DNA of 64,000 bases from Planoprotostelium fungivorum (lineage: Eukaryota > Evosea > Variosea > Cavosteliida > Cavosteliaceae). Shown here one piece after another: positions 1 through 64,000 of the stretch (position 1 is the first letter of the stretch; the number at the start of each line of letters is the position of its first letter). The notes under the pieces were generated by a model. The model searched no databases and was not told the origin of the DNA. It was given only the letters and a program-made list of their open reading frames with translations. The DNA is taken from assembly GCA_003024175.1 (NCBI GenBank), contig MDYQ01000124.1, forward strand, positions 1 through 64,000, read 5' to 3'. The translations under genes and the position numbers were made by a program.

Positions 1-1423
1 ATGGGTACGTAATAGCCCGTCTTATCTCCGTGGTCTTTCACGGCCCTCCACACTTCGTACACGGCCGTCAGCTGAGGCACGCCGTGACCAGTCACGCTGT
101 ACACCCTCAGTACGATTTTCCCGCCATTTTTCACCCACCTTCTCGTCGTGCAGATGGAACCCGGACCAATTCCGACCTTGAGACAGTCGGGTCTGTGATC
201 ACCCTTCAGAAGGTAAGCCGCCGAAGCATAAGAGGCAATGTTTCCAACGATGATGTCGATGCGGTCTCCGTATTTGACTCGGAGGCGTTTGATCTGCTCC
301 TTTGCGGGAGCGCAGGCACCATGTGAAGAGTCGAGGACTAAGACTTTGCAGCCGCTCTGGACCAACAGATCGGCTCTGTGCATGTCTTCTTGTCCCAAGG
401 AGATGGCTGTATCTGGTCAGGAGGGTGATGGGATGATGATGATGACACCTGCTCCTACGAGGAAGTGACCCTCGTTGTCGAGAGAGAAGAAATCTCTCTT
501 TCTCTGGTCCTGCTTGACATCGTTCCACACGTACATTCCTAAGAGGATGAGCGATGATGTTGATGAGAAAGAGTCTCACCGATGAGAACACCAGTGGAAG
601 AGACGATGGGGAGCTTCTTGACTCTCTGCGTTTGCATGAGCTTGTAGGCGTCATCAGACGATGTGCCTTCTGGGGCGGTGACGACATTGGCCAGAGGCTT
701 CATCAACTGAGAGAGGAGAGGATTGGTCGTTCCCTCTACAAACTCGAGCTCGTCTCGAGTCATGAGACCGAGGAACTTTCCTTCTTCGTCCACGATGGGA
801 AATGAAGTGAATGTCCATCCCTTGTTGGCGATCTGGTTCTGGAGGTAAGAGTAGCGATCGTTGGGGGAGAAGGTGATGGGCTGATGGAGATCAGTCTCGA
901 TGATTCCGAGATGGACTATGCACCTTGTCGATCATGCCACCATAGTGGATCTTTTTTCTGACCCAAGAGACCATAGCGGCTTGCTCCTGAGCTCCGAGGT
1001 TACGGTGGAGGATGCCCATTCCTCCCATCTGTTGTTGACGTCAGCAACGTGATGTTCTAAGATGGACTGACCTTAGCCATGGCCAGAGCCATGTCTCTCT
1101 CTGTGACAGTGTCCATAGCAGCACTCAGAATACCACAGCTCTTCAAACGGATGTTTCGAGTGACAAAGGAATGGAGAGAACAATCACTGCAACCCATTAA
1201 TCGTCACAGAGCTCAGAACAACTTACTTGGGATGGAAGTCTGAAGGCTTATCTTCAAGTGTGACTTCATCGAAAGTGAGAGCCTGCCTGGTGGTCCTCGA
1301 GTGATCCAACAGCTGCTTCACATCATCGCTGAGCTGAACACCCTTTGGGTATGTCTCTGTGAAGCCTGGTAGACGGTTCTCTATGTCTAGACTGTACCTT
1401 CCAGTCGAGACAGAGCGTTCCAT
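1..1423 (-). CDS. CBS-domain IMP dehydrogenase / GMP reductase family enzyme (runs off window start)
   Basis: The protein starts at 1423 (MERSVSTGRYS) and its C-terminal end lies beyond base 1. Exons read in order: LTFDEVTLEDKPSDF (the N-terminal barrel signature), LSAAMDTVTERDMALAMAK (near 1075-1150), MGGMGILHRNLG (near 900-1030), a CBS segment (near 570-850), then VLVLDSSHGAC, IIVGNIAS and the catalytic loop GIGPGSICTTRR (near 150-230). The next exon gives TGHGVPQLTAVYEV. Family members are NAD(P)H-linked TIM-barrel enzymes of purine interconversion that use the loop cysteine. The loop context CTTR..TG.G.PQL(S/T)AV resembles GMP reductase more than IMPDH, while the CBS (Bateman) insert is usual for IMPDH. 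Some protist GMP reductases also carry CBS domains. Family membership is certain, the exact reaction is not. Introns are about 35-60 nt. Confidence 0.85.
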
Positions 1424-1547
1424 CTTGCTTCTTGTGTGTCTGCTGAAACAATTGCGAAAGTCATCGTTGTAGATACTGAACTATCCTGGAATATTTCTCC
1501 AGGCAGATCATCTGATCTCTTCACCTCCATCCAATCAAGAAATAAAC

Positions 1548-2513
1548 ATGGCCGAGAACGGGGAACAAAAGAACGGAGAGGATGTTCAACCTAACCAGAC
1601 GTTATACATAAACAACCTTAATGAACGTATCAAGAAGGAGGGTGAGTGGTTCTCGCTAGGAGGAACGGAGGACTCAAATCTACAGAGTTACGAAAGGCTC
1701 TGTATTCTATGTTCAGTCAGTTCGGAACCGTTCTCGATGTGGTTGCATTAAAGACCCTCCGTATGAGGGGTCAGGCCTTCGTCGTATACAAAGACACGAC
1801 AACGGCCACGAACGCCATGAGACAGATGCAGAGCTTTCCCTTTTTCGACAAGCCCATGGTGTGTATTTTGTAATGATCGCGTTAGAGAGTCCAATGATGG
1901 GTGTTTACTGATCGTATGTAGAGAGTGCAATACGCTAAGGGTAAGTCGGATATCATTTCCAAGTTGGAAGGCAGTTTCACCGCAAAGAACAAGACCGCCG
2001 CCGACAGAAAGAAGGAAGACGAGAAGAAGTTGGAAGGTGATTCCCTACCCCTTCTAACGTCTCACTATCATCTCATTCCATCATGTCCCTAAATCACATC
2101 ATTTCATATCATCTCACACCTTTACAGAGAAGAAGGCTAGAAAGGCCGCCGAACCAAAGAAGGCCGAGAAGAGAAAGAGAGACGAAGAGACATCGGTAGC
2201 CTCTGGAACCTCCCACGTGCAGCCCAAACAACTGCCACCCAACAACGTCCTCTTTGTTGAGAACCTCCCAGAGCAGGCCAACGAACTCATGCTCCAGATG
2301 TTGTTCCAACAGTGAGTCCATCCTCGATGGACATCACCCGTTGACTCGTGCAGGTTTCCGGGCTACAAAGAGGTCCGTATGGTGGCAGGAAAGCCTGGTA
2401 TCGCTTTTGTAGAGTACGACAACGAGATCGAGAGTGCCGCCGCGATGAACGGTCTGCAGCACTTCAAGATCACTCCCACCAACCTCATGGTCATCTCCTT
2501 TGCCAGAAAATGA
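1548..2513 (+). CDS. U1A/U2B''-like spliceosomal protein, two RRMs
   Basis: The exons splice in frame as 1548-1641, 1686-1858, 1922-2036, 2128-2311 and 2354-2513. RRM1 has RNP2 LYINNLNE and RNP1 [11 protein letters not shown], followed by the U1A-type run [20 protein letters not shown] lysine-rich linker leads to RRM2 ([12 protein letters not shown] and [11 protein letters not shown]) at the C-terminus. This is the full-length layout of the U1A/U2B''/SNF family, which binds U1 and/or U2 snRNA stem-loops inside the spliceosome. Most non-vertebrate lineages have one such protein doing both jobs, so I do not choose between them. The gene is divergent from the purine enzyme, with about 125 bases between the starts. 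That gap contains one copy of the CGTTGTAGAT motif. Confidence 0.93.
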
Positions 2514-2831
2514 GACTTCACTCCCATTGAAGATAAAAATCGAAAACGAACTTTTGTTCATTCGCATGAGATGTTCCTCAAAGACGTGACCTTTTAGACG
2601 ACGTCACAGTCTCACAGACCCGATTTGATGGTTCATGGGTGTTCAGATGTAGCTGTGGTAGATATATCTGTGATATAGACACAGGGAGCTGACTACTGAG
2701 TGAAACTTTAGAGTGTATCTTTTTTCAAATACCGCTGTCACGTGAAATCTCGTCCAAGAGTCGACCACTTTCATCTTTACGGGCTGCAGCCTTGTAACAA
2801 ACTAGACAACACAAATCACACGACAGACACA

Positions 2832-3050
2832 ATGCAAACTACCACGACATCCACCGCTGCGGGAGGCATCACCGCCGTACCCACTCAAGACATGCACCGC
2901 CATGAGACAGCCAAGGGTGCAGCTGGAGGAGCCGCTGCAGCTTCAGTCATCCCCGGTGTGGGAACTGTTGTAGGTGGAGCCATCGGCGCAGCCGTTGGAC
3001 ACCACAAGAAGAAGGAGCATGAGACCGAGGGAACTCACCAGTACACATAA
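2832..3050 (+). CDS. Small glycine-zipper-like protein
   Basis: A single uninterrupted ORF of 72 codons begins at the ATG following an A-rich leader and ends with TAA at 3048. After a Thr-rich start the protein has a Gly/Ala-rich hydrophobic stretch with GxxxG spacing (GAAGGAAAASVIPGVGTVVGGAIGAAVG seen in pieces such as GTVVGGAIGAAVG), then HHKKKEHE and a polar tail. That pattern matches glycine-zipper membrane-inserting or stress-related small proteins of fungi and plants. No enzyme motif is visible. An in-frame upstream ATG at 2742 would add an unconvincing extension. It could be a membrane-associated stress protein; function is unknown. Confidence 0.7.
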   Translation: MQTTTTSTAAGGITAVPTQDMHRHETAKGAAGGAAAASVIPGVGTVVGGAIGAAVGHHKKKEHETEGTHQYT

Positions 3051-3194
3051 GAACTATACGTACGATAATAAATATCACGACGTGAAGACTTGCATGTTGC
3101 TCGCGTTGCGATGGTACGGGCTGACGTCACGAAAGAGGATGTGAATTTGATGTCACCGATCACAATTCGGGGAACAACACGAGATCATACAAAC

Positions 3195-4636
3195 ATGAAG
3201 AGGGTGCTAATCACGGGGGCTACGGGTTTTGTTGGGAGGAGATTGATTCACGCATTGCAGGGAGACGACGTATACGTCGTGAGAGCTTTCTGCAGGAATG
3301 CGGCATCACTAGGATCTGACGAACCATCTGAAGTCTTTGAGGTGATCCTTCTGTGAAATGTCTCGACGACCATGTGTAAACATCGACAGGGTGATGTATT
3401 AGACATCGCATCGTTACAGAAAGCGGTGGAAGATGTCGATGTGGTGAGTCGAAGAGTTTGTCAGTGATTCTGAACATGATACAGGTCATTCACCTCGCAG
3501 CTGACATGGACTTCTTTCCAAAAAACAAAGAGAAGATGTATCGCACCAACGTGGAGGGAACCAGGTCAGACCATTATCAGTCACCCCATCTCTGAACACC
3601 TCTCAGGAACCTCGCCGATGCTTGCATTTCACACGGTCGAATCAAGAGGTTCGTCTACGTCTCCTCGACAGAAACATACGGAGCCGTCCAAAACGGTCCA
3701 GCCACGGAAGAGAGTGAATATCACCCTACATCAGGTGACCATCCACCTCCATTATCTTCTCCTCTGACGTAAGTGAGATTACGGAAGGAGTAAAATTAAA
3801 GCGGAGGACATGTTGAAGGAGAAAGAACTACCTCTCGTCATATTGAAACCAAGTGGTGCGTGAGACCCTCTCATCGATGTCGATCGCGATGTCACACCAA
3901 CAGGAATCTACGGACTAGGTGACGACTTTGTCATCTTCGAGATGATGCAGATGGTCCATCACGGCATCCTCTTCTTTGTCCCCGGAACAGGAGACTTCCA
4001 CCTCACTTTCGTCTTCATCGATGATGTCGTCGATGCCATCGTGAAGGTGATTCATCGCAATCATCGCACGACCACTCAACAAGTTGTAGAGTGTCGACCT
4101 CCACCGTAAGATTGAAGGAGAGAGCATCATACTGTGTTCAGACGACAAATGGACATACAGACAGTGGATATGTGGTACAGCTGATGCACTCAACCGGTGA
4201 TACGCACACATCAGCATCATCAAGTTCATCGATTGAAGAAGATGACGAGTCTTAACTGTGACAGGATACATCCTTTCATTCATCTCCCTCTGTCCATCTG
4301 TAAGACAGTCATCAAGCTCATCGGTCCCATCATGAATTTGGGAAAGAGGAGGACCTTCATGTTCCAACCTGAGACGATCGATCGCATGGCAGAAGGTGAT
4401 GATGACATCTTCCGTGCATGCCAACAGCTGACGAGATGGTAGAGAGGTGGTTCGATAATTCAAAGGCAAAGAAGATGTTGGGCTGGGCTCCACGAGTGAC
4501 GAACGAAGAAGGGCTGAGGAGGTGCACCGAGGCGGCTTTCAGAAGGGGGAAGTTGTGGAGGATGCCTTATTCTCCCGTGTCCGTGTTGCTCTTCATACTG
4601 ACGTTTCTCTTGGGAATAACGATGTTTGCACGATGA
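3195..4636 (+). CDS. NAD-dependent epimerase / 3-beta-HSD-type SDR with C-terminal membrane anchor
   Basis: It begins MKRVLITGATGFVGRR, the GxxGxxG dinucleotide-binding turn of extended SDRs. It continues with GDVLDIASLQKAVEDVD, VIHLAAD, YRTNVEGTRNLADAC, YVSSTETYG and, after an intron ending at about 3778, DYGRSKIKAE, which carries the catalytic Y-x3-K pair. LKPSGIYGLGDDF and FHLTFVFIDDVVDAI follow. The last exon ends in a hydrophobic helix (VSVLLFILTFLLGITMFA), so a membrane or ER attachment is likely. Family members act on nucleotide sugars, dihydroflavonols or 3-beta-hydroxysterols; the anchor and the LKPSGIYG region favour a sterol- or lipid-type substrate, but this is inference. Exon borders between 4040 and 4440 are uncertain. 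Confidence 0.8.
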
Positions 4637-4957
4637 GACACGACCTTCTGAAAATGAAGACAATACGTTGTTCCTGATGTTCCTCTCTCGTTTCCTTCTC
4701 CGTCACTCTTAACCTGATACCATCCGCTCTCCCTATTTCGAGGGGCTGTCATCGTCCATAACGATAGACAATATCGTAGGTAGTTGGAGGAATACGTTCC
4801 ATGTTACATGATGCAGAGAAGCCGAATAGGTGAATCGTCATCTCTGAAAGCGAGACGGAAGGGCCTCTGTTGGTCACGTGACATGGACGTCAACGTCGGC
4901 GGTCCTCTGAAACGAAGACCACACCCGAACACATTTTCTCTTTTCACAGACAGCAAC

Positions 4958-7415
4958 ATGTCGGCCACCCTCCGTGAGTCCTTACCTCTCTTCTTCACCA
5001 ATCCGATCTCATGTAACCTCTTCACGAGCCCATCCGTGTTATGATATAATCTGATTGGGATGAATAGAGAACACCTACGGTGCAGTACCCGCCACCACTC
5101 GTGGTAAGCCAGTCGTAGTCAATGGAGACCCAAAGGGCGTCAACTTCCTCTACGCCACCGGAAGTTCCATCTTCATCCGTAGCTTGAAGGTGAGACAGTC
5201 GCTGAATCACCGTCTCGTCATGCTGATGGAGGTTGCATTAGGAGCCCCTCAAGACTGAGCAGTACACGGATCACCAGTTCTCAACGACTGTGGCCAGATA
5301 CGCCCCTTCTGGATTCTACATTGCCTCTGGAGGTACATCTACCATCGTTTGTCTGCGAAAACATGAGATTAAGACGTGATGCAGATTCTAGCGGTATCGT
5401 TCGCATTTGGGATACCACCCAGAAGGAGCACCTCTGCAAGCTGGAACTGAAGGTGAGAATGTCATGCATCTCCATTATCCCCTCTCATCCTCTAAAGGTT
5501 CTCTCTGGCCCCATCTCCGACCTGCAGTGGTCCGATGACAGCAAGAGAATTGTCGTCGTCGGTGACGGAAAGGAGAAATTCGGAGCCGTGAGTGCATCAC
5601 CTTCCATCTCCTTCTCATCCTCTTAAAGGTCTTCCTCTGGGATTCCGGATCTTCCGTCGGAGAAATCTCTGGCCACAGCAAGGCCATCGCTTCCGTCGAT
5701 TTCAAGCAGACCAGACCTTACCGCATCGCCACCGGTTCAGAAGATCTCGCCGTCAACTGGTTCGAGGGTCCCCCATTCAAATACAAGAAGTCCATGAAGG
5801 ATCATCAGCGTTTCATCACCTGCGTCAGGTGATGCATCATCCATCATCATCACGAACGTCCGAAATCTTTATTATTTTTTCTGATGGCGGGTTGTAGATT
5901 CTCACCCAACGGTGAGAAGTTGGTTTCCGTTGGAACTGACAAGATCGGAATCCTCTACGATGGAAAGACTGGAGACCCAGTCGGCAAGCTGAACCCCGAG
6001 GGAGGACACACCGCAGGTACCCTCTATCGACATTGCAGCTGTCGCTGACTGTGTCAGGTATCTACTCTGCCTCTTGGAGCCCAGACTCCAAGCAGATCTT
6101 CACGGCATCTGCTGACAAGACGTGCAAACTTTGGGACGCCGAGACCGGAAACTGCCTCAAGACCTTCACGGTCAAGCCGAACTCCCAGGTCCCAATTCCG
6201 TCCGTCTACAACGAGCTGACCCATCCAGGTGGAGGACCAGCAGTTGGGATCTCTGTGGCAGGGAGACACTGTCATTTCCATCTCTCTCTCGGGTGACATC
6301 AACTATTGGGACTTGAACAAGACCGACGCCCCCTCTCGCGTTGTTTTGGGACACCAAAAGTTTATCACCGGTCTGGCCTACGACGAGAGCAGCCAGAAGC
6401 TCTACTCTGGCTCTTACGATTCTCTCCTCGGTGAGTCCCAAATCCGTCCCCGACCCAAATTGATCTCCCGCCAGTCGAGTGGGATCTGAAGACGGGCGCC
6501 ACCCAGGCCTTCAAGGGCAAGGGACACGGCAACCAGATCAACCGCATCCAAGTGCAGGGAGGCAACCTCGTCACTGCCTCTATGGACGATACTATCCGTG
6601 TCACTCCTCTCTCTTCTCGCGAGTACTCTGCAGATGCCACAAAGTTGGAGTCTACACCCGTAGATGTCGCTGTCGCCAAAAAGTCCAACTTGGCCGTTGC
6701 CGTCAACACGACCAGCGTCGTGCTCGTCCGTGGAGGAAAGGTGGGGTAGTATTATTATTTCCTAAATCGATCTACAACGAGGCTGATGACGTCACAGGTC
6801 ACTCAGACTCATGCCGTCAAGTACCAACCCACCTCTGTCGCTCTCTCTGTCGACGAGACGAAGGTAAATTTCCGGGAATAATCCGTCTACAACGAGACTG
6901 ATTCGGTCAGGTGGCCGTGGGAGGCAAGGACAACAAGATCTACGTCTACAACGTGAACGGTGACAGTCTCAGCGACTCTGCCACTTTAGAAGGACACAGA
7001 GGTGCTCTCACCACCCTCTCCTTCTCCCCCGATGGCAAGTACCTCGCCGCCGGAGACTACCAGCGTGACATATTCATCTGGGACGTTTCCACGAAATCGG
7101 TGAGCCATTCATCTACAACCCGCCAGATCTAAATCCCATTTTCTCACATTATCGCACCAGATCAAGATCCAGGGCTGGGTGTTCCACTCTGCCAAGGTCA
7201 ACTCGGTCGCTTGGACGCCCGATTCTCTTCACTTGGCATCGGGATCGCTCGACGGCAACATCTTTGTGTGGAGTGTGGAGGACCCCACGAAGAGAATCCA
7301 AGTCAAGGGAGCTCATCAGGGAGGTGTCAACGTCGTCTTGTGGCTGGACAACCAGACCATCGCGTCTGCTGGACAGGATGCCACTGTGAAGACCTGGGTC
7401 GTGAAGCACCATTGA
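4958..7415 (+). CDS. aip1: Actin-interacting protein 1 (WDR1 family), WD40 propeller pair
   Basis: A short first exon (MSATL..., 4958-4973) joins to [16 protein letters not shown] in the exon at 5068. At least ten short introns follow. The product carries the AIP1 landmarks in order: [91 protein letters not shown] (the exon beginning at about 6227), [50 protein letters not shown] and [16 protein letters not shown] before the stop at 7413. AIP1 folds as two seven-bladed propellers and speeds cofilin-driven disassembly of actin filaments in the cytoplasm. Blade order and length, about 600 residues, match the family. Introns near 6200, 6770, 6886 and 7111 contain the TCTACAAC motif. Confidence 0.96.
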
Positions 7416-7569
7416 GCGTCATTGTATAACAATTGTCCTCTATATAAAGTGTGGACGGAGGGCGTCTGTTTTGTCGTGAAGATGTATGATGTCAGTCTGA
7501 GCTCCTGTCCGAAACTGGATAGTGACCGTCGCGCCTTTGTAGACACTCCGCGGGGTAGGACACAAAAGG

Positions 7570-8060
7570 AGGAGCACTGTTCTTCTCAGCAGGTTCAAAA
7601 GGGATATTCTGTCCTCTGCTGCAACATGACTACCAACGGGATCGTATCACAAGGGAGATCTTGAAGATGCTGTTGGTGGGACACAGGGGACAAGCGAGAG
7701 CGGCAGCGAGAAGAAGCAGAAAGATCCAATTCGCCATTCTTCGTAGCAAAGGAGATCGGTGAGAGCAGCCATCATCACCATGGATACTGCTCTCACCGAA
7801 AAGCCATCGCTAATGCACGGCATGAGATCTTGAAGATACTGCTGGACCTAGGGTCGACATATCAGCCAACGACAACCAGATCTTACCAGAAGCCTGTCGT
7901 ACACTGTCCAGTGTTGAGCCCGAAATATCCGGTCGAGCTGTAGTCATCTTGCAGATGCTCTTAGCCAACCCGCGCGTGAATCAGCAAACAACAACGAGGC
8001 TCTCAGAAATGCTCTGTCTGGGGGAGAATATAGAATCTTCGCAGCGCTCCGGCTGTGTAG
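7570..8060 (+). pseudogene. Broken fragments of the F-box-like/ankyrin gene family
   Basis: Bases 7600-7770 repeat the first exon of the intact gene downstream: the leader TATTCTGTCCTCTGCTGCAACATG is followed by degraded equivalents of the TREILKMMLV and FAILRS coding stretches. Bases 7840-8035 repeat part of the second exon (the GVDIS-like segment, a Cys/Ser stretch and a LLANPRV segment). Reading frames are interrupted, and the piece between the two blocks is missing. This is a decayed partial duplicate lying directly upstream of the intact copy. Bases 8060-8149 hold the leader of the intact gene. Confidence 0.75.
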
Positions 8061-8149
8061 AGAGATCGATTCAATGCTTGTTCGCAACCACACACGAATC
8101 TTTGTTTTTTCTTTTAGAAGGGTTGGTTTATTCTGTCCTCTGCTGCAAC

Positions 8150-10059
8150 ATGATTGCCAATGGCCTCATCTCTAGTTACGATGTCACAAGGGAGATCTTG
8201 AAGATGATGCTGGTGCGAGACAGGGGACAATCGAAATCGGCAGCAAGAAGATCTAGAAGGACTCGATTTGCCATTTTACGTAGCACGTGCAAGACATGGA
8301 AGGAGATCGGTGAGAGCAGCACCCTTTCTTCTTTCTCCATCTTTTAAACTTTTCAGTCGACGGCTTCACTGATGTCCTGTCCCACCGAGACCTAATCTTC
8401 GCCGCGGACCAAGGCTACCTCGAGTCAGTTCGGTTTCTGGTCAGTCTGCCCGTCAAGCTCCACAAAAACCCATTCATAGAGCTATATTCGAGATATACGC
8501 ACAAGAAACCATCGTCTCTGCCTACCAGAGACATATTCGAAGCGCTCTTGGCTCATCCGCACCTCGATCCAACCGAAAAAGACAACTGGGCCGTCACAGA
8601 AGCCATCAGTAATCTGCATCCCGATGTTGTGCAGGTCCTACTGGACCACCCTAGGGTCGACATATCAGCAGATAACAACAAGATCTTTCGAGAAGCTTGT
8701 GATAGTCTGTCTCGTGTAGAGTCTGAAATGTCCAGACGGATCAACTCCAACATGTTTGGTCGTGCCGCACGTATAATACAAATTCTCCTAGCAAACCCGC
8801 ATGTGGATCCGTCAGCAAAGAACAACGAAGGTCTGATGTACACTCTCTCTGGGGGAGGATATAGCGTCATCGCAGCACTCCTGGCCGATTCTCGTGTGGA
8901 TCCATCTGCCAGAGACAACGAAGCCATTCAAAGCGCGTGTGCAAGAGGGGATGTCGCAATGGTAAAGATGCTACTATCACACCCTCGTGTGGATCCATCT
9001 GCCAGAGACAACGAAGCCATTCGAAACGCGTGTGCAAGAGGGGATACCGCAATGGTAAAGATGCTACTATCACATCCTCGTGTGGATCCATCTGCCAGAG
9101 ACAACGAAGCCATTCGAAACGCGTGTGCAAGAGGGGATGCCGCAACGGTAAAGATGCTACTATCACACCCTCGTGTGGATCCATCTGCCAGAGACCACGA
9201 GGCCATTCGAAACGCTTATATTCTGCATACGCCGAAGGGAATAATAGAGCTGCTATTGGCCCATCACCGTGTGGATCCAACTTTCAGTAACAACTGGCTC
9301 TTGAGGACGGCATGCAGTATGGACCATGCCGATATCGTTCGTTTTCTATTGGCACAACCGGGGGTAGATCCATCAGTAGAGGACAACGAGGCCATTCGAA
9401 ATGCATGCTCAAATGGGAGAGTCTCAACGGTGGAGTTGCTACTGGCCGACCCTCGTGTGGATCCATCTGCAAGAAACAACAAGGCTATCAGAGATGCATG
9501 TGCCAAGAGGAACCTGGATATCATTTGTCTTCTCTTGGCAAACTCTCGTGTGGATCCATCAGCAGAGGACAACGAGGCCATTCGCAATGTACTGAGGGTT
9601 GAGGCAGTAGAGATGCTCTTGGCCCATCCTCGTGTGGATCCATCAGCCAGGAACAACGAAGCCATTCGAAACGCTTGTGCAAGAGGGAATGTTGCAACAG
9701 TGCATTCACTATTGGCCGACCCTCGTGTGGATCCATCAGCCAACAACAACGAGGCCATCAAAAGAGCGTGCAGCCAAAAGCGCCACAACATCATCAAGGT
9801 ACTCATTCAAGACTCTCGTGTAGATCCTTCGGTCGACAACAACAAATTGCTCAGAACAGCGGCTGAGAGGGGAGGCCTTTTGATGGTAGAGCTACTGTTG
9901 AAGAGCCCTCGTGTGGACCCATCAGCCCTCTCAGCTTATCCTGATATCGTTCGATCACTTGAAAGAAAAAGCGTGCAAAGAATTCAAATCAAGAGGGAAG
10001 CAATCAGGATGTGGATCCTTGAGACCGTTCTTCACACAGAGCTGATGATACAACAATAA
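8150..10059 (+). CDS. F-box-like / ankyrin-repeat protein, copy A
   Basis: Two exons, 8150-8309 and 8357-10059, join in frame to give 620 residues. The N-terminus (MIANGLISSYDVTREILK...LRSTCKTWKEIVDGF) resembles the degenerate F-box segment typical of amoebal ankyrin proteins, in which the LRSTCKTWKE helix is the usual landmark. The rest is a run of roughly fourteen 33-residue ankyrin units with the signature (L)LA.PRVDPSA..NEAIR.AC. Three units between about 8890 and 9210 are almost identical at DNA level, which points to recent unit duplication or conversion. The start was chosen because the paralogue at 27084-28495 and the fragment at 7603 share the sequence around this ATG. Likely a substrate adaptor for an SCF-type ubiquitin ligase or a scaffold; this is inferred. 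Confidence 0.85.
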
Positions 10060-10114
10060 ACAAACTGTTGTTACATGCCACATTTACATCTTTGCTCGTC
10101 CTATCACTTCCTTT

Positions 10115-10306
10115 GTAAGAAATGTGCCACAAAGTCACCGACTTTATCTTCCTCACGGTGACCACCATCGATTATCATTCGATACTCATTCGATACACGC
10201 CTCTCAAGCTCTCTCCACTATCTCTGCCTCCACAGGTACCACGTGATGGAGCATAGCACGATGGCCGCTCCAAACAGCTGCGCCACACTCTTCGGTAGAT
10301 CTGTCA
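10115..10306 (-). pseudogene. Antisense 3' fragment of the DMT-type transporter gene, duplicated
   Basis: This block matches, in inverted orientation, roughly 26717-26890 of this same window. It covers the last codons of the transporter (the region coding AQLFGAAIVLCSITWYLW) and its downstream flank (TGTATCGA, GTGGACATCGTGAGG-like sequence). Only the 3' end of the transporter is present, so it cannot be a gene. It lies directly after ankyrin copy A, just as the intact transporter lies directly after ankyrin copy B. It therefore marks the edge of a duplicated segment. Confidence 0.8.
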
Positions 10307-10450
10307 ATAACAAAGCGCTCAGAACAGCGGCACAGAGTTGATGGTAGAGCTACTGTTGAGGAGCCCCCGCGTGGACCCATCAGTCCCTCAGCTTATCCTG
10401 ATACCGCTTGATCACTTGAAGAAGGGTTTTGTTGCACGGGCAAAACATGT
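10307..10450 (+). pseudogene. Fragment of an ankyrin-gene 3' end
   Basis: The sequence codes a broken echo of the last ankyrin units (NNKALRTAA, then VELLLRSPRVDPS, then AYPD-like and LEK-G-LLHGQ). It resembles the end of copy B (ALRTAAERG, SLEKALLVRAKK) more than the end of copy A. It abuts the transporter fragment abruptly at about 10306. It is a second partial duplicate and is not expressed as an intact protein. Confidence 0.65.
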
Positions 10451-10523
10451 GATATGACATCTACGAATTGCATGAACTATTCAGAAGAGAAGCAGAAATT
10501 CCAACGATTCATTCATACAGCCT

Positions 10524-13500
10524 TCACAGATTCCCAGCCACCAAGTTGACCCTCTCGATGTCCATCGGATCCAATTCTAGAGGTAGATAGTCTCTCGCCT
10601 TCGCTGCCTCCGCCACAGCCCTCCTCGCTACATCGGGAACTGGCTCAGGTGACAGACTGCAACACATCAGTTCATCGTCCATCACGATCGAGATGATCAC
10701 GATCGTGAACTCACTCGTCAGGTTTGAAGGCTTCGATCATGTGCTTCAACTGGACGACGTTCAAGTGAGGGAAGATCTGCTCCGCCATTTCGGCATCGTT
10801 CACGATTGATTTGTCCATGACTAAGAAATTGACTGCATCTTTGATGTGATTCAAATGTTTGCTGATCCAAAGTCAGTCTTCAAGACACCATGTCGATCGT
10901 GATGATGGATCACCTGACGAAAGTGAGGGATTTGTCTAGTTTCTGGATGCCAGCCTCTACTTGAGACAGAGACATCTTGATCTGGAATCCAGCCGAGCAA
11001 GTGAACAGCTCGGGTCGCTATCACCCATCAGCTTCCCTCGATCTATTTTCGTCTCACCTGAATGAGGCTGTTGAACAGCTGGGCATCGATGAATACGAAG
11101 ACCTGCTTGACGAATTGTCTGACGAGTGATTCGGACAAGTTGTGCTTCTTTAACATCTTGAGTGTGCCATCGAAGAGGGTCGTGAACTCTGACACGTTGG
11201 CCGTCTTTCCCTTGTGGTTGGCGCTGCTCAGAACCGAAGAGATGAGGACGTTGTCCAATTGCTGTTATTTCGTCAATCTACAAGCAGCCTTTGGCGCGTT
11301 GTAGATGGACTCACGCTGAATATATTGATGAGTAGAACGGAGTAGATGTCAAAGGAGAGCATGATAAGTTCGTAGAAGAACCTCGTTTCAGGCTCGAGAT
11401 CAGCCTCGTCCTCTTCCAGCTTCTTGTCCGACAAGATTTGAGTATCTAAATCCAAATCGGGCAGCTCCGTCCTGAGAGTCTTGTACAAGTGTATCGTGTA
11501 GCTCAACCAGTACGTCAGGGTCTCGCTGTCGTACGCGCTCCTCTAGATTTAAGGTTTAGCGGGGCGAAATCTCGTCGGGGTTTTCTCACCGCGAAGCTCT
11601 TCTTGATGGCGTTGAGTAGAGCCGAAGTCAAGTCCTCGTCGATGGGTGTGAGGCTGTTCCACTCCAACATGCTATCTACAACGAACCGAACCCCCTTTGG
11701 TGCTTCGTCCTCGTACTCGACCTCTGATGCGTAGACACCAACCTCTAACATGTCCTTCTCTCGTATCTGCTTCTGCAGAGAGGCGACCTAGAAAGATCGT
11801 GAGAAGATTCTGAGAATATTCTGAGAAAATTCTCGCCTTTTTCTTCAACGTTTCGGATTCTTTCTCGGATCTTTTCGCGGAAATTTTCAGCTTCATGAGG
11901 GCTTCGTCGTCCATGTCTGTGTGGATTATAAATAGATCGGCAGGTTGTAGATGGACTCACTGGATGAAGCTGACATGGGGGATTTGGAGCCTTTGTCGGC
12001 TAATTCTGCCTTTAGCTTCTCGATCTCTTGAACCTGCTCGTCGATCTGCGACTGCAGCTTCGTCTGCGATCTAAAAATAGATCAGTCGCGAGGCGGAAAC
12101 GATTGAGACGATTCACTTTTGAGATGCGTCGTCGTTCTCTTCTTGGAACTCACGGAGCTGCTTCTCCACCTTTTTGAGTTGTTTCTCCAATTCTTTTGAT
12201 CTCTCCCTCTCCTTCTCCAGCTGACGACGTCATCACACAGAAATTCCCCAGAAATTTCTCACCTCGGCAGTGGATGCACCCGCCACGGCGGCGGCGGCGA
12301 CCGTTGTAGACGGAGTCTTCTTGATTTTGGCCATCTTTTCTTCCAGATTGCTGATCTCTTCTTCCTTCTCTTCCTTCTCCTCCTTCAACTTCTTAATCTT
12401 CGCCTTCAGATCATTCTTGTAGCTCTCAAAAGACGTCTCCATCTCCTCCATCTGCGTCTTCAATTCTTCCTATGAGAAAATCAGAATAATCCATCTACAA
12501 TTCGTGATGATGTCATGATTCATGGTGATGACGTCATACCTTCTCCGTTTTTTCTCGGATTCGATCATTCTCTGCTTCGGATAATTTCACTGCGAGGGTC
12601 TTTGATTTCGCTTGGGCCACGTCACCCTCAGTCGTGAGGTCTTCGATCTACAACCCGTCAGTGTCTCGTTGTAGACGCTCGTTCTCACTTTTTTCTTGAG
12701 TCGGGAGATTTCGGTGGAATCGGAGCCCTTCGCACTGCCTCGTGAGAATTCGAGCTCTTTCAGCTCTTCTTGTAGTTGGGTGACCTTGCTGTGACATCTT
12801 TAGAACACAGTGGCACCTCATGAACAATCACCGATTGAGGGTAGCCTCTGTCTCTTGACTCTGTTTCAAAGCCTCTTCGTTCTTCTTCGCCGTCTTTCTC
12901 AACTGATTTTTCTGTCATTTTTCCATCTACAACGGTGTAGATCTCACGGATGCAGCGTCCTTGGCCTCCGTCTTTGATTTTTCCAATTCCCTCTTCAATT
13001 GTTCGAGCTCTTCGCTCAGTGCCTCCACTTTATCCTCCAATTGATTCCTCTCCTTCTTCAAATGGGCCAACTACATCGTTGTAGACGGTCCAGATTTAAA
13101 TTCGATCCTATCTCTATTTTATTTCTATTTTATCTCACCTCTTCGGAATGGCCCGAATCTCCGTTGCTGACCGACTGCGAGAATTTTGGCGGGAAATCTT
13201 TCACAGAATTTCTCACCTTGCCCTCTTGGCTCTTCAGTTTCTCGATCTCCTCCTTCAACTTCTTCTTCTCTTCTCCCTCTTTCTTCAGCTGTCTCGTCAA
13301 CTCTTCCATTTTGTCCTCTATATCTTCCTTCTCTTCTGCGAGGTCTTTCATTCGCTCCTGCAATTCGGCCATGGCAGCCGAATCGCCGCTGAAATTTCAG
13401 AGTCATTTCTCAGAAATTTCAGTGAAAATTCACCCCTCTGATCGCTTCCCTGGGCTCTTGAGGCTATCGATCTCTTCTCTCTGCTTCTCCACCTGAAATT

Positions 13501-14632
13501 TCGCGTCACCGGATGAACGGAAGACCCTCCATCTACAACGAGGCAAATCCTCACCTTCTTCTCCAACCTGGCCTTGTCTTTCCTGAGGTCCTCCAATTCG
13601 GCGGCATTTGGCATGGACCTCTCACTCTCCATCTTCTCTATCTTTCTCGTCAGCCTCGCATTATCCTTCTTCAGGTCATTCAACATGGCTTCCTGTCCCA
13701 AAATGAGTCGGACGGGTCCCAAATTTGACGAATCAACTCACGTTCTCCATGGAAACTTGGGAGGGGGAGATAGCTAGAGAAGCTCTCGCCGATGGAGCGC
13801 CCCTCATGGTGCCTGTTTTAGAAGGCACAGAGTCTTCATCAGGGAAGCCATCGTCCTCTTCTCCATCCGAATGAGTGCCGTTGGTCTCCGACATCTGTTC
13901 GAATTTGAGCGGGAAAGGATGATGGATGGACATCACCTCATCGGATGTCTGGAGTTGGTAGCTCTTACCACCGATCTCGACTTTCTCTTTACTCTGAGCG
14001 GATGCATTCTCTGTGACTGGCACGAGTGATTTTCCCGCCACCTGCACTGTGTCACCTCCATCGCGATGGAACATGTGAATCACCTTGGTTGGAAAGGATT
14101 CGATCTTAATCATGAGCGTTCCACTCTTCTTCTTGTCCTTGTTCAAGAGGGTGACAGACTCGTGACGAATGGTGTTGGGTTCTGCATATTGTAGGAGATC
14201 GATCTTTCCCTTCGACACTGCATCTGCCTTCTTTCTTTTGTCCTCCTGTGAGAGTTGAGATCCGTGTGTCACATTATCGTCTGTCGAATCACCTCCATCA
14301 GAGAGAATAGGAGTTCTTTCTTGGGTTCGATCTTGTTTCCCTTCCTCTCAAAAGACGCGTTGATCTGTAGCTTCTCATCGATGGGGTGGTCTTTGTCTTT
14401 GATGAGTATCCTCTTTGAACTGAGATGATTATTGGGTTTCTTTCCCCTCTTCAGGTCGATGTACACTTCTTTGCCATTCGTATTGGCTGGGATGTCCTTC
14501 AGAGAAATCAGAGTAATGGCTGACGAACGTTAAGGATGATGATATGCAATCGGTGGCTGCAGAATGAGAGATCGAAGAAAGGATACTGAATTGCACTTTG
14601 AAGGCATTCTCCTTATTCTTCTTTTTAAACAT
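10524..14632 (-). CDS. NT-C2 / long coiled-coil / DIL (dilute-type) domain protein
   Basis: It starts MFKKKNKENAFKVQF and, after an intron, continues TITLISLKDIPANTNG and EVYIDLKRGKKPNNH. RKKADAVSKGKIDL and KSGTLMIKIESF follow. This is the NT-C2 domain seen in EEIG1/EHBP1-type proteins. A Ser/Asp/Glu-rich linker comes next (13780-13960), then a long coiled coil from about 13700 to 11700, rich in Glu/Lys/Leu (for example MAELQERMKDLAEEKEDIED). The C-terminus has the DIL-type helices of myosin V tails (ETRFFYELIMLSFDIYSVL, HNLSESLVRQFVKQVFVFID, AQLFNSLI) and ends VNLVAGNL at 10524. NT-C2 domains bind membranes, and DIL regions bind cargo or cytoskeletal partners, so a membrane-to-cytoskeleton tether is likely. 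No motor domain is present. There are many introns, and several contain ATCTACAACG or its complement. Confidence 0.8.
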
Positions 14633-14923
14633 GCTGTAACTTTTATGACCTCTATCGATGCGTCAGAAAGTCGTATAATCCATTCCGCATTGTTATACAT
14701 ATGATCCGACGTGTGCCATCGTCTGTGCTATAAGACGATGCATCGAAAATGGACATCGAATCATACGCTGCTCACCACGCACTCAAGACAAGCCAAAAGT
14801 GTATGTCGTGGCTCTGTTTAAGAATATATAGAGCTCAACTGCGGGCTGTAGCCGATGTGATGTGAATTTCAGCGGAAGAATATTATTTGAAGGGATTTTC
14901 GGTCTCTGCCGACGAAGGCGATC

Positions 14924-16894
14924 ATGATCTCTCTCAGAAGACTACTACCTCTTAACATCAGCTCAGGCGTAACACGTTCATTCCAGGTTCCTACAACCAG
15001 AGGTGATTTCGATCGTCGTATGTTGCATTTTAATGGATGTCAAGCGCCCGTTCGCCTGCAATCTACGGCTTTAACACCCACGTCAAGATCTGGATCATTC
15101 ATTCGAAACAGATGTTGTTGTGCAGCTCACAATAATGAACCTTGTGAGGACATCGTGATGTCCATCTGATTGAAGGAAAGCAGTGATCGCGATGGATCAT
15201 CAGACCATCGGTAAATCGCAGGAGCTCTTCATGTTGGATAAACACAGCCCAGGTGAATCATATCTCACAAACCCATCCCCTCAATCACCTCAGGCAACGT
15301 CTTCTTCCTACCAAATGGTACCAAGGTGTTCAATCGTCTCTTGTCTTTTTTGAGAGAGCAGTACGTCAAAAGAGGTTACGATGAGGTACCCTGTCGACAT
15401 CCATGTTCCATTGACATGGCGTAGGTGATCACGCCCAATGTCTTTAACACGGAGTTGTGGAAGACATCAGGTCATCTCGAGAACTACAGCGACGACATGT
15501 TTCGCGTAACCGGCGCCAGGTGATCTTCAAATCCGTCCATCTACAACCCGCCAACACCGTCCAGCCACAAGGTCGACGAAGGAGACCAACACGAGTACCT
15601 CTTAAAACCCATGAACTGTCCATCGCACTGTCTCATCTTCAGACACAAGGCGAGAAGTTACAAGGAGCTCCCTCTCAGGATGGCAGATTTCGGCGTGTTG
15701 CACAGAAACGAATTGTCAGGTGCTCTCACTGGTCTCACTCGCCTGAGAAAATTCCACCAAGATGACGCACATATCTTTTGCAGGAGAGATCAGGTGGGGC
15801 GATGAGGGAGGGGGAGGGGCGGGAGTGACTCGTTGTAGATCAAAGAGGAGATCAAGGACTGTCTCGATTTCATTTCCTTCGTTTACGGAAAATTCGGATT
15901 CCAATTCAGGCTGGAGCTGTCCACTCGTCCGGAGAAATTCATCGGAGAAATATCCGTTTGGGACAAGGCCGAGGCGGTGAGTCCCAATTCGAGTTTCCCG
16001 CCAATTCTTCCAGGAACTCAAAGAAGCTCTCGATGGTTCGGGCTTGGGCTGGAAGCTGAACGAAGGCGACGGAGCCTTCTACGGTCCAAAAATAGACATC
16101 CACATCTCCGATGCTATGAATAGGAGCCACCAGTGCGCCACCGTACAGCTCGATTTCAATCTACCAGAGAGATTTCAATTGGAGGTGAAATGAGAGATTC
16201 CTCGTTGTAGAATGACACAATTCAGTACGCTAACGAAGACAATGTACTGGAGAGGCCTGTCATGATTCACCGTGCTATATTGGGATCTGTTGAGAGAATG
16301 ATGGCCATTCTAATAGAACACACGGGGGGAAAGTGAGATCTACATCGTTGTAGATGGAGCTGAAAAGGGTAGGTGGCCCTTCTGGCTGTCACCTCGACAG
16401 GCCATCGTGATTCCAGTTTCAGCTACTTACGGGCAATACGCGGAAGAGACAGCGGAGAAGATGAGAAAGGCTGGATTCCACGTCACTTGTGATTTGACCG
16501 ATAAGACGATGCAGAAGAAGGTGATTCACACGTGATCTTCATCATCATCATCTCACGATCTTCGATCACCTTTGATCATCTTTGATCACCTTTGATCATC
16601 TGTGTCATCGATCATCACGACGATCAGATTATCACATCAACAGATCACATGATCACATATGATCACTTCACCACGATCGTTCAGCTGACACTCCACCAGG
16701 TAAGAGAAGCACAAGTATCTCACTACAACTACGTCCTCGTGGTGGGAGAGAGGGAGCTGAAAGAAGGGACTGTAGCTGTTCGTGACCGAGAGGGTCGCAA
16801 CCAGGGAACGATGCCACTGGACAGATTGATCGCGGCCCTCAGATTGTCCGTTGATACGCAAGAAGAGCCACAGCTCAGCACACCAAAGGCATAA
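14924..16894 (+). CDS. Mitochondrial-type threonyl-tRNA synthetase, no editing domain
   Basis: Exon 1 (14924-15143) encodes a basic, Ser/Arg-rich presequence ([20 protein letters not shown]). It splices over a 40-nt intron to exon 2 at 15184, in frame with [21 protein letters not shown]. Class II ThrRS landmarks follow: [52 protein letters not shown] (motif 2), [32 protein letters not shown] (motif 3) and a C-terminal anticodon-binding domain ([19 protein letters not shown]). The TGS and N2 editing domains of cytosolic ThrRS are absent. The protein goes from presequence straight to the catalytic core, like the yeast mitochondrial enzyme. It charges tRNA-Thr, probably in mitochondria. The last intron (about 16520-16699) is unusually long and rich in TTTGATCA repeats. 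Confidence 0.92.
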
Positions 16895-17151
16895 ATCGAA
16901 CTGTCTACACTATGATAGCATCTTCTGTGGCGTCGCCAACATCCTCATGAATGACTGAGTTCAAACTGATGATTGTGCGGCCTACATTTATATACATTAT
17001 ATCAGTAATTCAATGCATGGAGTGTGAGAAAACAATTTTCATCCCATTATTCGGACCATGTGTGAGTACACGAGCCAACGTCTTCTTCTATGCACTTGAG
17101 AGGATCGTTCGTCTGATTGCTGTTCGTGTTTTATTTTGGTCCTTCCACCGA

Positions 17152-18263
17152 TCAGAACTTGAGGTATATTTCTTGGGCAAACGTCTGGCAATTATGCTGC
17201 GAGACCTCATAAACAGGATCAAACTCCCTCATGTGTTGGTAGATCTTGTCGAGGGTGGTGCTCGAATCTGCGCGTTTCGACAATTCACTGTTATCCGGCT
17301 TCGAGGAGTGCTCCGGTCCAGTGATCAGCTTTCGCAGTTTTACAGGTCTCGCTACAACCAGGTTCGTATTACCGTCGGTTCTCTTCCCTCCATCAATGGC
17401 CGCCTCTTAATGAGAATCAGAACATCGAGGTTTGTGATGATTTGAAGTTCACCTTTTGTTGGGTACATTTGCATCAGGAAATTGCCTTCTTTGCCTGGAA
17501 TGATGTCCCAACAAACCACGAAGTAATGTCGATAAGTCTCTGCGATGATCCACTGATGCTTCGCTCTCTTTCCGGTACGTTTCGCCATTAAGTGATACAA
17601 ATCCTGTTTCTGCTTGTCTGAAAATAGATCACTATGATACCGTGAGTGGACTGTTCCTCGTTGAGCAATCTGTCACCATTCGTAGAGGTGAAGTTTGTAC
17701 ACCGAAGAACTTCCCTCTGTAGAGAGATCAAATCCAACACATTTGACGCCGCTGGACGTGTGTCTAGTCACGGTAAGCACAATGAAATTTGGGATCAAGT
17801 CATCTTAGAGCATCTCACCTTTTCTCAGTGTTGATGATTGTATACGCCCAGCCTGGGGGCCAGATAGTGCTCGTCATCCAATGACCAGGTTCTCCGTGTC
17901 TGAACAAGATGGCTTGATCGCATCCTCCACACTTCAGGCGCTCCTCGTTCTTGTCTCCATTCGGCCATCCCCAGTAATAACCTGTCGTGATCAATTGGAA
18001 GGTGCCTTGAGACACACACCCGAACAGCCTCTCAGGATATTGCACTTCCTGCAACGAATTTGGAGGTTCCAGTTGACTCGTGCATTTGCCCCCAGAAACC
18101 AGCCCACCCACTCTTCCGTTTGTAGTCCGACGAAGCCAAAATGAGAGCACGAAGTGTTCACGAGGTAGCCCCAGTTTCCATTGTTGAGAGATGAGATCGA
18201 TTTGGCCTCTCGTAGACCGCAACTGGGGTGGCTGCACTGAATGAAGAAGTTGACTCGTACCAT
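17152..18263 (-). CDS. Cys-rich protein with C-terminal HNCQTFA motif, family not recognised
   Basis: Five exons close in one frame, 280 codons including the stop: 18263-18108, 18048-17819, 17751-17677, 17631-17453 and 17351-17152. The first half has paired cysteines (FIQCSHPSCGLRE, NTSCSHFGF, KCGGCDQAIL) and aromatic runs, suggesting a zinc- or disulphide-stabilised domain. The second half has KHQWIIAETYRHYFVV, then near the end YEVSQHNCQTFAQEIY. A His-x-Trp segment followed about 100 residues later by H-N-C-Q-x-F-A recalls circularly permuted papain-like (NlpC/LRAT-type) folds with an NC motif, but I cannot prove it. The 3' splice site of the last intron is GTTGTAG, one of the recurrent motifs. 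A longer N-terminus through an upstream exon is possible. Confidence 0.6.
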
Positions 18264-19067
18264 GTCTGGTGCGCGAAGAATGACGAACAGTTTTTCTTTC
18301 TGTTTGGTTGGTAGGGCGGTTCCTCATGGAGGACCTCAGTTTTGGGCTTCGGGAAGCCAAGCAGTGCATCCACGCTGGAGCCCACTACCACAGGACGTAT
18401 TTTACGCTCTTTCCTCTGAAATGTGTATCACAGCAAACCAATAGACTAAACGCGAAATGGTTTTGGCCCGCGGGGATCAGTTTTCTTCCAATTCTATGAT
18501 AATTTTCCACAACGGACAATTAGGCGGGTCCCAAAGTGTTGCGGTCATACGACCAAGGTGTTCATCCTCTTCTGAGTATATTTCCATTGGTCCACGATAA
18601 CATCGGCAACGCCAACAACTTCTTAAATGTCCTTGTGTATGTGTTGACACGCGTTCCCGGTTCACAACGACGACACAAACTTTTCTTCTCAAACTCCTCT
18701 CCAGCTCCATGCGGACTCCATCCTCCTACAGAACATTCATGTGATAAATTATCACATAACGTCTGAGAGGAGGTCTCCGCAGATCCTCGAGATCCTGAAC
18801 AATCTCCCTCGCTGGTGGTCCGTCAGCAGTCAGTATCTATCATAAATTGTCAAAAAGTTGATCAGACGATCGGCATGTGATACATCTAGAGAGACACAAT
18901 TGCACACCACTTATTTGAACGATTTATCTCGATCACATTTACGGTTCTCCTGTGCATTCAATGTCGTTCAATTTAGAAGTCAGACGACGGTACATTCGGC
19001 TCATTCTCATCTAGAGATCATCAGTGATCGTCATCTCATCCAACGCCACCTCATCGTCTTGAATTCT
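18264..19067. other. Gene-poor gap with no supported feature
   Basis: Both flanking genes are on the minus strand, so this stretch holds the terminator side of the dihydrouridine synthase gene and the promoter side of the Cys-rich gene. ORFs present are short and lack recognisable motifs. An upstream exon for the Cys-rich gene could lie at 18264-18391, where the frame encoding EEPPYQPNRKK is open. Confidence 0.5.
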
Positions 19068-20283
19068 TCAGCCCGAAGTGAAAACCATGTCTTCGTATTT
19101 TGGGTTGGCAAAATGTCTCATGAAATTCGATCGATACTTTTCTCTCTGTGCTTCTTCTTCTGATGCGTAGTAGGTCGACAGCAGTCGATCGTATTCTCTC
19201 TTCACTTCCTCCACCACTTTCTGTCGCTCTTCTGTCGTTTTCGCGTGAGATGCAGGTTGTGATGGATTCTCCATGTGATTCACAAATTGAGAGAAGATGG
19301 TGGGATTCTGTACGGCCACCTGACATGTTTCAGCGGAAATTCGAGTGGAGCTGACGCTCACCCTGCCCATCATGACTCCTGATATGCCGGAGATTCGAAG
19401 AAAATCCAAGTCCGCCGTAGTCCTGATGTCGCCGTTGGCGATGACGATCTTACCGTCTACAACGCAGTCTCTGTATACGCTCCAATCCGGTTTATCCGAA
19501 GATTTCTGGTTGACTTCAGGTGACATGATCATCATCTCCATCTTGTATCGTGATCATCGATCGTCAGCTCACCTGCTTTCCGTTTCTGGCGTGAACGATG
19601 TAATAATCTGCGTTCGTGTTCTTGATCGTGTTGAGGTAACATCGTTGAGATGCTTCCATTTCGTTCATTCCGAGTCTGATCTTGATGGATACCGGAAGCT
19701 GATATGAGTCAGGAATGAGATTACATCGCAGCAGCACCCCAGTCTCTTTCAATATGTCGATGTGTTGGTTGATCTTGTTGATCCTCTTCATCATCGCGAC
19801 ACCCAAACCTGAAGAATGGTGAGCGGATGGTGGTGAGTGAACACACCTTTGCTGACGAGGTTAGGAGAAGGACAACCCAGATTCAGATTCCACTCAGACG
19901 TTTGATATCCTTTGGCGTGCCACATCTTCCTTCAGTCAGATTGACAAGATCGGTTGCATTATCTTCGCTCACATCCAGAAATTTCTTGAGATGATCTGTC
20001 GTGGTCGGTAGCAATTGGACTACCGTTGGAACAGAACCATCTTTCTTCTCAATCAGTCTGTTATCTTCCATCCAAGTCACCTGTGATCACCCTCGACCAG
20101 GTCGATTTATTGTTCTTAGAGAGGGCTTCTACTCTAGCCATCTCAGTGAACTGCTTTCATCAGAAATGCACGTACAAGAGTTCGCACCGTCTTTGATGCA
20201 CCGTGATTGTGACATAATTTGCGGAACGCTCTATCCGAATACCCCTCGAGTGGTGCTGCCATCAATTGAAACCTACTGGCCAT
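19068..20283 (-). CDS. tRNA-dihydrouridine synthase family, FMN TIM barrel
   Basis: It starts MASRFQLMAAPLEGYSDRAF, the canonical N-terminal strand of Dus enzymes. It continues after a short intron with FTEMARVEALSKNN and STWSRV, then PTVVQLLPTT, WNLNLGCPSPNLVSKG (the loop with the catalytic cysteine), LPVSIKIRLGMNEM, ADYYIVHARNGKQ, VVDGKIVIANGDIRT and LRISGISGVMMGR. A C-terminal helical region ends at 19070. These enzymes reduce uridine in tRNA with NADPH and FMN. The protein looks complete and has the bacterial-like short architecture rather than the zinc-finger Dus3 or double-stranded-RNA-binding Dus2 type. One exon carries GTCTACAACG as coding sequence (CVVDG). Confidence 0.88.
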
Positions 20284-20706
20284 GATGTGATGTGATGTGA
20301 TGTGATCGGCTAGTCGTTTCCGCGTTTTTAGATTTTTTAGACTTTAAAAGCCGAGACCTCTTTTATTTCTTAGAATATAGGTCGTGAATCCCATTTGTAC
20401 GCTGTTAGAGTCAGATCCACAGTGAAAACTACCTGCGTCACGTTCACGGACGACAACTGCGGAGATTGCCATAACAATACAGACGTCATCCCTCGAGAAA
20501 AGATACTCCCACCTGTTGGGAGCACTCCAATGTAATGCTCCCACCTGAAAGCACTATTCATACCTTCTGCCCGTGGTCACGCCAAGCAATCCAATCCAAG
20601 GGAGAGAATTCGGTCTCCCAAAAGAATTCCAGCTCACGGTCTCCTTCTCTGTATATTCATTCGACTCCCTCAGTCAGCAGACACAAGCATCCATCGAACA
20701 TTCAAC

Positions 20707-21649
20707 ATGAGAACAACTGCCGTCATCTTCTTAGCCCTCCTCGCAACCTGCGCTGCCGCTGATGCAGCCAAGAGGTGTGCCTCCGGAGACTGTGGTCTAT
20801 TAGGCGGACTTCCCCTCGTGGGTGGTCTCCTCGGTGGTGGTAGCAGTGGTAACAACGGCCTGTTGGGTCTCCCCGTAGGCAACCTCTTGAACATCCTTCC
20901 CTTGAACAGCCTCCTCGGTGGAAACAGCATCCTGGGTAACATTCTAGGTAAGTCTTAACTCACCCGTGGGAGAAGTACTAACGTGATGATCAGGTGATCA
21001 GCTCGTCGGCAACCTGCTCGGTGGGATCCTCGGAGGCAAGGGTGTCGCCGTAGCTGCCAGCTACTCTTCCGCCACTTTTGTCCACGCCAACGTCGCTGCG
21101 AACATCGCCATCGGTGAGTCACCACCTCTTCTCTTCGTCTCAAGGTCTGCAGATCTGCCCACTCAGGGAGGTCTGCTCACTCCCATCACCGGTCTGTTGG
21201 GTAGTGTCTTACCCATCTCTTCCATCCTCCCCGGTTGCCTCGGTACCACCACCGTCATCTCCGTACAGTCCACCGTTGACGTACAAGTCAATGTTGGTGT
21301 CTGTGTCGACGTCAAGGTCGCCCTGCCCGCCGGTTGTGTGCCTCTGTTGACCTCCGAGTCCATCTACGCCTCAGCTCAGGTACACATCGCGTCGTCTGAT
21401 GATGCTCATGAGTCGTAGATCGGTATCAAGATCGACGTGTCCGCCGAAGTCTTCGCTGACGCTTCCATCGTGACACCCGTGCTCGGTTTCGACGGAAATG
21501 GAGCCGTCGGTCTCTTGAAGTTTGATGGAAGTGACTACTCTCAAGTCGCTTGCTTCTGGGACAAGAGCACCGGTAGAATCGTCGCTCACCTCGACGCCAA
21601 GGCCGTCGCCGGAACTTACATCTTTGTCAGCATCAAGGCTAACATCTAA
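20707..21649 (+). CDS. Secreted Gly/Leu/Val-rich beta-type protein, unknown function
   Basis: Four exons, 20707-20947, 20994-21113, 21153-21379 and 21419-21649, join in frame to give 272 residues. A clear signal peptide (MRTTAVIFLALLATCAAADA) precedes a low-complexity region of GGLLGG and NNGLLGL runs. The C-terminal half alternates hydrophobic and small residues (TTVISVQSTVDVQVNVGVCV, VDVSAEVFADAS pattern) with a few cysteines, typical of a secreted beta-sandwich. No family is recognised. A TATA-like run TCTGTATATTC lies about 50 bases before the ATG. It may be a wall, cyst or stalk protein; that is a guess. Confidence 0.8.
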
Positions 21650-22767
21650 TCTAATTGTAATACAAGTATTGAAACAAATCGTTCATTGTGAATCTTCGAA
21701 TCAAGAAGGCAGAGGAGAATCTTGAATGTGATTGAGATAAAATATTCGACAGAAATGACGTGTGATTGTAATGTGGACACTTTAGGAAGAGATGTCATTG
21801 TAACCTCCGAACAACCTCTCACCAACTCTCAACACAACAACAACTGTATCACACCACCCACACGAGCCCACCACCAAAACTTTCACACCCTATACACCAC
21901 TAAATCCACCAACGTCCTTGCATCCGACAAGACCACCAACGTCCTTGCATTCGACAAGACCACCAACACACATCACCAAGACTCATCATCTCCGGAACAC
22001 CAAAATATCCCTATCACACATCCAAACGATCCTCACTCCCCTTTTCCTTCAAAAGAATCTACCACCAATGGATTCTAGATGCATCCCGCTGGGCCAGACG
22101 TCATTTGATGATGTCGCTATTTGCATCGAAATAAAAACGAAACGAAACGAATAGACGAGATCTCATCTCATCATCCGATCGGATCGGTCTTCGTGCGGCT
22201 CGATGAGATACCCTGGCGTCCTCGTGGGATGAAAGATACCAACGATAAATGTGCCACACGGCTGCAGAATGTTAAGTTGCAAGAAGAAATATGATGGAGC
22301 AGACGAAATACGAAGGTCTCCCGGATGACATCGGGCACTATTCTGTGACTCCGGAGCTTTCACGTCACGTTCCAAGTATTCTGTGGAGTCCCCATTGTGA
22401 TCATAAACATGCCAATTCAAGAATGTCTAGAGAGGATCTTCGTTTGACTCAACTTTTCAGCAGAAGATCACACTGTGTGCCTCTGAGACTTGAGCCTGAC
22501 ACATCGCGGCAAGGGCGACATACTCCTCCAGAACAGACGATCGTTCACGTGAATGAGAAGAGTGATGACGTATCAGGTGGAACGAAAGGTGTTTCTGAGG
22601 AACTGGATCTTGAGTTGGGATCTTTTGCCATTCTGCAGAAGGAGTTTGACTCCGTAACATTCTGTTTGTCGTGCGGTATGATACCGCGCGCGCTCGCGTC
22701 AGCTTAACGTGCCGGCCCAATAGCACAGAGCTCGAGCGTTCCTCATTCTCCCTTCTTCTGTACCAGC
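21650..22767. other. Intergenic region, no firm gene
   Basis: It contains an ORF (21722-22078) of low-complexity His/Thr/Asn/Pro composition and another (22291-22707) with no recognisable domain. Neither shows a signal peptide or a conserved motif, and I do not call them genes. The tail of this region is the promoter of the next secreted protein. A 27-base tandem repeat at 21906-21970 is listed separately. Confidence 0.5.
21906..21970 (+). repeat. 27-bp tandem repeat, two copies plus a part
   Basis: The unit begins CCACCAACGTCCTTGCAT and ends CGACAAGA. Copies start at 21906 and 21933 and differ at one base (C or T). A third partial copy starts at 21960. The length is a multiple of three. Confidence 0.85.
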
Positions 22768-24816
22768 ATGAAGTCACTCTCTCTCCTTCTCTTCGCATGC
22801 CTTCTGACCGTTGCCTCTGCTCGCCCTGCAGCCTTCCGTAACTCTGTGCCTGTGGACGGAACAGGAAGCAGACGCCTCGTGGAGGACATCGGCGATCATA
22901 CTGTCTCTCGCTCTGTCAAGTTCTTACCTCAGCTAGTGCTCTTGGATGAGGTAAATCTCCCGCTGCACAAAGACGTACAGACTCACTGTCTCACAGGTTG
23001 ACGAGCTCCTCTCTCTCACTTGTTACGGCCCCGACAGATTCGTCCTCGTCTTCAATGCTTCCGTGCCCTCTTGGACGAATAACTTTCCCGTGTTGGGAGG
23101 AGCCGAGTGGGGCTGTGTCGATGACGAAGGAAAGGCCGTCTCCCCCTCTCTCTACGTTCTCAACGTCACCGTACAAGGTCACACGGTCGAGTTGACGGGA
23201 AGGAGGCCCGAGCTCGATGAGGTCTACGAGTCATTCAGCATGAACTTGGCCAGGGTAAGTTCGAGCCAATTCTGAAGATCTGATCGAGGCAGAATGAAGA
23301 CAAGAAGAGAGTGTCGGCTTCTGGTTCGTTCAACGCCGGTAGCTTCAACTACGATTACCAGACGGGCAGTGCTATATCCACCATCCCTCTCTTCTACCAA
23401 GACTGTCTCTCGAATGATCTCAGCCCTAAAGCGGAAGAGTTCTGTCAGCTGAACGGCAAATTGTCGAACAACATCACGTGCACCAACTGCTTCACCCACA
23501 ACCAATTGAGCATCACGATCAGTTTCGGACTATTCGATGGTCTAAATTTCTATGCTTCTGGCTCTCTCAATCTTCACGCAGAATTCGACCTCGCTGTTCC
23601 TGCAGAGGTAAGACATTCACATTTCGACGTGACTCACCTCGATAGATTGTCCGTGAAGTAGAAATCATGTCACGCAGCTTGCCCCTCACTGGTATTCCTG
23701 ATTTCGGTGCCGTCAGCTTCGGAGGCTTCTTAGACATCAAGCTCACGGCCCTCGTCGGCTGGCAGAATCAAGGCAATCTCCACGGCGGCTTCGACATGAA
23801 CGTCAACTACGGTCTCAACAATTGGACTCCGTACAACAACCACCAATTCCAGCTGATCAAGCCCACCGGTTCTCAAGGAGGAGGTGAAGACGTAAATTGT
23901 GTCAGTTACACGTTTGTGACTTGAATTTAGACGCGAGATTCCGTTTGACGTTCACCGTCGGTCCTGCCTTCCGGATTCGGGCCTTGGGCACCACCGTTGT
24001 AGACACGAGCATCACTTTCAATCCTTGGGTTGAAGTTGACGTCGGTTTCGCTGTGTCTCAGCCGTTTCCTGCCCTCGCTACGGTCCCCACGGCTTCTGAC
24101 AGTTACCTCTACGATGCCTCTTACGTCTCTGCTTGCTATACCGATCACTACCTCAACTTCAATGTGCCATTCGGTTACCAGGTCATTTTATTCATCTACA
24201 ACCAGACATCAACTGACGACCACAGACGATCTTCGTGCTGAAGGGATGGGCTGTCCCTGACAAGACCGTCACTTTGCAGAACTACGTCAGCGTCAAACCA
24301 CTCGCTCAAGGCTGTCTCCTTCCCGCAAGCTCTCGCATCATCAAGCAGATCCAGTTCTTGTTCGACAAAGGCGTCGTCATCCGCAACAACAACGTGACCA
24401 CTCAGACTTTCGTCAGTCTCTTCCTTCAGGATCTCTCCTTCGTTCTGAAAGACAAATTGGTCGCCGGTGTCGATGTATCGTTCACCTTGGTGAGTGTCCG
24501 CCCGCATCTCTTTATATTGACGTAGATACAGAACAGTGGAGGTCACGTGGAGGTCTCTGTCGTCGTACCCCAGGGCTCTGACTTCAATGATTCCAACGAC
24601 CAGTACGCCAGATTATCGCAGCTGTCGCGCGATCCTTCTTCCCTGAGAGATAATGCAAGATCTTCCCAGATCAGCCGATTCCTGGTGGCAAACGTACCTC
24701 CCACAACGGCCAACCCCGAGGAGACGTACAACCTCCTATCTTCATCCGCAGCCGTGTCCCATTCTATTCCCCTTGTCGCATTGGTCTTGGCATCCACTAT
24801 GGCTGTTCTATGGTAA
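22768..24816 (+). CDS. Secreted, probably GPI-anchored beta-rich glycoprotein
   Basis: It begins with a signal peptide (MKSLSLLLFACLLTVASARP) and ends in a hydrophobic tail behind a Ser/Ala stretch (SSSAAVSHSIPLVALVLAST, then MAVLW). That fits a GPI-attachment signal. Between them lie many short exons coding a Cys-bearing extracellular region with N-glycosylation sequons (FNASVP, LNVTV, NNITC, NNVTT). Segments such as AWGCVDDEG-like and FGGFLDIKLTALVGW alternate like beta strands. About 600 residues in all. The fold recalls lineage-specific secreted fungal and amoebal proteins of unknown role, and no enzyme signature was found. It follows the other secreted protein by about 1.1 kb on the same strand, which may reflect a co-expressed surface or matrix locus. 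Exon borders near 23610-23680 and 23890-23935 are uncertain. Confidence 0.75.
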
Positions 24817-24952
24817 ACTAAAGTATTTACGATAAATGTACCACACGATGAATTGTATTATCATGTCCCTCACATCATTCAGAAGGATTGGACGACTAAC
24901 CTCTCACACAGTACATGATGTGGGATAGAGGTCGATTTCACATGAAGAAAGC

Positions 24953-25040
24953 CCGAGCGGCGGTGCGAAATAATTCATGACACGATGAAGGTTTATTGTT
25001 TTTGGTCACGCTTCGGACTTCCGAAGGCTGTGCCGCTCGG
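24953..25040. other. Nested inverted repeats, possible structured RNA or DNA element
   Basis: An outer pair, CCGAGCGGC (24953-24961) and GCCGCTCGG (25032-25040), is perfectly complementary. An inner hairpin, CTTCGG-ACTT-CCGAAG (25011-25026), lies between its arms. It sits between the secreted-protein gene and the start of the transporter at 25151. It may form in the transporter 5' leader or in the upstream 3' end. No tRNA features were found. Confidence 0.45.
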
Positions 25041-25150
25041 CGAACTGCATTGTTCCCGCACCATCGCAGAGTGTCAGCGTCTTCTTAGGTCGAGTCCTAT
25101 TACGACACTGGTTCTATCGTTCGCCTAGCTGCTTCGGTGAATGATACCCG

Positions 25151-26795
25151 ATGAATAATCAGTACACCCGTATCGATACAGAGGACATCCCTCATACAGA
25201 TCCCATCATGGCTCCTGATGGAGAGAGGATGAAGGTGACAGAGAGGGAGAAGATCTCTCACACAAATTTCTCACCAAGAGCCTCTCGTGCGATGGATGTG
25301 CTGTTAGGGAGGTGAGAAGCGCGTTCGAATGACAATGGATCACAGGATAGTCGAGTCGTAACTGATTCACTTCAGATCTTCTGTCGATTGGGATAGAGTT
25401 CCAATGATACAGGTCGATGGGGAAGAGATACAACCGTTTACGAACAAGAGCAGTCCTAACTTTTCTTCTCTAGAAGAAGTCTCAGAAATGGAGGACGATT
25501 GCATAGAGGTACAATGTCACATCATCATCGCCCGATCGTCTAAATATGTCCCCAGCTGACGACGCGATGGATAGAAGACAGTCCGACGACAGATCTAGAA
25601 TCCAACATCAAATCTAGAAGAGTGAGCCTCCCATCATCTCCATCCACATGTCTCATCCTCTTCAGGACAGTCCACCTACTTCACGCGGGCTTTCTCCGTG
25701 GCTGCTGCTCGCCATCCTGTCTCATTTCGGTGCGATGTTCTGGATTCGCTGTTCATCTCCTCACTCTTCCAGCTTGGGGCACTTATCCTGTATTGGCCAG
25801 GTACCTCCAAACGTCAGCGACAGTTCCATCCTTCTCCCTACTCGTCATCGCAAACGTCCCGTGCTCCATCGTGTCTCTCGTCATCATCGTCTATCGAGGG
25901 AGACTCTTGGACATCATGCGATCGAAGGTGAAGATCGATCGATGTCCATCGGAGCTGATGATCGATCGCAGATGCTTCCCATCATCATCATCGTGTCCGC
26001 TGTGCGTGCTGCGACCAATCTCATCGCGCCAAAATACACCTCCGCTATCTACGTACAACTCATCACCCTGTCGACCCCCTACATGGTAGCCGGTAGTCTA
26101 CACATCGTAAACGTAGACACCCCGTCTCAATTTCTCCAGGTCTGAACGCCGTAGCATCCATCGAGAGGCTACCCCGGGGGACCATTCCTTGTGTCATATT
26201 GACTACTGTTGGAGCAGCATTAATGGTCGTCTCTTCTTCTCTTCCCTTGCAGCTCGAGCTGACGAAGAGTGACGTCATCGGTTTCGCTCTATCCTTCTTA
26301 TCGGCGCTATTTTTAGCCCTCTACATGATACTGGTGAAGGTGAGGAGCGGAAAACTCGCAGAATACTCAACTCGAACAGAAGATGACGGGGGGTGATAAG
26401 GGTGTCCCAGGGGAAGAGTTACTCTTCTTCATGACTTTTCCGTTAGTTTTCCTCGGTTCGATCGTCAGTCTCTCGCTCGGAGAATCGTGGTCTATCTACA
26501 ACGACCTCACCCTGCCCTCTTGGTTGTCTCTCGTTGGCATCTCTGTCCTCTGTAACCTGTGTGGAAACTTTCTGCAGGTAATGACTGTGTCGTTTCTCGT
26601 CTCACATCTCATCAGGTGACATCCATACGACTGTTGGGTAGCTCCATGGTGTCCAGCTTGATGGCTTTTCGCCTCGTCAGCTCACTTTTAATGTCTTATC
26701 TCCTCATGCACGAGATACCGAAGAGCGTGGCGCAGCTGTTCGGAGCGGCCATCGTCCTTTGTTCCATCACGTGGTACCTGTGGAGGCAGAGATAG
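25151..26795 (+). CDS. Drug/metabolite transporter superfamily (EamA-like) membrane protein
   Basis: A polar N-terminus (MNNQYTRIDTEDIPH) and an acidic linker across several exons lead to a multi-helix membrane region. Visible helices include LSPWLLLAILSHFG, AWGTYPVLARYLQTSA, FSLLVIANVPCSIVSLVIIVY, RAATNLIAPKYTSAIYVQLITLSTPY, GTIPCVILTTVGAALMVVSSS, VIGFALSFLSALFLALYMIL, LLFFMTFPLVFLGSIVSL, WLSLVGISVLCNLCGN and a last pair ending SVAQLFGAAIVLCSITWYLW. About ten helices and the doubled AWGTYPVL and SAIYVQLITL patterns fit EamA/SLC35-type carriers, which exchange small metabolites or nucleotide sugars. Substrate unknown. The start at 25151 is the best in-frame ATG. Part of its 3' end is duplicated, antisense, at 10115-10306. 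Confidence 0.8.
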
Positions 26796-27083
26796 TGGAG
26801 AGAGCTTGAGAGAGGCGTGTATCGAAAAAGTATCGAATGGTGGACATCGTGAGGAAGATAAAGTCGATGACTTTGTGGCACATTTCTTGATGGTTAAGCA
26901 GAGCATGGAAGTGATAGAACAATGTCCCTGTGTATTGCGTTTTTCTAAATCGATTGAAATTTCTTTTCGAAAAGATCGAGACCACTGGTAGGGGGCGAGC
27001 CAAGATGTAAATATGGCTAACATGAACACTGCTGATACAACAGTTTGTTTATTGTTGTGTCGTCAGTTCTGTGAAGAAGTGTC

Positions 27084-28495
27084 TCAAGAATCCACATCCT
27101 CATTCTTTCCCTCTTTACATTTCTTTGCACGCACCAACAGGGCTTTTTCAAGTGATGGAGCCATATCAGGATAAGCTGAGAGGACTGATGGGTCCACACG
27201 AGGGCTATCCAACAGTAGCTCTACCACCAAAAGGTTTCCCCTCTCAGCCGCTGTTCTGAGCGCTTTGTTGTTGTTGATGGAAGGATCTACACGAGAGTCC
27301 TGCAAGAGTGCCTTGATGATGTTGTGGCGCCTTCGGCTGCACGCTGTTATGACGGCCTCGTTGTTGTTGGCTGATGGATCCACGCGAGGGTCGGTCAATA
27401 GTAACTCCACTGTTGCGACTTGCCCTCCTCTTGCACAAGCGTTTCGAATGGCTTCGTTGTTCCTGGCTGATGGATCCACACGATGATCGGCCAAGAGCAT
27501 CTCTACTGCCTCAACCACCGGTGCTCTGCGAATGGCCTCGTTGTCCTCTGCTGATGGATCCACACGAGAGTGGGCCAATAGAAGACGGATGATATCCAGG
27601 TTCCCCTTGGCACATGCATATCTGATGGCCTCGTTATTTCTTGCTGATGGATCCACACGAGGGTCAGCCAGTAGCATCTCTACCGTTGCGAAATCCCCTG
27701 TTACAGACGCGTTTCGAATGGCTTCGTTGTCTCTAGAAGATGGATCCACACGAGAATCGGCCAGGAGTGCTGCGATGACGCTACATCCTCCCCCAGAGAG
27801 AGCGTATCTGAGAGCTTCGTTGTTCTTTGCTGACGGATCCACATGCGGGTTTGCTAAGAGCATTCGTATTATACGTGCAACACGACCAAACATGTTGGAA
27901 TTGATCCGTCTGGACATTTCAGACTCTACACGAGACAGACTATCACAAGCTTCTCGAAAGATCTTGTTGTCATCTGCTGATATGTCGACCCTAGGGTGGT
28001 CCAGTAGGACCTGCACAACATCGGGATGCAGATTACTGATGGCTTCTGTGATGGCCCAGTTGTCTTTTTCGGTTGGATCGAGGTGCGGATGAGCCAAGAG
28101 CGCTTCGAACATGTCTCTGGTAGGCAGAGACGATGGTTTCTTGTGCGTATATCTCGAATATAGCTCTATGAATGGGTTTTTGTGGAGCTTGACGGGCAGA
28201 CTGACCAGAAACCGAACTGACTCGAGGTAGCCTTGGTCCGCGGCGAAGATTAGGTCTCGGTGGGACAGGACATCAGTGAAGCCGTCGACTGAAAAGTTTA
28301 AAAGATGGAGAAAGAAGAAAGGGTGCTGCTCTCACCGATCTCCTTCCATGTCTTGCACGTGCTACGTAAAATGGCAAATCGAGTCCTTCTAGATCTTCTT
28401 GCTGCCGATTTCGATTGTCCCCTGTCTCGCACCAGCATCATCTTCAAGATCTCCCTTGTGACATCGTAACTAGAGATGAGGCCATTGGCAATCAT
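27084..28495 (-). CDS. F-box-like / ankyrin-repeat protein, copy B
   Basis: Exon 1 (28495-28336, 160 bases) and exon 2 (28288-27084) join in frame to give 454 residues. The first exon encodes nearly the same protein as copy A (MIANGLISSYDVTREILK through KTWKEI). Copy B has fewer ankyrin units, about nine, and a different C-terminus (SLEKALLVRAKKCKEG). Intron length and position are the same in both copies. The units share the RVDPSA..NEAIR signature. It is inverted relative to copy A, and the intact transporter follows it tail to tail, so this locus appears to be the source of the duplication. A longer in-frame N-terminus from 28591 is open but is not shared with copy A, so 28495 was chosen. 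Confidence 0.85.
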
Positions 28496-28724
28496 GTTGC
28501 AGCAGAGGACAGAATATCTTTTTTGGTGCTGAGTGCACCCCCTATTCCTAATAGAAAAAACAAAATTCGCGTTGTGCACAAAACAAAGCAATGCGTAGAT
28601 ATGGATGTATTCTCAAGTATTGATCTTATTCCAGCATTATATCATGCCTGCTAACGGGAGCAGGTGGTTGATGGGTTGTCGCTTCTCGTCGAGCGAACAC
28701 AACGAGAATGTTACACTATCATCT

Positions 28725-30792
28725 TTATACACTTTCGGCCACCAGTCCCTTCTCCTCCTTGGCCATGCCCTTCCTCTTCCTCTTCACGACCACCTCTACG
28801 ATGATGGAGATGACAGAAGAGAAGATGAGGACGATGCCCAACACCATCAAGAAGTTTGATGAGACCATCGGTGGTTTCCTCATGTACCTGTGCCACCGTC
28901 AATTTACAACGTTGTAGATGGTAACCCTCGCCTCTGTTTCAGCCAGAAGGAGCAACCGAAGGAGATGATGCCCAGTAGGATGAGGGATATCCTTACCCCC
29001 CAGTGGATCTTTTTGGTAAAGATACGAGTCTCAGGCTCCATTACAGCGTGGAGCCTCTGGTACATTCTAGATTTCTGCACCAGTGATTCTCTCTCCACTG
29101 CCTCTAATTTGCTCTGCAGATACTGTAGCTGTGTGCGGAACTGTCGCAGATCAGCGACGTCTGGAACCTGCAAATGCGTCCCACCTCCTGCTGATCGTGC
29201 ATGGAGCTGAGGCGATGTTGTTTGAAACCTTCTATGATGACCGGAATAATTTCGCTGTAGCTGACGGACAATATCCCGGTCACGGGATCAGTGTGTACGA
29301 CCTGTCTCACGTCACTCGAGTTTTCATCGAGTTTTAATCACCTCAGGCAGCACGCGTTGCACCTCTTGAGCTATGAGGCCGATGACTCGACCTGGGCCGA
29401 CCTGCATCGAGTTGAGTGACAGATCACAGTCTTAGATGATACCTCCTGCTCGAAACATCCCTCCTTCCACTGATAAGACTTTCCCTCCAACTTCATGACC
29501 GTGTCCAACGCGTCGGCCAACTCTTTGATGTCCGTCTTCAATCGCTGATCTGAAAACTGCGAACGCGTGAGGAGAGACGCGAGGGGAGAGACTCACCTGC
29601 ATGAAGGCTTGACCTCTAACGGTTCCGTGGACTTCTAAGTTGCCGTGGATGACTGAGATCCTCTCTTCTTCTCCGCTGATCTCGTTTCTTCTTCTCTTCT
29701 CGCTGTAATGTCCACTGCAAGACGGATGAATAAATTGAATTAAAATAATATCGTAATTATTCGCATGATGATGATGGTCAGAGACATACCCTTCGACTAC
29801 GTCTGAGATTCCTCCACTGGTGCCGATGTCGTCTTCTGGAGGTTGAGGGAACATGCCTGGAGGTCCCGTTGCATCTGATTTAGATTGCTTGCCGTTGTTG
29901 TGAGAGCAGAACTCGATCGTCCTTCCTTTCTGAGGACCCAGAGAGGTTTGAATGGTGACGATAAACTGGCAACGCTTGAAGTATTTAGACAACTTCAGTT
30001 CGAGTTCGGTCATGTATGGACTGTCGATGTCGGAGGTTTGTTGGACTTCGAAGCCTGAGATGGTGAGCACGATGTAGAACGATGGATGGTGGACGTACCT
30101 TCTTTCGTGGACACGGTCGTCATCAGATCATGGAGGACGATATCGACTGCGTCTTTGTTGAATTGAATGTTGGTCTTGATCTGGACTTTGAGCCTCTTTC
30201 CTTTTCCTCTCGTAACACGCAGACCCGCTCCAGGTGGGATGGGCTGCCATACACCTTGCGAACCTCTCGGCTTGTGAAGTAATATGACCTCTATCTTGAC
30301 GTCCCTGCGAGATGGTCAGTCTCGATCGACATCGTTCATTCAAGTGTGAGCTCACTTGGCATCTGTTGCAGTGGGTAGATTAGATCCACCATAAGATGAA
30401 TCTGAACTAGGCGAATAGGGTGAACCAGACGAGAAATCAGTGGCATCATCTGTGAAGGAAGGAAGAGCTGTGAATTGTGATGGTGTTATCTTCGATGAGA
30501 AGTCTAGCGACTCTGAGTATCCTCCGTTTGCTGCCATGTTGTATTGTCTCTTGAAGCGATTGTCATCGAGGACGATATCTTCATTGTTGACCACCAGAAA
30601 CGAGTTGTTGTTAGACTGTCTGCCCGGCATGAATCGATTTGGCATCCCTCCGTACGGTGACTGATCGATCATCGTGAACTGATTCTGAGGGGTTCCACCA
30701 TTTCCAAAGTCCATAAAGGCATCGGCGAACTCAAAGTCCCTCCCTGGCATGCCTCCACGATTTGCGTATAGAGTGTTCGACTGTTGTTCCAT
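28725..30792 (-). CDS. mrfA: MYRF/MrfA-type membrane-tethered transcription factor
   Basis: A Gly/Asn/Ser-rich N-terminus (from MEQQSNTLYANRGG) leads into an Ndt80/PhoG-like DNA-binding region (KGKRLKVQIKTNIQFNKD, RCQFIVTIQTSLGPQKG, RTIEFCSHNNGKQSK). The intramolecular-chaperone auto-processing domain follows: HYSEKRRRNEISG, ISVIHGNLEVHGTVRG, FSDQRLKTDIKELADALDTV, LEGKSYQWKEG, VIGLIAQEVQRVLPEV and LSVSYSEIIPVIIEG. A coiled segment and a transmembrane helix (GVRISLILLGIISFGCSFW) come next, then a second hydrophobic helix (NFLMVLGIVLIFSSVISIIV). In this family the trimeric ICA domain cuts the protein at the ER so that the DNA-binding half enters the nucleus. The order Ndt80-ICA-TM is diagnostic. 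The last intron is only about 38 nt and holds the near-palindrome ATTTACAACGTTGTAGAT. Confidence 0.9.
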
Positions 30793-30894
30793 CGTGTCTA
30801 TCCGAATATGCCTCTACGAAAGATGGGGTTTATCGCATCTTCCCTTGTCGGGTGTTTTGTGCTGAGAGGGCGAAGAAGTAAACGGAGGTAAATG

Positions 30895-32932
30895 TCAATT
30901 TAATTCTCCGTCCTGATTTAACAGATTGGAGCTCAGCTCGAGCAGCCTCTTAATCCTATGCTCTGAATTCGCCGGCACGCTTCGAATTGTTCTGACAGTC
31001 GCAGTCGGTGTCTCTTCATCTACACGCTGATCGATCGGTCGCTTTGTGGTTTGAGGAGGTAATTCACCACGAAAGGTGGATTGTTTTTGGGATGTTGTGG
31101 TACTCGATCTGAATGTGTGGGGAGATCTCAGCGACTCGATGTCTCGTTTCATTCTGGCCTGTTCGTCTCTCATTGTCTCCAACTGATCTCGGGGATCAGC
31201 TGCAATGCAAGGTGACCGGTGAATCACCTCTCGTTCTTTGGATATGGCCAGTAGCTCGAGCTCGTGAAGGTCTCTATCCGGAACGGATCCATCGCGAGAA
31301 TCCAATTTGTGAAGGTCCATTTGAACTTGACGAAGAGCGTAGAGTGATGCGAGTCAAGGGGACATCGATAACGACGAAAACATGTGATCGATGATGATGG
31401 ACTTGAAGAAGGATATGATCTCTCGAGTTCTCGTGTCTCAACCTCTCGACCTCCTTGTTCTTCGAAGCCAGCATCTGTTCTAATTGTCGGCGGTGCGTGA
31501 ACTTGGCGTCCGAAATCTCTGCGATCATCATCACACGCCCACGATCTTCTGGTGAGGCTCACTCTGTTGCGAAGACAATGATAGATCTGCCTTCTCCTTC
31601 GTCACATGTTCCAAGAGATGGAGTGAAACTCTGCTCTTCTCTTCTAATGCGGAGAGCTCTGATTGTAGTGACTGCTCTCCCTGGATCAAGTGTGAGAAAT
31701 GCAAAACGCGAGAGGCATATCACCTGTACCATCTGGGAAGAAAGAGAGCGATTCTGAGCGAGTTTAGAGGTGAGTTCTGTTATGAGACCGTTGATTTGTT
31801 GTTGCTGTCTGGTCTCTGCGACATGTTAATATGAATTGTCGTTTCTATGATCACGTTCTTCTCTCGCTGTCTCCTCTTCCTCCTTCCAGATCATCTCTTC
31901 TATTTCTTCTTCCTTCAGCTCCTATTTCAATCATCAGTTTCTATTCGTCTATCGTCCACACTCCTCACCTGGTTCCTTTCTGTTTCGATCATCTGCATCT
32001 CAGCACGCAATTTCTCCTCCTTGTCCATCAGGCCTCTCCTCTTACCCTCGATATCGACGAACATCTCTTCTGCTGATCTCTGTTCTACCTCCAGCCTCTC
32101 CGCTCCTCTTCTCAGGCGCGAGGAACCCAGTAACATGACATCTATGGTGGTCAGTCTGTTCCCGCCAATTTTCTCACCTCGTGTGTTCGTCATGGCTGCG
32201 TGCAGTGATTCGACTCGTTGATCGAAATCGACACAGCCACCGGCGATCTTGCGTAATATCACTTCCCCGAAATCAATTTTGAAGAGATCTCGCAGCTGCC
32301 TGAGTTGACGTTACCATGATACCTCTCATCATCCGTCACCCACTTGATGTCGAGAGCTCGGTCTGTGTCTTTCGTTTTCTGAAGTATCTTTCCTGTCTCC
32401 GCCTGTTCATCGTGATGTCTCTGGACGTACATCTGACCTACTGTGAGGTTACTACACCTTGCTATTCCTCCACCTTCTGTTCTGATTGCAGAGATCGAAT
32501 GCGACGATCTTGTTGATCTAATCGCTCTTCAATGGATTTCATCTTGTTCGGTATCTCGCTTTCTACTTGTTTGGTCAACCACATGATCTGTTATAGGTGT
32601 CAGATTGCTTCAAAGAAAGCGTAGATCGCCTTCTGGTGTTGTGATTCTAAAGACTGATTGACTTGCCGATTGTGCAGGTGTTGTTCCGTCATCATCGACA
32701 GCAGTTTGGCTCTCCACCTGAGCCGTGTGAGGAGTGCGAGATGCTGTATGATCAACCTCATCATCAATTTACGACGGTTGGCGTCACTGGTTCTTCCGAT
32801 CTCTTCATCCTGAATGGATAACACTTCCAATAGAGCTTTCTCCCTCGCATGTAATAATTCGAGCCTCGATTCCTCGGTCAACGAATCATCTTGCATGTCT
32901 TTCGTTGAGCCTCCTACAGATGTATCAGTCAC
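30895..32932 (-). CDS. Coiled-coil protein, family not recognised
   Basis: Successive minus-strand exons encode mostly helix-forming, charged sequence: EESRLELLHAREKALLEVLSI and ANRRKLMMRLIIQHLALLTRLRW at the N-terminal end, then LRAEMQMIETERNQ, a Glu/Lys-rich middle, and near the C-terminus DQLETMRDEQARMKRDIESL followed by a Ser/Thr tail ending LLNQDGELN at 30895. Heptad-like spacing suggests a long dimeric coiled coil, as in cytoskeletal or centrosomal proteins. No globular domain was seen. The start at 32932 is the first well-placed Met. A further start at 33039 is possible but I could not splice it cleanly. It is divergent from the kinase gene at 33302. Confidence 0.6.
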
Positions 32933-33301
32933 ATCGAATGCTGAAGAGACTCACATATGGAAATGATGGTCCGAAGACAGGGGGAGCAATCTTGAATTGA
33001 GGCTGTTCCTTTTTCACGCTCACGCGCAGTCGACGTCATTTTTTGCGGCTGTCGACAGTAGAGCAACACTGAGCATCATCTGTTTACCAACCAGCAAGAA
33101 GGTGGAGAACGTTTGAATGTCATAGCGATCGATAGATATCAACTACATAGCATCACATGCTGTTACCGACAGAAACACGTATGATGTGCTCAGAGATTGA
33201 AGTTCTTCAACAGTCAACTGTGAGCAAGGCAAGAGGTTGTCTTCAAGTTTTGAGTCACGAAACGAACATTCGAATTTATATACAAAGCATTTTCTCGCAC
33301 C

Positions 33302-34517
<1,216 letters not shown>

Positions 34518-34711
34518 TTTCAATAGAGCAACCGTGTGTTTTAGAGGGTAGTCGTGTGATGGTGGAGAGGTTCGTTTTGGATGTGGACGATGGAGGTGAT
34601 GGAGCGCGTTGTGATGGAGGCGGGAATTTTTTGCATTGAAATGGAAAGAGGGAGAATTCGTGGATTAGTCGATTTCAAGACATCACATCGGTGTCAGCAC
34701 ACGGACACATC

Positions 34712-36679
34712 ATGGCGGAAGGAGCGGCAGAGGACGCGAGAAAGAAGGTCGAGGCTCAGTGCGAGGTGAGATGGAAGATGATGTGTGATCTATCAGGCTG
34801 AGCTCAATTGGATTAGAACATTCGTAAGCTGCACGAGAAGGAGGCGAAGAACATACTATCAGAGTTCAGAAACTTTCTAAAACAGAGCCAAGGTGATGGA
34901 TTAAATGTCTCATCCAGGAAATGTTCTGCGATTGACTGTCGCAGCTCTTCACCAACAAGCTTTAAGGCTGTCAGCCGATCTGGAGAGTTTCTCTAAGAGG
35001 GCAGACAATGAATGGGGTGAAGGATTGGGAGTGAAGGAGATCGTAACTGACGGGCGATAGCAAGAGGATTTGGCCAAGTGGCGACGATAGTAATTGATCT
35101 AGAGAGTGAAAGAGATGTGATGGTGAGCACAAGTGCATATCGTGCGAGAGATCGAACATCAACAGAATCGAGTGATAGACGACGAATTAACAGCCATGAA
35201 CAAGAATCTGATAGACGACACAAAGAGTTTTCTGGTGGGCGATCACTGTATGATGTCCAACATTGTTATAACACGTACAGCTTATGGAAAGTAGGATGGT
35301 CAAAAGCAATAAAGAAATAGATGCCAACTGTCAACGTTTGGCTGGAGTCGCTCAACAGGCAAGAAAGAAAGACGCAGCCTCCATGCTGAAGGCCACCGAA
35401 GAGCTTGCTAAGGTCAGTGATGTCACCTTTTCACCTCTAAATCTCCCAGTTCATAGCGGAAACAGAAGTCAAGAGAGAAGAGATGCAAAAGGATCTCTCC
35501 ATCTTGGAGGGTGAACGATTTGCGACATGGTGATTGATCCACCCGTCACATCACATCATCCTCTTTATTCATCTCTCAACAGGTTTCGAACAGCTGGCAA
35601 CGTCATGAACGCTCGAAAAGATTTTCACGAGAGATGTGTAAACAAACTCAACACTCGACATCATGAATGGGACACACTCCTCCACTCCACGAAAGAGTGA
35701 GAAATTGCACATCATCACCCGTGTGACTCTCCATCAGCATCCATTATCCATCAGCATCATGGTCGGAGCCCATCGCCGCTGTGAAGAGCGAAAAATCGGT
35801 TCTGAGTGTTCCAGTGGTGGACAAGACAACCACCACGAACCCGAGTCCGGTGATGAAGGACGCCCCTCTATAGACATGGACTGATGATGAGATGCAGGAC
35901 TCCGACCGAAAGAAGAACAACATCTTTCAGAAGGGGTTCAGTATTGCGAGGAGGAGTATCATAAAGAGGGAGTCTGTGATACCGGTGAGTCATCGTCCAG
36001 AATCTCATCTCAACTGCCGCAGGTGGGGCAACCTCAGACACCATCTCTCAACAGCAGTGAGTCTTCGTCGTCATCTGCATCTTCTGATGGAAAGCAGGTC
36101 CATCGGGTGGTAATCCGTTCGGCCTCATCGCTATCGGCACCTGCAGAGCCATCTACGATTACGAACCTCTCCGAGAAGACGAGTTAGCTCTAAAGGTAGA
36201 TGTCTCGCTGTCACCAGCTCGTGCACATGATCTCATACACCCAGATCGGTGACGTCATCTCCATCTTGAAGAAACAAGAGGATGATTGGTGGATGGGTAT
36301 CTGTAAGAAGACCACGGGTGTCTTTCCATCTACCTTCGTTGAAGAGATCACGTCGGAGGAGCAGCCGAACGACCAAGTGCAGCCCACGAGTGATGAAGGA
36401 AAGAGTACGACGAGCGAGCCACAACACGATGTGATTGCATTCCATCCAACAACATTTCCTGACATTAGTCACAGACCCAATCGTCGCATGAGATACAGCC
36501 TACCACGGAGAAGACGCTTCCTTATCCTTGGGAGGTGATTTACCATCCTGATCCACGAATGACTTCTCTAGGTGGCTTACACAGAAGAGGGAGATGTATA
36601 CTATTACAACATAGAGACACAAGATGTGACGTGGGAACATCCACAATCAACGGAAGAACAACGAGAAGGAACGAAATAA
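34712..36679 (+). CDS. Coiled-coil / SH3 / WW adaptor protein
   Basis: The N-terminal half is helical and charged across several small exons (MAEGAAEDARKKVEAQCE, KLHEKEAKNILSEFRNFLKQ, QQALRLSADLESFSKRADNEW, EIDANCQRLAGVAQQARKKDAA, DFHERCVNKLNTRHHEWDTLL), possibly a BAR-like or simple coiled-coil module. After a polar linker (GFSIARRSIIKR) an SH3 domain is clear: CRAIYDYEPLREDELALK, then DDWWMGICKKTTGVFPSTFV. The last exon adds a WW domain (EEGDVYYYNIETQDVTWEHP), preceded by a probable PW start, and stops at 36677. SH3 and WW domains bind proline-rich ligands, so this is an adaptor, possibly linking membranes to actin. The gene ends tail to tail with the next one. Confidence 0.75.
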
Positions 36680-36748
36680 AGAGTCGAAGAGAGCATGTTC
36701 GAATGATAATGCGAGAAGAGGTGATACTTGTTTATTTCACAGTCTAAC

Positions 36749-37130
36749 TTATAGAATGCACCTTATTACTGGAAACGTGTTAGAAAGGCAGGAAGAGGAT
36801 AGAAGATGGAACATTACCTCTTTTCCTGGACCGGATGTGGCTTTGTTTCTGATTTCAACAATGTGTCGCACCTTCTTGTCGATCTCGTCCAGTGTCTTGT
36901 CTCCTAGATGCTGCGAGGCCGTTTAGAGTCTACACAATGAGTACGCGTCTTACCTGCTTAATGAAACTTCTGGAAGGAGAAGTGGCATAGCTCTCTACGG
37001 GTATGTTCTCGTTCTCTACGACTTCGTACGATGTTTTCTGTGGTCGCGTGCCGATCATAACGTATCCTCCACTAATAACGCAGAAGTAACATTTACCTCC
37101 TTGCTCAACCTCCCAACGACCACCCGTCAT
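36749..37130 (-). CDS. Small protein, unknown, two exons
   Basis: Exons 37130-36954 and 36910-36749 join in frame to give 112 residues. The protein starts MTGGRWEVEQGGKCYFCVIS and continues IGTRPQKTSYEVVENENIPVE, then HLGDKTLDEIDKKVRHIVEIRN. The C-terminal hydrophobic stretch could be a genuine tail or read-through of a retained intron. The sequence looks like a compact alpha/beta domain; I do not recognise the family. It is convergent with the SH3/WW gene, 70 bases away. Confidence 0.5.
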
Positions 37131-37390
37131 TCTCTGCTATACTTCAGTATCAATCCGCTTCCTCTTCTGTATAAATGAATGTCCACATAAGCCGTTGGAG
37201 GCAAATGTAGTCAATAGACATGGTTTAAAGAAGAGACGAGATCAATAGAGAGATGACTTACAGGAGGTTATACAGAAGTTAAGGAAGAGAATGCGGGTTT
37301 GGGTGATCTCCAAGATCTGTGCTCTATAAGATATCTTCACACGTTGTAGTGGTGAGGTTGATCCGCAGATGAGTTTAATCTTTTATTTCT

Positions 37391-39482
37391 TCACTTTTGT
37401 TTCTTCGTGTAAGCGTTCTGCTTGGTGGTCGTCTTTGGTTTGGGAATTCGATCAGGTGAAGGGGGCCACTTGAAACATGTCAATGTCCATGTCCCGTTCA
37501 TCGTGTCCACCTTCACATCGTGTCTCTCCCCCACGTAAACCGGAAAACGAGGTATCCCAGCGTCAGACAACTCTTGGTAACGGAAGGTAATGATAGAACC
37601 TATGGCCGGCGGGTTCTTTCTATCCTTCGTATTCATGCTGCTCGGGTCAGAAAAAACACATCCATCCGACAGCCGACAGACGATGTTTAGACGTGATGTT
37701 TCTGTCTGACTCACCCCGACCCAACAGAAAACTTGGTTCCATCACCGATGTCACACCACAGAGCTCCACACATGCCACTGAACTTGCCCTTCCCTGGCTC
37801 GTGGGCCAACACCTTTGCCTCTGCATCGTAAAAGTTTTTCACTGTGCGACATTCAATTTCCTCCTCTTTTCTTCTCTTCCACCTTTCAAGAGAGTTCGCG
37901 ATCGCTGCGGCTCGTAATGACTCCCCGCCTCCCTCAACATGAGGCCCTCTCCTCCCATGACTTCGACTGCATTCAAGAGTGTCTTCAAGTGTTCGTGCCC
38001 CTCACATTTCTAAGACGGCGGGTCAGCGTCGCATCATGATGTGATGACGAGGCACCTCTTGTTCGTGCAACGTGACGTAGCGACACTGTCGTGTCTGAAG
38101 ATATTGCCTGATCGCCTCCATCCTGTCCTCGAACGTGCCGGGGAGGCTGGGAGCATCAAAGACTGTTCTACGTCAGAGATGTCGTGGAAATTTCGGCCTC
38201 ACCCTTGTACTTCAGCTTGGCCCAATGTTTCGTGCCCCCTCCCGTCCTCACCACCGATACCGTCGCTTGGAAACATCTTACTACGTAAATCGAAATTTCG
38301 ACGAGATTTCGACGACATTCACCTCCTCTCGATCCACAGCTCGCCATCCAATTTCATATCCAGTGGTAGTTCCTCTCTGAAAAAGTCTGGTGGACAAAAC
38401 TTGTTGCCCAATCGTGAGATCAAGTCTTGACCATCCCAGTAGGCTCTGACTCCATCCAATTTCTCGGAAATCCAATAGCCGGTGGGATCGGTCTACAACG
38501 ATTCAATCGAATGAATCATAAGGTTTCACCTCTAATGTCCACTTCTCTGCCAGGATGATAGGTGGTCTTGGTTTCTTGTCTTTCTTTTTCCCAGGTTTTC
38601 CCTCCTTCTCAGATGCAGAGGTCTCTTCTCCTCTGTCAACATCATCGACGTGTGGATCGCTTGCCTCCTTCTTTTCGTATGCGTCATCTTTCGGACGAGT
38701 CCTCCTTTCATTTTTCATCATCTGATCTCTTCATCTTCCTCACTTGGTCTCGTGATCTTGACCCAGATAAGAGATCAGATGCTTGCACGTTTTCTTCTTC
38801 CAGTCGCCCGGGGTATATTTCCAAGCTTCACAATCGCACTGGTAGACATCACCGTGTCTCTCTAATCGGTGATTCATGTGATGGGCAGAATCTCCATCTT
38901 TCAGATCAGTCGGCTATTGGAGGATGAGTGCGATGATGAGATAGGCCTAACCTTTGACTTCTTGTTGGACGATTCTGTCGATGAGTCGTGAGGTCGCTTC
39001 TTGTCTTCAACTGAACATGGGTCATGGATGATGTGATCGATGAGTTGAATACCTTCGACAGAGAATTCTTGACCTCCAGGTAAAATGAAAACATCTCCTT
39101 TGTGTAAGTTGATCTGTAAGCGATCAGAGCTGAGACGACGATCGAATGATACTTTGGAATCACGACTCAGTGTTGTCTCTTGGCCTTCTTTCGGAATGAT
39201 TTGTATGGGATTGTTGGCGCACTGCTGGTGTCAAGAATCAGCACGTTAATCTCCTTACATTTTCGATGCGGATCACTCCATCTTGAGCTGTAAATACTCT
39301 CGCTTGTTTCCTGGAGCAGATTTTATCACTAACCTTCTCCAAAACACCAATCCCTCTTCCCTGGACGAAACTCAGAACTCGCTGGTATTCGTATCGATCA
39401 CCAGGATGACTTCGGTGTCTAAAGAGATCTCGTCTCGGCTCTGTTTGTGTCTGATGAACGGCATGTTGTTGTCGATGCCCAT
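37391..39482 (-). CDS. FHA - SWIM zinc finger - ATP-dependent DNA ligase fusion
   Basis: Start at 39482 (MGIDNNMPFIRHKQ). Exons splice to an FHA domain of PNKP/APLF type: TEVILGRGIGVLEKVSDKIC, SRKQARVFTAQDGVIRIEN, then CANNPIQII and INLHKGDVFILPGG. A linker leads to a SWIM-type zinc motif (YQCDCEAWKYTPGDW, KKKTCKHLI) near 38780-38830. After a Lys-rich linker comes the ligase core: SEKLDGVRAYWDG holds the Lys that takes AMP, followed by LISRLGNKF, ELDGELWIE and GGEGLMLRE. The C-terminal OB-type domain contains IITFRYQELSDAGIPRFP. FHA domains read phospho-Thr, often on XRCC1/XRCC4. The protein should therefore join DNA ends within a damage-signalled complex, probably in the nucleus. Ligase and SWIM assignments are firm; the FHA assignment rests on the GRG and SRKQ pattern. 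Confidence 0.85.
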
Positions 39483-39552
39483 CGGGTATCTTGTTTCCGG
39501 GAAAAGGATTCCCGCCGTAAGAATTTATGTATTTATTTGATTTTATTCGTCG

Positions 39553-42500
39553 CTACCAAGAGGAACGGCCACTGTCAGTGTTGGTCGTGGTGATATTGGG
39601 TTGGACGTGCTCTTCTCCATCAGAAGAGAGTGAGAATTCATCGCAATTTTAGGTAATAATCAACATCGAGGCACAATGATGATGATCTTTTCATTGAATT
39701 CGATATGGATCGTGTACTTGCTCTTCGATCTCTGCTTTCATCTTCTTGTCCGTGGGCATCTCTCTCATCAATCTTCTTGCAATTTCAGCGAAGGTGACTC
39801 TACAGCTGATCTCCTCCATACAGTCCGATACGATTCCCTTCATCACAGACGCTTCCCATCCTCTTTGATCATCTCGCTCTGTCTCTACACGAATCGTTCA
39901 GTGTGATCACACGGTCATCCGTCTTCACCTGTGATGATTCTGGTCCGTCTCTGGCGATGAAGTCCAGAACGAGACCGAAGCTCCATACGTCAGACTTGAG
40001 ATACTGTACACCCCATTTGACGACTTCTGGTGCCTATAAAATGTGAGTCTAATCATCGAGGGGAAGATCACTATACAGTGTGATGTGATGGTTTCTGCCC
40101 AGATTTTGTTCCGTCCGCAACGCTCTCGCTAAAGCTCGTGATCTTCGCCAAAACAGTTCCCTCTGATATCTGCAATAGGATCTGAAGTTTCATTCAGAGA
40201 TAGAATGCCGGATGAACGCACGTGATGAGGGTGCAGCTGAGTGTGCACTATTCCCTGTTCGGCTACGTATGACATTCCTCGTGCCACATCTGTCCCTCTG
40301 TTCTCCTGTCAGATCATACCATACGAGATGAAGAAGAGAAAAAAGAGAAGATTGAATCACATGGAGAAGAAGAGGGAAGCAACAGAGTGATGGCGAGCGT
40401 AAGAGAAGAGACTGCCTTGGTGCATCCATTCGATCATCAACCACCCCTCTGCAGAATTCAGTCTAAACTTCCCACGTTCTCTCAATTATTGTACGATTCA
40501 CCTGTCAGGTTCTGCGACAGATACATAACGATGTTTGGATGATCTGTTTCATCCATCATCATCTCGTTTCATCTTACACACACCTTTAACCTCGCAGCTT
40601 CTTGTACGAGGGTACGTATATCCTTTGCGTTTCTCTTCTTGACTGCCACCGTGGACGTCTCGTTTTGTATCACCCTCCACACTTCCGTCCTCTCTCCCTT
40701 CACCACTCTCTCTTTCTCGTCTGCCACTTCCAACATCATCATTGAAGTATTCATCCCCTTCTGTCGTTCGTCAGATGTATCGATGCATCTCTTCACTTTT
40801 CTCCGCGATACACGACGATGGACCAGAAGGGCCAAGATGAGAACGAGAATGAAACCACCGGCGACGCAGCACGCTATGGTGATCAACATCTTGAAATAAG
40901 CATCGTTCGATGCGACGTCGACAACCAATCGAGTGGGTGAGATGATGGGCTGAAAGCCGATGGAGAAGTTGGTGAGATGGTTCGTCTGACAGATCGTCAC
41001 GTTGCCGTTTACGATGAGGTTGGTGCCTTCGCTCGACCACAGAGAGGAGGGTTCGTCCCATTACTGACACACTGCATCTACTCCCGTGTCATCCTTCCAT
41101 TCATCGACGATTTCTCATCTCACAGTGATCCAGAGGAATGGAGAGAACGACACCCATCGTGATGTTGATCAGGTCCGCCACCCCTTCTATCTCCATCTCT
41201 ATCCCCTGTGCATAGATACTCACTCCTATGATTGGACTGTATCTATCTGATCGTCAACAGCGTATCTTACGATAGAAGAGATACACACATTGGAGTGTCA
41301 TCGATCGATGCGAGAGGATTGTAAGCTACGGAAGAGATTGATACCGTGACTATTTTGCCGTCATCATCTCACGTCAACTCTTTCGATCACCTTCTTGTGA
41401 GCCGATCATCGAGGAGGGTTTTGCCACGGAAACACTGCTGTTGGCGATCCCCAACTCGATGTTCTCACTGTAATTCGTTCGAATGTGGAAAGATTGCAGC
41501 GTGATCGACACGTTCTGCGTGATGTACTCAAAGAATGACGTGTTACGCGATAGCGCGAGAGTCACGGCGGAGATGGTCTTGAGACTCTATCGTCGATAAG
41601 GTCGATTTTCGATGTCTCTTCACCTGTGCATCATTTGATAAGGCACTGTTGAGTATGATCTATCCATCCATCAGTAAACCTCTCAACGAGATCTCACCTC
41701 AGCCTGTTGTACCGACATGATGGTATCGTTTAGATACAGAGCATCGATGACGGGAGGACTGCCCGTACACGGCAGATAATCGATAGTACAGATGGATGGT
41801 ACCTTCAGTCTTGGCAGGCAGTAGAAGGAATTATGAGTCAGATTGCAAAGACCTGTCACGTCGATGTATCCAATCATCGTCAAGAAGTTGTCGTTGAGTG
41901 AAAGATGAACCAGCGCTGGAAGTGTGGAATTCCTCTTCGTCACGGAACCGTTCAGAAAGTTATCTTCCAGAGAGAGATGTGTCAAGTTGGGCAGATCGAT
42001 GATGGAATCAGGTATGGGACCTGAGCGAATGAGATGGTGAACTCCGTGTCACCTTCGAGTTGATTGTCATTCAACAGGATCGTCGTGAGATCGAGCGAGT
42101 TGATGATGGGAGGGATGTTGCCTGTCAGTCGGTTCCTGCTGATGTCGATGGTCTGAAGAGAAGGTATGTTGAAGATGGATGAAGGAATCGTCCCGTTCAG
42201 GAGATTGTCGTGGAGCGATAAGGTGCGGAGTTCGACGAGGGACCCGATGGAATCAGGAATGACACCAACGAGAGAGTTTGACCCCAAGGTAAGGTAGGTG
42301 AGAGATGCGAGGCTGCCTATGGATGATGGTATGCTTCCGTTCAGAAGATTGTGATCGAGCACGATCTGACGGAGTGAATTGGCGTCACCGATGCAAGAGG
42401 GAATACTTCCAGTCAGATAGTTGGCTTGTACGTTCAAATAAGTCAAGGAATGCATTCTACCTGCGCTGAATGAACTCTTCCGTATCGAAGATCAACGATA

Positions 42501-45500
42501 TAATAGACTCACAGATCGAATCGGGTATCGAACCACTCAGTCCATTGTTATGTAGATCTAAATGTACCAGAGATGTCGCATCATAGGAGGTGTCTGGTAT
42601 GATACCGGATAAGTGGTTGTCCGAAGCCACGAAGGTATCCAGTATTTCAATGCAGGGTGGAATCGATCCCGTAAAGTTATTGGAGGATATGATCAAGTTG
42701 CGTACGTTTGGGAAACCTGAATGTGCGTTATACAACCGTTTATTTATCGACGTAGAGTTGCACTCACAAATACTGTCAGGGATTACTCCTGTCATACGAT
42801 TGCCTGAGATATCGAGTGTCAAGAGGTTGGTCGATTCTCCAAGGAAGGGAATGGATCCAGTCAACCGATTATTATCCTGTCATTCACACGTCAATCCATC
42901 GTTACAACATAGATGAGAAGAAAATGACTCACCAGGTAGACCGTTTCTAGCTGGTTTAGATTGCCAATGCATGATGGAATCAGTCCTGTCAGCTGCATCG
43001 AGGATAGATCCAATTGAGACAGCAGCGAAAGATTACCTGATCTACGTCAGTTGGTCGAATGGAGCAATCTTTTGATTCTCACACAGACTATCAGGGATTG
43101 ATCCTGTTATCGGATTATCTCCAATCAGAAGCTGAGTCAGATTGGACAGACTTCCAATGTCAGAGGGTATGGTACCGCTCAGTTTCAGACCTACTGCCCC
43201 ACCGTTCACGTAATCGATGCCAACGGGATATATTTGATTCGGATCACAGATGACACCAACATAATCGGTCGAGTCACACATCTGTATCGATGCATTAGAA
43301 GATAGCAGTCATTCAAGACTCACGTTCGATCCAGTCCAGTATTGAGATGCGCCTGAACGACGTCAGATGAATCGAAGAGAAGCGAATGAGTCGACATAAC
43401 ACACCTCCGAGGGTCTGCCATATTCCTCTCATCGTGACGAGAAGAGGACAAGGTGGAATGCTGTTGCACAAGGCAGATACGTTCTGCAGAGGATAGCACG
43501 GGAAGGGATTGTTGCCCACACTGCAGACTGATGTGACACTGATGTATCCCACGGATGTGAACTGACTGTAGTCGAGATGCAGCTCGGTCATCGCGTTGAG
43601 CTGGCTGTTTCTAGATCCAATGGAGCCAGTCAGTCCAGTTGAGCTCAACCACAGTGAACTCAGATTCGGTAGGTTGATGATCTGTGAGGGTACATCCCCT
43701 GAGATGCCTCAATATCATCATCTGGCTATCGATATCGATTAATTCACCTTGCAGCGGATTGTTGTAGATAGTGCAAAGATGGAACTAGAGAAGGCCACGT
43801 TGGGAATCGTTTCGTTGAACTGATTGTGGCTCAGATTGATGACACCAATGGTAGGCTGCGTGAAGAGCGCCCCCGGTAACGTTCCGCTCAACTGATTATC
43901 GTACACCAGAAAGTAAAAGATTGAGGGGAGGTTAATTGTGGATGGAAGAAAGCCCGTCAGTCGATTCGAGCTGAGATCAAGATCCCAAATGCTCGGTAGG
44001 TTGAAAATGGAAATTGGGATGCTTCCACTGAGCTTATTGTTGGTGAGACGTAGCTGGAACAGTTTGTTGAGGTTGCCCATGGTAGAGGGAATAGGTCCGC
44101 TCAGCTGGTTATCATGCAGGTACAAGCTGTACACGGCAGCGAGGTTTCCAATGCTGTCAGGGATAGAGCCAGTCAGCTGATTTCCGTTGAGAATGAGATC
44201 AGTGACTTGATTCAAGTTGCCGATGCATGTAGGAATGGATCCCGTCAGCTGATTGTTGTCTAGGTGTAGATCGGTCAGCAGCGTCAATTGGCCTTCCATG
44301 TTTCAGTTTTGGTTATAATCTGATTCACGTCGACTCACACAGACTATCAGGAATTGTCCCTGTTATCGCGTTGGCCTCCAGTTGCAGCTGAGTCAGATTG
44401 GATAGACTCCCTATGGTAGAGGGTATGATACCGTTCAACTTTGTCCCCGACACGCCGTTCTGAAGGTTTAAGCGGATGGGATAGTTGTTCGTGGCATCAC
44501 AAGTGACGTCAACATAGTCGGTCGAGTCACACATCTGTATCGATGCATTAGAAGATAAGACATCGAACAGCCATCACGACTCACGTTCGGTCCAGTCCAG
44601 TATTGAGAACCACCTGAACAATATTAGAATACGGAATCGATGATAAGCAGATGATTCGATAGAACGCACCTCCAAGGGTCTGCCATATTCCTCTCATCGT
44701 GACGAGAAGAGGACAAGGTGGAATGTTGTTGCATAAGGCAGATACGTTCTGCAGAGGATAGCACGGGAAGGGATTGTTGCCCACACTGCAGACCGACGTG
44801 ACGCTGATGTATCCAACAGATGTGAACTGACTGTAGTCGAGATGCAGCTCGGTCATCGCGTTGAGCTGGCTGTTTCTAGATCCAATGGAGCCAGTCAGTC
44901 CAGTCGAGCTCAGCCATAGTGTACCCAGATTCGGTAGATTGATGATCTGTGGAGGTACATCCCCTGAGATACTTTGGCAACATCTTCAAACCATCGGATC
45001 ACCTTGTAGCGGATTGTTGTTGAGAGAAAGTGAGAAGAAGGAGCTAGAGAAGCCCACATCGGGAATCGTTCCACTGAACTGATTGTGGCTCAAATTGATT
45101 TGACCGATGGCAGGCTGCGTGAAGAGAGCTCCCGGTAACGTTCCACTCAGCTGGTTCTCATACGCCAGAAAGAAGACGATCGATGGGAGATTGATTGTGG
45201 ATGGAAGAGAGCCGGTCAGTTGATTAGCGCTGAGATCGATAGACTGAAGACTCGGCAGGCTGAAGATAGAAGTTGGAATGCTTCCACTGAGCTGATTACT
45301 CTGAAGAAACACGCGATACACCTTGTTGAGGTTGCCCATGGTAGAGGGAATGGATCCGCTCAGCTGATTGCCCTGTAGATACAAATTGTACACGGCAGAG
45401 AGGTTTCCGATGCTGTCAGGGATAGAGCCAGTCAGCTGATTTCCGTTGAGAATGAGATCAGTGACTTGATTCAAGTTGCCGATGCATGTAGGAATGGATC

Positions 45501-46104
45501 CCGTCAGCTGATTGCCGTCTAGGTGTAGATCGGTCAGCTGGGTCAGTTGACCTATCATGTTTCAGCTTCGCTTCTCAATAGTTGGAGAATCATTCCCGTC
45601 GACTCACACAGGCTATTGGGTATCGTTCCTGTGATCGCGTTGGATTCCAGTTGAAGTTGAGTCAGATTGGTTAGACTGCCCACGACAGAATGTATGGCAC
45701 CGTTCAATCTTTGACCATTCACGCCGTTCTGAAGGTTCAAACGGACGGGCCAAGTGTTGGATGGATCACACGTGACCCCGACATAGTCGTTGGAATTACA
45801 CACCTATTTAGATATTAGACGATGAAGGTGATGAGAGCGACGAAAGAGGACAGAGATGATGGTGAGGAAGGTGATAATGAGGGTGGTCACATTGTTTCCC
45901 GCCCAATATCCCGTCGGTCCTACGTATACGTCAGGTGATATGGTCGGGCGGCAGACGAAGGAACGTAGAATGTTCACCATTAAACGAGCTCCAAATTGTC
46001 TGCATCGTGGACACGAGAATGGCGCTGGAAGCTTGACATCCTTGTGGGAAGATCAAAAAGAGCATAAAAGCCGCGCACAGACAACTCATGTTCCTCTCGT
46101 GCAT
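39553..46104 (-). CDS. Large LRR receptor with triplicated ectodomain, TM and pseudokinase
   Basis: MHERNMSCLCAAFMLFLIFPQG is a signal peptide (longer starts up to 46161 exist). Three modules follow, each with an N-terminal cap (YWxGxNVC..DYVGVTC), plant-type LRRs (LDNNQLTGSIP pattern) and a Cys cap (SVGNNPFPCYPLQNVSALC). The first caps lie near 45790, 44530 and 43280. The third module has more LRRs, extending to about 41690. A sequon-rich stretch (41374-41565) leads to the TM helix (LITIACCVAGGFILVLILALLV, near 40850) and an intracellular kinase fold (VAVKKRNAKDIRTL, DVARGMSYVAEQGIVH, APEVVKWGVQYLKSDVWSF). The HRD motif is HTQ and the DFG motif is SFS, so it should be catalytically dead. It ends GRSSW at 39553. 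Such receptors sense extracellular ligands. Several separate genes rather than one is the main alternative, but the second and third modules have no signal peptide. Confidence 0.75.
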
Positions 46105-46522
46105 GTTGTCTGTGGTTGTGTGGAAGAGTAGAAGAGTAGTTTTCATCTGACAAGCTTTCATACCGCGAATATCTGACGTTTGCTACGACACACTTTTCCA
46201 ACGGCACCCCCTTCAACATGAAAAGCATCTCTACCATCAGCGGGAGTCTCAATTCCCCACGAGTGCAGCGCTTCACATTGGATACATCAGATCAAGCGTT
46301 CTCAATCAATCGATTCAGACGACCCCCGATCGGAAAATTACAAATACAACAACGGGATCCGGCGGTAGGCAGACTGAATGAAGCAGCTCTTTCAATGAGA
46401 GTCACAAACTTCGCCGGACAACACCATGGAAGTGCATCATCAGCACGTATAAACGTATGTCAGTTGTTCTTAGAACCACCCAGCAGCGGAAATGTTTCCT
46501 GCGATCATTTCACACACAACCG

Positions 46523-47832
46523 ATGGGCAACAACAGCAGCTCTTCGAAGGTTTGTGTCGATTGGAGCAATTACAAACAAGAAGACCAGAGGATAGATCTC
46601 AAAAATTATGAGGATCCCATATCGCTGCCGATTTCAGATGAGCCGATCAACTATCCAAGCGAAGAACTCTCACGCAGCATTGTGAACGTTATCGTCCATC
46701 ATCTTCTGTCCCAATCTGATTTCATAGCGACCGAAGGGAAGTTATCGAAGAGAGATTATGAGGTCGCCACTACGTGGTGTAGAGTCCAACTTGTCTGCAA
46801 AGCGTGGCACAAGAGTGCCTGGCATCTCCTTCCGCCTCAATTTCTCAACAAGCTCCTCCAACATGTAGTTCGAATCAGCTCGAAGAAGTGGTGAGCCGAC
46901 TGGATCCATCATCTCACTCACCGACGGCACAGGAAACAGCATCGCTCATTCTGTCAGAGATTGATGCTGGCCGGAGCCGATCCGACGGTCGACAACCATT
47001 ATGCCTTCTGGATCGCCGCCGAAAGAGGTCACGCCGACGTCGTAGAACTTATGATGGCTCTTCCGTCCATCGATCCAACCGCAGATGACAATCACGCCGC
47101 TTACTATTCTGCAAAGTATGGACACACGGACGTCTTCGCCATTCTATTCGCCAGAGTTGATGTCTTCCGTGATGGAGATCGTATCTTCCTCGTGAGAACA
47201 TGATGGTGACAATGGGGAGATGGTGACCGAAGAGCAGATCGCATTAGAGAAAGGTCACACGGAGGCAGTGAAGATGATGTTGAGACATCCAAAGAGCAGT
47301 GGTCTCCTGGACTCTCCTGAAGTTGTATATCGCAAGGCAGTGTATGGTGGGTCAGTCGAAACGGTGAAGGCCATTCTTGAAGATGGAAGATTTGATCCTG
47401 GGGTGAGATTCAATTTCATCGTCGAGCGACATCATCGGTGTGACGTGATGAACGACACCGATACCATCAGCGACACCGTCATCACCCACTTCCTCATGTC
47501 ATCTTGATCTGATCAAATCCATTATCTGTGCCATCATTAGATCATACATATCCATCACAAACACATCTCACACCATCTCCAAAAATCTTCTCACCTTCTA
47601 ACCTTCCAAGGTGTCCGACAGTTTCATCTTAAAATATGCGCTGGGGTGCAACCACTACAACGATGACATCATCCAGGCCCTCTGCGATGATGAAAGACTC
47701 GATCCATCTGCAGATGACTTCGCCGCCGTCCAAGAGGCCAGAAGCATCGATCGAAGTAAAGCGAAGAAGATCATCAAGAAGGCGGCCATCAAGAGGGGCC
47801 GCTCCCCCCTCCACCCCCGACTCTTGTTCTGA
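46523..47832 (+). CDS. F-box-like / ankyrin protein, third family member
   Basis: The N-terminal region (MGNNSSSSKVCVDWSNYKQE; alternative start 46457) includes an F-box-like helix (VQLVCKAWHKSAWHLLPPQFL). Splicing over an intron at about 46893-46938 gives WKQHRSFCQRLMLAGADPTVD and then ankyrin units (AERGHADVVELMMALPSIDP, AKYGHTDVFAILFA). Later exons give QIALEKGHTEAVKMMLRHP, VYGGSVETVKAILEDGRFDPG and a last unit with ALCDDERLDPSADDF before a basic tail. It shares the RLDPSADDxA signature of the two inverted copies, but its repeats are more diverged. This is an old member of a large family. Function as an SCF adaptor is inferred. It is convergent with the Sib-type gene, 51 bases away. Confidence 0.7.
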
Positions 47833-47883
47833 AGAATAAAACCGAATAAAACCATGCGAGACGTTCATACATACTGTCTTTCT

Positions 47884-50459
47884 TTATCCGTAGAGAGGAT
47901 TGGCTCTCTCCGTTCCTGGTGGCACATACATTGGGTTGTCATTCACCGTGGCAGCAGAGGCTGCACCGCTGGCAAAGTAATCGTAGCCCACTTTACCAGA
48001 GACGGCAGCGACGATGCCGACAGCTGCGGCGGCTCCCAGAGCGATACCTGCGATAGCTCCCACGCTTATACCGGCGATGGCGCCGGGGCTGAGACAAGTC
48101 GTGCCGTTACCGTAGCACACTCCGCAGCGATCTTCCACGGCTCCGTCCAAGAGTTGTAAGAAGCACCCGCTGGTGTCGTTACAAGAGACGACGTGACAAC
48201 CTCCGACTTTGGTGGATATGTTGGGGTTCTGGTAGCAGTCCACGGGAGGATACGTGCAGCCTAAGACGGGATCGCAAGTGTCTTGCAGGCACACCGACTT
48301 GGTAGGGCAGGGCTGGTAGATGTTCTGACATCCAAGCTTGGGGTCGCAAGTGTCTTGCGTGCAGACGCTGTAGTCATCGCAGACGGAGGCGACGTCGATG
48401 GGGGTGGAGCTGCAGCCCTTTCCTGAGACACACACGTCTGTGGTGCAGGCATTTCCGTCGTCACATTTGGCCTCAGTGAATTCACACTTGCCAGATTCCG
48501 GATTACAAGTCGATACGACGCAGGGGTCGGTGACTGATGCCGTGTCAATGATGAATCATCGAGTCACAATAGTAATCTCACCTCCACATTCTTTCGGCCT
48601 GGCGACACATTTTCCGGTGGTGGGGTCGCACGTGTTGATCTCACAGGCACTGTACTGAGCACACATTACTCCGGCGCACAGGCTGCTGTCGCAGCTGGTG
48701 ATGTTGCTGTACTGGCAACCCAGCTTGGCGTCACAAGTGTAGTTGGTGCAAACGTCTCCCTTGAAGCACTGATCTGCGGTGCTCTGAGTGATGCAGCCCA
48801 CGTCAGCCTGACAGAAGGCATCGTTACAAGCGTCTCCGTTCGTGCAGGTGGAGTTGGCATAAGAGCATCCTGCAGAGGGGTTGCATGTACCACTCTGGCA
48901 CTTATTACCATTCTGGCAGGTCACAGCCTTGTAGTAGCAGCCAGCACCCCCGGTGCTGGCCTTACAAGTACCTGAAGGTGTAAGGATGAGAAGAATTATC
49001 GCCGTATCTCACCTGCGTTACACTGATCCTCTGCGTCGTTACATTCGGGGCAGATGCAAGTCTCACCACACGAGCAGAAGCCCTTGCATCCGCTACCGCA
49101 AGGCTTCGAGGGAAAGTTAACACAAGTCTTACTGATGACCTGATATCGTCGTCAGTGCTGATGAGATGACGTCACGTGACGTCACCTGCTGTAACTTGCT
49201 GAGAAGTTGAGAGAAGTCTCCGACTTCGATGTAGTTCTCTTGAGGGTTCGTGGCGATCAATTTGAGACTGTCGGTGTCCAGATCATCACCGGAGACTCCG
49301 ATAGCGAAGACCGTCAAGTCAGATTGGGACTTGGCGTACTGGACTTGCTGCATGAAATCGACCTGGTAGTCCCAATTGTTACCACCGTCCGTTAATATGA
49401 GGAGGACCTGATGACGTCAGAAATGATGTCGACCGAATGAACGGGTCGTTTTACCTTGTCGACATTTCTGCCGCTGCTGCGGAGTAATTGGATAGATGTC
49501 TGGATTCCACAACCGATACAAGTGTCTCCCGACTGCCATCTCTGCGTGTAATTGACCGTGTTGGTGAACGAAGTCTTATCAGACAGAAGCTTGGGCGTCA
49601 CGGCCTGACTCACGTCAACACACGATCACCACGTCACATGACGTCACTCACCACGGCGGTGTAGGAGAATAGCACGAGACCCATCTCAACTCCGGTGGGG
49701 CCGAAATCGAAGGCATTGGCGAATTCCCTGACAAAGTCTCTCTCTTGCTTCCAGTTGTCTGCGGTGATGGAACCCGAAGTGTCGATGGCCACTACGACGT
49801 CCATGGCCTTGTAACACAGCTGCTGAGGGCAGTTCCAGCCTTGGTAAGATTTGAAGATGGAGGTGTCGTCGAGGGACTTGACGTTGGTGAACGTGAAGGT
49901 TCTACCAGTGCTGGTGACGGCCTATTCTTTGTCATCACATCATGACTCGCATCGACTGTGATGGATGATGATATTCAGCGATTCTCACCTTGCAGGGTCC
50001 GGAGGCGTCAGCCCACAGAGATGTCACGGTCTCAAGCTTGGTCGAGTTCGTCTTTCTAGACGTAGCCGAACAGTAACGGCCGCTCATGTGAATCGTGCCT
50101 CCAGTGGCAACGTCGGTCGATTGAGGCAAGAATTGGAGCTGCTTCTCGTTCCATGTGGCGGCATCACATGAGCTACCACAGCCAAGGTATCTGAGTTTGT
50201 TGTCGAAGTCGATGATCTCGATGGGCCCGATGGTGTAGTCGGTTCGTTGAGCGCTGGGGGATCCGGCAGAATAATACATTTTTCCGGTCAATAGACCCTG
50301 GTCGAATCAGTTCGTTTGGTTCGTTTGAACACGAGCGATTCTCACCTGGATGTTGGGGTCACCGGTGATCTTCACGTCAGCTGTGAAGGAATTGATTGCG
50401 GCTGGAGCAGCCAGAGCCACTCCTATGATATAAATGAAGGCTAGCGTTCGTGTGTTCAT
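47884..50459 (-). CDS. Sib-type (integrin-beta-like) adhesion protein: VWA, Cys-rich repeats, TM, NPxY tail
   Basis: A signal peptide (MNTRTLAFIYIIGVALAAPA) precedes a Cys-bearing N-terminal domain, then a von Willebrand A domain with the MIDAS sequence DVVVAIDTSGSIT, a KVLLILTDGGNN strand and VFAIGVSGDDLDTDSL. A long row of cysteine-rich repeats follows (CNDAEDQCNAGTCKAS, CTQDTCDPKLGCQ, CLQDTCDPVLGCT), of the CTDC type common in Dictyostelium surface proteins. The TM helix is glycine-zipper-like (AIAGISVGAIAGIALGAAAA). The short tail has two NPxY motifs (NPMY, NPLYG). This order matches the SibA family, whose tails bind talin and which mediate adhesion to particles and substrate during phagocytosis. 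Ends at 47884. Confidence 0.9.
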
Positions 50460-50667
50460 GACTTTGTCTGTGAGGTCGTGCCGAACGAATGTGAACCATC
50501 TGTGGGGACTCGTTCAACACTCCCACTTCCTGGGCGAAGGAAATGAAGCATATACCGCGGTATCCACCACAGCATGGAGGCTGAGGCTGTGCGTTGTAGG
50601 TGGACAAAACATCGAAAAAATGAAATTTCTAATTTCGTACGAAAAATCTGTGCGGAACAAAAGCAAA

Positions 50668-51208
50668 ATGGCCCAACACGAGACGACATGCAATGGGGAG
50701 GTCTTTCCCATAGAGCTACTACCCTTTGAAATGCAAAATCAGGTATGAGAGATTCACGGACAGAATGATGGATGAGATCTTCATCGTGACGTATTCACGT
50801 CCTTTGTGACGAGCGAATGCATTCAAACCTTATAATTTAATCGTATTATGATACAACATGAGTGAATTTGGATATTGTGGCTCACGCGTCCAGATCATCA
50901 CGTTCTTAGATATGAAGAGTCTTATTCGAATATCTATGGCATCTCATTTATGGAGAGAAATGGCTCTCTCAGAGGTTCATTGGCGATCCGCTTACTTTCA
51001 AAGATGGCATTCTTTTCCTCTACAAGGTTACAATGATAGAACTTGGAAGGAAACATTCAAAACCAGATACAGAGTCGAGCAGGAACTGTTACATGTCCAG
51101 TCTGTGAAAAGTGCGCCATCTCATTTTCGAGCCCGAATGACGATTGACAAAGTTCACAGACATGATACAACCTGTAAATACTCAAACCGTCAACGATCGC
51201 ACAACTGA
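50668..51208 (+). CDS. Small F-box protein
   Basis: Exons 50668-50742 and 50894-51208 join in frame. The product contains an F-box: VFPIELLPFEMQNQ across the intron into IITFLDMKSLIRISMASHLW, then WRSAYFQRWHSF. About 130 residues. The F-box lies at the N-terminus with a short tail and no visible substrate-binding repeats, so it may be a partial adaptor or be extended by further exons to the TPR gene (start about 51341). F-boxes link targets to SKP1-cullin ubiquitin ligases. Confidence 0.6.
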
Positions 51209-51340
51209 AACAGGTGAGCTCATTTCACATCTGCTCCTCTCATTCATCATCAGTTGTCACACAAAATAAAACTACCGAGACTACCTCAAAAGGTGTAGAC
51301 TTTCTCTTCCATCATCTCATACAGACAACAGATCAAGATG

Positions 51341-53257
51341 ATGGCTCTCAATACACCTTCGAAGTCTTCTTCGCCTTCGGTGATGAGCTGAAGAGGAGAG
51401 CCGAGAACCGAATATCGGCCGTAACAAAAGACAGTGGACCCATGGTGATCCCTTCATGCATCATCATCTCATTCCAACACGTGACACTGTCCAGGAGGAA
51501 GAGAAGAACGAAGTGTCCACGCTCATCGATGGTCTCACCGTGGAATTATTACTCCACATCGCTGCAGAAGAGTATGCCTCTGCTCTTCACCGTCTGAACC
51601 GAAGGAATATCACCGTGATACCAGGCGCCAGTTATCTCTCTTCTCCCGTACTGCAGGTGAAAATGGCAGGTTGTAGATGAACGAAATTCATATTGGCAGG
51701 TGGCATCTCTTCTATCGAATTTCTCCGTGTCAGAGAACAACGCCGCCGGTCAAACACAAGCGGCTTCTCTATTGAGAACGGGTGACATTTATTCTATTTT
51801 ATTCTTCTCACGCGATGCAGGTGTACCCAGCGAGCTCCACCTCAAGTACGCGGACGTATTAGCCACGCTCGCTCGCCTGAAGGAAACAAACCAAGCCAAC
51901 ATGCACATCATCCAGAGTCTATTCCTCGAAGCCAGTCACCTCTACAATCGAGCCGCCCAGCCCGGTGAAACCTCCATCTACAACGCTGTAGATTGACTCC
52001 CTCAGGCTTCTACATGCACGAGAACGTCTTACGCTACAGCGGAGACTGCCTCGTCGATCTGTCTCGAAAATATCCATCCGAGAGAGGACAAGAGCTGTTA
52101 GAGAGGGCGTGCAGCAAATACGAGGAGTCCCTCTCTGTCAACCCACAGTATTTCATGGCTCACTATTACTACGGCAGAACACTTCACCTCTTGGCGAACG
52201 CGAGGAAGGGAACACCGACGGCAGACGAGACGTTCGTGAAGGCCATCGAAAAGTTCAAGCAGGCCAGACTCATCAAAGCCGATGACGTGTATCTCATCTA
52301 TGAAGATGCTTCTGTCTTGCAGGATTTCGCGCTGACAAAGAGTGGAAGGGAGGCCGAGGAGCTGTTCAATCGAGCGGCGGAGAGGGTGAGTCGATCTACA
52401 CCGTTGTAGACGGCTGAAATGAGTAGTACGAGGAAGCGCATGAGCTGGCGAGAGATGACGCGTGGATCCTGCGAAATTGGGCGGACTCACTGTACGAGCA
52501 CGTCAAGCTCATCTTCGCACAGATCGAGGACTGCGAGAGCGAGATGGGCTACGAAGGTGACAGCGACCATCGTGATGGCCATGTCTAAAGACGTATAGAG
52601 CAAGAAGGCGATTGGGGTATGGGTAGATCGGAGGAACTGATGCAGCTCATCAACTTGGCCTGCGAAAAGTACCAGATGGCCGTCAACATCAACAACAACT
52701 ACACGAACGCCTTCAACTCGTGGGCTCTCGCCTTGTCTACGAGAGCCAAGATGGGCTGGTCCATCGAGGCATCGAGGTGATGTATCATCCGATATCACAT
52801 CACATGATTCATCCTCTATAGAGATTACTTCCGGGCGGCCTACGAGAAGTTTGAACGAGCCATCGCCACTCGTTCAGACGGCTCCAACATCGAGATCTGC
52901 AATTGGTCTATGACCCTCATATCACAAGCCATCAAAGAGGCCAAGTTCATCCTTCGCAGCCGCGGCCAACCTCTATCGCGTCCGTCGGTCCTCCTCCTCC
53001 TCTGTGAAGACGAAGCATGCCGCTCCCTCCTTCGCATGGCGAAGGCGAAACTGCAGGGCCTCCTCTTAAAGAACGACACGTGGTGCTTCTTCTGCATGGC
53101 GAGGTACTACGCCGCGAAGGGAAAGGGAGACAAGTGCAGAGAGTGGCTCGAGAGGTGCCATGCGGAGGGTTATCTTAAGAGGGCGACCCGCTGGCAGCTC
53201 TCCTACTTTGATAACGTCCGCGAGGCCGACTGGTTCAAGCGATGGACTCACCAGTGA
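51341..53257 (+). CDS. Tetratricopeptide-like helical repeat protein
   Basis: The start at 51341 (MALNTPSKSSSPS) is tentative. Later exons give HIAAEEYASALHRLNRR, DVLATLARLKETNQANMHIIQ, then TPR-like helix pairs: CSKYEESLSVNPQYFMAHYY, EKFKQARLIKADDVYLIYED, RNWADSLYEHVKLIFAQIED, ACEKYQMAVNINNNYTNAF, NSWALALSTRAKM, RAAYEKFERAIATRSDGSNIE and ARYYAAKGKGDKCREWLERC. Stop at 53255. The alternation of small and aromatic residues at TPR positions is clear. These proteins are protein-protein scaffolds. Introns at about 51970 and 52390 contain 18-nt near-palindromes of the recurrent motif. Confidence 0.72.
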
Positions 53258-53730
53258 CACGTCGATAGAGGCCGTGGTCTCTCACCGATAGAGGCGATGG
53301 ACATCTGTAAAGACATCCACAGATGTCTCTTTAGGATAAAGAATCTGAGGATGATGTCGGTTGTGCGAAGGTGCGAGATCGATGACATAGATTCTGCGGG
53401 GGCTCAGTGGGAAGCCAAAGAAAGTTGGGCCTCGGGAACACCTGAGGCGGTTTTTTCATTCGCAGGGGTTTAAGAGCTCGCGAGACGATTCTATATCTAA
53501 GGAAAGTAGACGAGAGGCGCAGACAGCGGGGAGCATTCCATTCAGAGGACGGAGAGAGCAGCGGGTATACTGTCTTTGTCTTTGTATCACAACGAGAGAA
53601 CGCTACAGTCTGTAGACACTGAGGGTCAGTTTCAATCAGACGCACACGCATATCATCCTTCGACCTCAATCGGTGGAAGCCCATCCAATTTTCCATTAGA
53701 ACATCACAACCCATCCACACAACACGAGCC
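53258..53730. other. Intergenic region, promoter of the ubiquitin-like/AN1 gene
   Basis: About 470 bases between two plus-strand genes. No ORF here carries a recognisable motif. The last 100 bases before the ATG at 53731 are AC-rich. No TATA box is convincing. Confidence 0.4.
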
Positions 53731-54958
53731 ATGTTCGTCAAGTATGGTAGCAAGAAGATAGAAGTTCAGATTACCCCAGAGTTAACCGTAGACCAACTGA
53801 AGAACGAGATTGAGAGGATAGAGGGAATGCCGATGCTAGAGCAGCGTCTCATTCACGGGGGGAAGCAATTACTTCAGGGTCAACAAACACTCTCGGGGTG
53901 TAACATCTCAGAGGACTCCACATTGCTTCTTCTGCATCAAACCAACTCAACACGGAACATCACACTGTATGTAAGAACTATCCAGAGAGAGCTCGATTTC
54001 AAGTTATCGGTCTCCCTCTCCGACACCATTGGAAGCATCCGATCCTCAATCAACGAGAGGGTCAGTCTCCCAGACACTTACAGTCTTGTATATAATGGCA
54101 TCGTCCTCACGGATAACCAAACCGTGCTGGACTATGGACTCCGCGAACGTTCTTCTGTATATATCGTCACACAGATCGTCATGGTAAGTGATTATTCTGC
54201 TATCCTCCATATATCATATTAATGTTTCATAGGAGGTAGAGAATTTAACGGGGGAGAGAGTTAAGATGAGAATCAACGACAACCGAATCACGGGGGAAGT
54301 CGTGGAGCGCCTCGTCGAACAACGCAGGGCCGTCAAGAAGAGGAAGCATGCCATGCGAGAGGAGAGAAGGAGCGCCGCTTCATCCACCACCACCACTCAG
54401 ACGACCACAACAACCACCGACTCTGATCCGTCCATGTTTTCTGGTCTGCGCCGAGGCTTCTTAAATGCAGCCGGGCCAAGAAAGAGATCGAAGACATCTG
54501 TAGAGTCTGCACCCTCTGCCCCTCCCACATCATGCGCAGCCGCAGCCGCCGTGACTGAGACAACCGTCACATCCTCTTCGTGCGGAGGTCCATTAGACAC
54601 CCTCAGCTCGTCTACCCCCATGCCCAAGATCATCTCGCAGCCACCGACCACCACCGAGATGGAGTCCACCATCATATCGTCCATGCCATCATCTCCCGTG
54701 ATGGTCCAGTCCATCGTGGACGTCCAGACCATCGTCTCCCCTTCATCTCCCCTCGTCCGTGGAGACCGCTGCTTCCAGTGCTCAAAGAGGGTGGGCCTCA
54801 CCGGCATCAAGTGTCGCTGTTCGAAACAATTTTGTGGTGCTCACCGCTATCCTGAAGAGCACAAGTGCAACTTCGATTATAAGACAGAGAACAAGAACCA
54901 ATTGACTAAGGCCAACCCCAAGGTGGAGGCCCCCAAGATACAACACATCGGCAAATAA
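53731..54958 (+). CDS. Two ubiquitin-like domains plus C-terminal AN1 zinc finger
   Basis: Exons 53731-54183 and 54233-54958 join in frame to give 392 residues. The first ubiquitin-like domain reads MFVKYGSKKIEVQI and LEQRLIHGGKQLLQG. A second follows (ITLYVRTIQRELDFKLSVSL and YSLVYNGIVLTDNQTVLDYG). A Thr/Ser/Pro-rich linker then precedes an AN1 finger, CFQCSKRVGLTGIKCRCSK, QFCGAHRYPEEHKCNFDY, with all expected Cys/His. AN1 proteins act in ubiquitin signalling, ERAD and the stress response, often through Cdc48. The gene is close in layout to ZFAND4-like proteins, which have an N-terminal ubiquitin-like domain and C-terminal AN1, but here the ubiquitin-like domain is doubled. Confidence 0.9.
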
Positions 54959-55458
54959 ATGAGAGAAAAAGGACTTGATTCTGTGAATCGACGTGATGAT
55001 GAGTCGAACACGAGCTCTCATCTTTGCCCATCAGTGGATTATATTTATAGTGGCCAAATATGAATGCATGGTGTGTGCTGATGGTCGTTATGACAACGTG
55101 GAGATCACAGCCTCAATTAGGCTTGATGTCGTATCAGCTGTGGTGCAGCACAAATAAGAGCTTAATATTAATTCTATTGAGTTTACGCACTCGTAGTCTT
55201 ATACAAAACCATCTTCTCGATCGGTCCAGGCATCATGTGGACACTCCTTCCGATTGGGCGGGAATAGACCAATTTACAGACTGAAGGTGCTTCTAAATGT
55301 TTCATCGAGATAGCAAACCGCCTCATTTTCTGTTTAGAAACATAACAGATGGAAGAAGAGGTGGAAGATGAGATGAGGCCGAAAGAGATCGAAAAAAAAT
55401 AAATTGGAAAATAAATAAAATCGAAACCTTTGACTTCGGCATCATCATCTCCCCAAAC
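54959..55458. other. Gap with no supported gene
   Basis: About 500 bases between two plus-strand genes. An A-rich tract (55370-55430) immediately precedes the next gene. Short ORFs lack any recognisable feature. Confidence 0.45.
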
Positions 55459-56038
55459 ATGACCGAGCCAAGGAAGGTAGTACCCATCGACAAGTGAGTT
55501 CCATCATTTCAAACACAAGGTCTCCTCCATCTCACCTCCATTTTCAGCCAGAATGATGCGATGAAGAATGAAATCAGGAAGACCCTCCTTGCATTCGAGG
55601 GTCAATCCACCATTCCTTACATCCTTGCTCCTCAGTACCTCTTCAAGGAGCACAGATACAAAATGCCCCAACCTAGACCTATTCCCCCCGAGAGACGTCT
55701 GGGTCATGCCGCCTACATGTTTGGAATGGGATGTCTCGTCCAGCCTGTCACCAACCTCCTGAGAAAGAGGAGAATCCTGTATCACCCGTGGATGTTGCCC
55801 GCATATGGTTTCTGCTTCTACACAGGACACAAGATCACGGTGGAGAGATTCGACGATTGGTATGCCGCCAAGACTAGAGTGAGTGATCGAATGAACGAAA
55901 CGATATGGATGATACTTCGAATCGTATAATGGATGATCTGCCCAATCACGCGAATGACACCTGTATCAGAGATACGAAAAATTCCCCTGGTTATTCACAG
56001 ACACACTCCCCGGTTTTGAAAAAGAACTGAGAGAATAA
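55459..56038 (+). CDS. Small membrane protein, possibly a complex I NDUFC2-like subunit
   Basis: Exons 55459-55493, 55548-55878 and 55970-56038 join in frame to give 144 residues. A single hydrophobic stretch (HAAYMFGMGCLVQPVTNLL) is followed by a basic RKRR, a second short hydrophobic helix (PAYGFCFYTGHKITVERFD) and RRYEKFPWLFTDTLPGFEKEL. The order NLLRKRR, aromatic helix, KxxxERFDDWYAA recalls NDUFC2 (B14.5b) of mitochondrial complex I, but similarity is weak and only the pattern supports it. It ends about 14 bases from the stop of the convergent PHD-finger gene. Confidence 0.45.
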
Positions 56039-56051
56039 ACCCATTCCATCA

Positions 56052-58538
56052 TCAGACATCCTCTTTATTCTCTTCTCTCGTGATTCGGCTCTCTTGGTCC
56101 TTCAAAAACGCAGCCAATCCGTTCATATTCAGACACAAGATCTTTCATCCCATTCAGAATCACATGTTGCATCTTTGACTCACCCTCTTTCGGAGAGCGG
56201 TGGCCATCAGTTCCTTATCGTTTGATAACACGATGACATGTCTAAACTCGCGATTGAGCATGGACAAGTTGTGAGCACAAGTTAAGAGGCTCGACAGATC
56301 TCTCATGGTGTCCACGGGCACCTCTTCTTCCGGCGAGCACCACCGCAGGACGCCCGATCTGATCTCTGCGAATGCGATCAGCGACGGAAGAATATGACGT
56401 CATCCATCACCCGTGTGTACGGACTGATAGATCTTAGCGGCGCTGCGACGTTCAGATTCTGGTTTTAGGGTTTACATTTCACCTCTGAGATAGTGTCGAC
56501 AGCAGACCCAGCATGGACAATGTCTCTCTGTTCATTCGGAGTCTGTACCTCACTCCTTCTCCTTTCACTCCCTATCACGTGTGATGACGTGTGATGACGT
56601 AATGTACGCAAGAGACTCACCTTGAGTGGTCGTAGTATGTCTTCAATTCGATGCAACAAATCTTCTTCTGAGAAGATGTCTGGAGTTAGCAGCAATAAGA
56701 CACCTATAAATAGATCAGAAGGGGAAATATTGATTTGCAGGCCCTGATGATTAAAATAGAATAAAATGATGTCTTACCCTCTCTACCGTACAATAGTTCC
56801 TCGGCTAACGGTTCCAACATTTTTCTCGACTTGATGCATCTGATGATTTTTCGTTCAGATTTCGCGGAGAAATGATTTTTCCGGATCACCTCTCTATGTA
56901 CAGTGTGTCACAGACGAATCTGATGTTCGGATGAATCATCAACAGCTCCCGGATAAATCGAAATTTCGTCGGGATTTCTGCGACGATGCGGGGGTCCACC
57001 TGTACAAATCAGGCGGGAGCTTTAAATTTCGAAATGTGACACCATGACGATGTCGATCGGTGCTTCTTTCGAATCCGCAAATTTCGTGTCCATGACTAGT
57101 TGTGCTCCTGCACCCTCCACCAGATATTTCGTCAGCATGTTCATCTACAACGATCACTCTTCATCTTCAAAATTCTCATCGTTTCATCGTGATGATCAGG
57201 TGATCATCTCGTCTGATGTGATCACGATCACGTGGATGATCATCATGATCATGTGTCTTTCGCGTTCTCACCTTCGTGTTGCTGTCGAAACCGTGATAAC
57301 CCAATCGAATCCCTCTCATGAATTGTAGATCATCTTCCCTCTCTTCTTCCTCCTCTTGCTCGCTGTCCGACACGTCCGAGTCAACAAACACACAGACCAA
57401 CACGCCACTCCTCTCCGCCTGCACCGTTCAGGCCACGCCGTGTGACGCCGTGTGATGACGTCATCGGTCTCAAAGTCTCACCCTGGGTATGCAAACGTCC
57501 GGCAGCATGGAGGGTAACCCCACGTACAACCGGTTCCCTCTGACGTTCGTCGTTGTAGAATAAGCTTTCCTCCCCTTCAGGATGGAATAGAGGTCCTCTT
57601 TGTACTCTACGGCAGGTTCTTCTGGTCGTAAGAACATGAGGTCCGTCACTTCAAAGCTCTCGTTCAGTGACTGTCTCGAAAAAAGCGCGGGAATCTTCAA
57701 TTGTAGATTGCCGGGTAGTTTCAACCTGGAAGCGGAATGAATATGCGAATTTTCACCGGAATTTCGGAAATACCGGTTCAGCCGGCGCATCTGATCGGGT
57801 CGGGCCATGATGACGAATCTTCCGAAATTCATCCGATTCAGAAAGACTTCACCACGCCAGGCGTACAGTGCGGGTCCCGCCAGGGAGATCAAAGTCATCT
57901 GTGGCGGCACGTTCTTCATGTCTGTAAAGGTGGTGATCAGTGAAATCTACGCGAAATTTCACTCACCCTCCTCGGATAGATTGCGGTTGAACTTGCAGAC
58001 TGGACAGAGCCACGTATCAGCGGGGACTACTTCTAAACGGGGACGCAGGCAGTGCATGTGACAGCCGCGCTGACAGTCTTTACCATCGCACAGCAGCATG
58101 GAGTCTGGTTTCCGTCCGGATCGACAGACGCAGCAGCGAACGTCGTCCGAATCGTCTTCTTCGTCTGGTTCTTCAACGAGATACCAGCTCGGCGTCACCT
58201 CTAATCGATCACGACGGAATGGAATCGAGTTGAAGGTGGAGATCGAGAGATGATGTGGACTCACTGACTTCTCCGTTCGTTCGAACGACCCTCCATTGTC
58301 CATTAGGCTCCTTTCCCAACACGAGAACTTTATCACTCAGCTCTCTCATGTATCTTCCGGTGAAATCCCTCTCTGAATGTCTGAGAAGAGACGATGAGTG
58401 GTTTCGACGAATAGACGTGGCTCACGGGCGGTGGACTGCGATGTTCGAGCCATTGTTATCATTCCCAATGCGCCTCCGTTTAGGATCTGATTGTTCTGAT
58501 TCACCTTGGTCGAGTCTTTGAACAGAGGGATCCGTCAT
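56052..58538 (-). CDS. PHD-finger protein with unresolved C-terminal region
   Basis: MTDPSVQRLDQGESEQSD starts at 58538. FTGRYMRELSDKVLVLGKE and EVTPSWYLVEEPDEEDDSDD lead to a PHD finger, CCVCRSGRKPDSMLLCDGKD with GCHMHCLRPRLEVVP and TWLCPVC, all eight ligands visible. An exon with SLAGPALYAWRGEVFLNRMN and RPDQMRRLNRYFRNSG follows. The C-terminal exons include SGVLVCVFVDSDVSDSEQ, MLTKYLVEGAGAQLVMDTKF and FRHVIVLSNDKELMATALRKR, which look like strands of a PIN/NYN- or VWA-type alpha/beta domain. I cannot decide which, nor exclude two genes. PHD fingers usually read histone H3 tails, so a chromatin role is likely. The end is at 56052-56065 depending on the last splice. Confidence 0.65.
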
Positions 58539-59782
58539 CTCGTCTGTTGTGTGGGATGTCATCTCTCAGGGGTTCGTTGATCACAGAGAAATCTCCTTTT
58601 TTTAACCGACTACAACGGTTCACGGGTGCACGTAACCCGCTGGTAATGTCCATGGTTGATCTCATTTTCATCGTGTGACTGTGTATCGTTGAGAGGGGTT
58701 GAATTCATAGGGTGTGAATCGCACAGAATACCGTCTTTGGAAGGTCGTATCGTGGACAGAACAGACAGAATGAGCGCACGTGGCTGTTTAAGAGAACAGC
58801 AGCTAAGAGTGATACGATATATCACCGGCATCCTTCGTTGAACCTCTGCATCTCACGAACCCCATTGAGATGATCGACGAGTGAAACGAAGGGCAAGAGG
58901 AACATGCAGAAGAAGAGAAGGTTTGATCTTGTTTTTATATGGAGTGTCTGCGGCCTTGGATGAAAACCTGGGCGACGAACGCAGGGAAAAGCGAGCCAGC
59001 AGAATTTAACGTCTTTGCACTCTCGATCAGCTTGCAGGTCGTGCAAGCTGTCACCCCACCTGTGTGCTCACCTGTGTGAGACAGTCAGAGAAGAAGATAG
59101 AAGGAGAGTGAACCTCACCTGTTCGTTTGCGGTTGCGTTAAAAAATGACCTGGAGCTTGGCCAACGAATAATGTTAGGACAGATTTTCCCGCCAGATTTC
59201 CTCTTACGCCGTAGTGGATTACCGTGTCACGAGCACGTTAAAGAATGAAATTAACAGCCCGCGAATTTTGGGCCTGGTTTTCAAGACGGCAAACGAACGG
59301 TGAGGTTCACTCTCCTATCTTCTTCTCTGACTGTCTCACACAGGTGAGCACACAGGAATTGATAATCACGAACGTACACCTTCCACACACTGTTATCTGA
59401 GGTTCAAACTGTTAATAGTTTGTGTTCATTTGAGATCGCTAATGTCGAAAAAGATGACACAAGAATGAGAAGGAATGTTCAATACGAATCGTGTACTCAC
59501 ATTCGCTTATCCATTTTTGCATTCAAATTTACCGTCTACGAGTTCACGTTGATCACAGACATCACCGTTCGATTGTCGATGGTCCGACCATTGGGGTATA
59601 TCGACGAGATAATTTTCAAATGTTCACGGTTGATGGATATCTTTCATTGGCATTGTCAAGCACGTCGTGGTCGTACACAGTCATTGGGCATCTTCTATAA
59701 AAGAGAAAATGGATTGGATTGTAGATTCGATTCATCATCGCACCAACCGGGGCAGCAGATCACATTGAAGAGACGGACGGAC
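58539..59782. other. Intergenic, holds a foldback element
   Basis: This 1.2-kb gap separates the PHD gene and CASP. It contains the inverted-repeat element 59059-59356. The rest has only short ORFs, none with a recognisable motif. Confidence 0.5.
59059..59356. mobile_element. Foldback/MITE-like element with about 70-bp terminal inverted repeats
   Basis: The left arm (59059-59130) begins CCTGTGTGCTCACCTGTGTG and the right arm (59289-59356) is its reverse complement with only a few small differences. The arms enclose about 158 bases without coding capacity. The total is about 298 bp. I saw no obvious target-site duplication. A MITE or foldback element is the simplest reading; two oppositely oriented copies of a short repeat is the alternative. 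The element superfamily is not identified. Confidence 0.7.
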
Positions 59783-62643
59783 ATGGAATCTGACGCGATC
59801 AACTCTATTGTTGAACACTGGAAGAGTGCGTTGTGAACATGCATCATTCGTTCTCATATGATGTCAGAGATCAATCTCGATGGACGAAGGGGAGAGTTGG
59901 ATTCTCAAGCGGCTGAAATCGCTTCTGGTAAAGAGGCCAACGCAGTGATTCGAAAGAAATTAGCCGAACAGACAAGAGGTATGAGGCATCTCGTACGTCA
60001 TACATATACGTCCATCTTCTTTTCATGCGAGCGAAGAGACGGAATCCCTGATGATATCGTTGCACAGATTTCCGTAAGACATCAGATGAGGAGAAAGTCA
60101 AGAGCTTCGGTGTCCTCTTGAAGGCATATCAAGAGGAAATCGATCGATTGACAAAGAAGAGTAAATTCGCAGAGCACTCATTCTTATCCGTCTATCAAGT
60201 TTTGGCCGAAGCGCCCGACCCGTCGAAAGGCCTCTCCGCGTTACAAGTGACCCTCACCATCTCCATATGACATCCATCATCACCATTCCAAGTTCGAATC
60301 ATTCACATTGTGCAGGAAGAAACACATCGATCGGGCAAGATCGTCGACTTAGAGAGCGAAAACAGAAAGTTGAGAGCCGAATTGGACAGTTTCAAGCGCG
60401 AGTTCTCGGGAGTCAAGAACCAAGAGGTCACCATCCGCGCATTAGAAGATCAGCTCAACGAATACAAGCAACAGGTATCTACAACGTTGTAGATCGTCGC
60501 AAAACATTGAAACGCGACAGACCGAGGCAGTTATATCCGAGAGGATCAAAGGAAGCGAGAGACAAGTTGCAGAAGAGAGACAGAAGACGATCGATGCGAT
60601 GAATGAGAGGTGCGATGATGATCATGAGTACGTCATCTGAAAATTTCCAGAGAACAAGAGACGAGGCGAGCACTTCAGGCGAGTCAAGAAGAGACAGCCA
60701 GGCTACAGAGGTCACTCGACACGGTGCAGAACGAGTACGACGACCTCAGATCACGATTCGGTGAGAGATTTGATGACGTGGCGTGACGTCATCGATGAAT
60801 CTTCTGACTCGTTGTAGAGGAGAAGACGGGGGATAGACAGAGCGAGATGGACATGTTGGTGCAAGAGGTGGAGGAGAACAGGCACAGGATCGCACAATTA
60901 TTGAGAGAGAAGGTGGATGTCGTCTACAACTCGTCCACACTGAAAGAACGACAGGAGATATTGAGCAGTGGTGTCGTCGCTACATCAAGGTATCGTCCTC
61001 TCGATTTTATTCTATTTTATTGTTTAGAGCGTCTCACGGTGGACACAGAGACGGATCTTCCCCTGATTTAGAATTAGAATTGGCGAAGAAAGATATCGAA
61101 TTGTCTCAGCTGCGTGATCACACGAAGAACGTAGAGAAGACTCTATCATCGGAGAGGAACACGTCACAAGCCGAGCTATTGAACAGACAGACACGTATCG
61201 AGTCCCAGGTCAGTCATTTTTTTCACATCCATAGAGGATTAAAATTGCACAGGAGAAGCAGATTCATGCTTACGAGGAAGACTTGAAGACCAGGCCGACA
61301 CAGCAAGAGTACGTCAAATTGAAGAGACAACTGCAAGTGTTGAAGGTATGACGAGTCGTGACGTCATCACTGACTCGTTGTAGAAAGCCACAGAAAATGC
61401 CGACGATAATGAAATCGACCCCGATGAAGAGCTTCCTTCCCTCGAGAAAATCTTCAAGGAGAAAAACAAGAAATTGGAGACCGAGAACATGAGAGCGAAG
61501 GTTTGGAGGTCACGTGATCTCTACAGTCTGACGTGTACAGGCCACAGTGCAGACATTAGAGGAACAAGTGTCCACCCTGCGTAACAAATTGGCCGAGACC
61601 GAGGCGAATGAGACGAGGCTCAAACAATTGGTCCACAAGCTGGAAGAAGATATATCGCACGGTTCGAATTCGAGCGAAATTTCGGGGCAGATTTCCGTTG
61701 TAGAGGAGATCATGCAGCAGCCTGCCGTGGTGAGGAGATTTCGCGTGGATTTCGCGTGGAGTTGACGGAGTACAGGGGAGGAAGGTGTCGGAGGATAATA
61801 CGGTGCTGCAGGTGGTGACGAACCAGAGAGATCGATTCAGAGGAAGGATCAGAGATTTAGAAGAGGTGACATCATCACATCATCACATCATCACATCATC
61901 ACATCATCACATCATCACATCATCACATCATCACATCGTCACATCACAGCATCATCCGTCCACCATCACATCATCACATCACTTGGAAGACATCACACCG
62001 AACGTCAACTCATCCACACAACTGAAACGACATCAGGAGACGAAAGGATTACATTCAAAGATGCAACAGAGAGAACAAGAGATCGACACCTTACGAACAG
62101 ACAACGTCAAATTGTACGAGAGAATCAGATACCTCCAGAGCTACAGCAATTCATCTTCCGGGGCCAATCGAAGGGTGAGATAGACACGGTACACGGCGTG
62201 TGATACGTAACAGGGCGGCATGATCGATATAGAAGCGGGTAAGACGGATTTAGATGCAAAGTATTCTCCACTGTACGAAGATTCGGTCAATCCATTCACA
62301 TTGTTCAATCGAAAGGTGAGACGATCGCGATCGTGTCGATGGTGCGATGATGTGATGACGATCGATCCGTGTGATGTCTATATGGACGTCGATGCGATCG
62401 TCATCATCGTAACATCATCGTCTTAACGATGCTGATGATGATGAACAGGAGAAGTACCAGAGATACAAAGACTTGAACCCAGCAGAGAAGGTGATTCTCA
62501 ACGGAGGCCAGTTTCTATTGTCGAACAAAGTGACGAGAACCTTCCTCTTCTTCTATTCGGTCCTCTTGCACCTCCTCGTCTTCATTTCCCTGTACAGAGC
62601 CGCCACCACCTCCGCAAACACAACCGTTGTAGAACACCAATAG
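59783..62643 (+). CDS. CASP, Golgi tail-anchored coiled-coil protein
   Basis: The N-terminus (MESDAINSIVEHWK then INLDGRRGELDSQAAEIAS, VIRKKLAEQTR, FRKTSDEEKVKSFG) aligns with the conserved CASP start, in which FWKRFDL is followed by KELD..A.EIA...E.S...RKKL.EQ.R. A long coiled coil follows (HRSGKIVDLESENRKLRAEL, TEANETRLKQLVHKLEEDI). The C-terminus is diagnostic: YSPLYEDSVNPFTLFNRKEK, YQRYKDLNPAEKVILNGGQF and LLSNKVTRTFLFFYSVLLHL, a tail anchor. CASP is a golgin-like protein involved in intra-Golgi retrograde transport. An intron at about 61866-62000 holds an ATCATCAC microsatellite, and another (60476-60520) the perfect 18-nt palindrome. Confidence 0.92.
60477..60494. repeat. Perfect 18-nt palindrome ATCTACAACGTTGTAGAT (motif type copy)
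   Basis: This site in a CASP intron is the perfect version of a motif found many times in the window. Others close to it are 12925-12942, 13069-13086, 16338-16355, 28902-28919, 51976-51993 and 52394-52411. Single arms occur at, for example, 1465, 6770, 6885, 7111, 11297, 11674, 11943, 13531, 15539, 15831, 24194 and 57143. Confidence 0.85.
61870..61944 (+). repeat. ATCATCAC microsatellite inside a CASP intron
   Basis: An 8-bp unit (ATCATCAC) is repeated about nine times. Related ATCATC sequence continues to about 61980. It lies in an intron of CASP. Confidence 0.85.
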
Positions 62644-62899
62644 ATTTTATATCCCTCGATTGCATCACTCCAACTTTCATCATGCTGCTGGGTATTGACA
62701 CGTGGTCACATCAGTAGGAGAGTTATGTTAGTGATCGAGACGTGATGATAAAGAGCCGGATGGTAGCTTCTTTCGTTTGAATCAACAGACGTGGATCGTT
62801 CGTGTTACACCTGCGTTGAGTAGATCACATCATGCATGATTCAAAGCCTAATCTTTAGATGGTTAAGAAGGCCGACGGATTGTTTTACATTTGTATAGT

Positions 62900-63275
62900 T
62901 TATGTAACATGTAACACTGGTTTGATGTGTAAATACTGTTCAGCGTCTGGACTTGGCAAACTCCTCCAAGCTTCTCCTCTGTCATTTGGATCAGAACATG
63001 CTTCTAATCTTCGACGTACCTCGATATCGGCTGCAGAGAGCTGATCGTCACTCCTCTTCGAATAGTTGGGGTCCTGCTTGTTGAGGTACTCTTCGGGCTG
63101 TTCCTCTCCCTCCTTTCCCCATCCTTTCAATCCTTCTGCAGAGAACATCAGTCTACGTCTATATACATTGTGATCGGGCTTATGCATTTCGAGCTATGAG
63201 AGATCCTCTCTCACCCTTCTTTGGGAGTCCACGTAGTCCACTTCCGCTGTGACGTTCGAATTCTCTTCCGGGCAT
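62900..63275 (-). CDS. Small protein with PDCD4-linker-like motif
   Basis: Exon 1 (63275-63215) starts MPGREFERHSGSGLRGLPKK. Exon 2 begins at 63135 and continues EGLKGWGKEGEEQPEEYLNK and QDPNYSKRSDDQLSAADIEV, then RRRLEACSDPNDRGEAW, stopping at 62900. The run GxGLRGLPKK..GLKGWG...DPNY resembles the region just before the first MA3 domain in PDCD4 (RGLPKKGGAGGKGVWG...DPNY), but no MA3 domain follows. Acidic and probably disordered, about 115 residues. It may be a cytosolic RNA- or translation-factor-associated protein. The last part may be intronic read-through. Confidence 0.55.
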
Positions 63276-63527
63276 GTTGTTGTTGGTGTGTTGCTTGTTT
63301 GTGTGTTGTGTTGAAATGGAATTTGTAATAGGAAATTGATCCGGCAATTTGACATTTTTAGACCTGATGTCCTCCAACTTGTAATGACACAACGGTACAA
63401 AACTGGAGGACTTATTTTGGTTGTCCTTATGTTGTGTCGACACAGGAACAGCATCATGCACCCTATGACGTTCCAACTCAGACGCTTCTTCGTCTACTGC
63501 GAAGGCATGATGATGATATCGAGTGAT

Positions 63528-64000
63528 TTATTGTTCTGTGGACTCGATCTTGATGGCCGCCAGGGCATCCAATCGTCTCTGCATCTCTGCGTTCCTCTGT
63601 TTCTGCTTCTGCGACTCTTCATCGTACATGTTCTTCAACGTGATGAAGTTCTGTTGGGCGGCGGTGTTCTGTTCCTGCATGATGGACAACACTTGGTTCA
63701 GACGACTTTGGAACTCCATCTCTTGTTTCTTTAAGAGTTCTCTCTGTTTCGTAGCCATGTATCTCAAGTTTTCGAGGTCTTTCTTGTGAGGGTCTTGCAC
63801 ATCTTGAGTCACCTGCCACGTCTTTAGAGATGATCAAGTGAGATGGTGATGACAAACCTGTGAGTGCTTTGACTTCTCTTGTCTCAACTTGTTCTGTTCG
63901 ATAGACCTCTCTCTTAACTCTTCCATACTCATGGATATCATCTCCGTGTCGCTGTTTCCATCACCTGCGTTCGTTAGACATCATGATGTGCACGTTGTTT
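63528..64000 (-). CDS. Coiled-coil protein (5' end beyond window)
   Basis: Two exons are visible. The downstream one (63812-63528) reads VTQDVQDPHKKDLENLRYMA, KQRELLKKQEMEFQSRLNQV and AQQNFITLKNMYDEESQK, ending IKIESTEQ. The upstream one, at about 63967-63858, reads GDGNSDTEMISMSMEELRER and SIEQNKLRQEKSKHSQ. Heptad-like Leu/Ile spacing suggests a coiled coil. An upstream exon (MMSNERR near 63990) may be the start, so the 5' end is incomplete or just inside the window. Family not recognised. Confidence 0.6.

What the first reader, a model, noticed from the sequence alone, without database searches (positions are those of the whole stretch)
60477..60494. A recurrent 18-nt palindrome, ATCTACAACGTTGTAGAT, populates introns across the window
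By hand count the 8-base core TCTACAAC or its complement GTTGTAGA appears about 39 times in 64 kb. A random 8-mer counted on both strands would appear about twice. Roughly three quarters of the copies are in introns or non-coding gaps, in genes on both strands and in both orientations relative to transcription. Seven sites (12925, 13069, 16338, 28902, 51976, 52394, 60477) have both arms joined as a near-perfect palindrome, and others have arms separated by 10-20 nt (for example 11275-11306 and 12646-12676). Several introns use GTTGTAG as their 3' splice site (5891, 17354, 60811, 61377). The 38-nt last intron of the MYRF gene is little more than a donor, the palindrome and an acceptor. Possible explanations are a minimal intron-generating element, an intronic splicing or transcription signal, or a DNA-binding protein site. 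This is the least explained pattern in the window.
Basis: seen in the sequence. Interest (0 to 1): 0.82.

Follow-up and report, generated by a model that had tools for sequence, protein, structure and literature searches.

The report
Recurring intron DNA motif in a protist
A short, almost unchanging DNA word, sometimes doubled into a mirror-image palindrome, sits inside about one in eight introns of this stretch of a compact eukaryotic genome, in either direction, and looks more like a landing site for an unknown DNA-binding protein than an ordinary splice signal.

Summary
GTTGTAGA/TCTACAAC occurs 41 times in 64 kb against 2.0 expected (order-2 Markov). With gene models built here, 28 of 41 copies lie in introns, 11 in exons and 2 between genes; introns are 15% of the window. 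All seven palindromes named in the finding are intronic. Intronic copies share an extended site, YRNMNS-GTTGTAGA: 23 matches in the window, all intronic. It occurs about equally in both orientations (15 sense, 13 antisense), and one-mismatch copies are rare in introns. Seven introns end in it; motif introns otherwise have ordinary splice-site scores and lengths. Introner ancestry is weakly supported: one motif-intron pair of 325 matches at E<=1e-5, over donor plus motif. Orientation independence, sharpness and a bipartite or palindromic layout fit a site for a sequence-specific DNA-binding protein acting inside genes. That is inference. Rivals are an RNA hairpin or splicing element and relics of a minimal introner. 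No other sequence of this genome could be searched, so genome-wide counts and conservation are untested.

The parts
60477..60494 (.). Perfect 18-nt palindrome, in intron 60475-60520 (46 nt, + strand) of the CASP/CUX1-like gene g25
12925..12942 (.). Palindrome in intron 12912-12947 (36 nt, - strand) of the DIL-domain gene g05
13069..13086 (.). Palindrome with 1 mismatch to TCTACANCGNTGTAGA, mostly in intron 13071-13138 (- strand), at its 3' end
16338..16355 (.). Palindrome in intron 16333-16372 (40 nt, + strand) of the threonyl-tRNA synthetase gene g06
28902..28919 (.). Palindrome with 1 mismatch, in the last intron 28888-28925 (38 nt, - strand) of the MYRF-like gene g13
51976..51993 (.). Palindrome in intron 51965-52005 (41 nt, + strand) of TPR-like gene g20
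52394..52411 (.). Palindrome in intron 52386-52426 (41 nt, + strand) of g20
5885..5898 (+). Extended site; its TAG is the 3' splice site of intron 5829-5897 (AIP1-like gene g04)
6205..6218 (-). Extended site, antisense in intron 6189-6228
7112..7125 (-). Extended site, antisense in intron 7100-7160
11292..11305 (+). Extended site, antisense in intron 11262-11314; second arm 17 nt away (CTACA at 11278)
11938..11951 (+). Extended site, antisense in intron 11917-11960
12647..12660 (-). Extended site, 3' splice site of intron 12648-12688; paired with the next site at arm distance 17
12662..12675 (+). Extended site, antisense in intron 12648-12688
13532..13545 (-). Extended site, sense in intron 13493-13554
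15540..15553 (-). Extended site, antisense in intron 15520-15564
15826..15839 (+). Extended site, 3' splice site of intron 15794-15838
24195..24208 (-). Extended site, antisense in intron 24182-24225
38492..38505 (-). Extended site, 3' splice site of intron 38493-38529 (DNA ligase-domain gene g16)
51664..51677 (+). Extended site, sense in intron 51657-51699
60805..60818 (+). Extended site, 3' splice site of intron 60761-60817
61371..61384 (+). Extended site, 3' splice site of intron 61346-61383
4083..4090 (+). Core 8-mer without the left-half rule, 3' splice site of intron 4047-4089
6771..6778 (-). Core 8-mer without the full left-half rule, in intron 6741-6797
6886..6893 (-). Core 8-mer without the full left-half rule, in intron 6864-6910
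11675..11682 (-). Core 8-mer without the full left-half rule, near the 3' end of intron 11672-11738
16204..16211 (+). Core 8-mer without the full left-half rule, in intron 16185-16225

Best explanation
The motif is one half of a bipartite recognition site of about 14-18 bp, read in double-stranded DNA by a sequence-specific DNA-binding protein. The fixed half is (C/G)GTTGTAGA, often followed by YGGA. The other half is either an inverted copy (giving the palindrome TCTACANCGTTGTAGA) or a looser word of the form YRNMNS. The sites lie inside gene bodies, nearly all in short introns. Shown here: excess, intron location, orientation independence, sharpness, extended consensus, palindromic subset. 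Inferred: that a protein binds, and that its job is intragenic regulation (an orientation-independent transcriptional element, or a bound obstacle that paces polymerase and co-transcriptional splicing). In 7 introns the TAG of the site is also the 3' splice site, which I read as economy in introns of about 45 nt and not as its main role.
For: 28 of 41 copies in introns that make up 15% of the window. 15 sense and 13 antisense among the 28. CGTTGTAGA 20 and GGTTGTAGA 7 times in introns, all other 26 one-mismatch forms together 7. Intronic copies have S at -1, M at -3 and R at -5 in 27 of 28 each; YRNMNSGTTGTAGA has 23 matches, all intronic. Splitting the window at 17 kb, 10 of 10 later intronic copies fit the rule against 0 of 10 exonic or intergenic ones (P 1e-5; the rule was written after seeing all sites). 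In the seven palindromes one half is always the exact 8-mer, P 0.003 if both loop-side positions were free and bases equally frequent. Single-site genes exist (g03, g10, g13, g16), so pairing between introns of one transcript is not required. TGACGTCA, recalled as a bZIP/CREB site, shows a similar intron bias (11 intron, 3 exon, 1 intergenic).
Against: The full site is absent from intergenic DNA, where an ordinary transcription factor site would be expected, and no motif intron is the first coding intron (0 of 26 vs 27 of 176, P 0.029). The core CGTTGTAG is in excess between genes too (6 vs 0.28), 4 of 6 followed by T or G, and the 8-mer is in excess in coding sequence (11 vs 2.0 by synonymous shuffle), so the bare core is not purely intronic. 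Palindromic introns fold more stably than shuffles (mean z -2.1) and other motif introns somewhat so (-1.1, against -0.3 for the rest), as an RNA element would. No protein, no conservation and no expression data were available.
Confidence: 0.42

Rival explanations
1. RNA element: the palindrome forms a hairpin (7-bp stem, NCGN loop) in the pre-mRNA, and single copies act as a splicing element or acceptor, tuning recognition of very short introns.
For: Palindromic introns have MFE z mean -2.13 (7 introns), other motif introns -1.08 (19), the rest -0.32 (176). Seven introns end in GTTGTAG. The full site is confined to introns. Two further introns have inverted arms 17 nt apart.
Against: Thirteen of 28 intronic copies are antisense. 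Donor, acceptor, exon-length and GC values of motif introns do not differ from the rest. Intron 13071 does not fold into the hairpin (z 0.08), and by eye the sense RNA of 28888 has a C-A mismatch in the stem. One half is always the exact 8-mer, which a free loop would not need.
Confidence: 0.22
2. Introner-like origin: the palindromic introns descend from a minimal mobile element of about 40 nt or an 18-24 nt inverted-repeat seed; single copies are partly decayed relatives.
For: Introns 12912 and 16333, in different genes, match over 26 nt from the donor (E 1.3e-7); 28888/51965 (E 1.9e-5) and 16333/52386 (36 nt reaching both acceptors, E 2.0e-5) come close. Motif introns cluster: 17 of 55 in g03-g06, 9 of 147 elsewhere (P 1.3e-5, region chosen after looking; per-gene overdispersion P 0.030, adjacency P 0.025). 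Phase 0 in 18 of 26 vs 85 of 176 (P 0.058). Known introner-like elements can carry inverted repeats or a central palindrome (PMC8469720, PMC7789003, passages).
Against: One of 325 motif-intron pairs reaches E<=1e-5, over donor plus motif, stopping 10 and 14 nt before the acceptors. Position and orientation of the motif within introns vary. No length increase (median 44 vs 46). Near-miss copies are rare where decay would leave many. The full site has no intergenic copy.
Confidence: 0.18
3. By-product of splice signals or base composition: branch point plus TTGTAG acceptor and CAT/GAT-rich sequence create the word.
For: 7 of 28 intronic copies are acceptors, three of them as TGACTCGTTGTAG. CAT/GAT triplet runs are the two 8-mers more frequent than the motif in the window.
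Against: Thirteen of 28 are antisense and many are mid-intron. Intron composition predicts 0.15-0.27 copies wholly inside introns against 21 seen. One-mismatch forms are rare.
Confidence: 0.05

Closest known systems
Intronic DNA-binding-protein sites in intron-mediated enhancement, such as YY1 sites in the human UbC intron (PMC3680475, passages) and first-intron hexamers of Arabidopsis (PMC8157754, abstract and outline)
   Same: Short defined words inside introns that may bind a trans-acting factor.
   Different: Those studies concern a 5'-UTR intron or first introns; no motif intron here is the first coding intron. The word is unrelated as far as I can tell, the site here occurs in both orientations across many genes, and no effect on expression was tested.
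Introners and introner-like elements, including internally symmetrical stwintrons (PMC9860276, PMC8469720) and Amoebophrya introner elements (PMC7789003); passages
   Same: Repeated sequence in introns of unrelated genes, inverted-repeat or palindromic structure, short lengths within the reported range (median 30-654 nt).
   Different: Similarity here is mostly the motif, not end to end; orientation and position vary; the core is sharply conserved while the rest is not.
CREB/ATF-type palindrome TGACGTCA (recalled)
   Same: A palindromic word with a central CG that is also intron-biased in this window.
   Different: Different sequence; only its intron bias was measured here.
THAP11/ZNF143 promoter motif with ACTACAA (recalled, no call)
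   Same: Shares the string CTACAA.
   Different: A promoter motif of animals; the rest of the sequence and the location differ. Probably coincidence.

Membership tests
Introner / introner-like element | Intron-intron similarity (E<=1e-5) that begins near both splice boundaries (criterion of PMC9860276, passages) | tested here: not met
   One of 325 motif-intron pairs reaches E<=1e-5 and it stops 10 and 14 nt before the acceptors; the pair that reaches both acceptors has E 2.0e-5. Only 64 kb could be compared.
Introner / introner-like element | Recent gain: motif intron present in one lineage, absent at the same place in relatives | not testable with these tools
   No genome or relative held; pattern scans of viral and prokaryote collections gave no relative.
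Core splice signal (3' splice site or branch point) | One orientation and a fixed position in the intron | tested here: not met
   15 sense, 13 antisense; 7 at the acceptor, others at varied positions.
Sequence-specific DNA-binding protein site | Strand symmetry relative to transcription and a sharp consensus | tested here: met
   15 vs 13 in introns; one-mismatch forms rare.
Sequence-specific DNA-binding protein site | Bound by a protein | not testable with these tools
   No binding data.
Promoter transcription factor site | Enriched upstream of genes | tested here: not met
   Full site: 0 intergenic matches of 23. The bare core CGTTGTAG is in excess there (6 vs 0.28), mostly without the A.
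Intron-mediated enhancement motif | First or promoter-near introns | tested here: not met
   0 of 26 motif introns are first coding introns; introns in untranslated leaders were not modelled.
Known structured RNA | Match to an Rfam family at the gathering score | tested here: not met
   0 matches in the window.

The most novel reading that the evidence does not exclude
This protist carries a genome-wide intronic DNA code: a dedicated binding protein marks about one intron in eight (26 of 202 here), in either orientation and away from first introns, to control elongation and co-transcriptional splicing of groups of genes. Some 36-41 nt introns are little more than donor, protein site, branch point and acceptor.
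Probability: 0.2. Interest if true: 0.85.

Novelty: new variant of a known kind. Interest (0 to 1): 0.6.

Why it matters
Introns of compact genomes are usually taken as filler between splice signals. A sharp, orientation-independent site confined to introns would mean that introns of about 45 nt carry regulatory DNA, and it gives a ready probe for the protein that reads it. If it marks a minimal introner instead, it would lie at the short end of those known. Either outcome bears on why intron-rich compact genomes keep their introns, and a whole-genome count plus one binding or RNA-seq experiment can decide it.

Tried and rejected
The first gene-finder run over-split the window (up to 1155 introns) and was replaced by one with proper length and transition costs. 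An unconstrained EM motif search drifted to purine-rich sequence and was discarded. Exact motif patterns gave 67, 88 and 10 stretches in viral contigs and 2 in genome contigs. The ten hits have near-identical flanks that look like one phage gene. Of the 167 fetched loci two are denser in the 8-mer than the window: a 4.1-kb contig with five copies and a 1.4-kb one with a single copy; the first was looked at only for the flanks of its copies. No relative of the window was recognised. A paper search for motif letters (1,646 papers hold at least one of three strings, 25 listed) brought listings that look unrelated. Shared-word controls drawn from exons and intergenic DNA re-sampled the same places and were not used. 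Rejected: low-complexity artefact and plain 3' splice consensus; branch point (14 of 19 motif introns that do not end in the motif have a separate branch-like sequence, 138 of 176 others do); Rfam RNA; tRNA (bacterial-code scan). Similarity of introns within a gene, with motif words left out, was significant at k=8 (P 0.001) but not at k=9 or 10 (P 0.16, 0.56; 177 of 202 introns used, repeats of g17, g12 and the end of g04 dropped), so gene-wise intron copying was dropped.

Full report
Observation. GTTGTAGA/TCTACAAC occurs 41 times in the window (23 and 18). An order-2 Markov model on both strands expects 2.0. Only two CAT/GAT-repeat 8-mers are more frequent, and together with the overlapping CGTTGTAG it heads the list of 8-mers ranked by excess.

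Gene models. No genome was available, so I wrote a small gene finder (codon usage, splice-site weight matrices, intron length). It gave 28 genes and 202 introns, median 45 nt. Names rest on (threonyl-tRNA synthetase; AIP1/WDR1; DIL and NT-C2 domains, S74 domain in the MYRF-like protein, TPR-like, CASP/CUX1, DNA ligase domains); others are read by eye. The model g04 joins the AIP1 gene to an ankyrin-repeat gene and is probably a false fusion. All nine motif-intron junctions of ThrRS and of the AIP1 part fall inside the stretch aligned to solved structures; several have small gaps within a few residues, and the one at ThrRS residue 82 lies in a clearly gapped stretch. With codon usage trained only on genes without the motif and splice matrices only on introns without it, 26, 26, 26 and 25 of the 26 motif introns were kept at four settings. 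The organism may be a protosteloid amoeba; that rests on recall of similar ankyrin-repeat proteins and was not tested.

Where the motif is. Of 41 copies, 28 are in introns (9,873 nt), 11 in exons (39,840 nt) and 2 between genes (14,287 nt). The retrained models give 29, 11 and 1 at three settings and 27, 11 and 3 at the harshest. 26 of 202 introns, in 9 of 27 intron-bearing genes, carry the 7-mer core. The 11 exonic copies exceed a synonymous-codon shuffle (mean 2.0, largest of 300 shuffles 6) but none has the extension described next. CGTTGTAG is also in excess between genes (6 vs 0.28), in 4 of 6 cases followed by T or G.

The real unit. All 28 intronic copies of GTTGTAG are followed by A; 27 of 28 have C or G before it, 27 have A or C at -3, and 27 have a purine at -5. 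The site YRNMNSGTTGTAGA occurs 23 times in the window, all in introns; 5 of the 28 intronic copies do not fit it. Splitting at 17 kb, 10 of 10 later intronic copies fit and 0 of 10 exonic or intergenic ones do; the rule was written after seeing all sites, so this is a consistency check and not a blind test. One-mismatch neighbours of CGTTGTAGA in introns, apart from the G variant (7), add up to 7 against 20 exact copies. The palindrome is the case in which the left half is an inverted copy, arms 4 nt apart. Each of the seven keeps one exact half.

What it does not do. Motif introns do not differ detectably from others in donor score, acceptor score, length, GC or flanking exon size. Orientation relative to transcription is even. 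So it is not a plain splicing signal, though 7 introns end in it. No motif intron is a first coding intron (P 0.029), and motif introns cluster in neighbouring genes (17 of 55 in g03-g06, 9 of 147 elsewhere; P 1.3e-5 with the region chosen after looking; per-gene overdispersion P 0.030, adjacency P 0.025).

Origin. I applied the published introner criterion as far as 64 kb allow (PMC9860276, passages). One motif-intron pair, 12912 and 16333, passes E<=1e-5; the match is donor plus motif and ends 10 and 14 nt before the acceptors. The pair 16333 and 52386 runs to both acceptors at E 2.0e-5, and 28888 and 51965 match over 24 nt at E 1.9e-5. This keeps the introner reading alive for the palindromic subset but does not establish it. 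The other ten pairs at E<=1e-5 involve gene duplicates, repeats within one gene or overlapping exon flanks (my reading of the listing).

Reading. Even strand use, a sharp core, a looser but defined second half and an inverted-repeat subset are what a DNA-binding protein site looks like. Confinement of the full site to introns argues against an ordinary promoter factor and leaves an intragenic regulatory role or an RNA role; the lower folding energy of motif introns speaks for the latter. I put the DNA reading at 0.42, an RNA element at 0.22, introner relics at 0.18 and a compositional by-product at 0.05. A second palindrome, TGACGTCA, shows a similar intron bias (11, 3 and 1), which makes a general regulatory use of introns more plausible; I recall it as the consensus of CREB/ATF-type factors.

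Literature. Searches on Planoprotostelium or Protostelium with introns, introners with palindromes or amoebozoans, the motif letters, palindromic intronic motifs, and intron-mediated enhancement and polymerase pausing showed me no report of this motif. In some searches only part of the matching papers was listed, so absence from print is not shown. PMC10639083 (passages) reports 265 minor introns in Protostelium aurantium and says nothing of this motif in the passages seen.

Noticed in passing
37343, 47655, 50593, 58610: Four intergenic CGTTGTAG copies are followed by T or G instead of A, two in convergent and two in divergent gaps between predicted genes; possibly a related but distinct site.
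   Followed up: partly
introns at 1029, 6741, 12470, 49140, 49408, 49605, 56366, 57419, 60761, 61346: TGACGTCA, a palindrome recalled as a CREB/ATF site, is intron-biased (11 intron, 3 exon, 1 intergenic); three of these introns also carry the GTTGTAG core.
   Followed up: partly
introns at 51782, 56704, 60990: Three introns of different genes share 14-16 nt of TTTATTCTATTTTATT; intron 13071 holds a similar A/T-rich stretch in the other orientation.
   Followed up: no
8310-10059 (+) and 27084-28335 (-): Two ankyrin-repeat gene copies in opposite orientation share an identical 47-nt intron with its 20-nt flanks (87 of 87 nt); one copy has a 93-bp tandem repeat array at 8891-9215.
   Followed up: no
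61866-61949: An 84-nt predicted intron is mostly an ACATCATC microsatellite.
   Followed up: no
40357-45558: Large leucine-rich-repeat-like gene with internally duplicated exons and introns (six intron pairs at E<=1e-5) and 20 introns, none with the motif.
   Followed up: no
window: GGCGGGAA occurs 11 times against 0.8 expected, spread over introns, exons and intergenic DNA; it resembles an E2F-type site (recalled).
   Followed up: no
53603: An intergenic CTACA-N3-TGTAG inverted repeat, close to the intronic palindrome but with a 3-nt centre.
   Followed up: no
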